Assembly: GCF_000006565.2 (NCBI RefSeq)
Contig: NC_031478.1
Span: 5,604,212 to 5,668,211 of the forward strand
Length of the DNA: 64,000 bases
Direction: 5' to 3'
From: Toxoplasma gondii ME49
Lineage: Eukaryota > Apicomplexa > Conoidasida > Eucoccidiorida > Sarcocystidae
Made by a program: the position numbers and the translations under genes. Every line of letters begins with the position of its first letter. Within the stretch, counting starts at the first letter, position 1. This document shows, piece by piece, positions 1-64,000 of the stretch. The notes under the pieces were generated by a model. The model was not told the DNA's origin, made no database searches, and saw only the letters and a program-made list of their open reading frames with translations.

Positions 1-1685
1 CTGCGTCCAGCATTACCGGGGAGTGGTGACGACCGAGTCTGAGTCCCCGATTAATGCACGGCTTATAATGCGTTCCGCAAAATACAGCGTAAACGCCGGT
101 GCCCGCGCTGGAGGGAAGGCCGATGCCCAGTGGTCTGCAAATTTAGTAGCAATAACCAGAGGACACGCTGGCGATTCAGGTTTTCGGTTCGACACCTATC
201 TCTCGTAGACGGCTTACCGTTTTCTCCCCGAATGCCATGACTTGACTTGTGACAGGGAGTTTGCAGGGAGGGGGCTGCTGGAATCACGATTCCACTGCGT
301 CAGCACCCCAACTGCATTGCGTGAAGGCTTCCTTGGTTGTCTTCCCAAATCTTCTTACCCAGCTTGCAGTCGTCTTGCATGCAAGTGTGGCGTAACAGGG
401 TTTGTCTTCTCGCTAACGCCGGATCCGGTGACGCTTAAACCGGGCACCCGTCCTCTCCTGATGCCAAGACTATTTCTTCCGCTTCCACAAAATTTGCTTT
501 AGTGCTTTCCGCAACGATTCTTTCGCATAAAGTTAGGAGATAGACCGCGCAAGGTCGCCTACCCTTCAGCTCTCCAGCGGATTGAGTATATGCGGCAGTA
601 GGACAGATCCGGTGTCTGGGTGAGGAGGCGGAACCGCCGCACAGTAATGCCGTGGTAATTCATGGTCAAACAGCAAGTAACTGACCAAGGTATTCCCCGC
701 TTTCGCTTTTAATCGCAGACCTGCTCGTTCATGAATTTCTACATATATGGGCACGTGAAATTATGATAACTCTTTGCTAGCTACCATGCGGTTGCTGGCA
801 AGACAGCTAGGACTCGAATACACGACCCGTTTTTTTCAATCCCTCGTAAAAACTGCAATCCATTTCGCGCTGGGCATTTGACAGTCCAGCTCTTCATTAG
901 AAAACTCTGTGTATCATGTTTCTTCTCCTCATCTGAACGCGGTCAGCAATCATCACGAGCTGCTGTGCTCTTGTCGCCTTTTGCACCGGAGTTTTGAGTC
1001 GGGCCGAACCGCACTTCATATTGTCTGCGGTGAAACGCCGAGATGCTTCTCAACAATGAAGACTTCAATCGAGGCGTGAGTTCAAAATGTGACTCCTTCG
1101 CATAGCCGTCGTCACCAGTTTACACAAGGAAAAAGATGGCAGCCTAGCTGCCCGGTTCCGCTGTTTCCTTCCAGGCAATCTACAGCGGTGATGTACGCGA
1201 TAACCGTGCCTCTATTGCTGAATTTCATCGGCCTTTTTCGGGTTTCGGGAACTGTAAAACTCCGTCACGTGGCTCGTTGAAGGAAGTTCACCGATCCAAA
1301 GCAGGACCCCGGCTCGAACTTGCGTCAAACACAGTGGACTAGTCAGCCGATGTTCCGTTCCGCTCTTGGTTTGTGGTGAAATCGCCCTTTTCTTTGAAGC
1401 ACTCTCTTCAGCAACAACTATGGAGATTTTCTTGACTTGCTGAATTTTTCTTAGGTGCCATTGTCCCACCTCCATTGGTTGCAACCGTTGTCGCATGGGT
1501 TCTGCTGCTGTTGGCGTGGGGAATTATGATTCGCAAGTACAGTCATAGCGTGCTATGAACTCCCGTTGGCTAATCCCAAATAGGCAACCCTTAATTTTTT
1601 TGGTGAGCTATTCAAGTCAAGGTAACCGTGGCGATAATCATTTATGTGGCGCTGGGGTTCATGTGGTCGGCTGTCGCTGTGCCCA
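1..1685. other. Upstream region of the transporter gene, no supported gene
   Basis: I see no coding region that I can support before the transporter start codon at 1686. Two hydrophobic open segments occur on the + strand, near 1456-1541 and 1622-1703, but neither joins to the transporter exons in phase, so I leave them out. The stretch presumably holds the promoter and 5' leader of the transporter gene. The only distinct site is the 12-base palindrome at 374-385, listed separately. Confidence 0.4.
374..385. promoter_or_regulatory. Palindrome containing TGCATGCA
   Basis: The sequence CTTGCATGCAAG is a perfect 12-base palindrome with TGCATGCA at its core. TGCATGC-type motifs are established cis-elements and AP2-factor sites in apicomplexan promoters. 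It lies about 1.3 kb upstream of the transporter start codon, which is rather far. It could equally serve a gene off the left edge, or be chance. Confidence 0.3.
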
Positions 1686-4600
1686 ATGTTCCTCAGGGAG
1701 CAGAACTCGGGAAGAGACGGTGACGAGGCAGGCCCACTCATCCCACGGAAATCCGGTTACAAGCTGGGTCCCTCAGTTGTTACAACTCAGGCAGGTAAAT
1801 GATCTCTTTCGTTTGCGCAAGTAGAGGTGAACCGCCAGGACCCTTGCTCAGACGCTCTTCGAGGGAACGCCGGGAATTTACCTCTGGTTCTTCCCTTCAC
1901 GTGTAGGTAAACACATTTGGCACATTTTTGCTTGTTTCAGACGGAGAAAATATGAATACGAAACGGGCACAAAGGGTGTTCTGCAAGCTCTGATGTGTTC
2001 GTTCGTCCTTGTGTGTTTCCGTCGGCGGTGCAGTGCTGAACACAGTCAGCGGCATTGAGGGTCTCGATATCCAGCTTATGCCTGCGAGCTTCAAAGTTCT
2101 GCAGGCTGATTTCTCATGGGCACTGCAGGATTTGGGCGCCCTCGTATTTTACCAGGTATGAATTGTGGGCGCAATGACACGCCCCCTCACCAACACCCTA
2201 CCCTCTCGCGACTTCTCCCCTTATGCGGTTTTCCTCAAGTTGGACCACTCAAGCATCTTCTTCGTAATACAGAACTATGCGTTGCTTGCTTGCTTACATT
2301 GCTGGGAAGAACAATGCTTCTATCTCGGGTGTTTCCATTTACAATTTACTGCAGTATGTTTCAAAGAACAAGTCGGCTTCCGTTTCTGGTGCGTATACTG
2401 TAACTTTTCAACCCATGACAAGAAAGGGGTTTATTGATTGCAGTGAGAAGGGGCGTAACAAAAGGTGAAGATGATCTCAATTTTCATATTTCGCCGTCAT
2501 ACTATGTTGCGTTGTCGATACCATATCCACCGGAAGAACGTGTGAATGCTGCTTGTGGCTGTTGTCTTGCAGAGCATATCTCAAGCACTCAGTGGGCTCG
2601 TATGGGGATACCTTGCGGACCGCTCTTCTCGTGTTCGCCTCCTGGCGACCGGCTGCTGTTCTTGGGGGCTCGTGAGTATGTTTCTTGCCATGGGAACCCA
2701 ATACTGGCAGTTCGTCGTATTGAAAGTGCTTAACGGCATTGCTATGGCCAGGTGAGTGACGCTGCCCACTGGTCCTGCGGGATCGCTTAAGACTCATTCT
2801 GCCTCACAGAAGGCCAACTATAGAGTTCATTTAGAACTTACACTCTTTTGTAATACATTATATGTGGTAGAAAGGTGCCAGAATACTGGGCAAGCAAGGG
2901 AAATTGGTTGGACCGTACCCACAAGCGCCAGTTGGTCATTCTGTAATACGATTGCTCATTCGAAATCGAGACAACCCACAGGCCGTCAACATGTTTAATC
3001 AGTGAATGGGGGAAACCGAGGACCAGAAGGTGAAATCATTACTGACCGTGGGATGTATGATCCTCTCCAATGTGATTGTTAGGTTTTATGTGAAAATTTT
3101 AAAGGACACTATCAAAATATCACGGGTGTATATACAATCATTTTTGAACGTTTTTTTAGGCGCTTTATGAACAACAATTCGTAGAAACTGTTCTTTGACA
3201 TTCAAATTATGGTATCTGATTTCGTTGATGTGCAAAAGAATAGTGTGAGTCTGCTGTGAACATCTGCGCAGCATTGGCCCGGTGGCACAGTCGCTGATAG
3301 CGGATCTGTTTCCGTCAAATATGCGTGGCGAGCAGTTTGGTTGGCTTCAGTTTTTCCTCTGTGGAGGTACGTATATAACTGTGCAGATAATTCGTGGCTT
3401 GGACTCTTAATTGGTTGTGCTTTGTCATGTTTGCCCCGCCACCAGCGCCGGATGCTAGATGCTGAGAAAATTCGAGGAAAATTGGTAAATTGCGCGCGAG
3501 CTTTACCTATGGATACGTTAAAGTGTCACAGGCAGGGCATTATCGGTGCTTCTTTCGGAGAGTAGCATGTGTTTCTGGTGTTCGGAGGCAAACGGAGCTA
3601 CGTGCCGTGTTTGTCGTTCTCTTTTTCAAAAATGTCATGAGAAGCGTGTTTGGGCGCGACATTGTTTCTTTAGGTTGCATTGTCGGCGCTCTGATTGGTG
3701 GGACCATGGCAAGTTTGACTGTTGTTCCGGGAGTCCGGGTAAGATCTCATTTATTGATCTGGAGACTCGAAGCTACCGACCAGCACGATATTACGAGCCA
3801 TCTGTTTGCCCTGAAGAAATCCAGCAAGGCCAATGAAACCCCACCCAGGATGGCACTTCTTTCAGGCTTGACTGAACGCCCCCATATATTATTGTATAGC
3901 GGTCGTAATAGTGTGACTGCGGTCGAATTACCCTTTTGTGGTGCCCTCTGCAGACAACGTACCAGTTTTCCGATCATTTTCCTCAGACGCGACACGCTGC
4001 GCCTGAGATGAGACTCTTTTGATGCTTTTCGTTCTGTTGGTGACAGCGTATCGTCACTTAATGTTCCAGTGTTTGAGCACGAGCGGAAAGCCATTATAAG
4101 CTGCAGTTTGGTTACGTGCGTACGTCCGTGTGATTTCTTAACAGGGCTGGCGGGTCGCATTTTTTGTCAGCGGCGTCTTGTCTGTGTGCGCCGGACTTCT
4201 CGTGCGAATCATAGCCGTCGAGCCACGCCGCCACGAAGAGTGCGGAGATGGAGATTCCAGACAAGGACTCATCAGGGGAGAGCGCCAGTCGGGCCTCTTC
4301 CAGGACATGTACCGACGCTGTCGGAACTTTTGTCGAGCCACTCTCTCGAGAACCTTTTTCATTCTTTTACTGCAGGGTATATGCGGTTATATTCCGCTTC
4401 ATGCATTTCAGTTTTATACCATGTGGTTTCAGTATATCGGCATGCCCGACTGGCAGGCCAGCGTCCTGACTTCCTGTCCATTGATAGGGGGAATGGTTGG
4501 CTCTCTCTTCGGTGGCTGGCTCGGCGATCAAACCGACAAGTGGAGCCACTTCCACGGTCGCCCACTGGTTGGGCAGATGGGCACTCTGATTTCTATCCCT

Positions 4601-6034
4601 CTGATTTACGTTGGTCTTCTTGTTATTCCTCGTCGGCCTGAGTTCTTCGGACTGTATGCGCTCGACATGCTCCTGCTTGGTGAGCGCTCATTCGAATACG
4701 AGTGTCAGACAATTCACATTTCGAGCACACAACCAAACGAAGGTACACAGTATTTAACAATTCCCGGTGAAATTCAATAGCTTTTCCCTGCGTAAATCCC
4801 CACTGTTGTTTTCAGTCTATTCTAGCACCTCAGAGTACACTCCTCATTCGTGTTCTTCTCACTCAAACCCTTCTCCAGTTACTGTGTTTCCTTCCTGGCT
4901 CGTTAACATGTGTTCTTTCAGGATTTGCAATAGCATGGTGCCCCAGTGGCGTGAACCGACCGATTTTGTCTGAAATTGTGGAGTCGGACGCACGCGCTAG
5001 CGTTTTTGCGACACAGATTGTTTTTGAAGGGAGCGTTGCTGCTTTGCTCGGCTCTCCTGTCATTGCCTTCATGGGTAAGCTTCGTCAGCCCTTGCTGTAT
5101 CAGGGACGACGTACGAGATGTTTTGGTTTAGTCGACAGCGACACCAGCTGAATCCTCCTCCTGGAACATTGGATCAATGGAGTTTAACGAAAGGAACATA
5201 ACTGAACGCGCAAGTTACTACGAAAAGAAGAAAATAGTCCCCAAAAAATGCTGCTGCTCGGCTCGACAGGAGAGACCTGGATCAAGAGCTGTGGTTTTGG
5301 ATGTCGCATGCCCGTCTCACAACGCGCACACAAAACGTGAAAATAATTCCTGTGCTTGCCGCACTCATGTAAATTAGGCCGTGTTCATGCATTCACTCAG
5401 CTGAGTCACTGTTCGGCTATCGCGGAGCAGGTGCATCGTCTCTTTCGGAAGCTCTCAAACTGAAAAATATCGAGGTGAGCTCAGACACATTTTCATTCTG
5501 TAATGATGAGCGCTTGTGTGCAGCGTACGATTGATCAGAGACCCCGTCGACTACACTTGTCCATTCCCGTCGACTACACTTGTCGATTTGCTTCAACCTA
5601 ACAAGAAACATTACACCTGTCTACATTCTGCCGCTAGGCCCGCCACTGATATACTTAGGGAACAAAGTCACAATGGATACTCCTTCGGTGTGGGCGTGGC
5701 TATTTACTGTACCCCCTGTTCGCGTCTTTTCAGGCTCTTGCCAATGCTTTGCTCGTTGCGACGGCCTTCCCGTGGACGGTTTGCTTCTTCCTCGTAAGTT
5801 CCGTGGACTGGGCCTTACTGCACAGTCCGTTGGGTTGACAGCTTTACGTTTGAGGCAGGGGTCGTGCAGCTTTTGAATGTGTAGATTCAGCTCTCTAGTA
5901 TTTGACAGACGGTCGGCACTCATGAAGCGTTTTTGAATGGCTGTCGTCATATTGGCTACGTCTCTCAATTGTGTGTTTCTGCTCAGTATGGGCTGCTCCA
6001 CTTCACATACCCGAAGGATGTCTCTTCCTCGTGA
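1686..6034 (+). CDS. Spinster-like major facilitator transporter, 10 exons, 479 aa
   Basis: A membrane transporter of the major facilitator superfamily; the substrate cannot be read from sequence. Exons: 1686-1794, 2034-2155, 2573-2751, 3272-3366, 3674-3738, 4145-4679, 4922-5074, 5401-5474, 5734-5793, 5987-6034. All junctions are GT-AG and in phase, totalling 480 codons with the stop. The first helix ends in GIEGLDIQLMP, typical of this family. GYLADRSSR after helix 2 is MFS motif A, and GWLGDQTDKW is the equivalent motif in the second half. GPVAQSLIADLFP resembles the helix 4 region of Spinster-type (sphingolipid or drug) carriers. The central exon carries helices 6-8. The start ATG at 1686 gives a cytosolic leader of about 25 residues before the first helix; it is the least certain point. 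The last exon codes only 15 residues and the stop. Confidence 0.8.
5543..5584. repeat. Two-copy 19-bp direct repeat, period 23
   Basis: The 19-base word CCCGTCGACTACACTTGTC occurs at 5543-5561 and again at 5566-5584. Both copies lie in the transporter intron between the exons at 5401-5474 and 5734-5793. It looks like a simple local duplication with no visible coding or splicing role. Confidence 0.7.
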
Positions 6035-9000
6035 ACAGGACGACTGCTTCAGTTGAGCTGTTTCCGAACGCGGAGAAGATGCATATCCGTCTATGCCGTC
6101 AAGCCCGAAACAGACTCACTAATGGAAGAAGGCACTCTGGCAGATCGCAGAGTGTCCGCACGTTTTTAGTCAGGCTTTGGTGGCTTTCGGTTGTTTGTGT
6201 TGGTACGAAGTCTACGGCTATTCGCTTCCGCTGGCGCCGTCGTAGAAGCGTCGCGCAACTCCCTCATCGTCTGCTCAATTTTGTTGGTTACCCATCTACT
6301 GTACTGCTTCAATGTACGCCTCTCCTCCTCGTGACTTGAGAGTCCACTCTGAAGTGATCCTTTAAAGTTAACTTGGTGGGAGAGACAGTCAAAACGCAGT
6401 CATCCAGGCAACGCTGTCAGTCCGCACTCTTCAGCCCTGTGGAGACTCCCGTAGCGGGGTCGCCACCGACATGTGGGTTCGAATCCCGCTTGGTCCTCAA
6501 AACGCGGCAACTTTGAGAACATACAAACTTCACTTTGGTGCAGCGGCAATTCATCCCTATGACTTGTTGGAAAGATAATAGAAAACTGCGAAAGATGAAA
6601 TGCCTTCCTTCCTTTTGTCGACAATTTGCAGGGAGCAAAGAACATCATGTACTACCTGAAGCACTAGTAGAGTTTCCGTGAGAATGCGCAACTCATATAG
6701 CAACGGTGTTTATGAGTATGATCGTATCCTCGCCAAACTGGGTAGCGTTCTTTACGCCCTTATATGCCCGTTGAGACGTCTTCTACTGCAAGTGCCTGGA
6801 AGCTCTTGACTGTCCACATTTTCATCATTGGTTTCAGTGGACAGTCTCTGATTCAAGTCATGGGTTATCTCGATCATAGGTTCCCTAGTTTGGGCACAAG
6901 ATTAGCGTCGGGCCCCATCGCTTGACTGCCTCACTTGGTGTGGGGGCGATGCCCGGTACACACACCACAGTCGGAAAACTGCATGTCTGCGTTCGATGCT
7001 CAGCCAGAGTTTTTCGTTACTCAATACCAGTTCCTGACAGTACACTGGGATGACATTCAGGTAGAAACGGCAACTACGGCACGCAACATGATCTTGCGCA
7101 TTTCATCATCCGTCGATCCCCATTCCAAAAACGTTCATTGGCAAGGTTGCTTCCGAAGCGGCAACCACAGGCATCCTCTTAGGGCATCGATATCATGCGC
7201 AGAATCGGTAGATGAACTGAGGTATGAGATACAGGGAGCACTAATTCGCATGATGTGTGGGTAGCAACACTGTTTCGGGAACAAACACTGAAAGCCCTCG
7301 AAGCGCGTGATAAAGCGGAACGGCATCCGCCTTCTGCTTTCCGACGCTGCACCCTGCCAAATGCGAGAGGGGGGTCTCCACTTATTGGTACGGTGCGTGG
7401 GTATTATGCGGCTTCACTGAAGTGAGCGGGAGCCTTGCGAGCAAAGAAGCGTTCCTTTCCTATATATGCAAGAAATAATCATTTGGATCCTCCATCTTCA
7501 GGCTACTCGAAGTCACCCAGTGTTTGCCTGACACTGTATTTCACTAACTGTTGTGTATCTTAGAGCGACTGCGTCATCCGGAGGCTGGTCGCTTCCACGT
7601 GTGAATGTCCACGCAAAAGCGTAAGCGGCATAGGATGTCCTGTCGGCCCTCAAGTTGAACTAGTTCGACTGTTTCTCCACCACTTTTCCTTTTTTGAGAG
7701 TGTCAATTTTTCGTTTCGTGAAATGTGGGTTGTGTACTGCGATATTCGATCGTTGGACCCTCGTACGAAAAGGGGTATCCGCCATCAGATATTTTCCACT
7801 GAAAAGGTGACTGACACTCACTTGCACGTTCCCCGATGCGTATGAGATTTGGTGCAAACCCCTTGGAGAAAAACGCAACTTGTGGTGGCGCATTTACTTG
7901 TCGAAATCGTGGCCAGCCGGGCGATTGTGCCTGTCACCACGAGAGGCCGTACCCGCCTAAGACTGAACTCTTGTTCTGGGGCGATTGGGTTCGCCAGGGG
8001 AGGTCATCTTTAAGAGCCCAGCTTTGCAGTTTTCTGCTAGCCCTCCCTCACAAACGTTGTATGCGCAAACAGCCACAAAAGAATAGCGAAGACGACATTT
8101 ACTCAAATGCCTACTGGCGGAAACTTCTCCCGAAAAAGTTATCTCGGTCGCATCCGGCGCCGCAAAAGTGGCGGCACGAGTCCACGCTGGAAAAAACGAA
8201 GCGCTCGGGCGGCGAGCTAACAACGTTGTGCCCGTCTACTCATGTCTATCGAAAATGTTCCCGCACCTGAAGACTTTTCATGAACTCACAGAGTAATCAC
8301 TCTCATTCCACACGTTTACAGTTTTCTGTGTTGTCTTTTTCTTTGGAGAGCGGCTTTTCATCGAAAAGGCGCCAAGCCTGTAACGGGGGCTGTTGTCAGG
8401 AGGTCGAGCGACCATCGGAATCCGCCGCTCATCAGCTCGCCCGTAGTCTGGTTTGTTTCCACCCTCCAAAAAACTATCGACGTGGGCTGTCTGCGCTCCT
8501 CGATCTGACGGGATCTATTCAAAATTTAATGCGTCTTCCTAAACGTCGTACCAGGGCATCCCTGCAATTTTAGTTCCAATGCAACACGTCCTCGGCCGTC
8601 TTCCTTGCTGCGTCGTCGTGCGTGGACATTTGGGCTCGTGAGTTGCCTCGACGCATACACACACACTCAGAGCCAGCACACTCAAGTTGGACACTTTTGT
8701 TCTGAGGTGAGGGGTGGTTGTGGAAAAAGGTTGCGCGCCCACCTTCGCCGTCGCTTCCTTCCCAAGATATTTTTCTCCGTCTTGTTCGACCTGCTTTCGT
8801 AGCGTGCGTCGAGTGGAGGAGGGAAACGTGAGGGCGTGAAAGGGGGGTGCATTCCACGATTTCACTCGAACTCGCTGCACGCAGGATTGCTTTGGGTGGA
8901 ATTGAACACGAACTGGCGTTCTACAGTAGCGAAGATGGACAACGAATCGTCCGGTTTACCCGACTAGAATTGCTGGGAGGAATGTCTGTGCTCAGTTTTG

Positions 9001-11619
9001 CCGCCATCGCTCCTAGCAATTTTTCGCTAGTATGTGCGCGCGGAGCAGCCGGTGACCGGGGAGGCGCAGCGTCTTCCCTGCGGATTACTCCACAGCATGT
9101 GTCTCGGGACACAAACACAGCCCGCGTGGTGTGGAGGGAGATTTCTCGCTGTCCGAGACCGAGCGGGCTGGTACCACGAATAGGGGGGCTCGCCTCGCGC
9201 GTTTTCCAACTCCAACGAAGGAACGCGCATCTTTCGATTCTTTTGTTCCTTCTTCGCCCCCCCTCTCTTTTTGGGAGCGGCTAAAGACGCTGGTCTTGCT
9301 TGTCGACGTTCTTCCCCCGTGCGCACAGGCTGTTGGGGGGCTCCGACCAGAGAAACAAGAGAGGCCTTCGTATTTGGAGGCGGGGGAAAGAGACTTGAAA
9401 TCGTTGCGCGCCTGTTGCACAATATTAAAGCGCCGAGCGGGAGAGAGGAAGAACGTCATCTTCCCCCTGTTTCCCTGGGGATTCGTCTACGCGTAGCTGC
9501 GTTTTTTCTTTTTCCTTTCGAAGCGCCTGGGGCATGCCTCTTCTTTTCTTCACTTCTTTGCGGCATACGCGCTTACTTTTCTCCAACAGCCTTCTGGCCG
9601 TGTCTTCATTCTTTCTCCACGGAAGCGAACAGACGGCAATCACTCCGGCCCCCGTAAAACCTCTCTGCTTAGTTTTTCTTCTGTGGTCTTTCACCATCGC
9701 GGGGAAGCGGTGACCTTTCGTTTTTTTATTAGCTTTCCATCCGTCTCCCTATTTCCCCTCGTAGACTGCCGTCTCTGTGCAACATCTTCCCGGCCGCACC
9801 CTGGGACTGAGGCTGACGGTCCGCATGAAAAAACGATTTTCACGAGTGGACGCCTCGCGAGCGGCGCGGGAGTCCTGTGATCAGGAAGACCTACCTCGCG
9901 AGCTCGTCTTCCCTCATGCTTCTTCAAGAAGGTTGCTTTTGTTGCCTCTTTCCCCGTCTTTTGGCTCTCATACGCGTTTTCTTCCCCACTACCCTTCCGT
10001 GTTCTTGGCCCAGCTGTCCAACACCCCTCGACAAAAAGTGTGAAACAAAAGGACTGTAAACTCTCAGTCGAGTCCTTTTTCGGCACCTGTGTGGGAGCGA
10101 AACAACTCATCAACTGATACAGCTTCTTCGGTTTTTTCTGCCAACATAACTCGCTCATACACGCGATACCGTCTCGGTTTCCCAAAGATTGTCGCCATGA
10201 AAGTTGAAAAATGAAGCTGCGTCTCCGGTAAAGGCGGACGTGTGCATGGATTACGAATGTTTTTTTATCATTCGTGTAGTGAATCACCAGTTCTCCGCGT
10301 CAGTTGCTCACCTCTACGGGGAGCCTCGCTCACACCTTTCGTAGTGGAGCAACATTTTCCGTCCGTGTTGTGTTTCACTGGCTGCAACACATCCTGGTAA
10401 ACAGCCGCTGCATTTCCATTTTCACTCTGGAATCGAAAGAGACTGCTATCTTTCGTTTACCCTGGTTGTCGCGTCGCCACTGTTCACGAGCGTTCCGACC
10501 CTTGCTGCCATCAGGAACACAGTCGCTTTCCGTCGTCTGTGGCTCTTTCTACCCCGTCGTACGTCCTTGTCCTTGCAAAGCCTTCCACGGTATTCGTCTC
10601 CTTGTTGCTCGCCATCTGCGCTGGTGTGCCCTACTTGCCGTGATTTGCTTTTCTGCTTTCACTCCCCGAACGGTTGTACGGGTGTTCTTGGAAGCGGTTC
10701 GTCTACAGAAGAGGGAAACCGAACTTGCCTCATCTGCGTGCGTTTGTGTATGTAAGGATAGACATATCATTGTATTCGTCGTGTGAAGCCGTGCGGGTCG
10801 TCCACTGTACTCCTGTATCGCACTCCTGTGGGAAATCATTTTCTTCCCGTGTTTTTCGGCCTCCGAGTTGGTTTGCTGACCGCGGCGGTGTCGGCCTTTC
10901 GATTTTGTGTGTATGAACTCTTGAGTCGGTTGACACTCGCCGCTACTCTTCTCAGCTTCCACCTATCGACGTTCGCTGGGAACTCGACTGCCGGAGACGC
11001 TCGCATGTACATTGTGTCGTTTGCCGGCAGGCCGTTTCCTCTGTACGGATTGTTGACGGACTACCGCAAATTGGAAAGCCGTGGAGACGCGAGGAGGAGG
11101 GTCCAGTGGTGGGAAAGCGTGAATAAGGTGGAGTTCTTGTTACTGTTAGAATCACGGCACACACCCTTTAATTCTTCCACCCACTCACAGGCACATTTGT
11201 TTCGCATACTTCTCTCCGTTTTGAAAACGAGAAAACGTAGATTCTTGTCAACGAAGAACGCAGGGAGCCCCCGTGTTAAAAGGTTTTGCTTGTTTGTCTT
11301 TTTCGTGTAGCATCAACTGTGTCGTCTCTGTGTAGCATTTCCGTACCCACGCCCTCTGAGCCGTACCCTGTGACACAGTTTCGCGTCCTCGCCCTCGTCG
11401 AAGCAAACGGCCGGTGACTGGCTTGTCTCTGTATCTGCTGTCGTTCTTCTTTCGGCCTAAAATACCGGCGACGCTCGCGCTTCACAGGCAGCCGCCCGTT
11501 CCCGTTTCCGGCGGGGTCTGCGACCCGGACGCCGCGCTGTCCTCCGGTGTCTCTGTATCGCGACTTTCTCTGCGGTATCGGCCTCGCGTTGATGCGCGTT
11601 GGTCTCTGGCTTCATCGGG
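6035..11619. other. Long non-coding interval upstream of the remodeller gene
   Basis: About 5.6 kb separate the transpor­ter stop codon from the remodeller start codon. No ORF here shows domains, periodic coding character or splice-compatible neighbours. The proximal part (about 8300-11600) is rich in CT tracts and looks like the long 5' leaders of coccidian genes. It probably holds the 3' UTR of the transporter and the promoter plus leader of the SNF2 gene. An in-frame TGA at 11590-11592 closes the remodeller frame upstream of its ATG. Two copies of GAGACGC lie at 10994-11000 and 11084-11090. Confidence 0.45.
10994..11090 (+). promoter_or_regulatory. Paired GAGACGC motifs, candidate promoter elements
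   Basis: GAGACGC occurs at 10994-11000 and again exactly 90 bases later at 11084-11090, 530-625 bases upstream of the remodeller start codon. A GAGACG core has been described as a selector element in Toxoplasma promoters. The assignment is by similarity of a short word only, so chance is quite possible. Confidence 0.25.
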
Positions 11620-14600
11620 ATGGGAAGTCAGGGAGTGAGGAGCGGCTCCGCTAGCCGCAGCGGGAGTGGAGAGAACAGCCGGAGCAGCAGCTGCGCGCGA
11701 GACGCTTCCTCTTCTCCACCCCGTTCCACGTTCAATTCGCCGCGTCTGCGTGCTCAGGCGGAACGCCAGGCGGCGGCGCAAGCGGAGGCAGTGGCGTCCT
11801 CCTCTTCGATGCCGCGAAATGGCTGTCAGTCTTCGGTTGCTGCCGGCGTTTCGTCGGGTCGCAGCACGAAGTTCTCCGGATCGTTTTTCAGTCAAGCGAG
11901 CAGCTCGGGAGCAGGTCGGTCGAAGCGCGGGGGCATGTGGTGCTATATCTGTCGAGACTCGATGCAACGAGGGGAGGAGAACACCGTGGAGTGTACCGCC
12001 TGTCCGAAGCGGTTCCACATGGAGTGTCTCCAGCAGGAGGGCGTGATCCAGCCCGGTGAGCGAGTGGCTGCGGACGACTGGATGTGCCCGCAGTGTCTGG
12101 AGGAACATGAAGAAGACGAGATCCAGAACGACGAACGATGTTTCATCTGCAAGCGGAAGGAGCCGGAGGACGAGGAGGAGGACCGCCTGCTCATGTGCGA
12201 CGGATGCCCGAACAGCTACCACATGCGGTCCTGCCTGAAACTGACGATCGAGCCCGACGAAGAAAAGTGGTTCTGCCCTGAGTGCAATCCCTCGGGCTTC
12301 AAGCAGGACGAAATTCGCCGCCTCGGCCGCGGCCGCGCTGGCGCCGGCACGACCGAAGGCCGCGGCGAAATCGTGAACTCGTCGACGTGCTACGTTTGCC
12401 AACGGCCCGGAAAACTCCTCGGCTGCGACTTTTGTGTCAACAGCTTCCATCCCACCTGTCTCGTAGACGTGGACTGGGACGCCATCGGCGAAGAGTGGGA
12501 GTGTCCAGTCTGCAAGGGTCACGACCCGCTGGCGAACCAGATGCACAAGCGGTGGTCGCGCGCCGAGATCGACGCGAAGCGGAAGGAGCGCATCAAGTGC
12601 CTGGAGCGGATCCGCGTGAAGACGACTCGGTATCGCAACCGCTTTCTCCTCGTCAACCAAAAGGACCTCGGACCGTTTGTCAACCAGAAGGTCTTGAACA
12701 ACCTAGCCAAGTCGTTTCGCGCGCAAATGAACGCAAACGCTTCGGGAAGGCGCCGCGGCCCCCAGGCCCAATGCGGCCGGTTGCAGGTCGAGCGGTCGAT
12801 CCAGGATCTCCTGGAGAGCCTCGAGGACGAGGCTGCAGAGGAGAGCGCCAAATTTGTCAAGCGCGCGTACCGGGCGTGTCGTCACCCGAGTGGTCGGAAG
12901 ATCGAGGGTGTACCGCTGCGTGAAGGCATAGCACTGAAGCCGCACCAGGAAGAAGGCGTGGAATGGCTCCTGCGGTCCTTCATGACTGGAGGCGGCATTC
13001 TCGCCGACGAGATGGGGCTCGGAAAGACGATCCAAACCCTGTGCTTCTTGTCGTACTTGAACGCGATGAAGCTCGAGGGCCCCCACTTGATCGTCGTCCC
13101 GCTGTCCACCGTGGGCAACTGGATGCGGGAAGTCCACCGCTTCACCCCGTCGCTGACGCATATTAAAATCTGCGGGTCGCGCGCCGAGCGCCAGCACGCG
13201 ATGGAGGACCGCCTGGCGCAGAAGGGACTCTACGATTTGTACATCACAACGTACGAGACAGTGAAGAGCGAGGAGGAGTTCTTTGTGGAGACGATTCCTC
13301 ACTGGCAATGCATCGTTCTGGACGAAGCACACCGCATCAAGAATGCGTCGGGCGCCATTCGCCACGCCCTGGACCGCGTCATCGGCAACATGCGGCTGCT
13401 GCTGACGGGGACGCCTCTCCAGAACAACGCTGCAGAGTTGTTCACGCTCATCAACTTCCTTATGCCGGACGTGTTCCGGGACTCGCAGGTAATTGAGCAG
13501 GCTTTTTTGGCGAATCCACAGGGTGGCGGCGCGGGTGCGCAAGCGGCGACCAAGAGGGATACAGCCTCCGGACGCGGCGATAACATCAGCCCCAAGAGTC
13601 AGAACGGGAAGAAGGCTCCCGTTGTCGAGGTGGACCAGCTGTTCCGCCAGGAAGATCTGGAGGCGATTCGTAACCTTCTCGACCGCGTTATGCTAAGAAG
13701 ACTAAAGGAACAGGCTATCGCCCTCCCGAAAAAGTTGTACCATTCTGTTTGGGTGCCGCTCTCGGCGCCGGCCGCCTCGTGGCTCGAACGACTGCTGCGA
13801 GTTCGAGCGCTGCAGGAAGCTGGCAAGGACAAACTAAACACGAGCTCGTATCGTAAGATGCTGGGACTCGTTATCAAAATGCGCATCATCTGCGCACACC
13901 CGAAGGCTCTCTGTGCCCGCGAGAGCCAAATGCAGCGACTCCAGGCGTTTTTCGTGGAGGAGAACGCGGAAATGCAGACGGAGGTAATCGAGGCTGCCCG
14001 GAAGATCCAACGGATCGAAGGAGAAGCCCACATACTGTGCAGCGCGAAGCTTACGTTCCTGGATAAACTGATGCGTCACCTGCACGAGCTAAACTGCAAG
14101 TATGTCCCTAGGTATGAGAAAGACTACGAGAACCATCGACGAGAGACCGCGACGTACAAGTTCTATAAACACCACGAGGAACGGGTGAAGGAGGAAACGG
14201 CCGCAGGGCGCAAGCCTCCGCGGCGCCCAAAGAGAAACGAACTTGGAGGCATCGAAGAGTTCCAGCGTTTGCTGCGGGCGGGTCACCCGCGACTGGCGGG
14301 TGTACCAACAGTTGAAGACCCCGACTTCCTAGAGGAAGGCATGTACCCAGCCGAATTTCAGCTGCCGCAGCCGGTTGAGTCAAGCGTGAGAGGCGCAGAC
14401 GGACTGGGTCTCCTCGGAAGACGGCGGGCGAGTGGGGACGAGGGTGTCGATATGGAGAACGGGCGAGACAGAGGGAAGGTATCGAGTTCTTCAGAAGGGG
14501 CGGACATGGCAGAGGGCAAACATGGCGCTTCTCAGTCGTCTCGCGGACCGCATGATGGAACTGGGAAGCGGAAGGTGATTGACGATGAGGATGACCAAGA

Positions 14601-17600
14601 CGAGGGCGACGCCGTCAAGTCCCGAGATGCGGCCCGGACTAAGAAAAAGCGTGGCTTGGTCATTTTGGACGAGGACGATGATATGGGGACTGTGACGGCC
14701 GTTTCTTCTTCGTCCCCCGTCCCCATTGCCTCCTCAATGACTTCCTCCACTGCAGCCACGTCGCCCGCGGCTGAGGACGCGTCTTCTGGCGCAAGGCGGA
14801 GCAGTTCTTCAGAACATTCGGACGAACTGCGTCCGCCCCCCACCCCAGGTGAAGGCGCTTCTACTGCCGCCTCGGTGGTGAAAAGTGAAGATGCGGTGCC
14901 GAATGGGCTGCAGGCGTCTCCGAGGGGACTGTGTGCCTCCCCACGGGCCGGCGATGAGGCCTTGTCGACGACGTGCTGCACCAGCACCCCGTCAAGCACG
15001 AAAGACAACGGAAGAAGAAGCGGCCGAAGCAGCGATGGAACCCAACCGGCGTATCCCGTAAAGAAGGAAGAAGGCGAGCAAGTGGGCGGAGCAAAGGCGG
15101 AAGTGTCCAAGGAGGAGACGGAAGAGACCAAAGTGGAGGTGAAGGTCGAAACGCAGGAGCGAACAGAGGGCGCGGAACAACAGCGGAACGGAAAGGGAGA
15201 AGCAGTGGCGTTTGGAAATGAAAAACAAGAATTCGTCATCGACCGGTCACAACCTAAAGCCCAGCGACTCCTTGTCTTCACGCAGTTTCAACTCGTCCTG
15301 GATGAACTCGAAGCCTACTGCCACTATCGAGGCTGGAAATATCTAAGGTTCGTTCCGTGCTCAAACCCCAGATAATACTGTCTCTTCCGTAGGCAGTTTT
15401 GTGGGTGTTGGCCGGACGTGAAAGCACCTTTCACTTTTTTGCCCACGTGTACACCACTGGAAATCATTAGTTCGCAAGAGATAACTTCACGTCGCTTTTC
15501 AGCTGCCAAAGATGCGTGGATGTACCCAACCGTTTTGGACGGAGAGCTTGTGTCGCCAGTCAACTTCCGGCGGGTAAAATTCCTCACGAGTGCGCTCGCA
15601 CAGTGAGTTGGTAGCCAACTCTTCCTGACTTGTGCCAAATCTGCATGCGTTGTTGTGTTCCGAGCTGCCACGCGATCTCCACAGCTAACGCACGTAGCTC
15701 CAGAGGCCGCGGAGGAGCCTGTGCTTGCCCTTCTGTGCTGTCGTGTTTCACGGAAATGGTATCTTTTTTTTACTGTTCTCAGACTAGATGGGTCGACAAA
15801 CAAGTTCGTGCGCGAACTCGACATCCGCGACTTCAACTCCGAGAACAGCACGTACTTCGTCTACCTCATCAGCACCCGCGCAGGAGGTCTTGGGATCAAC
15901 CTGACGTCGGCCAACCACGTCGTCCTCTACGACCATGACTGGAACCCTTTCATCGATCTCCAAGCAATTGACAGGTGCGGGCGGAAGAAAGAGAAGGTGG
16001 AGGGAAAGCAGGTGGACCATTCGTGCGGGGCAGGCGAATGGGGAGACACTAGAGATTCTTTGCACGCAGAGCACAGCTGCGGTATTCCCTTGAGCACGCA
16101 TTGCCTTTCCGACGGTAAAGCTAGTTCTATTTCTTGTGCGTTAACCTGTTTGTTTGCTGCAGAGCTCATCGTATCGGGCAACAAAGGGCGGTCCACGTCT
16201 GGAGTCTCGTCAACGAGTGGACGGTCGAGGAACGCATGGCCTTCCGACGTGAACAGGTGTGTTTGGGGCAGCGGAATTCTGCGAGAGAGCACAAGGTAGC
16301 CAGAAATGATGTTCGCGCATCCGAGATGCCAGATGAAGCCAACGAAGAAAGCAAGGAAACAGGAAGAAGCAGGCATTTAGGTACGGGAGAGGCGGAGGAG
16401 ACGGCGGAGGCAGCGACATAAAGGAGAACGCAGGGATCGAAGGAAGAGAGGTAGCCTAGCGACTGAGTGAAGGCGGTAACGGAGACGAGAGGGCGCGCAG
16501 CCACAGAGAAACGAGAGAGGGGAGAGCCACTTGCCGCTGGTCTTTCTGCTGATCACTAACAACGTCTCAACAAGCAATCGTGAGAGTGTGACCATTTATT
16601 CGTTCTTCAGAAACTGCGTTTAGACAAACTTCTCGTTCAAAACCAGCAGGAAGAAGCCCTGGACGACGAAGACGAAGAACAGCAGAAAGGTGGAGACAAA
16701 ATCTCGACCGATGAGATTCGAAAGCTTATGCTGCACGGCCGCAAGGCTATTGTGGTGCGTCGACGTCCATATCTGTCACTGTTTCCAGAATACTTGCGTG
16801 AACTTCGTCGTGCATTCTGCGCTTCACTTTAAATTTCCAGAGGCTGTTCTCCTGTGGGCATCACTACAGTAGTAGTATGGTCGTAAGTGCGCATGTCGTT
16901 CCACTTTTGCGCATATTTACGTACCCCTTCCTCAGGCGTTCCTGTTTCTCTGCGTTTCTGTTTCCGCAATACCGTATCGTCGCTTCAACTGTTCCTTGCT
17001 ATTCTGCACGCTAGAGTCTTCAACTGCCCGTATCATCGTGTCGTTCGCTGACACCCCTCGAATGTGCGGGACACAGGATGCCGTCTACGCGTGCTGCTTT
17101 TGTAGTTCAGCCACTGTGGATTCGTCCTTTTCGTGTTTCCAGGAAGTGGCAGCAAAGAATCCTGTCAGTATTGCAGAGTGTTCTCTGGAGGAGTTGACGG
17201 ATCGTCAGCGTCTCCCTCTTCCCGAGCTTATGGATGGCGAGGGCAACGGGGACAGTGCTCTTCTGGACTCCAGTCGCATAACAACAAACGAAGATGGAGA
17301 CGACGATGAACTGGGTAGCCGCGATGGCGAAAATATGGTTGACATCGATGAGGTGATGAACGAAGAAGCAGAAGAGCAAAACAAACGGTTTCAGCTACTT
17401 GAGTCCGCAGATAGCGTCTCTCCCGATACAGGAAGTGTAGAGATGGGAGTGGCAGGCTGTGGAGGCTCTACAGGAGGCCCGCAAGACAGTCCAGAAGGCT
17501 CCAAGACCACCAGCGAAAATGAGACTGCTTTCGCAAGGGAGATCGAGAGAGCGAGGGAGGGAGAAGAAGGACGGACACCCACGGGTGACCAGGCTGTGCC

Positions 17601-20600
17601 GAGTCCGGCCGAGGGAGAAAACGACGCAAGCCGCGGATCCGGCACAGGCAGAACCAAGGGGAAACTCGAAAACGAGTTGCAAAGAGCTGGTGTCTTGTGG
17701 CGGTCAGAAAGAGAAAGAAAGAAACCCATCGCTGTGTATGTACCCCAGGAATTCGGCCAAAGGTACGTGGTACACGAAAGGAAGACGGGTGGTGCAGAGA
17801 AGAGAGAGTATGCCAGTAATGGTCGTGTTGCCGTGGATGTTGTATCTGTATTTTTCTAAAAGACTGTTGTTGGAAGTTGTTTACGGTCTCTGCTGCGTAG
17901 TGATGTTCTGCAGTGGACGTTCGTGGCATGCCGCTTGATGTGAGTTTCTTCCTCGGGCTCTTTCTCCCTCTGCCCTTTTTCGCTGAGAACTAGCGGGCTC
18001 TTCCCGCTGCTTCAGGCCCTCTCCGTCTTCCATGTCGATGTGTGCGGAAGGCTTGCGTGGAGAACCGAACCTTTTGACAGTGGAAACGAGCGATTGCACG
18101 TGGGCCTCTCTGGTTTCTTTTGTAGGGAGGAGAGGAAGAAGATAAAGCACGAAAGCAAGTGCTTCCTGTGTGGCAACGGAAAGGACTTTGAACACACGAG
18201 CGTGGACGCCGATGGCAACACAACTAAGGTGTCGCTGGGAGACTTAGTGTATTGCAGCGGTTGCCCGCGGTCCTATCATCGCGTCTGCGAAGGTCTACCA
18301 CGAGATGTGAAGAAGAGCTGGAGATGCAGATGGCATGAGTGCTGCCTTTGCTTCCGGAAAACGTCTCAGTGCGGGAACATGCTCATCCACTGCGCCAAGT
18401 GTCCTACGTCGTTCTGCTACGACTGTTTTCCTCCCGACTACTGTCGCCACAATGTTAGCGAAGAGTACTACTCTTATCTCCGCCAGAGGGGAATGAATGT
18501 TACGCCTCAAAACTGGATTCTTCTGCTATGTTCCCGGTGCAAAGCGGTTGAAGAGCAACAGACGAGAAGACGGCTTACGAAGGAAGAGAAGGAACAAGAG
18601 AAACTCCAGCAGAAGGAGCTGCGTCAACAGCAGAAGGAACTCCACCACGACCTTGACGCTTCCAAGAGGAAGCAAGAAAATCAACAAAGACGGCAGGAGT
18701 GCAGGCAGCGTGCAGAAGAAGAGAGACAGGTAGGGCTACAGTCACCGTGGTTCTCGAACTGTTTTTCTCTCCCACGTCCGTTTCTCGTGTTCGCGTCCTC
18801 TGTTTTGTATCTTCTATGCGTCTTCCTCGATCTGGATTTCGCGGTTGGTTTGGTCTCTCTCGTTGTCTCTGTTTCGTCGCAGTTCCAGGAAGCGAAGCAG
18901 CAGATTGATTCTCAGGACGCGAAGCAAGAAGAAGAGCTCCGTCAAGCGTACCAGCATCTCTTCCCCGCTGCTTTTACGGAAGAACTTCACAAACGCGTTT
19001 CTGCAGCCAAGTCGGCTCAGAAGGCCAGTCGGGATGCGTCCGTGGCAGTTCAGGCACAGGTCGCTGCAGCTGCGGCTGCCAGAGCCGTGGCTGTCTCTGT
19101 TGTCTCCGCGGCAGCTAGTGGATCCCAACCAGCGGTGTCGGGAAGTCTGGATGAGCAGCAACAAAGGAGTCTCCAAGCGGCGGCAGCAGCAGCTCAGCAG
19201 GCGGCTCTCAATGCGAAAAAGGCGCAGCAGCAAACGAAGAGGCCGGTGAATCAGCTGGCAAATATGAAGCTTCCCGGAGCGTCGATTGCCCTGTGTGAAA
19301 ACTGCCACTTCCCCTGCCACGGAGTGCGGGACTATCCGGCGCCGTGCTGCTTCCCCGCAGAGGTCCAGTCACGGTTTTTCGTTCGCTGTACTCCAGGGGG
19401 AACGACCAAGACGAGCGGTTGCTACTCGCCCCTGGGAGATAACTCGAAAGCGAGTCAGATCCACACTGGCAATGACTCGGATCAAGGCTCTCTTTCTGCG
19501 TCTCCAGACGCTCTCCAACTCCGAGAGGGCGAGGAGGAAGCAGGCACAAGTCACGGGCAGAAGAGAGACGAGGACTACGGAGCGGAGATCACGACCGGGG
19601 ACGGCCAGCAGCGGTCTCCGTCCGACCGCGAAAACGGGCCTGGAACTGCGTCGCCAGGCGCCGCTCTGCTGCCCGCAGGAAGGGGAAGAGGCGGAGCAGG
19701 AACACCCATGACTCCTGAGGTGCCCGCCGCCCTCGCTGAAAAATTGGGTCTCTCCGTCGAGGCGCTGACCAGTGGAGTCGATGCAGCGACTGCGGCGCAA
19801 ATCACAGCAGCTGGCGGCGCTTCAGACCAAGTGCGCTTCGTCCATCGCCAAGTTTGTGGCTGCTGTGGAGAATGCCGAACGGGAAGGCGTGGACACCTCA
19901 GGAAACACTGCCCGAATCTGCCGGCTGAGGAGAAGAAAAAGGTAAGAAACGAATGGATCGTGGGCTCGGATATCTAGCAAATTCAGCAGGGTTGTTTGAA
20001 CCATTTAATTCCAAGTAGAAGATGTGTAAAACTATCATATTACAAGCATTTCAAAATGTAGTCAGTAGATGGGTGATTATTCGGGCATATAGTATGATTT
20101 TCGACTATTATAGGTAGTGCTTTTTGTGATTACGAGCGATAACTGTAATCCATGCATTACGCTTAGAACATAACCGATGTGGGATAGCCTTAATGTAGGA
20201 TATGCAGATCAATCCGAGCTGCAAACTGTGCAACTCAAATCGAATGATCAAGAGACCCCATCCGGTGGGGTGATGGTACAACAATCGTAAAGAATCACCT
20301 TTAGCTGTCTCAAGCAGTCCATTACACCGAACCTCCGATAGACAGATATGTCTTGGTTGATTATATGCTAGTGGCTATATGTCAGTCGAACATGCGCATT
20401 TTAGGATTCCATGAAATCCGTCTGGAAGAAGAAGCTTGATAGCTCTATGCGGAATCACATCTTCCTCGAGCGACTCGACAGGCACAGGACCAATGTGTGC
20501 ATGGCGTGAATGCATATCCTTATGTACCATGTTTTTCTTGGTGCGTCTTCGAAGCGACACTTCCACTTCATGTGGTCTTTTGTGTTTTTCCGTGCTTCTC

Positions 20601-22147
20601 AGTACGTCGAACGACGAGAAAAGATGCAACAGCTAATTCAAAAACTCATGCAACACCCGCCGATTCCCGACACATCAAACGTCAACGGCTATGCAGGAGC
20701 TTCCCCACAGCGGCTCAAGTGGTACTTCCAGCAGTATCAACAGCAAGTAAGCAGATCCGTGATAGAAACACAGCTCACGCTTTTTCCTCGACTGCTGTAG
20801 ATTGGTTATCTGTGGTTGTGAAACTGGTAGACATTTTGGTTGAGGGAGAAAGCTTCGCTTGGACAGCTGGGTATCTGCATCTGGGACAAATCAAAGGACC
20901 CATCTCTTTTCTTGTGTGGATGTAGAAGACCGTGCCCTGTCTGCTTACTGATAGCAGTCGTTGACCGAACGCCGTGTGTAGACCGTGACTTGAGTGTGTA
21001 GCAACGGGTATCGAGTACTTTACTAGCCAAGAACGCCTCTGTTTTCTCGCTGTGTTCGCAGGCGGACCGTATCGTTGAAGAGACGATGATTGTTCTGGGT
21101 CTTCAAGCGGCGGTGGCGCCCCGGACATTTGGACAACGCCGGTCGGCAGGGGGCGGGAGTTCTGGTCTACCAAGTGGATCACCTGCGGGCAGTTTCCCTC
21201 GGAGTCCAGGGACTGCATCTCAGCTCGTGCTCCACCAGCAAGGTGGAGGTTTACCTGTGGTAGAAGGGGCAGCGACAGGTGGACGAAAAAGAAATGTCGA
21301 TTCTGGCCATGCAACTCCGGGTGGAGCAGGCATGAAGAAGCAGCCAGCCGGTCGACGTCCAAGTGCCAGTCCAAAGAGCGCAGGGCGAGAATCGTCGACC
21401 GGCGGAAGTGACGTAGAAGTTGTAGGTGTCGGCCGCACCAACCAATCTTCTGGAGGAGAAAAAGGCAGTCGCTCTCAGGCTGGAAAGGGAGCTGGTGGCG
21501 AAGGCAAGGCCGGACGAGGAAACAAGCTTCCGGCGACAAACCCGTGGAACACAGGTCCTCATACCTCCTGCAACAGCCTCGCTTCGGCAACCACTACCAA
21601 AGAGGGGGGTTTAACACCGAAGACTCTGCTCAAGGGCGTCGACAGTGCTGTTCAATCTGGATTTGCTGGGGCGTGTACTGCAAATGCTCCCTTCGCTGGC
21701 CCGGGGTTCAAACGCGCGCTTGGCGATGGCAAAAGCAACCGATCAGGTGGAGACACGACGGCGCCTGGAGGTAGCACAGATAGTAGCCCAAGCAGTGGTG
21801 CGCCACCGCAGAAACGGCGAAAACCAGCGTCTCCAAAGGGGCTTGTGGGAACTGAATCAGGCACATCTGGTGGGAAAAGGGGAGCTGAAGGATCGTCGCT
21901 TCTGTCTGGTGCCACGACTGGCGCCTCGAGCAGCGGAAATTCCGGGGGAACGGGATTGAGTGCCGTTGCGCCTGTCAAACAACAGCAGTCGATACTGGAA
22001 TTCTTCTGTGCGCGAAATACAAAGAGTGGAGGAAACATCACCGCAGCGGGGGGTCCAATGGCCGTCCTCGCTGCTCTTGCTGCTGCCAAACAACGTGCAG
22101 CAGGTGGCGGCAGCGTCGCGGGGGCAGGAGGCAAGACAGTCCCGTAA
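11620..22147 (+). CDS. SNF2-family chromatin remodelling ATPase with PHD fingers, 2556 aa
   Basis: A nuclear ATP-dependent nucleosome remodeller. Exons: 11620-15347, 15783-15974, 16163-16256, 16611-16754, 17143-17762, 18126-18729, 18883-19941, 20603-20746, 21062-22147; all phases agree. Three Cys4-His-Cys3 PHD fingers lie near residues 107-164, 173-226 and 257-303. The ATPase starts near 438, with DEMGLGKT (Walker A) and DEAH. Lobe 2 carries STRAGGLGINL and QAIDRAHRIGQ. An insertion of about 385 residues, acidic and low-complexity, splits the two lobes (about 827-1212). A Cys/His-rich PHD-like block lies near 1605-1703, followed by a charged coiled coil, Ala/Gln-rich tracts and a C-terminal PIP-box. 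The PHD plus SNF2 layout recalls the apicomplexan SNF2L/ISWI-related proteins, but I see no SANT-SLIDE domain. The start is the first ATG after an in-frame stop. Confidence 0.85.
21983..22006 (+). other. PIP-box (PCNA-binding motif) in the remodeller C-terminus
   Basis: Codons here spell QQSILEFF, residues 2503-2510 of the 2556-residue remodeller. This is an exact match to the PCNA-interacting consensus Q-x-x-[ILM]-x-x-[FY]-[FY]. It sits in an otherwise Gly/Ser/Ala-rich, probably disordered tail, which is where working PIP-boxes usually lie. A lysine precedes it and basic residues follow. Whether it binds PCNA is inference. Confidence 0.6.
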
Positions 22148-23874
22148 GGAACTTCGGAAACCGGTCCGTTGTGGCCATTTTGTTGGAAAAGTGGACGGCT
22201 TCTTCAGTGAAGGAGCAGGCGTAGTATGAGGTCGTCCCCAGTAACGGGTGAGAGGAACAATCTCTGTTAGAGTCGGTGCAAGTACGTGTGCATCACTTGT
22301 GTGTTGCCTGGTACAAGGCAGAAACCACTAGGCCGAATTAGGGAATGGAGAGTTCAAGATGACGGTTTATTGACACGGCATTTGTGTTCTGTATAGCGGC
22401 TGCTCACGATCGGACAGAGTGACTCAAAGTTGCGTGACATGTGGCTTCCTTTGCTGTTTCAGAAAAGTTTCACACCGGGAAGGCAGAACAACTGCGGTCG
22501 CTCTGCATACGTACATTTGTAAAATTATACAGCTTCATCTTTTGTAGTGGAATTGCGCAGTTGATGTTCATGCATGTGTACGTCGAAACTAATTTTTTGT
22601 TCATTCCAGCTCCACAGTCAATGATCTAGGTAGAACTGGCGATTGATTGAAGTTGATGCATATGTAGTTATTTTCCCTTGCTTGATTAAAGGTCTATTTG
22701 TGCCGAATATTCCCGGGGGACTTGTGCGTGCCTGTACCCTGGAACGCGTGTGACTGACTTCCTTTCTTTCAACCATTTGACTGTACAACGCTGCAAATTT
22801 TTTTCTCCACTTCTTGCCTAGGGAACCTACGTACATCAAGAATCTTCCCTCTAGTAAAGCCAGGATTTGAAGAGCTTCATGCGAGCCATCTCGTAGTCCG
22901 AAAAGGTGCTGCTGATGATGCATTGGGCGGGGACTGTTGCACCGAAATGCGGTCTTGTCCGTTACGAGAGAACTCATTTTTCTGGTTGGTTTCGGTGTTA
23001 TGATTCTAAAAGACAAGGCCTTTCAAGCAAACTCAAGTACTTTGCTGCTGCGATAGGAACAAGCGAGGAAACCGAGGAATAGGGCTGCTTATATACTAGC
23101 GGTGCCTGGCTCCATCGATGTCTGGGATGTGCCGCTGGTTGATAATGGTTTCGTAGCTTCGTGGGACGAAGCGTGGGGTAATCACAAGTCCCCGGATTCC
23201 ATACAGGCCGTCCAACGTGAAAATATCTGGTATGTTCTCTAATTCTCTAATAGTGACTGACAGTCGTGCTACGCCTCACACACGCTCACGAATTCTGCCG
23301 TTGCAGAGTACCGAACCACAATCTGAACACCGATGTACCGTCACGAGTCGGCAACGGCGAACGGTCGACTGTTCTTGAAATATTTCCCCTCTACAACGTG
23401 CCAGTCAGCACTATCTCTGGTAAGTGTAGCTCTGCACTCGTCCGACGAAAGCTTTGAAGACGAGGCTTGCTCAAATATCATGCGTAAAGTTTTGGTCGGG
23501 CGTAGCCGCATTTGAGGGAAACACATAGGGGTAAAATAAACGTAGACTACAACACAATACCGTCTTCGTTTTTTGAGCAACGCTACCACATACAGATATA
23601 AGACATGGGCCGACACTACCTATCGCAAGGTGGAGCAGAGGGATTCTGGAATCCCCTCGTTCCTGTTGCCGAACCACACAGATCTGTTTAAACCAAGGAG
23701 CTACGAAAAAAAAAACTCGTCACTGCTCCAGCGCAGCATGAACTGATGGACAATGGGGTGGCCGATTCGCACTTCTTCCGGATCAGGTACCCCGAGAATC
23801 AATGAAAAAGCGCTGCGTGAAACAAGACTGGAGCGGCTAGTTCCTTTTATAACACGGTGGCGCAGATGAACACT
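22148..23874. other. Convergent 3' regions between remodeller and coiled-coil genes
   Basis: This 1.7 kb interval lies between two tail-to-tail genes. I see no ORF with coding character and no structured RNA. It probably holds the two 3' UTRs. Confidence 0.5.
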
Positions 23875-26800
23875 TCAGTTGTCATCTGAATCTGAGTCAT
23901 CTTTTTGGCACCGCCTGGGTAACGCCCTTGACAGGTGATTGCTTTTGAACTCCTTGACTTGTTCCAACAGGGCCCTGTTCAGCTTGATCTCAGTCGGACT
24001 CACCTGCACGCGCACAAGACGCGTTTGAATCGTCGCTTTCTCTTCAACACTGATGCAAGTCTCACAGTGTGCGCTTTCAGAAGGCAAAAACATAGGCAGT
24101 GGCTCAGTTAAAGAATGAGGTCATTTGACTGTGGCATTCACGGAAAAGATTAATCAACAGACCCCATGACAGGTGACGTCGCAAGAACGCCATCCTTCGT
24201 AGTGAAGGCAACCGCACCGGAAGACACCGGGAGCTGCTTTGCTTACGCTCATATCTGTACGACGCTTATGCTCTTCAATCTGCTGGAGCAGCAGGTTCTG
24301 CTGCTTCATATTTTCGAGTCTCTTGTTCCTCTCCTTAGCTTCTGTTTCAATCTTATACGCCTTCACACGACAGAACAAAGATACGAAACAGAAGGTGTGA
24401 AAAGACTTCCGGCCTTCCGTAATGCTCGCAGCCCTGCACAACACGAACACCGCGAGTGAAGGCTGGCACCTCTAGAAGGCCAAAAAAAGAAAACCCCGGT
24501 ACGCAGTGAAACCGTCTGCGTTTGGCAGGAGACATGAGTTCCTAGCTAAGTGCCGTGCTTAAAAAACTACTGATCCAGAGATGTCCAGTAACGGTTATAG
24601 GGCCCTTAGGTGTCTACATTGCACCACCCGGTAGTGGATGTAGCTTGTACTCAATTTTGTCCTGCTGGATGGTAGCTGTATCTAACAGGGGATACTGAAG
24701 GACAAGGCTGCCTAACCTTGGCGTCTTTCTCTTGCTCCTGCTGTATTTTCCGCCTCTCTTCTGCCTCTGCTTTCTTGCGGTCCTGCCGCTCCTGAACCTG
24801 TCGCTTCAGATACTCTGTATTGTCCTCCGCCGCCTTTCAATGCAATAGAACACATAAAATGGCGGTTTTCTGGGTAAGGAAGGATTCCAGTGCCAATCGC
24901 GCGTTAGACCTTATCTTCCCTTCAGATCGGTCAACTGCAGCCGTTCAGATGACGGCAATCTATTGAACAGGTGTATCTGCCGATAACAATGTGAACTCTT
25001 CCCCGTACTCAGAACTAGGTATGCGTATGGCTGTCAATCTGCACAGTAGAAGATTTTCTTTTTCATATGGTGATAGCAATACTGCTTGTGACCTGAGGAG
25101 AAGAACGACGCACCAAGTAATACTGAACAGTGAACAGCGTCACCAATGCCAGTTTGAATGTGGATCAAAGAGCCACTATTCTGCTCTCCATGACACCGAG
25201 ACTCATCTTTGACTGAAGAAGCCAGTGTGTCGACACCAATCACCCGCACTGCGCTAGCCTTCTCACTATAGTAGGCCTGGTGGACAGCCGTGTTACACAA
25301 AAGCTGAATCATGTATTTATCTTGCAGAGTCGAAGCGTGGAACTGCAGCAGAAAGAAAAGGAGTTACGATTGTCTCTGCAGCTATTTCACCTGTTTTTTC
25401 CGCTGCCGTTGTTCCAGCTCCTTCTTCTCTAACTCCGCTTGTTCTTTGGTGTATCTCGCAATAGCGCTTCTCGTGGCTGCCTCTGCCTGGTGGGACCGCC
25501 AAGAGACTTTACAAAGGTACTAACCAGCTACATGTGTCGGGCGAGAAACGAACCAAATGTGTTGCAAGCGATGTAATGACACACAAGGCAAATGCGTGAC
25601 CTGCAGGACGTAAACCAGAGTTAGACAGTGGCATCAATAGGACAGCATGTGCTTGCCTGCGCAGAGTGCTGCGACTGCGAGTGTGGTAAACGGATCGCCC
25701 TGCATGGGGCAGTTGGTAAGCCACCCCACCTCTTCGGGGCTCGATAAAGTGATAGCAGACTCCATAGACAGCAGTGCACAGGCAGTTTTGTTTGAAATAA
25801 TGTTCTTGAAGGGAGGCCCTGAAATGGCGTGGAAGCTACGAACGCCACAGTTGGTGCCCCGGAGGAGGGACGACCAGTCAACGAAAAGCTCTACACAGAA
25901 CTGTCCGGGGCTGTATTCGCCCACTGTTCCACACGTGAGATGGACCAAGCGGCTGTTAAATCCAGAACCACAGAAACGACTTCTGCGCAACATCTCCGAA
26001 ACACCATGAACTTACTTTGTCCACTCTCGTCGTCGGGGCAATGCGGTCGGCCCGGCTTTGGTGAGCTTCAACGTGGCGCTGTCGCTCGGCCAAACGTCGA
26101 GCCTCAGATTCTTTTTCTAAGCGAAGGCTTTCTTTCAGGAACCGTAAATCTTCTTTCTTTTCTTCCTCTTCTCTCATTTGAGCCTTCTGCTGTTCTTGTT
26201 GGCTCACCTGAATGCAGGGACAGTTCCAAAGGTCGTGAAGAGTTGCCCGTCCCAGAAGGCGCACAAATCACACCTAAAGGAAATGGCTGAGAGGCAGAAT
26301 ACGACCACATGAGATCATTATGTTAGTGAGGGTACTGCCACAAAAAATAGCTGTGTTGCGGCGGGCTGGAAGCGCAGGCTCCGTAACTGGGTTCCAGACG
26401 GGGCAGAAGCCATACCGCCGTAATCCGGCGGACCGTCTCCCGGTACTCCAGTTTTTCTCGAAGGTCCTTCTGCTTCTGTCGCTCTATCTCCCTGAGCGTT
26501 CGCCGAATGAGTCTGCGGTCCTCCTTATCTTTTTGCTTCTTTGCTTCCTGCCAATGGTAACGGGAAACCACATGCTCACTTCATTGTTGTTAGGCAGTGC
26601 ACACGACCGTCACTGCAGACCCAAGGCACGCACTTACGCATATATCAGTGTACACGTTTTACAATTCGGATTTCGTTTCAGAGCCATATTACTGTTTCAA
26701 CCATTATTCAATTGCGACTGTTCACTTGCTGCTACAGCATGCCAGGCACCGTGCGCTACCGCTGGGAAGCCTTCACCCTGCATCCCGACGGACTTCTCGC

Positions 26801-29316
26801 TGTTTTGCTCTCAGCAGCAGTGTCTGCTCCATTTCTTCCTTGTCTCGCAAGACCTTTGCTTGGGCTTCTGAGGCTTTCCTTCTTTCGGATTCCCTGTTAC
26901 CATCGCAAAGTCGACCAAATTTGCCGATTAAATGCCAGCCAGCGTTTGCTGGGAGCTACCAGGCCAGCATCAGAAAATGTTATATGACAAAGTCTGTATC
27001 AAAGATGAAATGCTTCTGCCTGTCAGCTGCAACAGGAGTTTTACACCGAAACGAAGTGCTACGACTAGTTTTGTCTTTGAATCGAGAAAGGGTTCACGCG
27101 ATCTTCGCTCGAGTTGAAGTATGGTCCGGTCAACCTTTGACGCTTAGTCTTTTAGCACCCGATGCCAGCTCACAGCCTCCACCATCTGGTGTTCCCAAGC
27201 TATTACCTCCATTGGTCAAGGCTGTGGTAAACGGATCGACTGTAAGCCTCTTCCTCATTTCGCCTCTGTGTTTCCGCTGCGCTGCAAAGCATGTGCAGAC
27301 GATGTGCACGCCTTAGTTCTTCCAGAAGGTAGAAAATTCACCTGCTATGTGTTCGCGATGTTGCGAAGGCGGTGTTTACCACGGGCTCAAGCTCCGACGG
27401 AAAAACTTTTTCATCTTCTTTTCATCTGGTTTTCATTGATGTTATGTCGGAGGCCCGTGGACCCATTAAAGTATTGTTTGATCCACAGGGTTGTGAGCAA
27501 CGACAAACATTTAACAGTGAAACCCATTCACTCCATTTGCTCTTTTCAATGCGTCATCATTGAGATAGGCAGGTACAAGGACGACGCGTGGCTCCAGTAT
27601 CTGCAAGAAAACGCTCTCAGTCACCTTCAGACTTACTGGTGCTCTTCCACTTGCTTATTGAGTTCCTCAAACGTGGCACGTTGCTTCTGCCTGAGCATGT
27701 CCTGTTCTTTTTTAAGGGCTGCTTCAAACTCATGAGCCTGGTATTCACTGATATTTGCCCACTGTGAAATTTGAGATACAAACAAACAGCAGATCAATAT
27801 TATGGAATTGCCCACTGGAGAACGAGGTAGAGAATCTGAGAAATTTTTGTAGTTGCCGAATCACCATGTAAGGCAACACCCTTCGTAGCAAACGTTAGAA
27901 TTTGGTGCCGCGCCGGGTTTTGAATCCAGTCTCACGTCAATATCTTTGTACTCTTGAACTAGTTCTGTTGTGTCCATCTTCTTTAAGGAGCCATGGACTG
28001 TCGCCTCGGGGGACTCGGAGCAATCAATCTGATGAACTATCTCCTGACCACAATAAGAGGCATGTAGTCAAGGACGAATCACGAAACAGAATAGGACCTG
28101 ATACCGGGTGTGATGATGACCACTGCATACGAAGACAACGACAACCGCTGAAATTGTCATCTTAAAATGGTAAGAAGTCTGGTTCCGAACCATGTGCAGC
28201 TGTACCGCAAGCAGTGCCAGGACCCTCTCGAGCAGCCACCAGCTGTGGTACTGTGGCAGCATCGGACCTGCCTTTGTCTCCTCAGGGAAGACTCCGTTTT
28301 CTCCACCGCTAGGATTCGGGCCAATGTGGCCTCAACTGAAAGACCTTTTTTTGCGGCCTCATTGGCAGAAAGAAATGGTTTCGTCGAGGTTGACTTTGAT
28401 TCAGAGGCGCAGATACCTAACGTTGCGGCAGGTGTGCTTCCTGTAGGCCGTGCCGCTCGCGCGACGGCCCTCAGCGTGGCTGCCTGTTACAGAAACAAAA
28501 ACATCAGTAGACGACAACAATGTCGACTGATCTGCAGAAATGTTAGCTCGTGATTGCTTCGTTACCGAATCACTCAGGCGACGAATATGCTTGTACTATG
28601 AGAAAAGCGCTCCGCTTTGTGTTTGTGTGTATGAGGGCAGTCGGCTCCGGTGTTCATGGTTCAGGTCTCGTACTAATACGATGCTGATGTACTGCCGAAC
28701 ACGCGAAACGGACTTGTAGAGGAAACATTAATCAGCGTGTTACATCTATCCCATCGCATCCACGCACAACCTCCCTGGCGAGGCTTTGCCCGTTTCGACA
28801 TGTTGTTTTTTCACTGAAGCCGAAGTCAGCTGACAGCCAATGCTGAAGATGATTATGGTGGCTCTTCGCGTTCCGTCAGGAACCTGCCCTGTCCGTCAGC
28901 ATACCCGCGCATTTGCGTATAGCTGTTTGATTTTGAGCTTAGCGTCTTGGGACTCAAGTTGACGTTTCATCACCAAGAGCTTTTCCTTCCTCTCCTCTGT
29001 AAGATAGGGGTTAGGCGTGTCAACTGCCCTGTAAGTGTGACGACGCAGCCACATGCACGACACAGCAAGCCACTGAGATGCAGCGACTCGAGCTCCGATA
29101 ATGCACTCAGTAAGGAAAAAAGTTACACCTGTCAGCACATGATGCATCCGTGTCGCAACGTGACTGTCAGCTCAACGCCGCACTTACCGGCTCCTTGTTT
29201 TCAACTTTGGTGGATACATTGTACACGAAATGCTGCGTGAGCGTGTAGGCGTCAATCGTGGGAAGGGGAGGAAGGCCACAGCGATCAGTAGTCCTTCCTT
29301 GCGCAGCCACCAATAC
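23875..29316 (-). CDS. Multi-exon coiled-coil protein, possibly axonemal (TPH-like); 5' end unresolved
   Basis: A charged, mostly helical protein of at least about 600 residues. Exons on the - strand, 5' to 3': 29188-29316, 28905-29072, 28268-28483, 27936-28043, 27637-27761, 27233-27311, about 26777-26893, 26416-26547, 26016-26207, 25391-25486, 24717-24833, 24247-24360, 23875-24102. Most junctions are phase 0. The join between 27233 and 26893 is not solved, and the start codon was not found. Exons carry long runs rich in E, K, R and Q, such as LRFLKESLRLEKESEARRL, and the C-terminus is acidic (KDDSDSDDN). This style resembles trichohyalin-plectin-homology proteins such as CFAP45, CFAP53 or MNS1, found inside flagellar doublets; in coccidia only male gametes have flagella. 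I do not recognise a specific orthologue. Another possible upstream exon lies near 30370-30470. Confidence 0.6.
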
Positions 29317-32219
29317 CTGAGAGTCTCTGGAACTCTTTTTCTCTATCAACCAAAAGGTTGCAATACCGTGCTATTCGCGGTATTGACCTGTTATCCTGAG
29401 CATGAACCTGTCTCAAGTGCTTCTCGCCCTGAAGTAAGGGGAGATGAGCTCAGAGACGATACACCTTCACTCCTGTTTCAGGTGACCTTTGCGGTAATTC
29501 GGCAACCACTCGACAAACCCCTCCTCCAGCGTTGGTTCAGCACGTTGATACCCCAGTGCAGCAGAAAACGATACTAGAAGCGGTCTGGATGCTGTCAGAG
29601 TGATTATCCTTCTGCGGTGAAGAGACCAGGTTCTGCCAATGTAACCAAACCTGCAACGTCGCGTTTTGTTACAGACAGGCGGCAGACAAACTGAGATACC
29701 ATTTGGCGGTGACATTTTCCCCACATCCACCGCACGACAGTCAGGTTTGTCCAGGGCTTCGATTCGTCGGTCAACAAACGTATCTGTGTAAGGCAGCTGT
29801 GGGACATGCAGCCCGGTACGGTTCCAACTTTTCGGCGTGTGCTGGGATCAACTTTTGACGAAGCGATATCACACAGGCGAAACTGTAACACTCGTACGCA
29901 ACACCGTTTGTTTTTTCAGGGTGTAAGGTGCGAAAATTTACAGGACCGATTTATGCCCAATTATTTACCGAAGATAGGGTGCATTTGCCATCCTCGTTTT
30001 CGATTAATACCTACTACATCTGCATGTTGAAAATATGAGGAACGTTTAGCGAATTTGCCACACCTTTAAAGTAATTGTAATGGCCGACATGCGGCGAACA
30101 CACTTATTTGTGCGGTTCCTATGGGCGGTCTTCGAGCGGCTGCAAATTCACCTGGTGTTTTGTCTTTGGGTATTTCCTAAGCGGTTGAACCTTCACGGAG
30201 CCTCACAGTGTGTACTGCTCTCAGAAAGCTTCCGTGATACATAAAGGGACTGATGAACTCACTCAGTACACGACTGCGTCCACGGCTAATTGATTCTGTT
30301 TCGACAATCACGATTTATAAACAATTGCTTGCACCAACCAGTATCCGTTGTCGCAGACGGGAACCTCACATCTTCTGACGGAGCTAGACTTCATGTCTCC
30401 TCGACTGAAGCTTCTGGAATTTGGACTCAAACCCTTGCAGTACTGCATCTCTTTCCAGACACCTGCGTTTGCAGCTGAGTCCCTCACTATTGGCGAGGCA
30501 AGAGTGGGCTGGCAAAAAGTGTGTACTGGAGAGGGTGAGCTAGTTCGTTAGGGGATCTCCAAGAAGTGAAGGAATGATCCATACACGTGCACTTGTTTCA
30601 TTTCGACCTGACATGAGAGAGAAGAAGAACGGAGAAGCTGAATTGGAGATCGTTCTTATTAGTGTATTTCTCCGCAGTACTTCTTGGAAGATCCATAGCG
30701 CGTGTTAGTTGCTTTCTCCTACGCGGGGACCCTAGGTTTTAAGTCAACGTAGAGAATTTTGCAGCGGGCGTTTGTAGTAGTTTCGAGTCATCTCATGTTT
30801 CTCCCAAAAAAACATATCAGAGGCTGATGCACGAAGCTGCCACAAATTCAGAGGCACAAAAATCAGTGTTGGCAATGACACTGTGAATTCTCCGAAAAGA
30901 CTAAGCACACTGCACAGGCTTGCACACCGTAAACACCCGCACTGTCCCAACTTGCCATGCCACAGCTGCCTGCTATTTTAACAGATGCCACCATCGTCTC
31001 ATTCATTCAAAGGCGGTGTTGTAGCAGAGCAGACTGCATGAAATGCTGTTGCTGGAAGAATGCTCAAAGGGAACATTGTTTCAGACCCTGAGTCTCCAGC
31101 GGTTCACGATCAGTTAATCGAACAACTGAAATTTGTTATTTCACTGTCTGCCGCTTTCGTGAGTCACGCTGTGTCAAGAGCCACCCAGTAGTAGTGGAGA
31201 AACCGTTTGCTTGAGAAACCCTCTGACGCGAAGAGGCTCCATACATGTATCATTCTTGCACGAAGGATGCCTCAAGTCCTGTCACTCGGACCACGATGTT
31301 TACGGTTGAAATGCCGACTTCATCGGACGAAGCTGTTTGATATCGCATCCATTATCAGAATGGAGGCATAAATACCTGCACAAAGAGAATACACGGTTCA
31401 GGTTCACTGAGGCTCTTCGACAATTAGCGCCTGAGTCCGTTTTCGGCTATGCTACCTGACCGTCTTTTGAATCGAACCAGGTCGACGAGGCGAGGACATC
31501 CAGTGACAGCGCCTTTAGTTATGTGATATCGCTGACCGAATTTGTGTAAACATCTTACCATTTGCTACCATGAAACAACGGATATTCTGTGGTATCTGAC
31601 ACCCTATGCTTGGGGTGGTACCATTTATGCTGCGTTTCGTCTGTTGAAGCTTTGAACGGATTTTTTGGGCTCTGAAGAGGTTGCGAAGGTAGGGGCTCTC
31701 ACGAAGAAATGCTCATCTGCTGTTTTTCTTTTTCGTGTTCAGCCGTGCTACACCAAAGGTGCTGCAGAAAACTGCAGCTTCAGCAAAATAGAGTTCTGAC
31801 ACCGAAGTGCGTGTACACGACTATCGCTCGAGTAACGACGACACAGGTATTCTGCGTTGATTTCTGCGGACTGCATTGATGTAGTAGCACTTACTTGTGG
31901 AAAAGAGACTGACACTGGACATTCGTTCCCAAATGCCAGGTAGCTTTTTGAAGACATCCAACAAGGCTTTTCAAAAACCACCACGAGCGGGGGTCAGGGA
32001 CTCTTGAGGCTGCCGAGGCCTTTTGGAGGTTTTGGGCCGCGCCTCTTCTCCTGTGTGGAGCCTGAAGAGAGCCCTCTCACGTGTCTGATACCGGAAAGCC
32101 TCGGAACTTATGTTTGGTCAGTTCACATCAGTTTTCTCCACTTCATCTCGAGAAGCATTTGTGCGCCAGAATCCACTCATAGGAACCCGCTTCACATCTC
32201 AAGGTACTAATTGAGGAAA
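29317..32219. other. Divergent intergenic region, possible extra 5' exons of the coiled-coil gene
   Basis: The interval separates the leftmost known part of the - strand coiled-coil gene from the + strand Cys-repeat gene, so promoters of both should lie here. Two - strand segments look partly coding: about 29477-29575, with an EEGFVEWLPNY-like stretch, and about 30370-30470, with a charged helical stretch. Neither joins in phase to the known exons, so I only flag them. The rest shows nothing I can support. Confidence 0.35.
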
Positions 32220-33968
32220 ATGGCGCGCGTTTGTCTCGTGTCTCTCGCGTTCGTGACGCTTGCACTGTCGGCGGGTGCAAATCCGCCGCCGATGGTCATG
32301 ACAAAAAAGGAGGCGCCACCCCCAGTGGTCAAACAGGAGGTGTGCGAGACGGTTCCGTACCAAGTCCAGGCTACCTGCTACAAGGATGTGACAAAGAAGG
32401 AGGCATACTCGTGTCCAGAGACTTTGGAAAAGGAGGTTTGCAAGAACGTGCCCGTACAGGTCCCTGACACCTGCTACAAGCAGGTTTCCCAGCAGGTTGC
32501 ATACTCGTGCCCGCAAACACAGCACAAAACAGAGTGCTACGATGTGGCAAACACCTGCACTAAGACTGAGTATGTGATGGAGGCATACGAATGCGGAAAA
32601 GAAGCGTGCAAATCCGTGCCAGTCCAGGTGCCTAACACGTGCTACAAGACAGTCCAGGAGCAGCAGGCGTATTCGTGCCAGAAGAGCAAGGCCGAGCAAT
32701 TCTGCGCTGAGGTGCCTTACACTGTCGCCAAGACATGCTTCAAGGACGACGTGAAGTCGGTACCTTACACATGCTCCAAGACCGAGTACAAGCAACAGTG
32801 CAGGCAAGTACCCTTCCAAGTGGATAACACTTGCTACAAGACCGTCATGCAAGCCCAAGAGTATCCTTGCACAAAGACCGCCTTCGAGGACAGCTGCTCT
32901 GATGTCGCCGTGCAGGTCCCAGACACGTGCTACAAGCCTGTGCAGCAGCAGAAGCCGTACAAATGCAAGAAAACCCTCACAAAAACACAATGCACCAAGG
33001 TCCCCGTCGAGGTCCCAAGCACATGTAGCAAGACCGTTATGACGAAGGAGGCGTACGATTGCTCCAAAACAGAGTACAAGACCGAATGTACCGAGGAAGT
33101 TGCCCAGGTTCCCTGCGTGGGCAAGGAATGCAAGCTCCGACAGCTCAAGAAGCAGCGTGTCTGCCGCCAGGTTCCGTTCACAAGCAAGAACGTCTGCTAC
33201 AAGGAGGTACCAACTACACAGTCGTACAAATGTTCGAAGACTGAATACACTGAACAGTGCCAGGAGGTGCCGTACGAAGTGCCGGAAACCTGCTACGAGA
33301 CGATCACTGTTCAGCAACCGTACAAATGCTCCAAGACTGAATACAAGCAGCAATGCAAGAAGGTCCCTGTTGAAGTTCCACACACCTGCACCAAGCAAGT
33401 TCCAGTCAAGGAAGCTTATTCGTGCCCCAAAACAGAGTACAAGCAAGAATGCCAGAGTGTTCCCGTCCAGGTCCCGGATACATGCTACAAGCAAGAGGCC
33501 ATCAAAGTGCCATACAGCTGCCCCGAGACGAAGTATCAGTCCAAATGCGAAACGAAGATGGTCCCGTACGAGGATACCTGCTACAAGACTGTGCCCGTCA
33601 AGCAAGCCTACGCTTGCACCAAGACTGTTATGGAGCAGCAGTGTGCCTTTGTTTCCAAAACCTGCCAAAAGAAGGTACCAACTCAGGTGCAGTACTCTTG
33701 CCCGAAGAAGGAGTGCAAGCAGGTTGCCTTCCAGGTTGATAAGACCTGCTACAAGGCCGTGCCAACTCAGGAAGCATACAAGTGCTCCAAGACTGTGTTT
33801 GAGAACCAGTGTACCACCCAGTCGTACACGGTTCCCAAGACTTGCTATAAGGATCACGTAAAACAGCAGGCATATCCGTGCATGGAAACCAAGTACAGGA
33901 CCCAGTGCAAAACGAAGAAGGCAGTGGCACCCCCTCCTCCCGTTATGTTGTCTAAGAAGGGCATGTAA
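32220..33968 (+). CDS. Secreted protein of about fifteen 3-Cys repeats, 582 aa
   Basis: A single-exon gene. The ATG at 32220 sits in a strong context (GGAAAATGGCG) and opens a signal peptide (hydrophobic residues about 5-19, ending in SAGA). The rest is a chain of about fifteen units of roughly 32 residues. The pattern is a Cys, then VPxxVPxTCYK, then a Tyr-x-Cys-x-KTE step, giving three cysteines per unit. Two units carry short inserts (CVGKECK and KKECK). Lys, Gln, Val, Pro and Tyr dominate the spacers, and the C-terminus is short and Pro/Lys-rich. No transmembrane or GPI signal is visible, so it should be secreted. Tyr- and Cys-rich repeats would suit a disulfide- and dityrosine-crosslinked wall, for example of the oocyst, but this is inference. 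It is not the 6-Cys repeat of known oocyst wall proteins, and I do not recognise a named gene. Confidence 0.85.
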   Translation: MARVCLVSLAFVTLALSAGANPPPMVMTKKEAPPPVVKQEVCETVPYQVQATCYKDVTKKEAYSCPETLEKEVCKNVPVQVPDTCYKQVSQQVAYSCPQTQHKTECYDVANTCTKTEYVMEAYECGKEACKSVPVQVPNTCYKTVQEQQAYSCQKSKAEQFCAEVPYTVAKTCFKDDVKSVPYTCSKTEYKQQCRQVPFQVDNTCYKTVMQAQEYPCTKTAFEDSCSDVAVQVPDTCYKPVQQQKPYKCKKTLTKTQCTKVPVEVPSTCSKTVMTKEAYDCSKTEYKTECTEEVAQVPCVGKECKLRQLKKQRVCRQVPFTSKNVCYKEVPTTQSYKCSKTEYTEQCQEVPYEVPETCYETITVQQPYKCSKTEYKQQCKKVPVEVPHTCTKQVPVKEAYSCPKTEYKQECQSVPVQVPDTCYKQEAIKVPYSCPETKYQSKCETKMVPYEDTCYKTVPVKQAYACTKTVMEQQCAFVSKTCQKKVPTQVQYSCPKKECKQVAFQVDKTCYKAVPTQEAYKCSKTVFENQCTTQSYTVPKTCYKDHVKQQAYPCMETKYRTQCKTKKAVAPPPPVMLSKKGM

Positions 33969-34012
33969 CCGATTCCTTGATTATTTGACCTGTGCACAAG
34001 AAGGGCATGTAA
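33954..34012. repeat. 15-bp repeat that duplicates the stop-codon region
   Basis: AAGAAGGGCATGTAA, the last five codons of the Cys-repeat gene, occurs at 33954-33968 and again exactly at 33998-34012. The second copy follows the stop codon. It looks like a remnant of a short tandem duplication at the gene end. Confidence 0.7.
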
Positions 34013-36235
34013 TTGTGTCGAACTGCATTATCTCCATTGTGTGTCTGCGTAAGTTGATGTGGTCTCGTTGCGCCTTCTGCACGGTGCTTGTGATTCACAA
34101 CTCAGGTCCCTTCAGGGATGTAAAACAGGTTTAATGATTTCTGCTTTCAAGGTCGGAGACGGTCATCGAGCTCGTTCTTGATGGCGGCTGCGCACCGCAG
34201 TTTCCTTCGCAAAATAGTTTTTTACCAGGACCGGGCGAACCATGGCATGAGCAAGTGGTGTGAGGCACGTGATAATGAGTCGTAGCAGGACAGGCAGTTG
34301 CGTGCAGGCAGACAGTGATTATGTCCCCATAGCACAGACGATAGCCGGCTTCATAAGCACAGCAAGCACAGTATGGAACTCAGACCAAGAGGCATCAACC
34401 GGTTGTCAGCAGTTGGTTTCAAGATGCGTTTTATGGCTGCTCGACAGGGACTAAAGGAAGTCAGGAAAGAAGCGGGACTGGAACTTCCGTTACAGGCTGT
34501 CTAGCACACGCATCAGAAGACTTCGTCAGCCAGGGCGACAGCCTGCCACCACTGTGAGAGGTTCTTTGATTCCCTTTCCAGACTTTTCGCATGCCCCTCA
34601 AAAGGAAATTTGCGCCTTTTCTTTTTTCCATTAGTGGGGCATCCTCTGTATTCACTGGCCACGTTAAGAAAAGGAGGTATCTTAACAGATTCCCTGGAAT
34701 CTTGGGCTACCCGTACTCCGCATGGCTGACGGGACGAACCTACGCCGTGCTCGCCCAAATAAGACTTGGCGTTGTGGCTGGTCAAAGGTTTTCGATACCT
34801 CGAATGTTTGAGTAGCACGGGTGTACTGCTACTCCCGGTAGTACCCTTTTAGGTTATTCCTAAGAAGTACCTTGCATTTGCGACAAGAGATCGGGTGATG
34901 TGGTGTCTATGAACAGGATCATCTTGTGACAAAAATATTTCAAAGCAGTGAAGTCAAGAATAGTTTAAGCTGAAGATGATGATGCTGCCGATTGCACAAG
35001 GAGACACGGCAGTGTCCGGAGTGAACGGCTTCGAAAAAACAGTTACAGCGAAACGAAGGCCACAATTTAGGCATGAGAGGCCGAGGGGCTTGTGTGTGTC
35101 GAACTGGCCAATCGCGATACATCAATCATGCTGTGTATGCCTTTCCGGAGCCATCCGTTTCAAAAAATAGAGGTGTCCTGGCATGTATCCCTTGAAAAGA
35201 ATCCCGGTGGTTAGAACAACTATGCTTTCGATATTTGTAGGTAGTAGAGCTCGTTACGCTGCCGGACGACGCGAGAAGTGGCTGTTGCTCATCCGCCACG
35301 CGAGTGACGCATTTCTGGACTGAGATCAAAGGTAGATCAGAACCAGGTTAGAGCACAGCAAGTCTCTGGAGGAGATGGAAATGGAACACAAGGAAAATCC
35401 TTTTGTTGCTGGTTTGATGTCATCCTACATGATGCCACATTTGTGTATGCGCATTCACTTTGTACCCTCTTCGAAGGCTAAATCTAGGCGTACGTGCTTG
35501 CTGGTCTGTGAGGCATGGCATAATCGGAGAGGTTCTGTTTCTCCGACGACATCAAGCGTTCTCCCAGCGCAGGAGACTGGGTGCATGCGGAGATAGACGT
35601 GGCTCCATGCATGTTTTCGGAAACAATGGACCACGCTAATACCAACTTACGGGGGGAACGACACCCAAGGACCCTGTTTTCGAACACCAGAGCTTCGACA
35701 GACTTGCCCCGAGCATCTGGTTCTTCCATTTCCTATCTGCTTCAAGCGACCCCGCGAAAGCTGTCTCGTTGCGTGTGCCCATGTTTGAAGTCGACAAACG
35801 CTGTCCAGCATTGCTAGACCCGTGATAATGCAAACATATTCATTTGGCATGTATTCCAATGCTGATTGTAATCGTAAAGGGCACTTGTCTCGGTTTCTAT
35901 TCCGAGGCAACTCAACGTCGTCCTCAGGAGTGTCTGACATCAGACAGTCAGGTGGCACAGTCGAACCTACCGGGGAGACGAACCACCAAGAGTGAGAGAC
36001 GTGAGTGAGTGGGCAGACTTTTCCCTTTTTTGTCAACTACGAAATTACATTACGCTGACCGGCCTGTTTTCCTGGTGGAAAATTACCGAACATCCCCTCG
36101 GCAAAAGCTGTGCTCCTACCTCTGGTTGAAAAAGAGGCAACGGGGGACTGCCCTTCTAAACAAACCCTGCATACGCCATAATTTGAATGGGCTTAAGCCC
36201 AGCGTGTTCATCTGGACTCCACATTTATTATAAAC
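33969..36235. other. Intergenic region before the synthase gene
   Basis: About 2.3 kb with no ORF that shows domains, repeats or phase-compatible splice sites on either strand. It should contain the 3' UTR of the Cys-repeat gene and the promoter of the synthase gene. Confidence 0.45.
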
Positions 36236-39200
36236 ATGGCGAACGCGGAGAAACTCGTAAAACTTCACGGCCTGTGGTTCCGCTCTTTGTGGAAGTGGGC
36301 CGAGAAGATACCACATGAAGACGCTGTCATTTGGCTTGACGAGAATGTGAGACAGCACTGGAATTACGCGGACCGGCCGATGTCTGGGCTCCAATAGAAG
36401 ACGCTGCTGGAGCGAGTTGTACATACGTAGGGAGCGGTGCTCACAACTGGCGTGACAGTTCTTAGCCTTTGTTTGGAGAGAGCGGATGCTGAAGCATCGA
36501 ATTCTGGACTCCTACCAGTGTAGCCACACGAGTGTAATAGATTGCCTGACAAATATTATTGTCTTGCTGAATACAATGTTGCCTTCCTCCTGTTCCATAG
36601 GGTTCAAAAGCCGCATCATTAACGTATCAAAAACTGCGACGGGAGGCCCTGATAATCGCCACCTGCTTGCGGCAAGTCCATTGTCAGCCAGGAGATCGAG
36701 CAATTCTGTAAGAGCAGAGGTGGAGTACGACAAGAAGGCTTGCTAGACTGCTCAGCACACGAACACATTCCAATGCAAAACCACCATCAAAGACCGTTTT
36801 TCTAATAACAAACAGAAGATGCAGCCCAAGAATGCAGTGCACGCTACATGATGGGTTGCAAGCCGTACTCAGACGCAAAGACACGCAAAAGTTAGGAGCT
36901 ATTTTCTGTCACCCTCAGGTGCTCGGTCTCCTTAGAAATGTGAGCTTTCAATTTGCTAAATGGAGACGTTCGCCGATGAACCACCAGAACCACTGTAGCA
37001 CTAGTCTCACAGATCACTTTCGGCTCGCTCAGTGTCTGTTGTTTGTCGTTGTTTGAAGCCGTCTAGGATTATCCAGCGAAAATTTCGTTCGTTACATTGC
37101 GTACCACTGGCTTGTCACCGTCCGTGATTTGTCGTTGCATTTTGCTCTCCTGGAGCATTTAATGGTCCACGATTTTTGCAGATGTTATCCTCCGTCGGTC
37201 AGCTTCGTGCCCGCCTTCCTTGGTTGTCAAATATGTGGGCTTACTGCCGTGCCGGTCTACCCACCTGGAAGTAATGACAGAGACTCGGACAGCATCCAAA
37301 GAATAGTGGCCATGGTGAAGACTACAAGGCCGTCGGTTGTGCTGAGTTCATCTCCACTCAGGTAATGATTCGTGCTATACCGTATAGAGAATACGATATG
37401 CCTCTTTCCTCTACTTCTGCGACAGTTTTACTTCAAAACGATTCGGATGCCAGCCGTTCATTGTTCGTTGCTGCAAACTGTGGAAGAATTCATGAACAAG
37501 GAGAGGATTAAAAAGTTGGCGGTCATGTTGACCTGCAGGTGCCCCCTAGTCGTTCGTAGTGCTAAGAAGATGCTTTGCTATCTCTTCAAACACGGCTGCT
37601 TCACACCAGCTATCCTATATGATTTCCAGTCGCAACAACAATATACGCGTGTCTTCCTTTCAAATATAAACCAGGTATTTTCTGAAAGAAGTATTTCCGG
37701 GTGCTGCCGCCCGTTGCGTGAGCGATATACGGTGGATATTCACTGACGAGCTGCCCGACCACGTCGAAGCCGGATCAGCGTTCGAGTTGGACTCGTTGGA
37801 TATCAAATCCGAGACGCCAGCTTTCATCCAGTTCTCGTCAGGAAGCACCGGAAACCCCAAGGGGTGCGTGGTAACGCACATGGCCCTACTGCACAACATC
37901 CATCTGAACTGGCGGATGTGTGGGGCTTTCCACCCGGGCACCGAAGAGAGCTTATACGATCTACCAGTTGAATCATACGCTGAATTCACCGAAAAATACC
38001 AGAAGCATCTCGTGGCCACCTGGGGTCACCGGCTACGTTCCTTTTCGTGGTTGCCGGTGACACATGATATGGGGTGAGTGCGAATGTTCTGCAAGGATCA
38101 CTCACGCTTGAAGGAATTTTTGACTCATTCAGGGGGCGAGAGAAACAGGTCCGCTGCCCGCTGCCCCCCTCTGTTAGGGGAGAATCACATTGACAGTTCA
38201 ATGACTAACGGCTTCATCAGTTAAGGGGGACTTCTTGCACTGACGGTAGTCTATGGCACCTTAAGGAACGCGGGACTGTCTACACACTGTGTGCTTTGTT
38301 GTTTGTATTCCAGACGGGGGAATTCAGCCAGCAGGAGTTTTGCATCCAGTTCCTTGATACAAACCACACCTGAGTTGTGTCATCTTCAGGCTCGTCGGAA
38401 TGTTGTGCGTCCCGTTGTTTTTCGGATGCACTGCCTTTTTCATGTCTCCTATCGACTTCGTGAGAGCACCCCATAGCTGGCTAGGGGGGATGAGCAAGTT
38501 CGGCTGTTCCTTCACAGCTGCGCCAGATTTCGCGTACGCTCTAGCAGCTAGAAAAGTTCCTGATGATCTGGTGTTGGAATTGAATTTTGAGAAAATTCTG
38601 GCATGCGTGAACGGTGCCGAACCTATTAGACCAGCAACAATTGAAGCATTTCTGCAGGTACGGTGCAGCATGAGCCGTCGCACACCTGTTCTTTCTCAAC
38701 ACCGTCTATCGCAATATTTGCTGCATGCGACACTCACGCCCAGATGGCAATGGGGTAGTAGCGTCCCAAAGGGAGACACTTTGGCGTCTCAGGAAGCATG
38801 TTTGCTCCACTCTCATGGTTGGTCCATGGTTTTTCCAGCAGCTGCTCTGACCGGCGGAGGCTGGTTGCTGGTTACATTCAAGCCAGAGAAACAGTGTCTG
38901 TAAAACAGTTGCACTCTGTTGGTCTGCATGTCGTCAGGCTCTGTACTACCACGTAACCCTCCCAGTGATATTTGGGGATGATAGGTGGACAAGTGAACGC
39001 CCACAGCAAAGTGAATAAAAGATATCTTCGACGGAGTCAGGCAGACACATATGCGGATGCACCTTTTGATCCCCCTGTTTTATCGTGTCTACAGAAGTTC
39101 GCTCCCGCTGGATTCCAGCCATGGATGATGAGTCCGGCATATGGCCTTGCCGAACACACAGTAGGGGTTACAGGACGTGGTTCCGAAGGGAGGAAGCCTA

Positions 39201-42200
39201 TGAGTCCGAAGATCATTGAAGTCAACAACGAAAAGGTGGCACAGGGGGTAAGTCGCGCGCAAAAGGGGCCGGATTTTACGTAGGCAGAATGCTTAGTTTG
39301 TGGGTCCGCGAGCTACACATTTTGGAGACGCTTGGCATGAAGGAAGGAATTTAAAGTGTCGCCTGGGGTGCATCCTGCTTGGAAGCTAACGCTGAACCGC
39401 CCTCACCATCGCCGGTGTTTCCTTTATCGGTAGCAATGAGCAGGGATAGACTGTCGCTTTTCGGACTGTTATTGTTGGTATGAATCTGCTGTTGGATGGT
39501 GGTGATGCTTTGATCTCTTCTTCGTTTCTTCCCAGGATACGGTAGAACTTTTCAAGCGTAGCGGAAAGCAAGAGAACGAAATGCGCACCAAGCTCATTGT
39601 CGGATGTGGAATTCCTCACGAAGACGTTATTGGTAAGTCCACATGATCCTATCTCTCTGTAAGCACTTTTGCCACTTTCAAGAGCACCGCATCTACCAGC
39701 CGACTTCTTGTCTGCTCCGTGCTTCGCTGCTAGATGGCAACACACGCATCTGCCAGTTGAGAGAACGATCGGCGGATGGACACCGCGCGCTGCATTTATA
39801 ACAGCATACATCCACTGGTGTTTCTATAGGATATCTGAGGAAGGAACTTTTCTATATCTTTCAGTGATTCCAGCTCGAGACCGTGACAGCAACGCCTAGT
39901 GTGGCTATTCTATCATAGAGACTGATCGCATAGTTGCGACTGATTAAAGCGCCAGACCAAACCACATATTTCCCCAGCAGCACCAAGAGCAGTCAGTGAG
40001 GCTTTACTGTGAATCTGCTTTTATAATACATTGCAAGTGGTTTTTTCTGTTTCTCCAAGTGCTGTGAGACTCTTGTTTTCCCTGGGCGCAGTGAAGATTG
40101 TAGACCCAAGGTTGTTGCAAGAGCTGTCGGAGTGGCAAGTTGGCGAGGTATGGGTCAGTTCTCCCAGCGCGGCTTCAGGCTACTTTGGTTCTCCAGTGGA
40201 GACGGCGTCAACGTTCAACCTGCACCTCAACACAGCTGATGGAGCCACCCGTGGAGACAGGAGTTTTCTTCGTACCGGAGACCTTGGCTTTCTCGGTGAC
40301 GGCGAGCTCTTCATTACTGGTCGTCTCAAAGATGTTGTCATTCTTCGAGGTTGTAATTACTACCCTCAGGATATCGAGGAAGCTGTCGAACGATGCGATT
40401 CAGTACGCAAGGGAGGAGTTATGGCTTTTTCTATCAGTACCACCGATGACGCTGAAGGGTTGGGAGTGGCGGCGGAAATTCAGAGTAAGACTTCTCTCAA
40501 CCCGTTCGCTGGCCTAGCACTAGCCGTGTATCCGGGCATAGCTCCCATTACATTTGACGATAGAATCCTACGAATGTTGGCGAACCGTGAGTCTCATGCA
40601 ATCGGAGACGAAAAGATTTACAAAATCAGCGGCTCTCGACATCGTCTGTCCGGCTGACGTCAGCAGTCCACGTACACTAATGGATTAGGAATACATAAAT
40701 GCTGCATCACGCAAAGAACACTGCATACAGTGGCGGATACGCTTACCTGTTGAGTGTGACTGTAATTTGTGTATGAAACAGAGGGTTCGGAGAAACCAGC
40801 GAAGTTGAAGCTGATATACGCTGACATCGTTCGGACTGTGAACAAGGTTCTTCACCTGCCCCTACAACGACTTTGGCTTCTCAGGGCTGGTTCCTTGCCC
40901 AAAACAACAAGTGGCAAACCTAGACGATCAGAAGCGAGAAGGCGGCTGCTTCAGGCAGAGCGCTGTGATGACATTTTATATTCATACACACGAAATCTCA
41001 GCCATTCCGGACACCTGCCCTTCCGGCCAGGCACCTTTGAACTCGATATGGAACAAAAGCAAGAAGACTCAGCGAGCACATCCAAAAGTGAGGTTAACAA
41101 GTCACTCGTTGAGTCACTTTCCACCGCTAAGGGTGCTAGGCACACCGATGATGGTTTTATATTCACGAATGGACAACAGAATTTGCATGAGGCCAAAAAG
41201 GACCAACATGGAACGTCAGACTCTACCTTGGCCGAACCGGTGTCCAATGCGATCTTGGATCCGATAACCAGGGTCACAGACGCACTACTTGTCACTGCAG
41301 ATGGCACGTCAGTACACAAGGATGAAGAGGAACTGTCGCTGGTGGCAGAATGTTTCGCTTGTGTGACCGGCGTCGAGAAGTCTTGCTTGCGGCCGGATAC
41401 GCCTTTCCTCTCACTCGGGTTAGACTCGCTCACGGCAGTTGAGCTGGCTAACGAAATTCAGCGAAGGATGAAACAGCCTGTAGAGCCTTTTGAGCTCTTC
41501 GAATTTGCTGACCTCCGCAGCCTGGCCCTATACCTAAGGAATAAGAAACTCGATCACGGAAAAGATGCACGAGGTCGACAAACAAAGTCCAGCCCCGAAC
41601 GCTCACTAGGAATTGTTCAAGTACAGCGGCCGAGCGTGTTTGTCACAGGTGTGGCGTGTGCGCTGCCGGGCTCCTGCCAGACGCCTGACAAGCTATGGGA
41701 GATCCTAGACGCGGGGATTGACTGCGTTGGGCCAATTCCACCGAACAGGTGAGTTGCACATCACAGCACTCCCCTTAGGTCAAACTCAATCGATCTGCTT
41801 CAATTTTCCGTTTTCAGTCTCCTGGTGCGGCTGTAGGTCGTCACTGTCGGCGTTGCAGCGCACAACAACATACCCTGCCTCCGTGGTTTGTTCCTTCGAA
41901 GGAAGCTGGCGTACAGAACGACTGACAAATAGCTTCTGCACCTGATAGGCATCATCGCTGAAACAAAGAGCAGTTTCTACGACTTTCTGCACCGAAAGAG
42001 GCCGAGATGTTTGAGCCACATGAGGTGTTATTCAAGCAGCTGGATTCTGGAGCGTGTAATATCTGTCACAGATATCCCTCCGGAAAGAAGTGATAGTACT
42101 CACCTTGTCTCAAAGTACATAACAAGTTGAGTTGAAACGGCGATCGTAATGAAAAGATGGAAGTGGCGACGTACATGCCTATTTTTTAGCGATGAACTGG

Positions 42201-45200
42201 TGCGTATTGCTACGTCAGGAACTTCTGCGCTTCGCAGAACTTCGCAGTCATCGGGGAGCCCCGAACTGCCAATGCTTCATTTTGCGTCACAGAGGGAGGC
42301 TTCCTGGACGATGTGGACCTCTTCGATAATTCCTCTTTCGGAATACCTGACGCCGAGGTGATCATTTTGCTGATGTCCGAATCGGATATTTTCGTAGCTA
42401 CAAGCTACCCTATCAGCAAAAGGGGCTGACTCTCGGGATATATATTCACCGGATCGGAAAAACAATGGGAAGTATGTTCTGTAGGTCTACTCTTGAATGC
42501 CTTCAGCTCTTTACGTCGCCTATATACTCGGAGGAAATTCCCTTTGTAGTTTGCCATGGAAAACTTGCGACGCGATGACATGAAAAAAGACAAGAGCCGC
42601 GGGAAACCTCCCGGTGAATGGAACAACCTCTTATACGTGCATCAATGTTTGCAGGCTATGACGATGGATCCGCAGCAACGGCTACTGTTGATGAAGGCGG
42701 TAGAGGCACTCCATGCAGCTGGAATGGCTACGATTGATTCAAGATCTGCCCCCATTGCGACATTCGTTGGTTGCTGCTCCACTGATTGGTGAGAATCGAC
42801 GTAGTTCCTTCTGTCCAAAGTAGACGCAGTCTCCTCGAATGCCAACTAATGCAGCATGAATCCCATTGAGTGATAATACAAAAGTAACATGTGGACCTTG
42901 CAGCAGTGAAGTCACGCTGTTGTGGGGAACGAGGCCGTGAAATACGGCGAACATGCGTTGTGTCTTTGTCAGGCAGAGAATGAACCTTGGCGAACAAATT
43001 CAGAGTTTCTCTGCCACAAGTCACTCGGCCAGCATGCTCTCCAACCGTCTGTCGTACACTCTCGGATTGACGGGTGCATCGATCACAGTGGATACCGCCT
43101 GCTCGTCGTCGTTGACCGCCTTGCATTGTGCCATGCAAGAGCTACAGCACCGGCATGTGCCATGCCACACAGCAGTTGTGGCCACTGTGAACTTGCTGCT
43201 GACCACCGACGTGACGCTGGCATTTGCGCGAGCAGGTTTTCTGTCTCCAACGTACAGATGCAAGACTTTCGACGACGCTGCTGATGGTTTCGTTCGAAGC
43301 GAAGGTGTCGTCGTCTTTGTGTTGCAAACTGATGTTTCCGAAACGCCCACACCCAGTTTCAAAAACCAACAAGAAGACAACGAAGGTGGTCAAGGCGAAT
43401 GTGGGACCAGGATCCCTGCTTCTGGTTACCTTTGCCGCATACTAGCTTCGACGGTCGTCCATGGAGGTAAAACAGGCAGTGTCACAGCACCGTCAGGATC
43501 TTCCCAAGAACTCCTATACAAACAGACCTTCGCCTGCGCCCAGGTCCCTCCAAGGGCGGTGGACTTAGTCGAGACCCATGGGACAGGCACGCGATTGGGA
43601 GATCCGATTGAAATCAGCGCTTTATGCAACAGTTTTGCTCCCGACATGGAAACGCGAAAACACCGACTGGTGCTGGGAGCTTTAAAGACCAACCTTGGCC
43701 ACTTGGAAGGAGCCTCTGGCCTCGCTGGGCTGTTGAAATCAGTACTTTGCCTTAATCGACAGCGAGTCCCACCAAATTTGCACCTTAGAAAGCTCAACCG
43801 TTTCATTGACTTCAGGAGTTTGCCGGTGTTACTGCCTACCAAGACAGTACCGTTGCCAGCTTCGTCGTCGGAGACAAAGGAGGCTGTTGCGCTTGTGACT
43901 TCTTTGGGTTTTGGTGGAACATATGCGCAGGTGGCTGTTCAGGTGCCGTCTACCACCGGTAATGAGATGTTGCTCCGAAACCAAGAACCGGTGCAGTGGA
44001 ACAAAAAATGTTTCGACGTTGGCAAACTAGTTTCACAAAGCAATTCTTTTCAATCCGCAGTTAGCCACAATGACACGAAAGGGCCATGCTTTTGGGAAGT
44101 GGGTTGGGAGTTTCTGCTCGAGTTTGACAGCATTACGCTGACGTTGCCTACTCTTCCTGAACAGGCTCCTCCCGCGAAGTGGCTCGTCCTCACTTCCCCC
44201 AAGGCACAGCAGAGCTTCCGCAAGTTCTCTGTGAATATTTTTCTGCCTGGTATCCGAATGACATTTGCTTGCCTGGAAGAACTGAAGGCACCCGAGCATT
44301 TGGAGGCAATTCTGAAAGCCGAGACCTGGACAGCAATCGTCTCTACGTATACCACAGAGACTGGAAGTTGTATGACAGACTCGAGTGACCTCATTGGTAG
44401 AACGCTTCAGATCCTCCAAACGTACGGTCAAATGGCCAGTCAATCTGCTGTTTTGCCACGGATTCTCTTTTTGACTCAGGGATGTTTTCAAGTTGGAGCC
44501 GCTGCCTCTCTCTTGAGGGCTTCTCCGTATAATGCTGGTATTATTGGATTTGTTCGTGCTTGTCGCTTGGAGATTGAAAGCCTCTCAGGCCGGAAAGCGC
44601 CTATCTATTTAATAGACTTCGCGGCAAACGGCACACTAACAGAAACGCTTAGCGCAGTATCGAAGCTGCTGGGTATGATTGACATTCGCAACGTTGACGA
44701 GACAGAGTTTGCAATCTGTGGAAAGCGCGTTTTTGCTCCTCGTCTGCTCCCCCTTCATCTTGGCCTTGAAGAAATCCTCCCTGCTTACGACCATTACATG
44801 GATCTAACCAAGAAGGCTGATGAAAGTCCCGCTGGCACTGCCAAATTCCCACGTCTCGTTGAGCCAGCCAACAAGGCTTGCCGCGTACGCCTCTTAGCTC
44901 TATGCCTTGATGAGATATTCCCTATAGAAGCAATATCACCCGCAAGTAAGGCTTTTGAACTAGGGGAGTCGCGTCCATGTACTTTACCCTATGGTTACCG
45001 CAACCGCCGCCAAAAAGCCTTCTTGTACCAAATGGAACGAGCGTTCGTATAGTCACAGACGGATACGTTATGAATTACCTCTCTGTTGGCTGAATCGCAA
45101 CAAAGCAAATGTCTATTTTAATCAGAAACGACTTGGACAGTCCACGTGTGTATTTATTGAAGTAATTTTAAAGCTTGCTGTCAGATTTATCTTGCCTGCA

Positions 45201-48200
45201 TGCTTCAAAAAGAAGATGAACGCAGCACCACCTTCAACAGCACGTGAAAATCGTCCCTTGTATTCGGCACTGTCAGACTTGAAGGGTTTAGCTTTCTTAT
45301 GTTGTGCTCCAGGTCCAGATAATGCTTCAAGCCTCTGCGGCTGCAGTGGGATCCTACTTGAGCACGGTGCGGACAGCCAACACCTCACGGTTGGGAACGT
45401 CGTATGTGGAATCATGCCCCGGCCCCACTGCGAGATTGCCGACATTCCAGGTATTCTATTGCACCCCTCTCCACCGTCATTTTCATGTGAACTAGCGGCT
45501 TCCCTCCCTCCACAGCTGGCACTACTGCTCTGGGCCCTGAATCAGGCGCCACCTTTGGTGACGCCTCCGGCGAAGCGGGTGTCACGAGTCCTTATTGTCG
45601 GAGCAGGTTGCGGAGTGGGGCTGGTAGCAGCCACCCACTTTCAGACTCTGGGCTTGAAGACATTTGCAGTGGTTTGTACAGAGGAGCAAGTCGAGGCTTT
45701 GGTGCATTACCAATTTCCACATGCGGCCATATGGTGTTATGATCGACCCGATCTGAGAAGTGCTTTGAGGCGGGAACTCGGGTATTCAAGTATTGATATG
45801 GTTGTCTGGGCACTGAAGCAAGAAATCGACTCCAGCAACAATCATCTGCTGAACTTGCTCAAGCATGGTGGATCTTTCGTGGATCTCGTTGCTTGTCATC
45901 CAGAGTCAAGATTGGGTTGGCGGCTTGATGTTAAATACGTACACTGCACATTGGACCTTGCCGCGCGTCCTTACCATGCAAAAGAATTTTCCAAGAATCT
46001 TGCACTCTCTTGTGAGATTCTTCGACAGAAAACTGCTTCTCAAAGGCAGCAAATTATGCATGTCTTCTTCGATCACGCACATCGTCTGGGTCAACATTGC
46101 TCGTTGGCGTCTGTCCAGATGACCGAGGCAGCGACCCCACAAAACGTGACCAGCCCAGCGGACCTCAGCAAGCAAAACGTATCTTTCAGACCAGGTGTCA
46201 ATGCGGTGGAATTCGTTTCCGGTTACTCTCATGCGGGGAGTGTTGTTTGTAGCCTGCCGAGCCCTATTTTTTTCAACAAGGCATCCTCAAGCAACGGAAA
46301 CTGTGAGTCTAATGCCTCGACTGCCTCCTCGAGTGCAGCTCTCGGGACCGAAGCATCGTCTAACGTCCGAACAGGAACCGTGCTAATCTTTGACTGCGGA
46401 TCGGGCAACACATGGCAACATCTTAGACAGTGGCTTTCAGATGAAGGTGCTTCGCACATTGTTGTTGTTCACGCGTGTGCTGAAGAAGGCGCTGATACAC
46501 TAGGGGTGAAAACTCTTCATCCCTCCCGTGTGAATGGCGGCCAAGGATGTTCGCAGACTCTGATTAAGGAGGTGAAATGCCGGCCACATCACCCTGAAGA
46601 AGTTGTCGAGTTGTTTAAGTTGTTGAAAGAAGGTCTGCATTTCCCTCTCGTTCGAGGCATTTTCTATATTCTGGGAGAGAAGCTTGACAGCCTTTTAGCG
46701 AACCAAACAACTAGCTCGGTACATGACATGATGAAGACGGCCTCAGGGGCGTGGTCGATCCATCATGCTTTGGGCCAGCTCGGCATGGAGGCTGATTTAG
46801 ATTTTTTTATTTTTTTCTCCAGCATTTCAGCCCTCTTTGGCAGCATCAGCCAATCAATATCAGCTGCAGTTCATGCGTCTCTAGACGCACTGGCGTACTA
46901 CAGGCGGCATCTTGGCCTTGCTGCTACGAGCATTCAGTGGGCGCCTTGGGCCGATGGATCAAGCGCGACTTCACCACAAATCGTTCGTCATTGGCTAGAA
47001 AAAGGTGGCGTTTCTAGTGTTCGAAATCCTCTAGCTGCTGTGAGTGCGATTCTGAAGAATCACACTGCCATCGGGGCTGTCGTTGCCTGCTTCCACGCTG
47101 ATCCCACCATCATGCACGAAATGGGAGAGACCGACCAAGAATGTACTTTTCTTTCCTCGGGGCCAGCGGCAAATACAAGGGATTCAACCTCTGGCAATGT
47201 TAAAGTGAGGACAAATCCGGTCAAATCCCGAGTTTTCCAAAATGTGTCCCCATCAACGGACACTTGTGGGGAAAACCACAAGGACGAACTTTTGGTGATA
47301 CTGACGCAGTTGGTTAGGAGGGAGGTCATAGAGATTGCCTCTTGCTACGTTTTCTTCGAGGGCAACAACTTATCTACCGACGAGTCACTTGTCGACCTTG
47401 GTCTTGATTCTCTCTCAGCTGTGGAGCTTCGGCACACGCTGCAGCAGCGATTCTGCGTTAACATAGAACCGACCTTCCTTCAGGCGAATGCAACAATTGA
47501 TAGCATTTCGGCGTTGCTTGTAACACATGTGGCTACCTCTCTGACGGGCGCTCTCCCCGTATTGCCACTGTCTTGCCCTGGTCTTGCAAGTGCGGTAGAT
47601 GACTGCGCGCTTGTCAGCTTGGCGCTCAGACTTCCCGGGCGCTGTGACTCCCTGGACGCTTTTTGGGCGTCTCTACAAAGCGATTCCGGCTATTGCAGGC
47701 CGGGGGCTTCGGAGGCCTGTGATCAATGCTTCATGCATCGTGCGGGAAGTGGCGAGCTTCCTGCGGAGTCGCAATCTATTGGCACCAATCTCGATGCCAG
47801 GAAAGGCTTCTGTTGGCTGAGCAACCGTGACGCATTCGACAGTCATTTCTTCGGCATATCTTTCACAGAAGCTTTGGCCACAGACCCCTGTCACAGATTG
47901 CTTTTGGAGGCAACGTACGAAGCTTTGTGCAAACTGAACACAGAACAGCAGTCGGGCACGTCCGGTACGCCAATTGCTGTTTTCGCTACATCTTCATCTA
48001 CCCAAATGCGAGCCTCTCTCCCATCGTACACTAAACCAGCGAGTTCTCAAAATACGCAGGACAATAACGGATGCTTAGCCGCGAGTTTTCTGTCCTACCA
48101 TCTGAATCTGACTGGCTTGGCCGTGCCCATTGATGGCAGTGACAGCGCGTCACTGATTGCACTTGATCTCGGAAGGGAACACCTACGAGGGACGGATTCC

Positions 48201-51200
48201 GTGTGTCAAGCAGTTGTCGTCGCAGCAGGGTCACTGCTCCCCATTTGCTCGCATGGTTGGCCGTCTGCATGTACCAGTCCCACAATACGTCGTTTTCGAG
48301 GCCGTGACGACTATGCGTTCCCTGACAGAGAAACATATGCTGTGCCTCGGGGCGAAGGCATCGTTTCCGTTGTTTTGCAGCGTTTGTCCGTAGCTCGAGA
48401 AAATGGGAACAGTCCAATGGCCATATTGAAGGGTATTTCTTTAATTCGTATGGGAAGAGGAGAGAGACCTATTCCATCACAGTGGAGAACGGCAGACGTA
48501 AAGCTACGACGCAAGACGATCGTGGAGGCTCTCAAGATGAGCAGAGTTGAGCCAAGGACTGTGGCTGTATTGGAAACCGACGGGTTGACAGGATCTCAGG
48601 CGGAAGATGCCTACACGGTGGAGGCAATGGCTGACATCTTCGGTCCTAGACATCTCGCCGAGTCGTGTTCTCCCCTTGTTATCGGAAACGCCAGTTTGCA
48701 TATAGGACAAGCAAGGGAAGCCTCTGGCCTTGCGACTCTAGCCAAATTAGTCTTGATGTTGGAGCGTGGATACGCTCCACCTATTCCACGTCTTCGACGT
48801 CTGCATCCCGATGTCAAAAGAGGAATCCTGCCCTCTGGATTTGTGATGTTCCCATGCAAGAAGATGGACCTTCTCGCTTTTCGTCAGCACCCGGATCACG
48901 TATACGGACCGAACGAGAAAAGGGACCAGAAAGAAGGCCGTCCTTTAATTGGATGTGTCAGCTCTCTCGGATCCGACAAAACATCAGGTTGCTTCATTGT
49001 GGAATCTTCTCCCAGACGACACGGGCGCACATCGGACACAAGGGTCTCCTTGGAGCGTGCGGTGCCGTTAGCCGGTACGAAGGACGCTTGCTCCCACAAT
49101 TATCTTCACGTACGGTCAACCGATGGTTCTGAAAGCGAAATACGAGGAGACGACCGGGCGGTCTGGCTATTTTGCGACGACTTATGGGGACTGCAGTCAG
49201 TGGGACGAGGTCTCTACTGTTCGGACCCCGCCTTTGCCGCACTTTTGGAGCAAGCTGAACGTGTGTTAGGAAACCGTATCCCACAGCCTTTGAGCTGCCT
49301 GCTATACCCATCCACAACTGCAGAGTTTCAAAAGGCTGAGGACGCTTTAGCATTCCCACGCATAGCAGCGTTTGTGCTCTTCAGCCTTCAGTGGGCGCTC
49401 GCAACCTGCCTGCGGCACCAAGAAGGGGAGCCTACTGCAGTCATGGGGCTTGGAGTTGGTGAGATTGCTGCAGCTGCTGTAGCCGGTATTCTGTCTCTTG
49501 AAGATGCAGTTGAACTCTTAGAGCTTCTTTCTTCTGAAACTCGTACCTGTGACAATCGCAACAAACCCATGCCAGGAGGAAACGTGAACTCGGGCGGCCT
49601 TTTCGACAGAGGCAACAGCGGAACTGGTGGATGTGGTGTGGCGCAAGATTGCAAAAGTCCCTGGGTGCTGTGTGGGTTAAATAAGACCCCCACGAGTGAA
49701 TCGGCCGCCCTTGAATTTTCGGTTCTCGAGTCTAGGCGAGGTTCATCGTCGCGGAAAAGCTCAGAAACACCGACCTCTAACACCACCCCTCATAATAGAG
49801 ACGTTTTCCAAGAGCGTTTTTCAAGGAAACCACGGCGTGCAACTTGTCCAAGTCCGATCATTCGGCATGCGTGGGAAAAGGTCGCTCATGGTAACCCTGA
49901 AAATGACGAAGAAGCCGAACTGGAGTGTCCCTCCAGCCAATCACGGCGTGCAAATTGTCCAAGCCCGGCCATTCAGCATGCGTGCGAAGAGACCGCTCAT
50001 GGGAACCATGCAAATGACGGAGAAGCGGATCTCCTGATGGATTTATTTAGATTTCGCCCAGAGCCGAGCGAACCGCTGGGACAAGTTACTGCGCGAATCG
50101 CGTTGCGTAACGCTACATGCCTATTTATTTCTACTGTCTCCGGTCGGTTAGCAACGGATACTCTAATAAGAGCAGCCGAATATTGGGATCCTCTCGTACC
50201 GAAAACGCAGCGAGTTCACCGTGCAGTGGAAACCGCCGTACAGGTGGCGAAAACCGCAAAACTAGTCTGCATTGGTTGCTCTGCCCAAGATGGCGTACAT
50301 CTGTCGGTCGGCTTGCCCTCGGTCCATCCCATTAGTCCCTCACCATTACGAATATTTTGTTTCACAGGAAGCTCCCCCTCACCACAGCTTCTTGCCCCCT
50401 GTGAATCAGCAAGCGGGTCCTCCCCTCGAGTTGCTGTTGTCGAGCATCATGGAGCTGACTCAAATTTGGGGGGAGGAGCACCGTGGTGGAAGCATTTATT
50501 GTTCCGTCTCCCTCAACTCGAGGGGTTCCCTAGTGGTTGCTCTGCAAGCACGCGATTACTTGCAGATCGCCTTGTTGCTGACGTGCCAACTCCTGACAAC
50601 CATATGATTAACAACCCGCAGACGGCGGCGGTACAGGGGGCAGGAGAGACTCTTGGAACATTGCGTGAAGGTTCATCTGGAGAGGGAGAAGATGGTGAGA
50701 AAGGCTACAGGAGCGAATCTGTAAACACTCAGCACCCCGTTTACAAAGTCTACAGACGCTGCAGCGAACCGGAACTGCACGAGTCTGAGCTGTCACTCTT
50801 ATGTTCCGATACGGTGTGCCAACCGAGCCTGGAAAAAACAGTGGAGCTGTTCATTGGTACAGGACTCGAGCAGCAAGGCAAACTCTCGACCGTTTCCAGC
50901 AGTTGGCTGGTGTTTTCTGATATTGTTGCACCTTCGCCGATTTCGTTGTATTCTACTCTCGCTTTCCAAAATGAAGATGGGGAGCAGCGTTTTTGCACGT
51001 TGAACGTAGCCTCCCAAGTGGCGACGGTCTACGCAGAAAAAGTCAAAACACAGGTTTGCTCAATAATAATAGAGTGCAAACGAGGCTTCAAGCCTCCACG
51101 TGAGATTGCCAGATGCTACTTCGTCAAAAATCAAACAGCGGTGGGAAAACACGAACCCGCTGTCTCATCTCTTTCTCGGATCCGGTGGCTGCCAGCTACA

Positions 51201-51797
51201 AAACTTCCAGAAGGGTGGCTTCGCACGCGCCGTCCTCATGTTTGGCCGTGCAAGATTAAAGTCACCAAAGCCGCCTGCCCTTTGCCTACGAGAAGGGTCG
51301 ATCTTCAAGAGATTTACTGGGGGAAACGGCACATTCTGTGTCGTTTTCGAATGCCACGGAACCCCCCTAGAGATGGTGTTGAGAAAAGTACACAACTAAT
51401 CGCCATATTGGCTCGGCTGGTGACAGTAAGTGTTGGTGTAGCTGCAACATGTGTCCTCCATGAGACTGAGACCTCAGGACGCTATTCACACAGCCACCCA
51501 GGCCCCCAGGTAGAAGACGACCAGAAGACTCATATGGATGCTTTATGGGTTTGCCCATATGTCCCTTTCAGTGAATGCTGGTGTGTGATACGACATCGCA
51601 GAAATGGAAGCAGCATCAAGGAAGGCAAAGGGAGAGACTGGGAGACGTGCGACGTAGAGATATTCAGTGAGAACGGCACCGCGGTAGCTGTGGTCCTCGG
51701 CTTTGGGATTCAAAGCCACGCTCTAAGCATGCGCATGATGGGAGGAAGAGGGAACGATGGAGACAGCTCAGTTAGTACGACTGTTTGTGTTGCATAA
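36236..51797 (+). CDS. Multimodular FAAL-loaded polyketide/fatty-acid synthase with degenerate second module, 3825 aa
   Basis: A type I synthase expected to activate a fatty acid as acyl-AMP and load it on a carrier domain. Exons: 36236-36346, 36601-36707, 37182-37361, 37675-38073, 38390-38657, 39095-39247, 39536-39632, 40092-40484, 40782-41748, 42219-42357, 42655-42788, 42973-44945, 45241-51797; total 3826 codons. Domains: fatty acyl-AMP ligase about 1-630 (FSSGSTGNPKG at 186-196, HDMG, YGLAEHT, RTGDLGF, Lys615); ACP Ser785; ketosynthase 853-1306 (Cys1026, His1185, His1226 intact); KR structural half about 1385-1590; enoylreductase about 1641-1925 (GAGCGVG); ketoreductase about 2017-2247 (Tyr replaced by Ser2181, glycine motif lost); ACP Ser2364; second ketosynthase about 2427-2897 (Asp2608, Asp2754, Gln2797 at catalytic sites); acyltransferase about 2946-3326 (GLGVG for GHSxG); DH-like end about 3527-3807. 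No thioesterase or reductase release domain follows. A ligase loading unit is also known from Cryptosporidium FAS1 and PKS1. Confidence 0.88.
49831..50034 (+). repeat. In-frame 111-bp tandem duplication inside the acyltransferase-like domain
   Basis: A 111-base (37-codon) unit starting CACGGCGTGCAA at 49831 is repeated from 49942, the second copy being slightly shorter. Both encode a segment of the type CPSP-I-HA-E-AHGN followed by acidic residues, and they have diverged at several codons. It lies in a linker inserted between the two halves of the degenerate acyltransferase. The frame is kept. Confidence 0.85.
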
Positions 51798-52262
51798 CGA
51801 ATGTTTTGGCCATCACCTGGTTTACCACCTTCAGGGGGATGAAAGCATTTCCCTGTATTCTCCACAGCCAAAAACTACATGAGGGAAAGTCGTCCACAAA
51901 GTTGTCATTTGCTCCGCCCTTCGACTTGCAGAAGGTCTTCTCATCAAATGACGCATGAGTACCAAACCGAGAATAACTTGCAGACCACTTCACGCGTGGG
52001 GGTACAATGATAAAAATAAGTTTTTCAAAGTCAGACTAGAAACGATTGTGAGGCGCGGGCGACAGTGTTCTCGGCAAACAACAAAAATTGAAACTTTCCA
52101 ACAAACACATTTTTCAGACGCATACTCTCAGTAAACACAACACAAGTCGATTTTTTTGGTGACATTTTCTGTCTTCTCACATCATCGACGACTGCGCACC
52201 GACTGTCTTCATTTGCAGCGACAAGCAGGTGCCACAGCGGCTGGCACGAATTCGAAGCACGC
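51798..52262. other. Short convergent interval between synthase and Sec14 genes
   Basis: Fewer than 500 bases separate the synthase stop codon from the stop codon of the - strand Sec14-like gene. I see only presumed 3' UTR sequence here. Confidence 0.5.
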
Positions 52263-55200
52263 TCATGAAAACGGACCAGGCGGCATAAAGATACCGTCGA
52301 ACTCCTTGACGTTAGGGCAGGTTCCCCCGTAGCGCTCTATAAAAGGAAGCAGCACAGCATACACACAGGCGCATGTGCCATGAACACACTGGGATGCCTC
52401 TGGTTATCTCCGACCTTTCGACAGACATAAGGCTGACGTTGACAAGATAACGCATCATAGAGATGCGGTGTTTTCTGATTCAAAATATATCCGGCTGCCT
52501 CTGACTGTTATCTACATAATCGAGAACGCAGTTTCGACTAATACGAAGCCGATGCTACAACAGCACCTTCTCATGCAAAGATAGCGCGAATGCCTCTGCC
52601 TGCTAGCGCTCACCTTCTACTTGGTTTTTGTTAACGTGGGAAAACAAGTCATTCTGCGGGAACACACACACACACACCCACATACGACACCAGAAAGTGC
52701 TTTTTGTGTCTTATCGTTCCACGATATCATGCGGGAACAAAAAATTGGGCACTCTTACACTCTCAAAAGTCTGCTAAATATGTACCGGAGAAGAGTGTAT
52801 TCGCATGCAATGGGTACCACAAGGCAAACATTGACCACAATCCAACGCATATAAGTTCAAACCTAGTCGTCTACCAGCGGACACCGACCCGTCGCGCACG
52901 ACAGGGGACACACGAGCCAACGGGTACTCTATCAAGAGCCACTCCTACCCAATTCCGTAAGCTCTTCTTTTCTGAGCACCCCATAGATATCCTATCATCA
53001 TTCCCTGTGCTTCGTTAAGTGGCGGGAACATAATCTCTTGTGTCTCCCCTCATCCTCCCCCCCCCCGCGTGCCGGCTCCTGGGGCCGGCAGCGTCACCGG
53101 GAGGGCAGTACCCTCGCTGTTGTCTGTGACACTTGTCTAATATTTTAGCTGCGAATCACACTCTACATCTATAGACCACAAATACAGTGTCGTTGTTGTG
53201 AGCGCGTTATAAACCCACGTCATTACGATGAATGAGTCATCTCACTACGATGAATGAGTCATCTCAACTTCACTTAGAGAAGCAAATCGAATTACCTGGA
53301 AGTTGGATGTATACAAACAAATCTTTTGCTTTGTTCGCTCCGGTAGGACAACGCTGACAAGCTGCCACATCCCCCAAAAAACAAAGCTAGACTTGATGAT
53401 CAGCATTTGGCTCAGGCGACCTCGGTAGTTCCGCTGAAGGCACCATACAGAACAGTGCAGAAACAGACGCTGCATCAGTCTTTCTTTCTGTTGGAATCGA
53501 AATTATAGAATGCTGCGCCTCATCTGAACAGTCCCGTGTCTGATCCAGAAGAGGAGTCGCCGGCAGCGACATTAGAAAAAAACCCACAGATCCGCGGGTC
53601 CGCGACTAGATGTCACAGATGCGAGATCTCGAGGCAAAGACGAACGCAAGCATCATAAAGGCATGGTGGAAGAGGTTTCTGATATGTCTCTTGGGCGAGC
53701 AGACATATTACCAATAAGGTACCAGCTTAGTCAACTTAGTCAGCTCACTTCAATCATACGAAAACAAGACGCTGTGAAATAGGGAAGCTGTGTTTCCGTT
53801 ACGTGCGCCGGCACACTTACGGTAAGCGTGTCCGCTATCTCTTTGAGGATAAACGCCGGCGTGCTGAAGGCGGAGCACTGATCCAGATCAATAATGACTC
53901 GCCACTGTTCCACTCTGTTTTTCACGAGCAGCTTGTGGATCATCGTCTCTGTGTAAAAAGTATAAAAACACAAAAAGCTGTCTACTGTCCGAATAGGGAA
54001 ACTGTACCAGTGGTAAATCTGCATGTGCATACGGCATGTACACCTTTTTCTGCCGTTCACGCTGCCTTCGTTTTCCCTTGGGTAGATCCGTTCCGCCTTT
54101 GAAGCAGGCTACTGCGTCTGCACTTCAGTAACTGCTTAGTTAGCCCAGGTGTAAGAGAAAAAGTTCTCTCGCCAAAGCTTTCTAATACGCGGATGTCGAG
54201 ACCATAACGCACAGAGGAGTTCACAGGATTCCAACTCGCGTGAAATGAAGAGAACAACCCAAGTGGTAGCCTCTGACACGCAGAACTTACCCATCCAGAA
54301 GAGCACGACAGGAAGCACCGACTCCTGAGGAAGAAAAGGCACGGACACAGCCATCAGGAGCAACCATCACACACAAAGCCAACAGGCCAAACAAGACACG
54401 AAACTCCAACCACACCAACGGCGTACACTGTACTGTAGTGGACCACATATCTTAGCCAACCGCGTGGCGTCCAGTCACTCATGTTCCCGCCTATAATGAC
54501 CCGCAGTCGTTCGACCGCTACAGCTCAGCACATTCCCCATGACCACAGAAAGTGAGGTAGGTAGACAGACCAGAACACAGAATGCTGTTGTGTTTGTTGG
54601 TGCACCGATTCTGCCTTTTTTGGCTGTTGCAGTTTGAAGTATGTTTTCACATTCTACAGTGTTTTCTCAAAACAGAGTTCTGCACCATGTATACTCAAAT
54701 AGCCAACTACAGCATATAAGAGAACAAATAAGGAACTGAATCACAAATCAAGGTAGCGCACACTGCAGAAGTACTGCCTCTGGACCTGCCTGAGTTTTTC
54801 ATTAATCAAGAAAGTTTTGCTGTGCTTCCAGGGAACCTATAAGATAGCTGACACAGACAGACTTTCGAGGCACTAGAGAGGACTGTGGTTCGAACGGGTC
54901 TACACATTTCAGCTGATATAGACAAACGACGACCGGCCTCCCCTGGTGACAGAACGTTTCACCACTGTTCCCATTTCGGCACCGTGACCGGCTTCAAAAA
55001 CTAACCGGTGTCATCGGCTCGCTCTAAACGTCGATGCTCACCGGTTCTGCGTTGATGAACTCTTTGCAGCGAATGATAAAAATTGGACGAAGACACTTGT
55101 CTCGTCCAAAAACGTAGCAAAATCCTTTGCTCTGCAGGAATCACGCCGTATAGAAGTGCCGACACACAGACTCATATGTAGGCCAGAGACTGAACAAAAA

Positions 55201-57670
55201 CACCGCATTGCCACATCATGTTATATGTAAAAGCACCTGCGACTGCACGCACTGGGGAGAACACAGTCTTTCTCACGTATTTGGAAGACACCCACCAACT
55301 CGAGGGACTCGAAACGAAATCGAACCCGACGAGGTTCATGTGAGAAAAGAGCAAACCGGCGGGTCCAACTGTGAACCGGCCATGAGCGCCCCATCTGAAA
55401 TCCTCAGGGCTTTGAGGAAACAGCAGAAATGTACATGCGAAGATATTTTCCTGGTTGCGACAGGCTCACCAAATGCGGTGTCACTGTGGCTACGGAGACA
55501 GGCAGATTCGTGCTTCTCCACACCAGGTGCCTCCTCATATCCGTGATGCATTTCTCGACGTCCCAGTTGTTCCTGCACCAGCATGAAACAGAAACAGACA
55601 CTCATCCGCTCTACTGATGCCTGCCTTCTGGAGTAATACACTTGACAGTAACCATTTGTGAGTGCTCTGTAGCAGGCGAGGAAATGAGCGGGTCGGCATG
55701 CACCCGACACAAGGTAGCACTCACGTCTAATAGACATGGCAAGCGCCGCTCCTTCAGCAGGGGCGGGAGTACAGAGAAGGGTTCGACCAATGCTAGCTAA
55801 ACACTGCTTTCCGCAGATTCAGCTGATGGAAGCGATCACAGGCTACACTTCTTACAGTGCCCAAATCATGACGTTTGAATCAATACACGGAACCACCCCG
55901 AGGCCCTCCGTGGGAAATCATTCGAACTGACGGAGAAGACTGGGAATAACGAGAGACCTCAGCGCGCTCACAGAGTGAGTTCTACATCGCCATGAGGTTG
56001 CGTGTTTTGTAGGACATTTCGAAAAGGTTATCGGATGCTAGATCTTTAGAGGACGGGCTTTGTCCACAGGAAGGTGCGCACCCTTGAAGAAAACGAACAA
56101 CGTAGCGGTCGTCCGAGAAAACGGTGTCAACAAACATGTTCGGTTCGTTCTTCAGTGCCTCCTTCACCTTCGTCACTTCACCCAGCTCGTAGGGCGTGAG
56201 AGGCAGGTCCCCAAAAATGAGTCGAACAAACGCGCCATTGCCAACTGGCTGCAAATCGAACACGGGCACCACACCGAGGCGCACAGGAGCCAATGGAAAA
56301 GGCTCAGAACGCCGCAAAAAACCCCTCGATATGAGTGCTCTTCGGCAGCGAGAAAGGAGTCCCCTAAGGCAAACGCGTGCCTGTGCACAGACAGTTGTGC
56401 ACTCTTGCAAACACACTTAGTGTAATAGTTCTGTTACGTTTAAAGAGGGACAGAACACGTGCTGGTGCACACGCGAAGGACTGCAGTGGTAATGCAACCG
56501 TCCAACGGTGCAACAAATAAGAAGTCGTCCCTGTTAAAGAAGAGTGCTCATCGCGTGCATCACCCGGGCGCGCAAAACAGAGCAAGCAGAACATGCTTCC
56601 CATACGGGACTCTCTTCAGTTGGGGGACAGGTTACGAACCATGGACGGGCCTACCAGCAGCAATGGCATTCCCTACCAGAGCGAGGAAAGCAGCTGACTA
56701 CTGGCGGCAAAAAATCCATCACTACTCACATAGCACCGAGACAAAGTAATCGCTTCACATACGTGCCAGATGAGTCTGCGCCTGTATTTTTGGTTGTTTT
56801 TTTACCATTAAAAGACATTTCTGCACTCTAGGACCTTGCCTTCCGTGTTCCTAGTTAACTGGTGAGACGTTTTCCAAAACAAGCTCCTACAGTCACCTTT
56901 CTTAGTCTTCCAACCTGCAGAACGGCTCAGAAGACTCAGTATTTGTTGTTCCTTGACACGTCCGCACCGAACTCCTAGACCTTTGAAGCACACTTCCGTG
57001 GTCATTTCTCGTTAGCTACGTAGTTGGACAAAGTCTTAGCAAGACGTCATGCGCTCGTCTGTCAAAAAGATGCATCTGGAACAGAGAGGCGACTACGATT
57101 GTGTGTATAGAGAGACTGAGTAACACAAGAGGGGGTTATAACGCTTATCAGTCACTTTTTTTCGTCGGACCCGATTTGCAAGTCTGTCCTTTAGGGCCGA
57201 GCAGTATCTGGAATCAAGGAGCTCTCACACAGTGAAATTGCTGCCGCATAGTTTTGCTTCCAGAATTAACACAACGCGCATCTGCGGACCCGTAGCGTTA
57301 CACCTTGGGTCTGCCATAGTGGTAGTGACTAGGTTGCATTACGAAAAACGTTTACCGTCAAGATTTCTGAAAACATTTTTTCAGTCGTATCTGTGAGGGT
57401 AATGTCACAGAATTAGAAGCGAAACATTCTGCTGACCTTATAAACTTCGTCGGGAGTTGGTTTGTAATTTATTGCCTCGGGAGGCACGGCAGTTTCTTCA
57501 CCACGTAGTTTTGGTAGTCCGACTCCGTTACTCATGTGTTGGTAAGACGCAGAAGATTTGGCGTCTGCTGGTCCTGACCTTTGAAGGGACGACGGCCTTA
57601 TCGACTGATTTTCCTGTTCACTCCCTCCAGACACACAAGTGCCGGTAGACGGCTGCTGTACGTCTGCCAT
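52263..57670 (-). CDS. Sec14-like CRAL-TRIO lipid-binding protein, 9 exons, 329 aa
   Basis: A cytosolic protein expected to bind or exchange phospholipids or other hydrophobic ligands at membranes. Exons on the - strand: 57437-57670, 56082-56248, 55470-55572, 54291-54324, 54044-54117, 53821-53946, 53296-53433, 52614-52653, 52263-52336; together exactly 330 codons with all phases matched. The first 78 residues are Ser/Gln-rich and lead to the CRAL-TRIO N-terminal helices (FSDDRYVVRFLQG, then NNWDVEKCITDMRRHL). The lipid-binding domain shows VEQWRVIIDLD, then NYRGRLSQMLIIKSSFVFWG, then ERYGGTCPN and a C-terminus GIFMPPGPFS. RYGGT corresponds to the conserved EYGG of Sec14. A short, strongly basic insert (KGKRRQRERQKK) precedes the core sheet. 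The start is the first ATG, after a GTG-CAC-ACG context. Confidence 0.85.
52662..52677. repeat. (AC)8 microsatellite beside a 3' splice site
   Basis: Eight AC units on the + strand, reading (TG)8 in the sense of the Sec14 gene. The run ends only a few bases before the pyrimidine tract and AG of the acceptor for the 40-base exon at 52614-52653. Confidence 0.85.
53057..53090. repeat. C10 tract followed by a 7-bp perfect hairpin
   Basis: Ten consecutive C (53057-53066) are followed by TGCCGGC (53070-53076), a 7-base loop, and GCCGGCA (53084-53090), which form a perfect GC-rich stem. It lies in the last long intron of the Sec14 gene and has no T-run after it. Its role, if any, is unknown. Confidence 0.65.
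53224..53267. repeat. 22-bp tandem repeat, two copies
   Basis: TACGATGAATGAGTCATCTC-A and one further base are repeated head to tail at 53224-53245 and 53246-53267, differing only at the last base. It lies in the same Sec14 intron, close to the 5' splice site of the exon at 53296-53433. Confidence 0.8.
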
Positions 57671-60560
57671 CGTGTGCACCGCCGAGACTCACGGATCACA
57701 ACAGAGGAAGAAAGGGATGTTTGCTGGAGAAGTGGAAATGCATGCCGAGATGAGAAAACGTGTACGTGAACAGAAGGATCTAGATGAATGGGCCGTACCT
57801 CCACGGCACCCAGGTGCCCTGATTTGTCGGCCGTTGCAAGGAAATCAGATTCCAGCAGGAGTGTTTTACACTGGTTGTTACACAACCCACCAGGTGCAGA
57901 AAGATCAAGAATAGCACTTTCGAGGATGGCGGTTGTATTTTCTGTCTCCTGGCGAGAGCCGAGCAAAGAAGTTCGACGAGCGACAGAGGCAAGCGGAATG
58001 TGGCTTGCATGCATGCGACTGCGACTAGCACCCCCGGCTGCTAAGCACACGCTTCGCATAAATTAAACCAACAAGGATTAGTGCTCTTTTCGATTTCGGC
58101 GAATGAAACACGTGTTTTTTCGCCTATTGCATCTGCGGACGTGGACGCGAGCAATGCGGCTCGGCCCAGGTTTCCGCCTTTCCGGGATTACAGAAGGTAT
58201 GTATGGTTGGTGTGTGTACACCGACAGCGGTTGTTCCAAGAACGATTTCGCTCGCGCCAGTTATTGGGGCAGAGATTTACTGAAAACATGCAGCGACGTG
58301 GCGGCAAACACGCACATGGTCCATCACTTTTAGGCAGACGCTGCGTCTCTTTTGTGTTACCAGGACGAGCAGAAACCTGCCTGATTGGCCGGCGCGTTTT
58401 AAAAGTAGGTACAGTGCATGTGTTGAAGCATCCGACTGTCGGCTACAAAAAGCAGCCAAGCTCTCCTGCCTGCATGGCTTTTGCCTTTACTCCGGCACAA
58501 ATGTCTCATTGAAAAGCTTAATGCTTTGCTCTGTGTGTGCGCATAAACTTCATAGTGAACCAGCAGAACACGAACCGACCATGCCTTGCCATTGCTTGTC
58601 AGTGCAAGCTTATTCAGCTACTACGTAATACTTAACTGTAGGTATGGAGGGTAATTATAACCATGTTAAGAGCACTGATAGAGTATAGGTGCTGATAGAG
58701 GGGTTTCACTATATGGTAGTCGGGTTCAACATGCATCGTCAGTTCCAGGTGTCAGCGAATTCATAATCCTTTAATTCCTGAGGTGGTAAACAGTAGGAGG
58801 ACCCATTCACATAAACGTGTGTCACAGTGACCCCTGTAACTTGTGCTCATTCAGCCTCTTCCTACCCCCCTCCCCAAACGCTGTGTCCAACTACGATTAT
58901 TGTTTGCCGTGAAGGCGAGAGGTTTCAGTTTTTTCCTCCAGCGCATGCGAGAGCCGTGTGTTCTGACGGGGGTCTGAAAAAAGAACTTGATGCTGGAAAC
59001 ATGGCGACGGACATCAGAGGGCATGGGCAACCTGTTTCCTATAAATATCTGGCACCCTTCCGAAATGTCTCCACGGATGGCTCTTAAGGCCTCCGAGGTG
59101 AAGTCTTGGTTTCAGTTAATACAGATGTGCTTCTGCTTTGTGAAGCCGCCTGGCGTCACACTTGTAGTCTCAAGAGTGCATTACTGGCAGGAGAAACGGT
59201 CATGAATGAACAAATGCTTGCCCATGTTCTTACAATTGTTGTTTCAAAGTCATTGCATGGACGGAGCTCTGGTATGGAATTAATTTACCATATGAAGTCT
59301 TCAGAGTACCAACTACGGCAGGCGGAAGCAGTCATCGCTCCTATTTCTTGATGGCTGATCACCCTAATCAAAGAGACGCTTCTGCTGCTTCAGTGAGGGT
59401 AAATTTTCTGTTTCGTTCGAAGGTGGCTATTCTGTGACTTCTGCAATATGAATATGTCAACTTCGGGCAACAGGCCATTCGCCCACGTCACTTCTATGAC
59501 ACATGCTGGCACATCTTATTCACATAGATCACTCTCTAACCTCACGAGAAAGACGTGAGCGTGGTGGATTTTCTCTTCCTGTCGCGTCTGACTACGTCGG
59601 CCGGCTCAATTCGAAAACTGAGCGATGGCGCCTGACAGCACGTGGGTGTTTGACACAAACACACCATCCATTGTGAAGCCATTAGCATGATCTGGTCAAA
59701 GAGCTAAGAATGACTCTACCCGGCTAAGCCGACTCGTATTTCTCTTTTGAAATAATTGTTCCGGTTCCACTGGCGCGAGACTACCGTAAGCAGTGAGCCC
59801 TGCATCTTGCTCATGGGCTGCCTTCCTGTAAAAATTATCAAATCTGGTGCTCGTGCGTCCCGTTGCATGACACAAGGACTAACAAATCGGTAAGATTAGT
59901 CGACTTCCACAACAGTTCCATTCTGCGCTCTTGCTTCCGCTCAAACACAACCTCTGTCAAAGTTTAACAATATCCCTGGTTTCTGCCCCAACGGCGTATT
60001 CGTTTACCAAAGACAACCGACTTAGTTCTTCACCGACGCTATAGCATGACTTACTGTGTGAATCCTGGTATCCGTCACTGAAACTGTGCCTGAATTTCCC
60101 TGGCACTACAGCCTCCGAGTGCCCCAAGAAACACCCATAAAGGGATATTTCAGGGGTCCGGCCAAGGACCAAAGCCGTACTTTTACCACCGCTGCTGCGC
60201 ACTCCCAGTTGACTACCTGAGTCTCCTCTTTACTGCAGTGAAGCAAATTAGGCGTACGTTTGTCTGGTTACCTACACGAACCATCAGCCCCAGCTTTTGA
60301 GCAGTGTTCTCGAGGTTCTCCATCCAGAAGGGAACCTGGTTAGGGAAGGAGCTGCCCCGGTACTAACATGAAAATAAGACGAACGCCGGTGCTGCATACA
60401 CTGTGACAATTGTTCCCCCGCTAACGAAAAGCGCTTATTTCGTTTCCCTCCTGGATCCCTTACACGCCCGTGAGAAGGCTGAAACCTCCGAATGTACCCT
60501 GCTTGTTCCTTCGGCTCCACAACAAATAATCCACAAAGCTGCGACGAGCAACACCATGAC
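57671..60560. other. Interval between the Sec14 and RAP genes
   Basis: About 2.9 kb. The part next to 57670 should be the promoter and 5' leader of the Sec14 gene, and the part next to 60561 the 3' UTR of the RAP gene. ORFs here are short and show no domains or phase-compatible exons, so I call no gene. Confidence 0.4.
58016..58026. promoter_or_regulatory. TGCATGCATGC, candidate AP2 site of the Sec14 gene
   Basis: Two overlapping TGCATGC words (TGCATGCATGC) lie about 350 bases upstream of the Sec14 start codon at 57670. TGCATGC is a well-known apicomplexan promoter word, and the distance suits a coccidian promoter. Function is inferred. Confidence 0.45.
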
Positions 60561-63500
60561 TTAGTTGTCAGGTTCAACTCCTTCAAGACGGCCCACTTCC
60601 AGCAGAGGTCCCGACAACAGCTGCTTCAGGAAGACAGTTTGTTCCGCCTGTAAACATGGGCACCAGCGACACTTTGACAACACGCTTTCTCGACCAACAG
60701 AAATGCTACGAGTACACGAGATGAAAGCGTAGGCCGGATAAAGTCTCACCCCATGTGGGAACACGCCAGTGTGTCTTCACTCCCTTTCGTTCATCCACCT
60801 TACCTTGTGAATGTCTCGTAGCAGGGTTCCCCACCGGCGGATTCTGCCGGTTTCGGAAAGTGACTCGCTCTTGAGTCACACGCAGACCAGCACCACAAAT
60901 GCACCCTCTCTCCTTCGATGACTGATGCTGTGTTATATGAAGACACATCCACCGGTAACGCTGTCAATAAAAAGTTAAATCTAGTGAACTGCTACCAAAG
61001 GGGCAGCAATTTCTTACCTCTGAGCGGAGTCTCCGCCATTGCCAACAGTCGACGAGCAAATAGTGGTATCCAAGCTGCTTGAGATGCCTGAAGGCGTACA
61101 TTGACAGCAAAGCATGCCCCCATTTTGGAAGTATAAAATTAAACACCCCAGCGACAGAGCAGCGCCCTCCCCGTCGGCTCTATGTAGCTCATCAGCAGAG
61201 AGAGATGCTCCGACACACCTGGTAAGGAACAGAGGCTGCGACCATTATCGACAGTATTCTCTTCATGCTTCGATTCAGCGCGGCCGCTCAGCCCCGCGGA
61301 AGGTGGAACCCACCATATACAACGCGTCAGGTCCCCGGAGTACTGTAATCGTGCGATCCTGAGGAGGCTCGACCTATGCTGTGCTAGCGCATACCTTGCC
61401 TTGATGATATGGGGCGTTCGGCAGCATGGGTAATCTATCTCGATGCAAATCTTTGTTTCGTCGTCAAGGAACTGGACGCTGTACGGACCGGCTTGCTGGT
61501 TCTTTTGGATCTGCAGCTGAAACTTGCCCCGAAGAGAATCGAGCACCAGCGTCAGCTCATTTTGCAAACCGCTGTGTTCTAGTCTAGCCTGCTCTTCTCG
61601 ATCTGTATGTACACATGTGACCACGCATGCATAAGCTGATGTGATGGACCTTCCAGATGCTGGAGTCACAAAGAGCGACAAAGTCTAAACGACGAACGAG
61701 AGGGCAACTCTCGACCTACCGGGCCACATACACTGCAACGGTTCGCTACGGTCACGCAAATCAACAGCCATCAACATTCATGGACCGACTGTTTGTGGAC
61801 GTAGACTCGCTGATGAATAATACCAGTATCAAAAGGGGATATATACGCTAGTGCTTCTAAGCAAAATCTCTTCCTATCACTTGTTTTGATTACGGCATGC
61901 ACTGCTCAATGACACGAACGTCTGCCAACGTGGCCGACTGCTCACGACAGTCGTCTGCTACATCATTAGGTATTCGATGCTGTCCAGCCCTCTGTCGTTA
62001 CCTCGCAACTTGCTGGCATCAACAAATCGCTGGATTCCTATCCTGTTAAGGCAGATGCACGGGAAAGCTGTACGTACCTCACAGTGACGGTATCACACTT
62101 TTCTCTCACGAACTGTTCGTAGTTGAAATACAGACATATAAACTTTTTCTGTCGACGCATATGTAGGTGTGCACATGTTGATGAAGCTGTAGAACGATGT
62201 AGTCAGAGAAACGCTGCCGGGCATTGAAATCAGTTTCATCGAACTTACTCGCCTGGTCAATCATAGCGCGCCAGTAGGGAGGAACATCTACCCGTGGTGA
62301 TGCTTTCTCCAAATCTAAGGCATGAATCACCTCTTCCACTCTGTGTTGCGTTCTGCAGAAAAACAGTTGATAGAGCAACTCATCGTACAACTTAAACCGT
62401 CCCTTCTTGTCTTCGCTGGAGACACGCGTAAGGTGGAAAGAGAGCGCGGGAAGGCATGCACGCATATGCTCCCCCGAAATTACGATGGTCGTGAGTAATC
62501 GGCAGTGTGTTGTGTGCACAGGTGTCTCGCGTCTGAAGTCAACTGGAAAGCTTCGCGCGGCTGCGCTATGCAAAGTGAGAAGCATGATATGAGATCTTAC
62601 CTCGACGAATTGACTCGAGACCGGAATAGTTCTTCGAGCAGCGGTTTTACCACCGGATTCTTGTCTGCAGACAAGGAAGGGGCGACATACAGGAGCTTAG
62701 AACATATTGCGTGTTCGTAAGTATCGTGACCATGACACACTGCTTCCAATAACCTTCCAATAACGGTTTGGGAAATGCTTAGATGTGGCAATATTGAGTT
62801 TCACCAAGTCTATTCACGAATGCAGAAAATGACAGTATTAGAAATGTCATCTGCGCATATTCCTTACATACTGCACAGGCTTCCTACACCCCACAAAATG
62901 AAACCCTGTACATAATGAATGCACGAAAAAAAGTTCTCTCCAACCGAGAATTCTTAGCCAACGGTAAGGCACAGTCGAGTTCTGCAGCATTCACGAGGGA
63001 TCACTCAAGAATTTCCCGGTCTACAAGACGCATGCGCTGGGACTGTCGTGGATCTCAATTTCTGACTGTGCGTCTACCGACCAGCGCATCGCATGCAACA
63101 ACGATGCGGAGTACGATCTTTCATATGGACTGGAACAATCAAACCGACTTGATCTCAGTCGGAAGTGAATCGCTGCATTGCATCATTGCTACGAGACGCC
63201 ACATGTGAAATTTTTGTTTCACTCTCCACATTGAAAGCTTCATCAACAAGAAGCCGGTGTGCCCTAGCAGAGTCCAGCCCGTGTGGACTGTGTCACTCGA
63301 AGAGAATCTACCAAGGGGAGTTTACGACACTTCTGTTCGCAGTGCACTGCTGGGAAGGTGCAAGACGCATGTTACCCAAAAGAACTGTGACCGATGCGGT
63401 GCGCCGACTACGCCGGCCAGCTGGGGTGGGGGAAGCGAGGGAAGGGTGGGGGAAGAAACCCATGAGTGGGAGGACACTGGCTTGAGAACCACGGTGCAGG

Positions 63501-63880
63501 GATGTGTATACCAAATGGTCATACCATAAAGTTGAAACTGAATGACCGCGTGCGCCGCAATAATCATGTGGTCTCGCACCCAAGATCCCTGAGAAATAAG
63601 GCCGTTCTTCTCAGCCAGCAGATCGAGACAGGTGCGGACGACCTCCGGTCGAGGAAAGTTGAGGATTGTCAGCGCCTCCAAAATCTCCGCAATAGAGGCA
63701 GCCGGGAGCTCGGACAGCGAACCGCTTAAACAGGAAAATAGCTCCTCTCCATTCTCGACCGTGAGGAATCGCAGCAACGTTAGGCTGTTGAGGACACTGG
63801 CGAGTTGTTTTGGCTTAAAAGAATCAAGGTTATCAAATACCAAGGTGGCGACCCGTCGCAGGAGGAACCCACGGGTTATC
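60561..63880 (-). CDS. RAP-domain protein with FASTK-like helical repeats; 5' part lies off the window
   Basis: RAP proteins are a large apicomplexan family of RNA-binding factors, mostly mitochondrial or apicoplast, tied to organelle rRNA and mRNA handling. Proposed exons on the - strand: 63525-63880, 62601-62739, 62249-62415, 62078-62186, 62002-62042, 61395-61602, 61018-61087, 60804-60869, 60561-60647; they give 414 codons with consistent phases. The first exon has repeats of the LASVLNSLTLLRFL and AEILEALTILNFP kind, seen in FASTK and related helical-repeat proteins. The RAP domain is split by an intron: KICIEID in one exon and QLGYHYLLVDCWQW in the next. The usual DGPSH after IEID is replaced by DYPCCR. 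Two introns would be only 62 and 35 nt, so the exons at 62002-62186 are less sure. The 5' end must lie beyond 64000. Confidence 0.72.
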
Positions 63881-64000
63881 CTGAGAACATACAAACGTGG
63901 GAACACGATTTTTGAAAGAATGGAATGAGATGACCCACCGAACGAGTCGCCACACTCAGATACAACGAACGAACGAAGATGGGCGAACGAGGGATCTGAT

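What the first reader, a model, noticed from the sequence alone, without database searches (positions are those of the whole stretch)
47599..49010. Second ketosynthase has lost all three catalytic residues but stays open
Read directly: the domain keeps the KS fold landmarks (FFGIS, DPCHRLLLEATYEAL, RGEG, ASGLATLAKL), yet the active-site Cys is Asp2608, the HGTGT His is Asp2754 and the NxGH His is Gln2797. The first KS in the same protein keeps all three, so the loss is module-specific. Three independent losses in a frame without stops suggest a retained non-catalytic role (dimer scaffold, docking or gatekeeping) rather than random decay.
Basis: partly seen in the sequence, partly recalled or inferred. 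Interest (0 to 1): 0.9.

Follow-up and report, generated by a model that had tools for sequence, protein, structure and literature searches.

The report
Catalytically dead module in Toxoplasma synthase
A giant polyketide-type enzyme of the parasite Toxoplasma carries a second condensing domain whose catalytic residues are gone, and three relatives carry the same kind of dead domain, so it probably serves as structure rather than chemistry, although slow decay is not ruled out.

Summary
The second ketosynthase (KS2, 47595-48968) has Asp for the active-site Cys, Asp for the HGTGT His and Gln for the NxGH His; the KTNxGH Lys is Ser too. KS1 keeps Cys-His-His.

Orthologues in Hammondia, Neospora and Besnoitia show it is old: Cys column D/D/D/E, HGTGT column D in 4 of 4, but the third column is Q/Q/H/R, so Gln is not a shared trait. 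Nor is the loss confined to KS2: the KR before it (Tyr to Ser) and the AT after it (GHSxG to GLGxG) are altered in 4 of 4.

KS2 evolves faster than KS1 (Toxoplasma-Besnoitia identity 49% against 65%) but slower than linkers. It has lost 67 of 122 family-conserved positions. No stops are seen where 23-39 would be expected, with caveats. A structural pseudo-module is the best reading (0.6); vestigial decay is a serious rival. dN/dS could not be computed. New variant of a known kind: algal KS0 domains and the CalA3 release module are the nearest precedents.

The parts
36601..40960 (+). acyl-AMP ligase (FAAL-like) exons; SSGSTGNPKG at 37835, TGDLG at 40274, TTSGK Lys at 40916; motifs judged by eye
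   Evidence: tblastn with Besnoitia P0006 (the first piece, 36601-36708, is weak, E 3e-4); positions; PF00501 at 183 bits in P0006. Motif meaning recalled.
41336..41542 (+). ACP1, phosphopantetheine Ser at 41426
   Evidence: Pfam PP-binding in P0003
41624..43918 (+). KS1 in four exon pieces; Cys 43100, His 43577, Lys 43685, His 43700 intact
44946..45312 (+). intron (GTAAGG..CTCCAG), my reading; joins the two long frames without an early stop; translated in the VEG model P0003, the residues absent from Besnoitia P0006
46398..46955 (+). KR domain, catalytic Tyr replaced by Ser (46860-46862), coenzyme motif degraded
   Evidence: Pfam KR 79.8 bits; aligned to AmphB KR; Ser in 4 of 4 species
47292..47519 (+). 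ACP2, phosphopantetheine Ser at 47409, intact
   Evidence: Pfam PP-binding 39 bits
47595..48968 (+). KS2, the dead ketosynthase
48141..48143 (+). Asp (GAC) at the nucleophile Cys column; D/D/D/E in Toxoplasma/Hammondia/Neospora/Besnoitia
48579..48581 (+). Asp (GAC) at the HGTGT His column; D in 4 of 4
48693..48695 (+). Ser at the KTNxGH Lys column; S/S/A/G
   Evidence: place derived from the coordinates
48708..48710 (+). Gln (CAA) at the NxGH His column; Q/Q/H/R
49149..50280 (+). AT-like domain with a long insert; GHSxG replaced by GLGVG (Ser to Gly at 49452-49454)
   Evidence: Pfam Acyl_transf_1 31-37 bits, cut-off 32.7, none listed for Besnoitia P0006; aligned to EryAI AT; GLG[V/V/I/L]G in 4 of 4
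50826..51794 (+). C-terminal region of unassigned fold, end of the protein; no ACP or thioesterase match after KS2
   Evidence: no Pfam match, no credible PDB match; model unusable, pLDDT 30; the Besnoitia model does not align over its last part

Best explanation
The gene encodes a megasynthase, acyl-AMP ligase - ACP1 - KS1 - (psiKR, ER-like, KR) - ACP2 - KS2 - AT-like - C-terminal region. Shown by sequence: the ligase, ACP1, KS1 and ACP2 keep their motifs; KS2, the KR before it and the AT after it lack catalytic residues in the four species compared. Inferred: the ligase loads a fatty acid on ACP1, KS1 can extend it once onto ACP2 with an extender supplied in trans (no AT is detected beside KS1), and the terminal KS2-AT-C-terminal stretch is a pseudo-module kept as a structural part: it extends the homodimer axis through the KS fold and holds ACP2 or a partner enzyme that takes the chain. 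KS2 itself should be unable to form the acyl-thioester or do decarboxylative condensation.
For: Cys and HGTGT His columns changed in 4 of 4 species. From the replacements seen across the dead module, 469 to Neospora and 673 to Besnoitia, 23-27 and 33-39 nonsense changes would be expected (kappa 4 to 1); the Toxoplasma frame has none and the returned models show none. KS2 core differs less than linkers: Hammondia 27/417 against 50/354, Neospora 115/418 against 158/317, Besnoitia 209/411 against 214/297; Fisher p 0.00045, 6e-10, 1e-8. Hammondia substitutions in KS2 are more conservative than neutral single-base changes (mean BLOSUM62 0.04 against -0.57, p=0.02). For 56 of the 67 lost positions no species of the four has the consensus residue, so these losses probably predate their split. 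Precedent: CalA3, an ACP-less release module whose AT, DH and KR are inactive and judged structure-stabilising (PMC10006239, passages and section 8).
Against: KS2 evolves faster than KS1 (209/411 against 156/443 differences to Besnoitia, the only one of the three relatives with KS1 in its model; p=5e-6) and keeps 55 of 122 family-conserved positions against 83 for KS1 and 71-86% of covered positions in 7 other Toxoplasma KS domains, as relaxed constraint would give. For 11 of the 67 lost positions another of the four species still has the consensus residue, the NxGH His of Neospora among them. Lost columns are no better conserved among the four than other KS2 columns (23/67 against 127/364, p=1), so there is no sign of a specific new function at the old active site. 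The conservative-substitution test is one of 11 domain tests, uncorrected, and not significant for the whole module (p=0.18 at kappa 2). The stop test rests on annotated models, which are chosen to be open, and the Besnoitia model does not align over the C-terminal end (172 columns aligned, 167 gapped). No expression, product or partner is known here.
Confidence: 0.6

Rival explanations
1. Vestigial module under relaxed selection: KS2-AT-C-terminus is a leftover of an ancestral extension module, drifting while the frame stays open only because truncation would destabilise the protein.
For: Faster evolution than KS1 and broad loss of family positions; third catalytic position varies Q/Q/H/R; neighbouring KR and AT also altered.
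Against: No stops in the Toxoplasma frame; 1, 0 and 5 gap events in the KS2 core against Hammondia, Neospora and Besnoitia; core constrained relative to linkers in three comparisons.
Confidence: 0.28
2. Repurposed binding pocket: the acidic pair at the Cys and His columns marks a new ligand- or ACP-binding site used for gatekeeping or hand-off.
For: Acidic residue at the Cys column and Asp at the HGTGT column in 4 of 4 species.
Against: Columns that lost the consensus are not conserved above background; the third residue varies; no confident local model.
Confidence: 0.1
3. Artefact: assembly error, wrong frame or strain-specific mutation.
For: None found.
Against: The VEG strain and three other species also lack the Cys and the HGTGT His.
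Confidence: 0.02

Closest known systems
CalA3 release module of calcimycin synthase (PMC10006239; passages and section 8 seen)
   Same: PKS module with no ACP, in chain release, in which several domains have lost catalytic residues (AT Ser to Gly included) and are judged structural.
   Different: CalA3 keeps a Cys-His-His KS that does the chemistry, and its DH is solved; here the KS itself is dead and the C-terminus is unassigned.
Terminal KS0 domains of chlorophyte PKSs (PMC4661987; section 8 seen)
   Same: Terminal KS with altered HGTGT His (to Ser) in a eukaryotic type I PKS, expected to be non-elongating.
   Different: There the Cys is shifted by two positions rather than replaced by an acidic residue, and a hydrolase-like domain follows.
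KSQ loading domains and the chain length factor of type II PKSs (both recalled; KSQ entries of GfsA and PikA1 appear among the matches)
   Same: KS fold with the nucleophile Cys replaced.
   Different: As recalled, KSQ keeps the histidines and decarboxylates, and the chain length factor is a partner of a live KS; here the change is Asp/Asp in a terminal domain.
CpFAS1 of Cryptosporidium (PMC2995488; passages seen)
   Same: Acyl-[ACP] ligase plus ACP loading unit followed by PKS-like modules in an apicomplexan.
   Different: Its three internal modules are described as complete and functional; here KR, KS2 and AT have lost catalytic residues.

Membership tests
type I PKS/FAS ketosynthase (homology) | KS sequence and fold | tested here: met
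type I PKS/FAS ketosynthase (active enzyme) | Cys-His-His and the KTNxGH Lys | tested here: not met
   D, D, Q and S
KS0, non-elongating KS (definition with Cys kept for transacylation is recalled) | HGTGT His lost | tested here: met
   Asp in 4 of 4 species
KS0, non-elongating KS (definition with Cys kept for transacylation is recalled) | nucleophile Cys retained | tested here: not met
   D/D/D/E
KSQ loading decarboxylase (definition recalled) | Cys to Gln with histidines kept, in the loading module | tested here: not met
   Asp at the Cys column, HGTGT His lost, domain near the C-terminal end
CalA3-type ACP-less release module | no ACP in the module, inactive AT | tested here: met
   only PP-binding match in P0001 lies before KS2, frame ends at 51797; GLGVG
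CalA3-type ACP-less release module | active KS that releases the chain | tested here: not met
chain-length-factor-like partner | heterodimer with an active KS | not testable with these tools
   needs a complex structure or biochemistry

The most novel reading that the evidence does not exclude
KS2-AT is a non-catalytic receiver: a degenerate condensing didomain that binds the acyl chain on ACP2 and presents it to a separate partner enzyme, so that a megasynthase performs one condensation and then hands off through a dead module. That would be a distinct release architecture of tissue-cyst coccidia.
Probability: 0.15. Interest if true: 0.75.

Novelty: new variant of a known kind. Interest (0 to 1): 0.5.

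Why it matters
A 2023 review notes that few studies have characterised apicomplexan assembly-line PKSs or identified their metabolites (PMC10394414, passages seen). This one seems reduced to a ligase, two carriers and a single condensing site, with an inactive tail shared by four species. If the tail is structural it is a eukaryotic counterpart of bacterial modules kept for shape, and it warns against predicting polyketide products from domain counts: Pfam finds two ketosynthases here, of which at most one should extend.

Tried and rejected
dN/dS: not possible, since the collections within reach held no coding DNA of Hammondia, Neospora or Besnoitia that I could fetch; replaced by the stop, conservatism and rate tests.

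Wider orthologue search: three protein searches. One search listed Toxoplasma, Hammondia, Neospora and Besnoitia; one search listed Besnoitia and Toxoplasma only (the other two models are shorter than its length window); one search listed none of the four, its length window lying below them.

C-terminal fold: I thought of a degenerate dehydratase by eye, but Pfam and PDB gave nothing credible and the model failed, so it stays unassigned. The loss of the AT His (IGCS for IGPH) is by eye only; the alignment stops before it. ER-like stretch: no Pfam match, activity not judged.

Literature: 10 searches; I saw listings, 13 of 13, 25 of 25, 25 of 166, 15 of 84, 15 of 20, 3 of 3, 3 of 3, 2 of 2, 10 of 23 and 12 of 14 papers, and recognised none on this gene by title or start of abstract. 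The Toxoplasma PKS paper PMC9301873 is not held and was seen only as a reference. An AMP-binding-protein name search led to two Toxoplasma locus tags that the passages do not tie to this gene. Passages of PMC7464705, PMC10993292 and PMC7138838 added nothing on KS2.

Paralogue count: 10 type I KS domains on C1 and C8, from 11 fetched stretches, some overlapping; exon pieces were joined into domains by position. Cys intact in 9 of 10 (one is Ser), HGTGT His in 10 of 10, NxGH His in 10 of 10, Lys in 9 of 10. Left out: pieces on the small contigs C948, C1308, C1607 and C1666, and the KS-like stretch C1:444666-447021, which gave no match to KS1. Three fetched C8 stretches hold N. One search used 7 of the 10. 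The bacterial KS yardstick is 150 domains, one per protein, of 442 found in 270 proteins.

Full report
What is there. The window is C12:5604212-5668211 of a 65.28 Mb genome and is Toxoplasma gondii: the frame 44964-51797 differs from the VEG strain protein P0003 at 10 residues of P0001 61-2277, two of them in what I read as an intron. With exons found by tblastn against the Besnoitia orthologue P0006 the gene reads acyl-AMP ligase, ACP1, KS1, a psiKR/ER-like/KR block, ACP2, KS2, an AT-like domain and a C-terminal region, then stop. The intron at 44946-45312 has canonical ends and leaves the frame open; the VEG model translates it.

The observation. Alignment of KS2 with solved ketosynthases places Asp at the Cys column, Asp at the HGTGT His and Gln at the NxGH His; the KTNxGH Lys is Ser. 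KS1 keeps Cys, His, Lys and His. Among 10 other type I KS domains on two contigs of the same genome, both histidines are intact in 10 of 10 and the Cys in 9 of 10, the exception being Ser. KS pieces on small contigs were not examined. KS2 is therefore exceptional among the domains looked at.

Orthologues. A search of 5.8 billion proteins returned Hammondia (90% identity), Neospora (64%) and Besnoitia (40%, 88% covered) proteins over this region. Their columns read D/D/D/E for Cys, D/D/D/D for the first His and Q/Q/H/R for the second, in the order Toxoplasma, Hammondia, Neospora, Besnoitia. The loss of Cys and first His most simply predates the split of these four (inference).

Not only KS2. 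The KR aligns to AmphB with Tyr replaced by Ser and a degraded coenzyme motif; Ser in 4 of 4. The AT aligns to EryAI with GHSxG changed to GLGVG; GLGxG in 4 of 4. Pfam sees the AT weakly in Toxoplasma (31-37 bits, cut-off 32.7) and lists none in Besnoitia. Both ACPs keep the attachment Ser. The ligase motifs are intact by eye. The Pfam scans show no AT between KS1 and the KR block, so an extender would have to come in trans (inference).

Constraint. Identity Toxoplasma-Besnoitia: KS1 65%, ACP2 59%, AT N-terminal half 56%, KR 53%, KS2 core 49%, post-AT 30%, KS2-AT linker 8%. KS2 differs less than linkers in all three comparisons and more than KS1 in the one available. Given the observed replacements, 23-27 (Neospora) and 33-39 (Besnoitia) nonsense changes would be expected in the dead module; the Toxoplasma frame has none and the models of the others show none. 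Those models are annotated, hence chosen to be open, and the Besnoitia one does not align over the C-terminal end (172 columns aligned, 167 gapped), so this evidence is weaker than the numbers look. Hammondia replacements are conservative in KS2 (p=0.02) and the C-terminus (p=0.04), two of 11 domain tests, uncorrected, and not in the whole module (p=0.18). KS2 keeps 55 of 122 positions conserved in 150 bacterial KS domains; KS1 keeps 83; seven Toxoplasma paralogues keep 71-86% of covered positions. Of the 67 lost positions, 56 lack the consensus in all four species and 11 have it in at least one; the 67 are conserved among the four at the background rate (23/67 against 127/364, p=1). This pattern fits a fold that is kept while the active site is free, with no mark of a new active site, and it does not exclude slow decay.

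Mechanism. Shown: KS2 lacks the residues for transacylation and condensation. Inferred: it adds a second KS-type dimer contact and a platform at the end of the chain. CalA3 shows that an ACP-less module can keep inactive AT, DH and KR as structure (PMC10006239, passages and section 8), and some algal PKSs end in KS0 domains suggested to act in release or transfer (PMC4661987, section 8).

Novelty. Inactive KS domains are known. A terminal KS-AT whose nucleophile, histidine and AT serine are all gone, shared by four coccidians downstream of one live KS, I did not see in the listings of the ten literature searches made; the library lacks most subscription papers and the Toxoplasma PKS paper PMC9301873.

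Noticed in passing
G000:C8:1700056 (locus L034): A ketosynthase of the second Toxoplasma synthase cluster has Ser in place of the active-site Cys with both histidines intact.
   Followed up: no
44946-45312: The VEG strain gene model translates what looks like a canonical, frame-preserving intron; the extra residues are absent from Besnoitia.
   Followed up: yes
32199-33980: Both strands are open for about 590 codons; the + strand reads as a Cys-rich repeat protein with a signal-like start and no Pfam match.
   Followed up: partly
43919-47000: The block after KS1 has a KR with catalytic Tyr to Ser in 4 of 4 species and an ER-like stretch without Pfam match.
   Followed up: partly
11593-15372: SNF2 helicase domain with PHD fingers in one open frame.
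   Followed up: no
G000:C8:1717743 (locus L031): The last KS of that cluster has His in place of the KTNxGH Lys and HGTA for HGTG.
   Followed up: no
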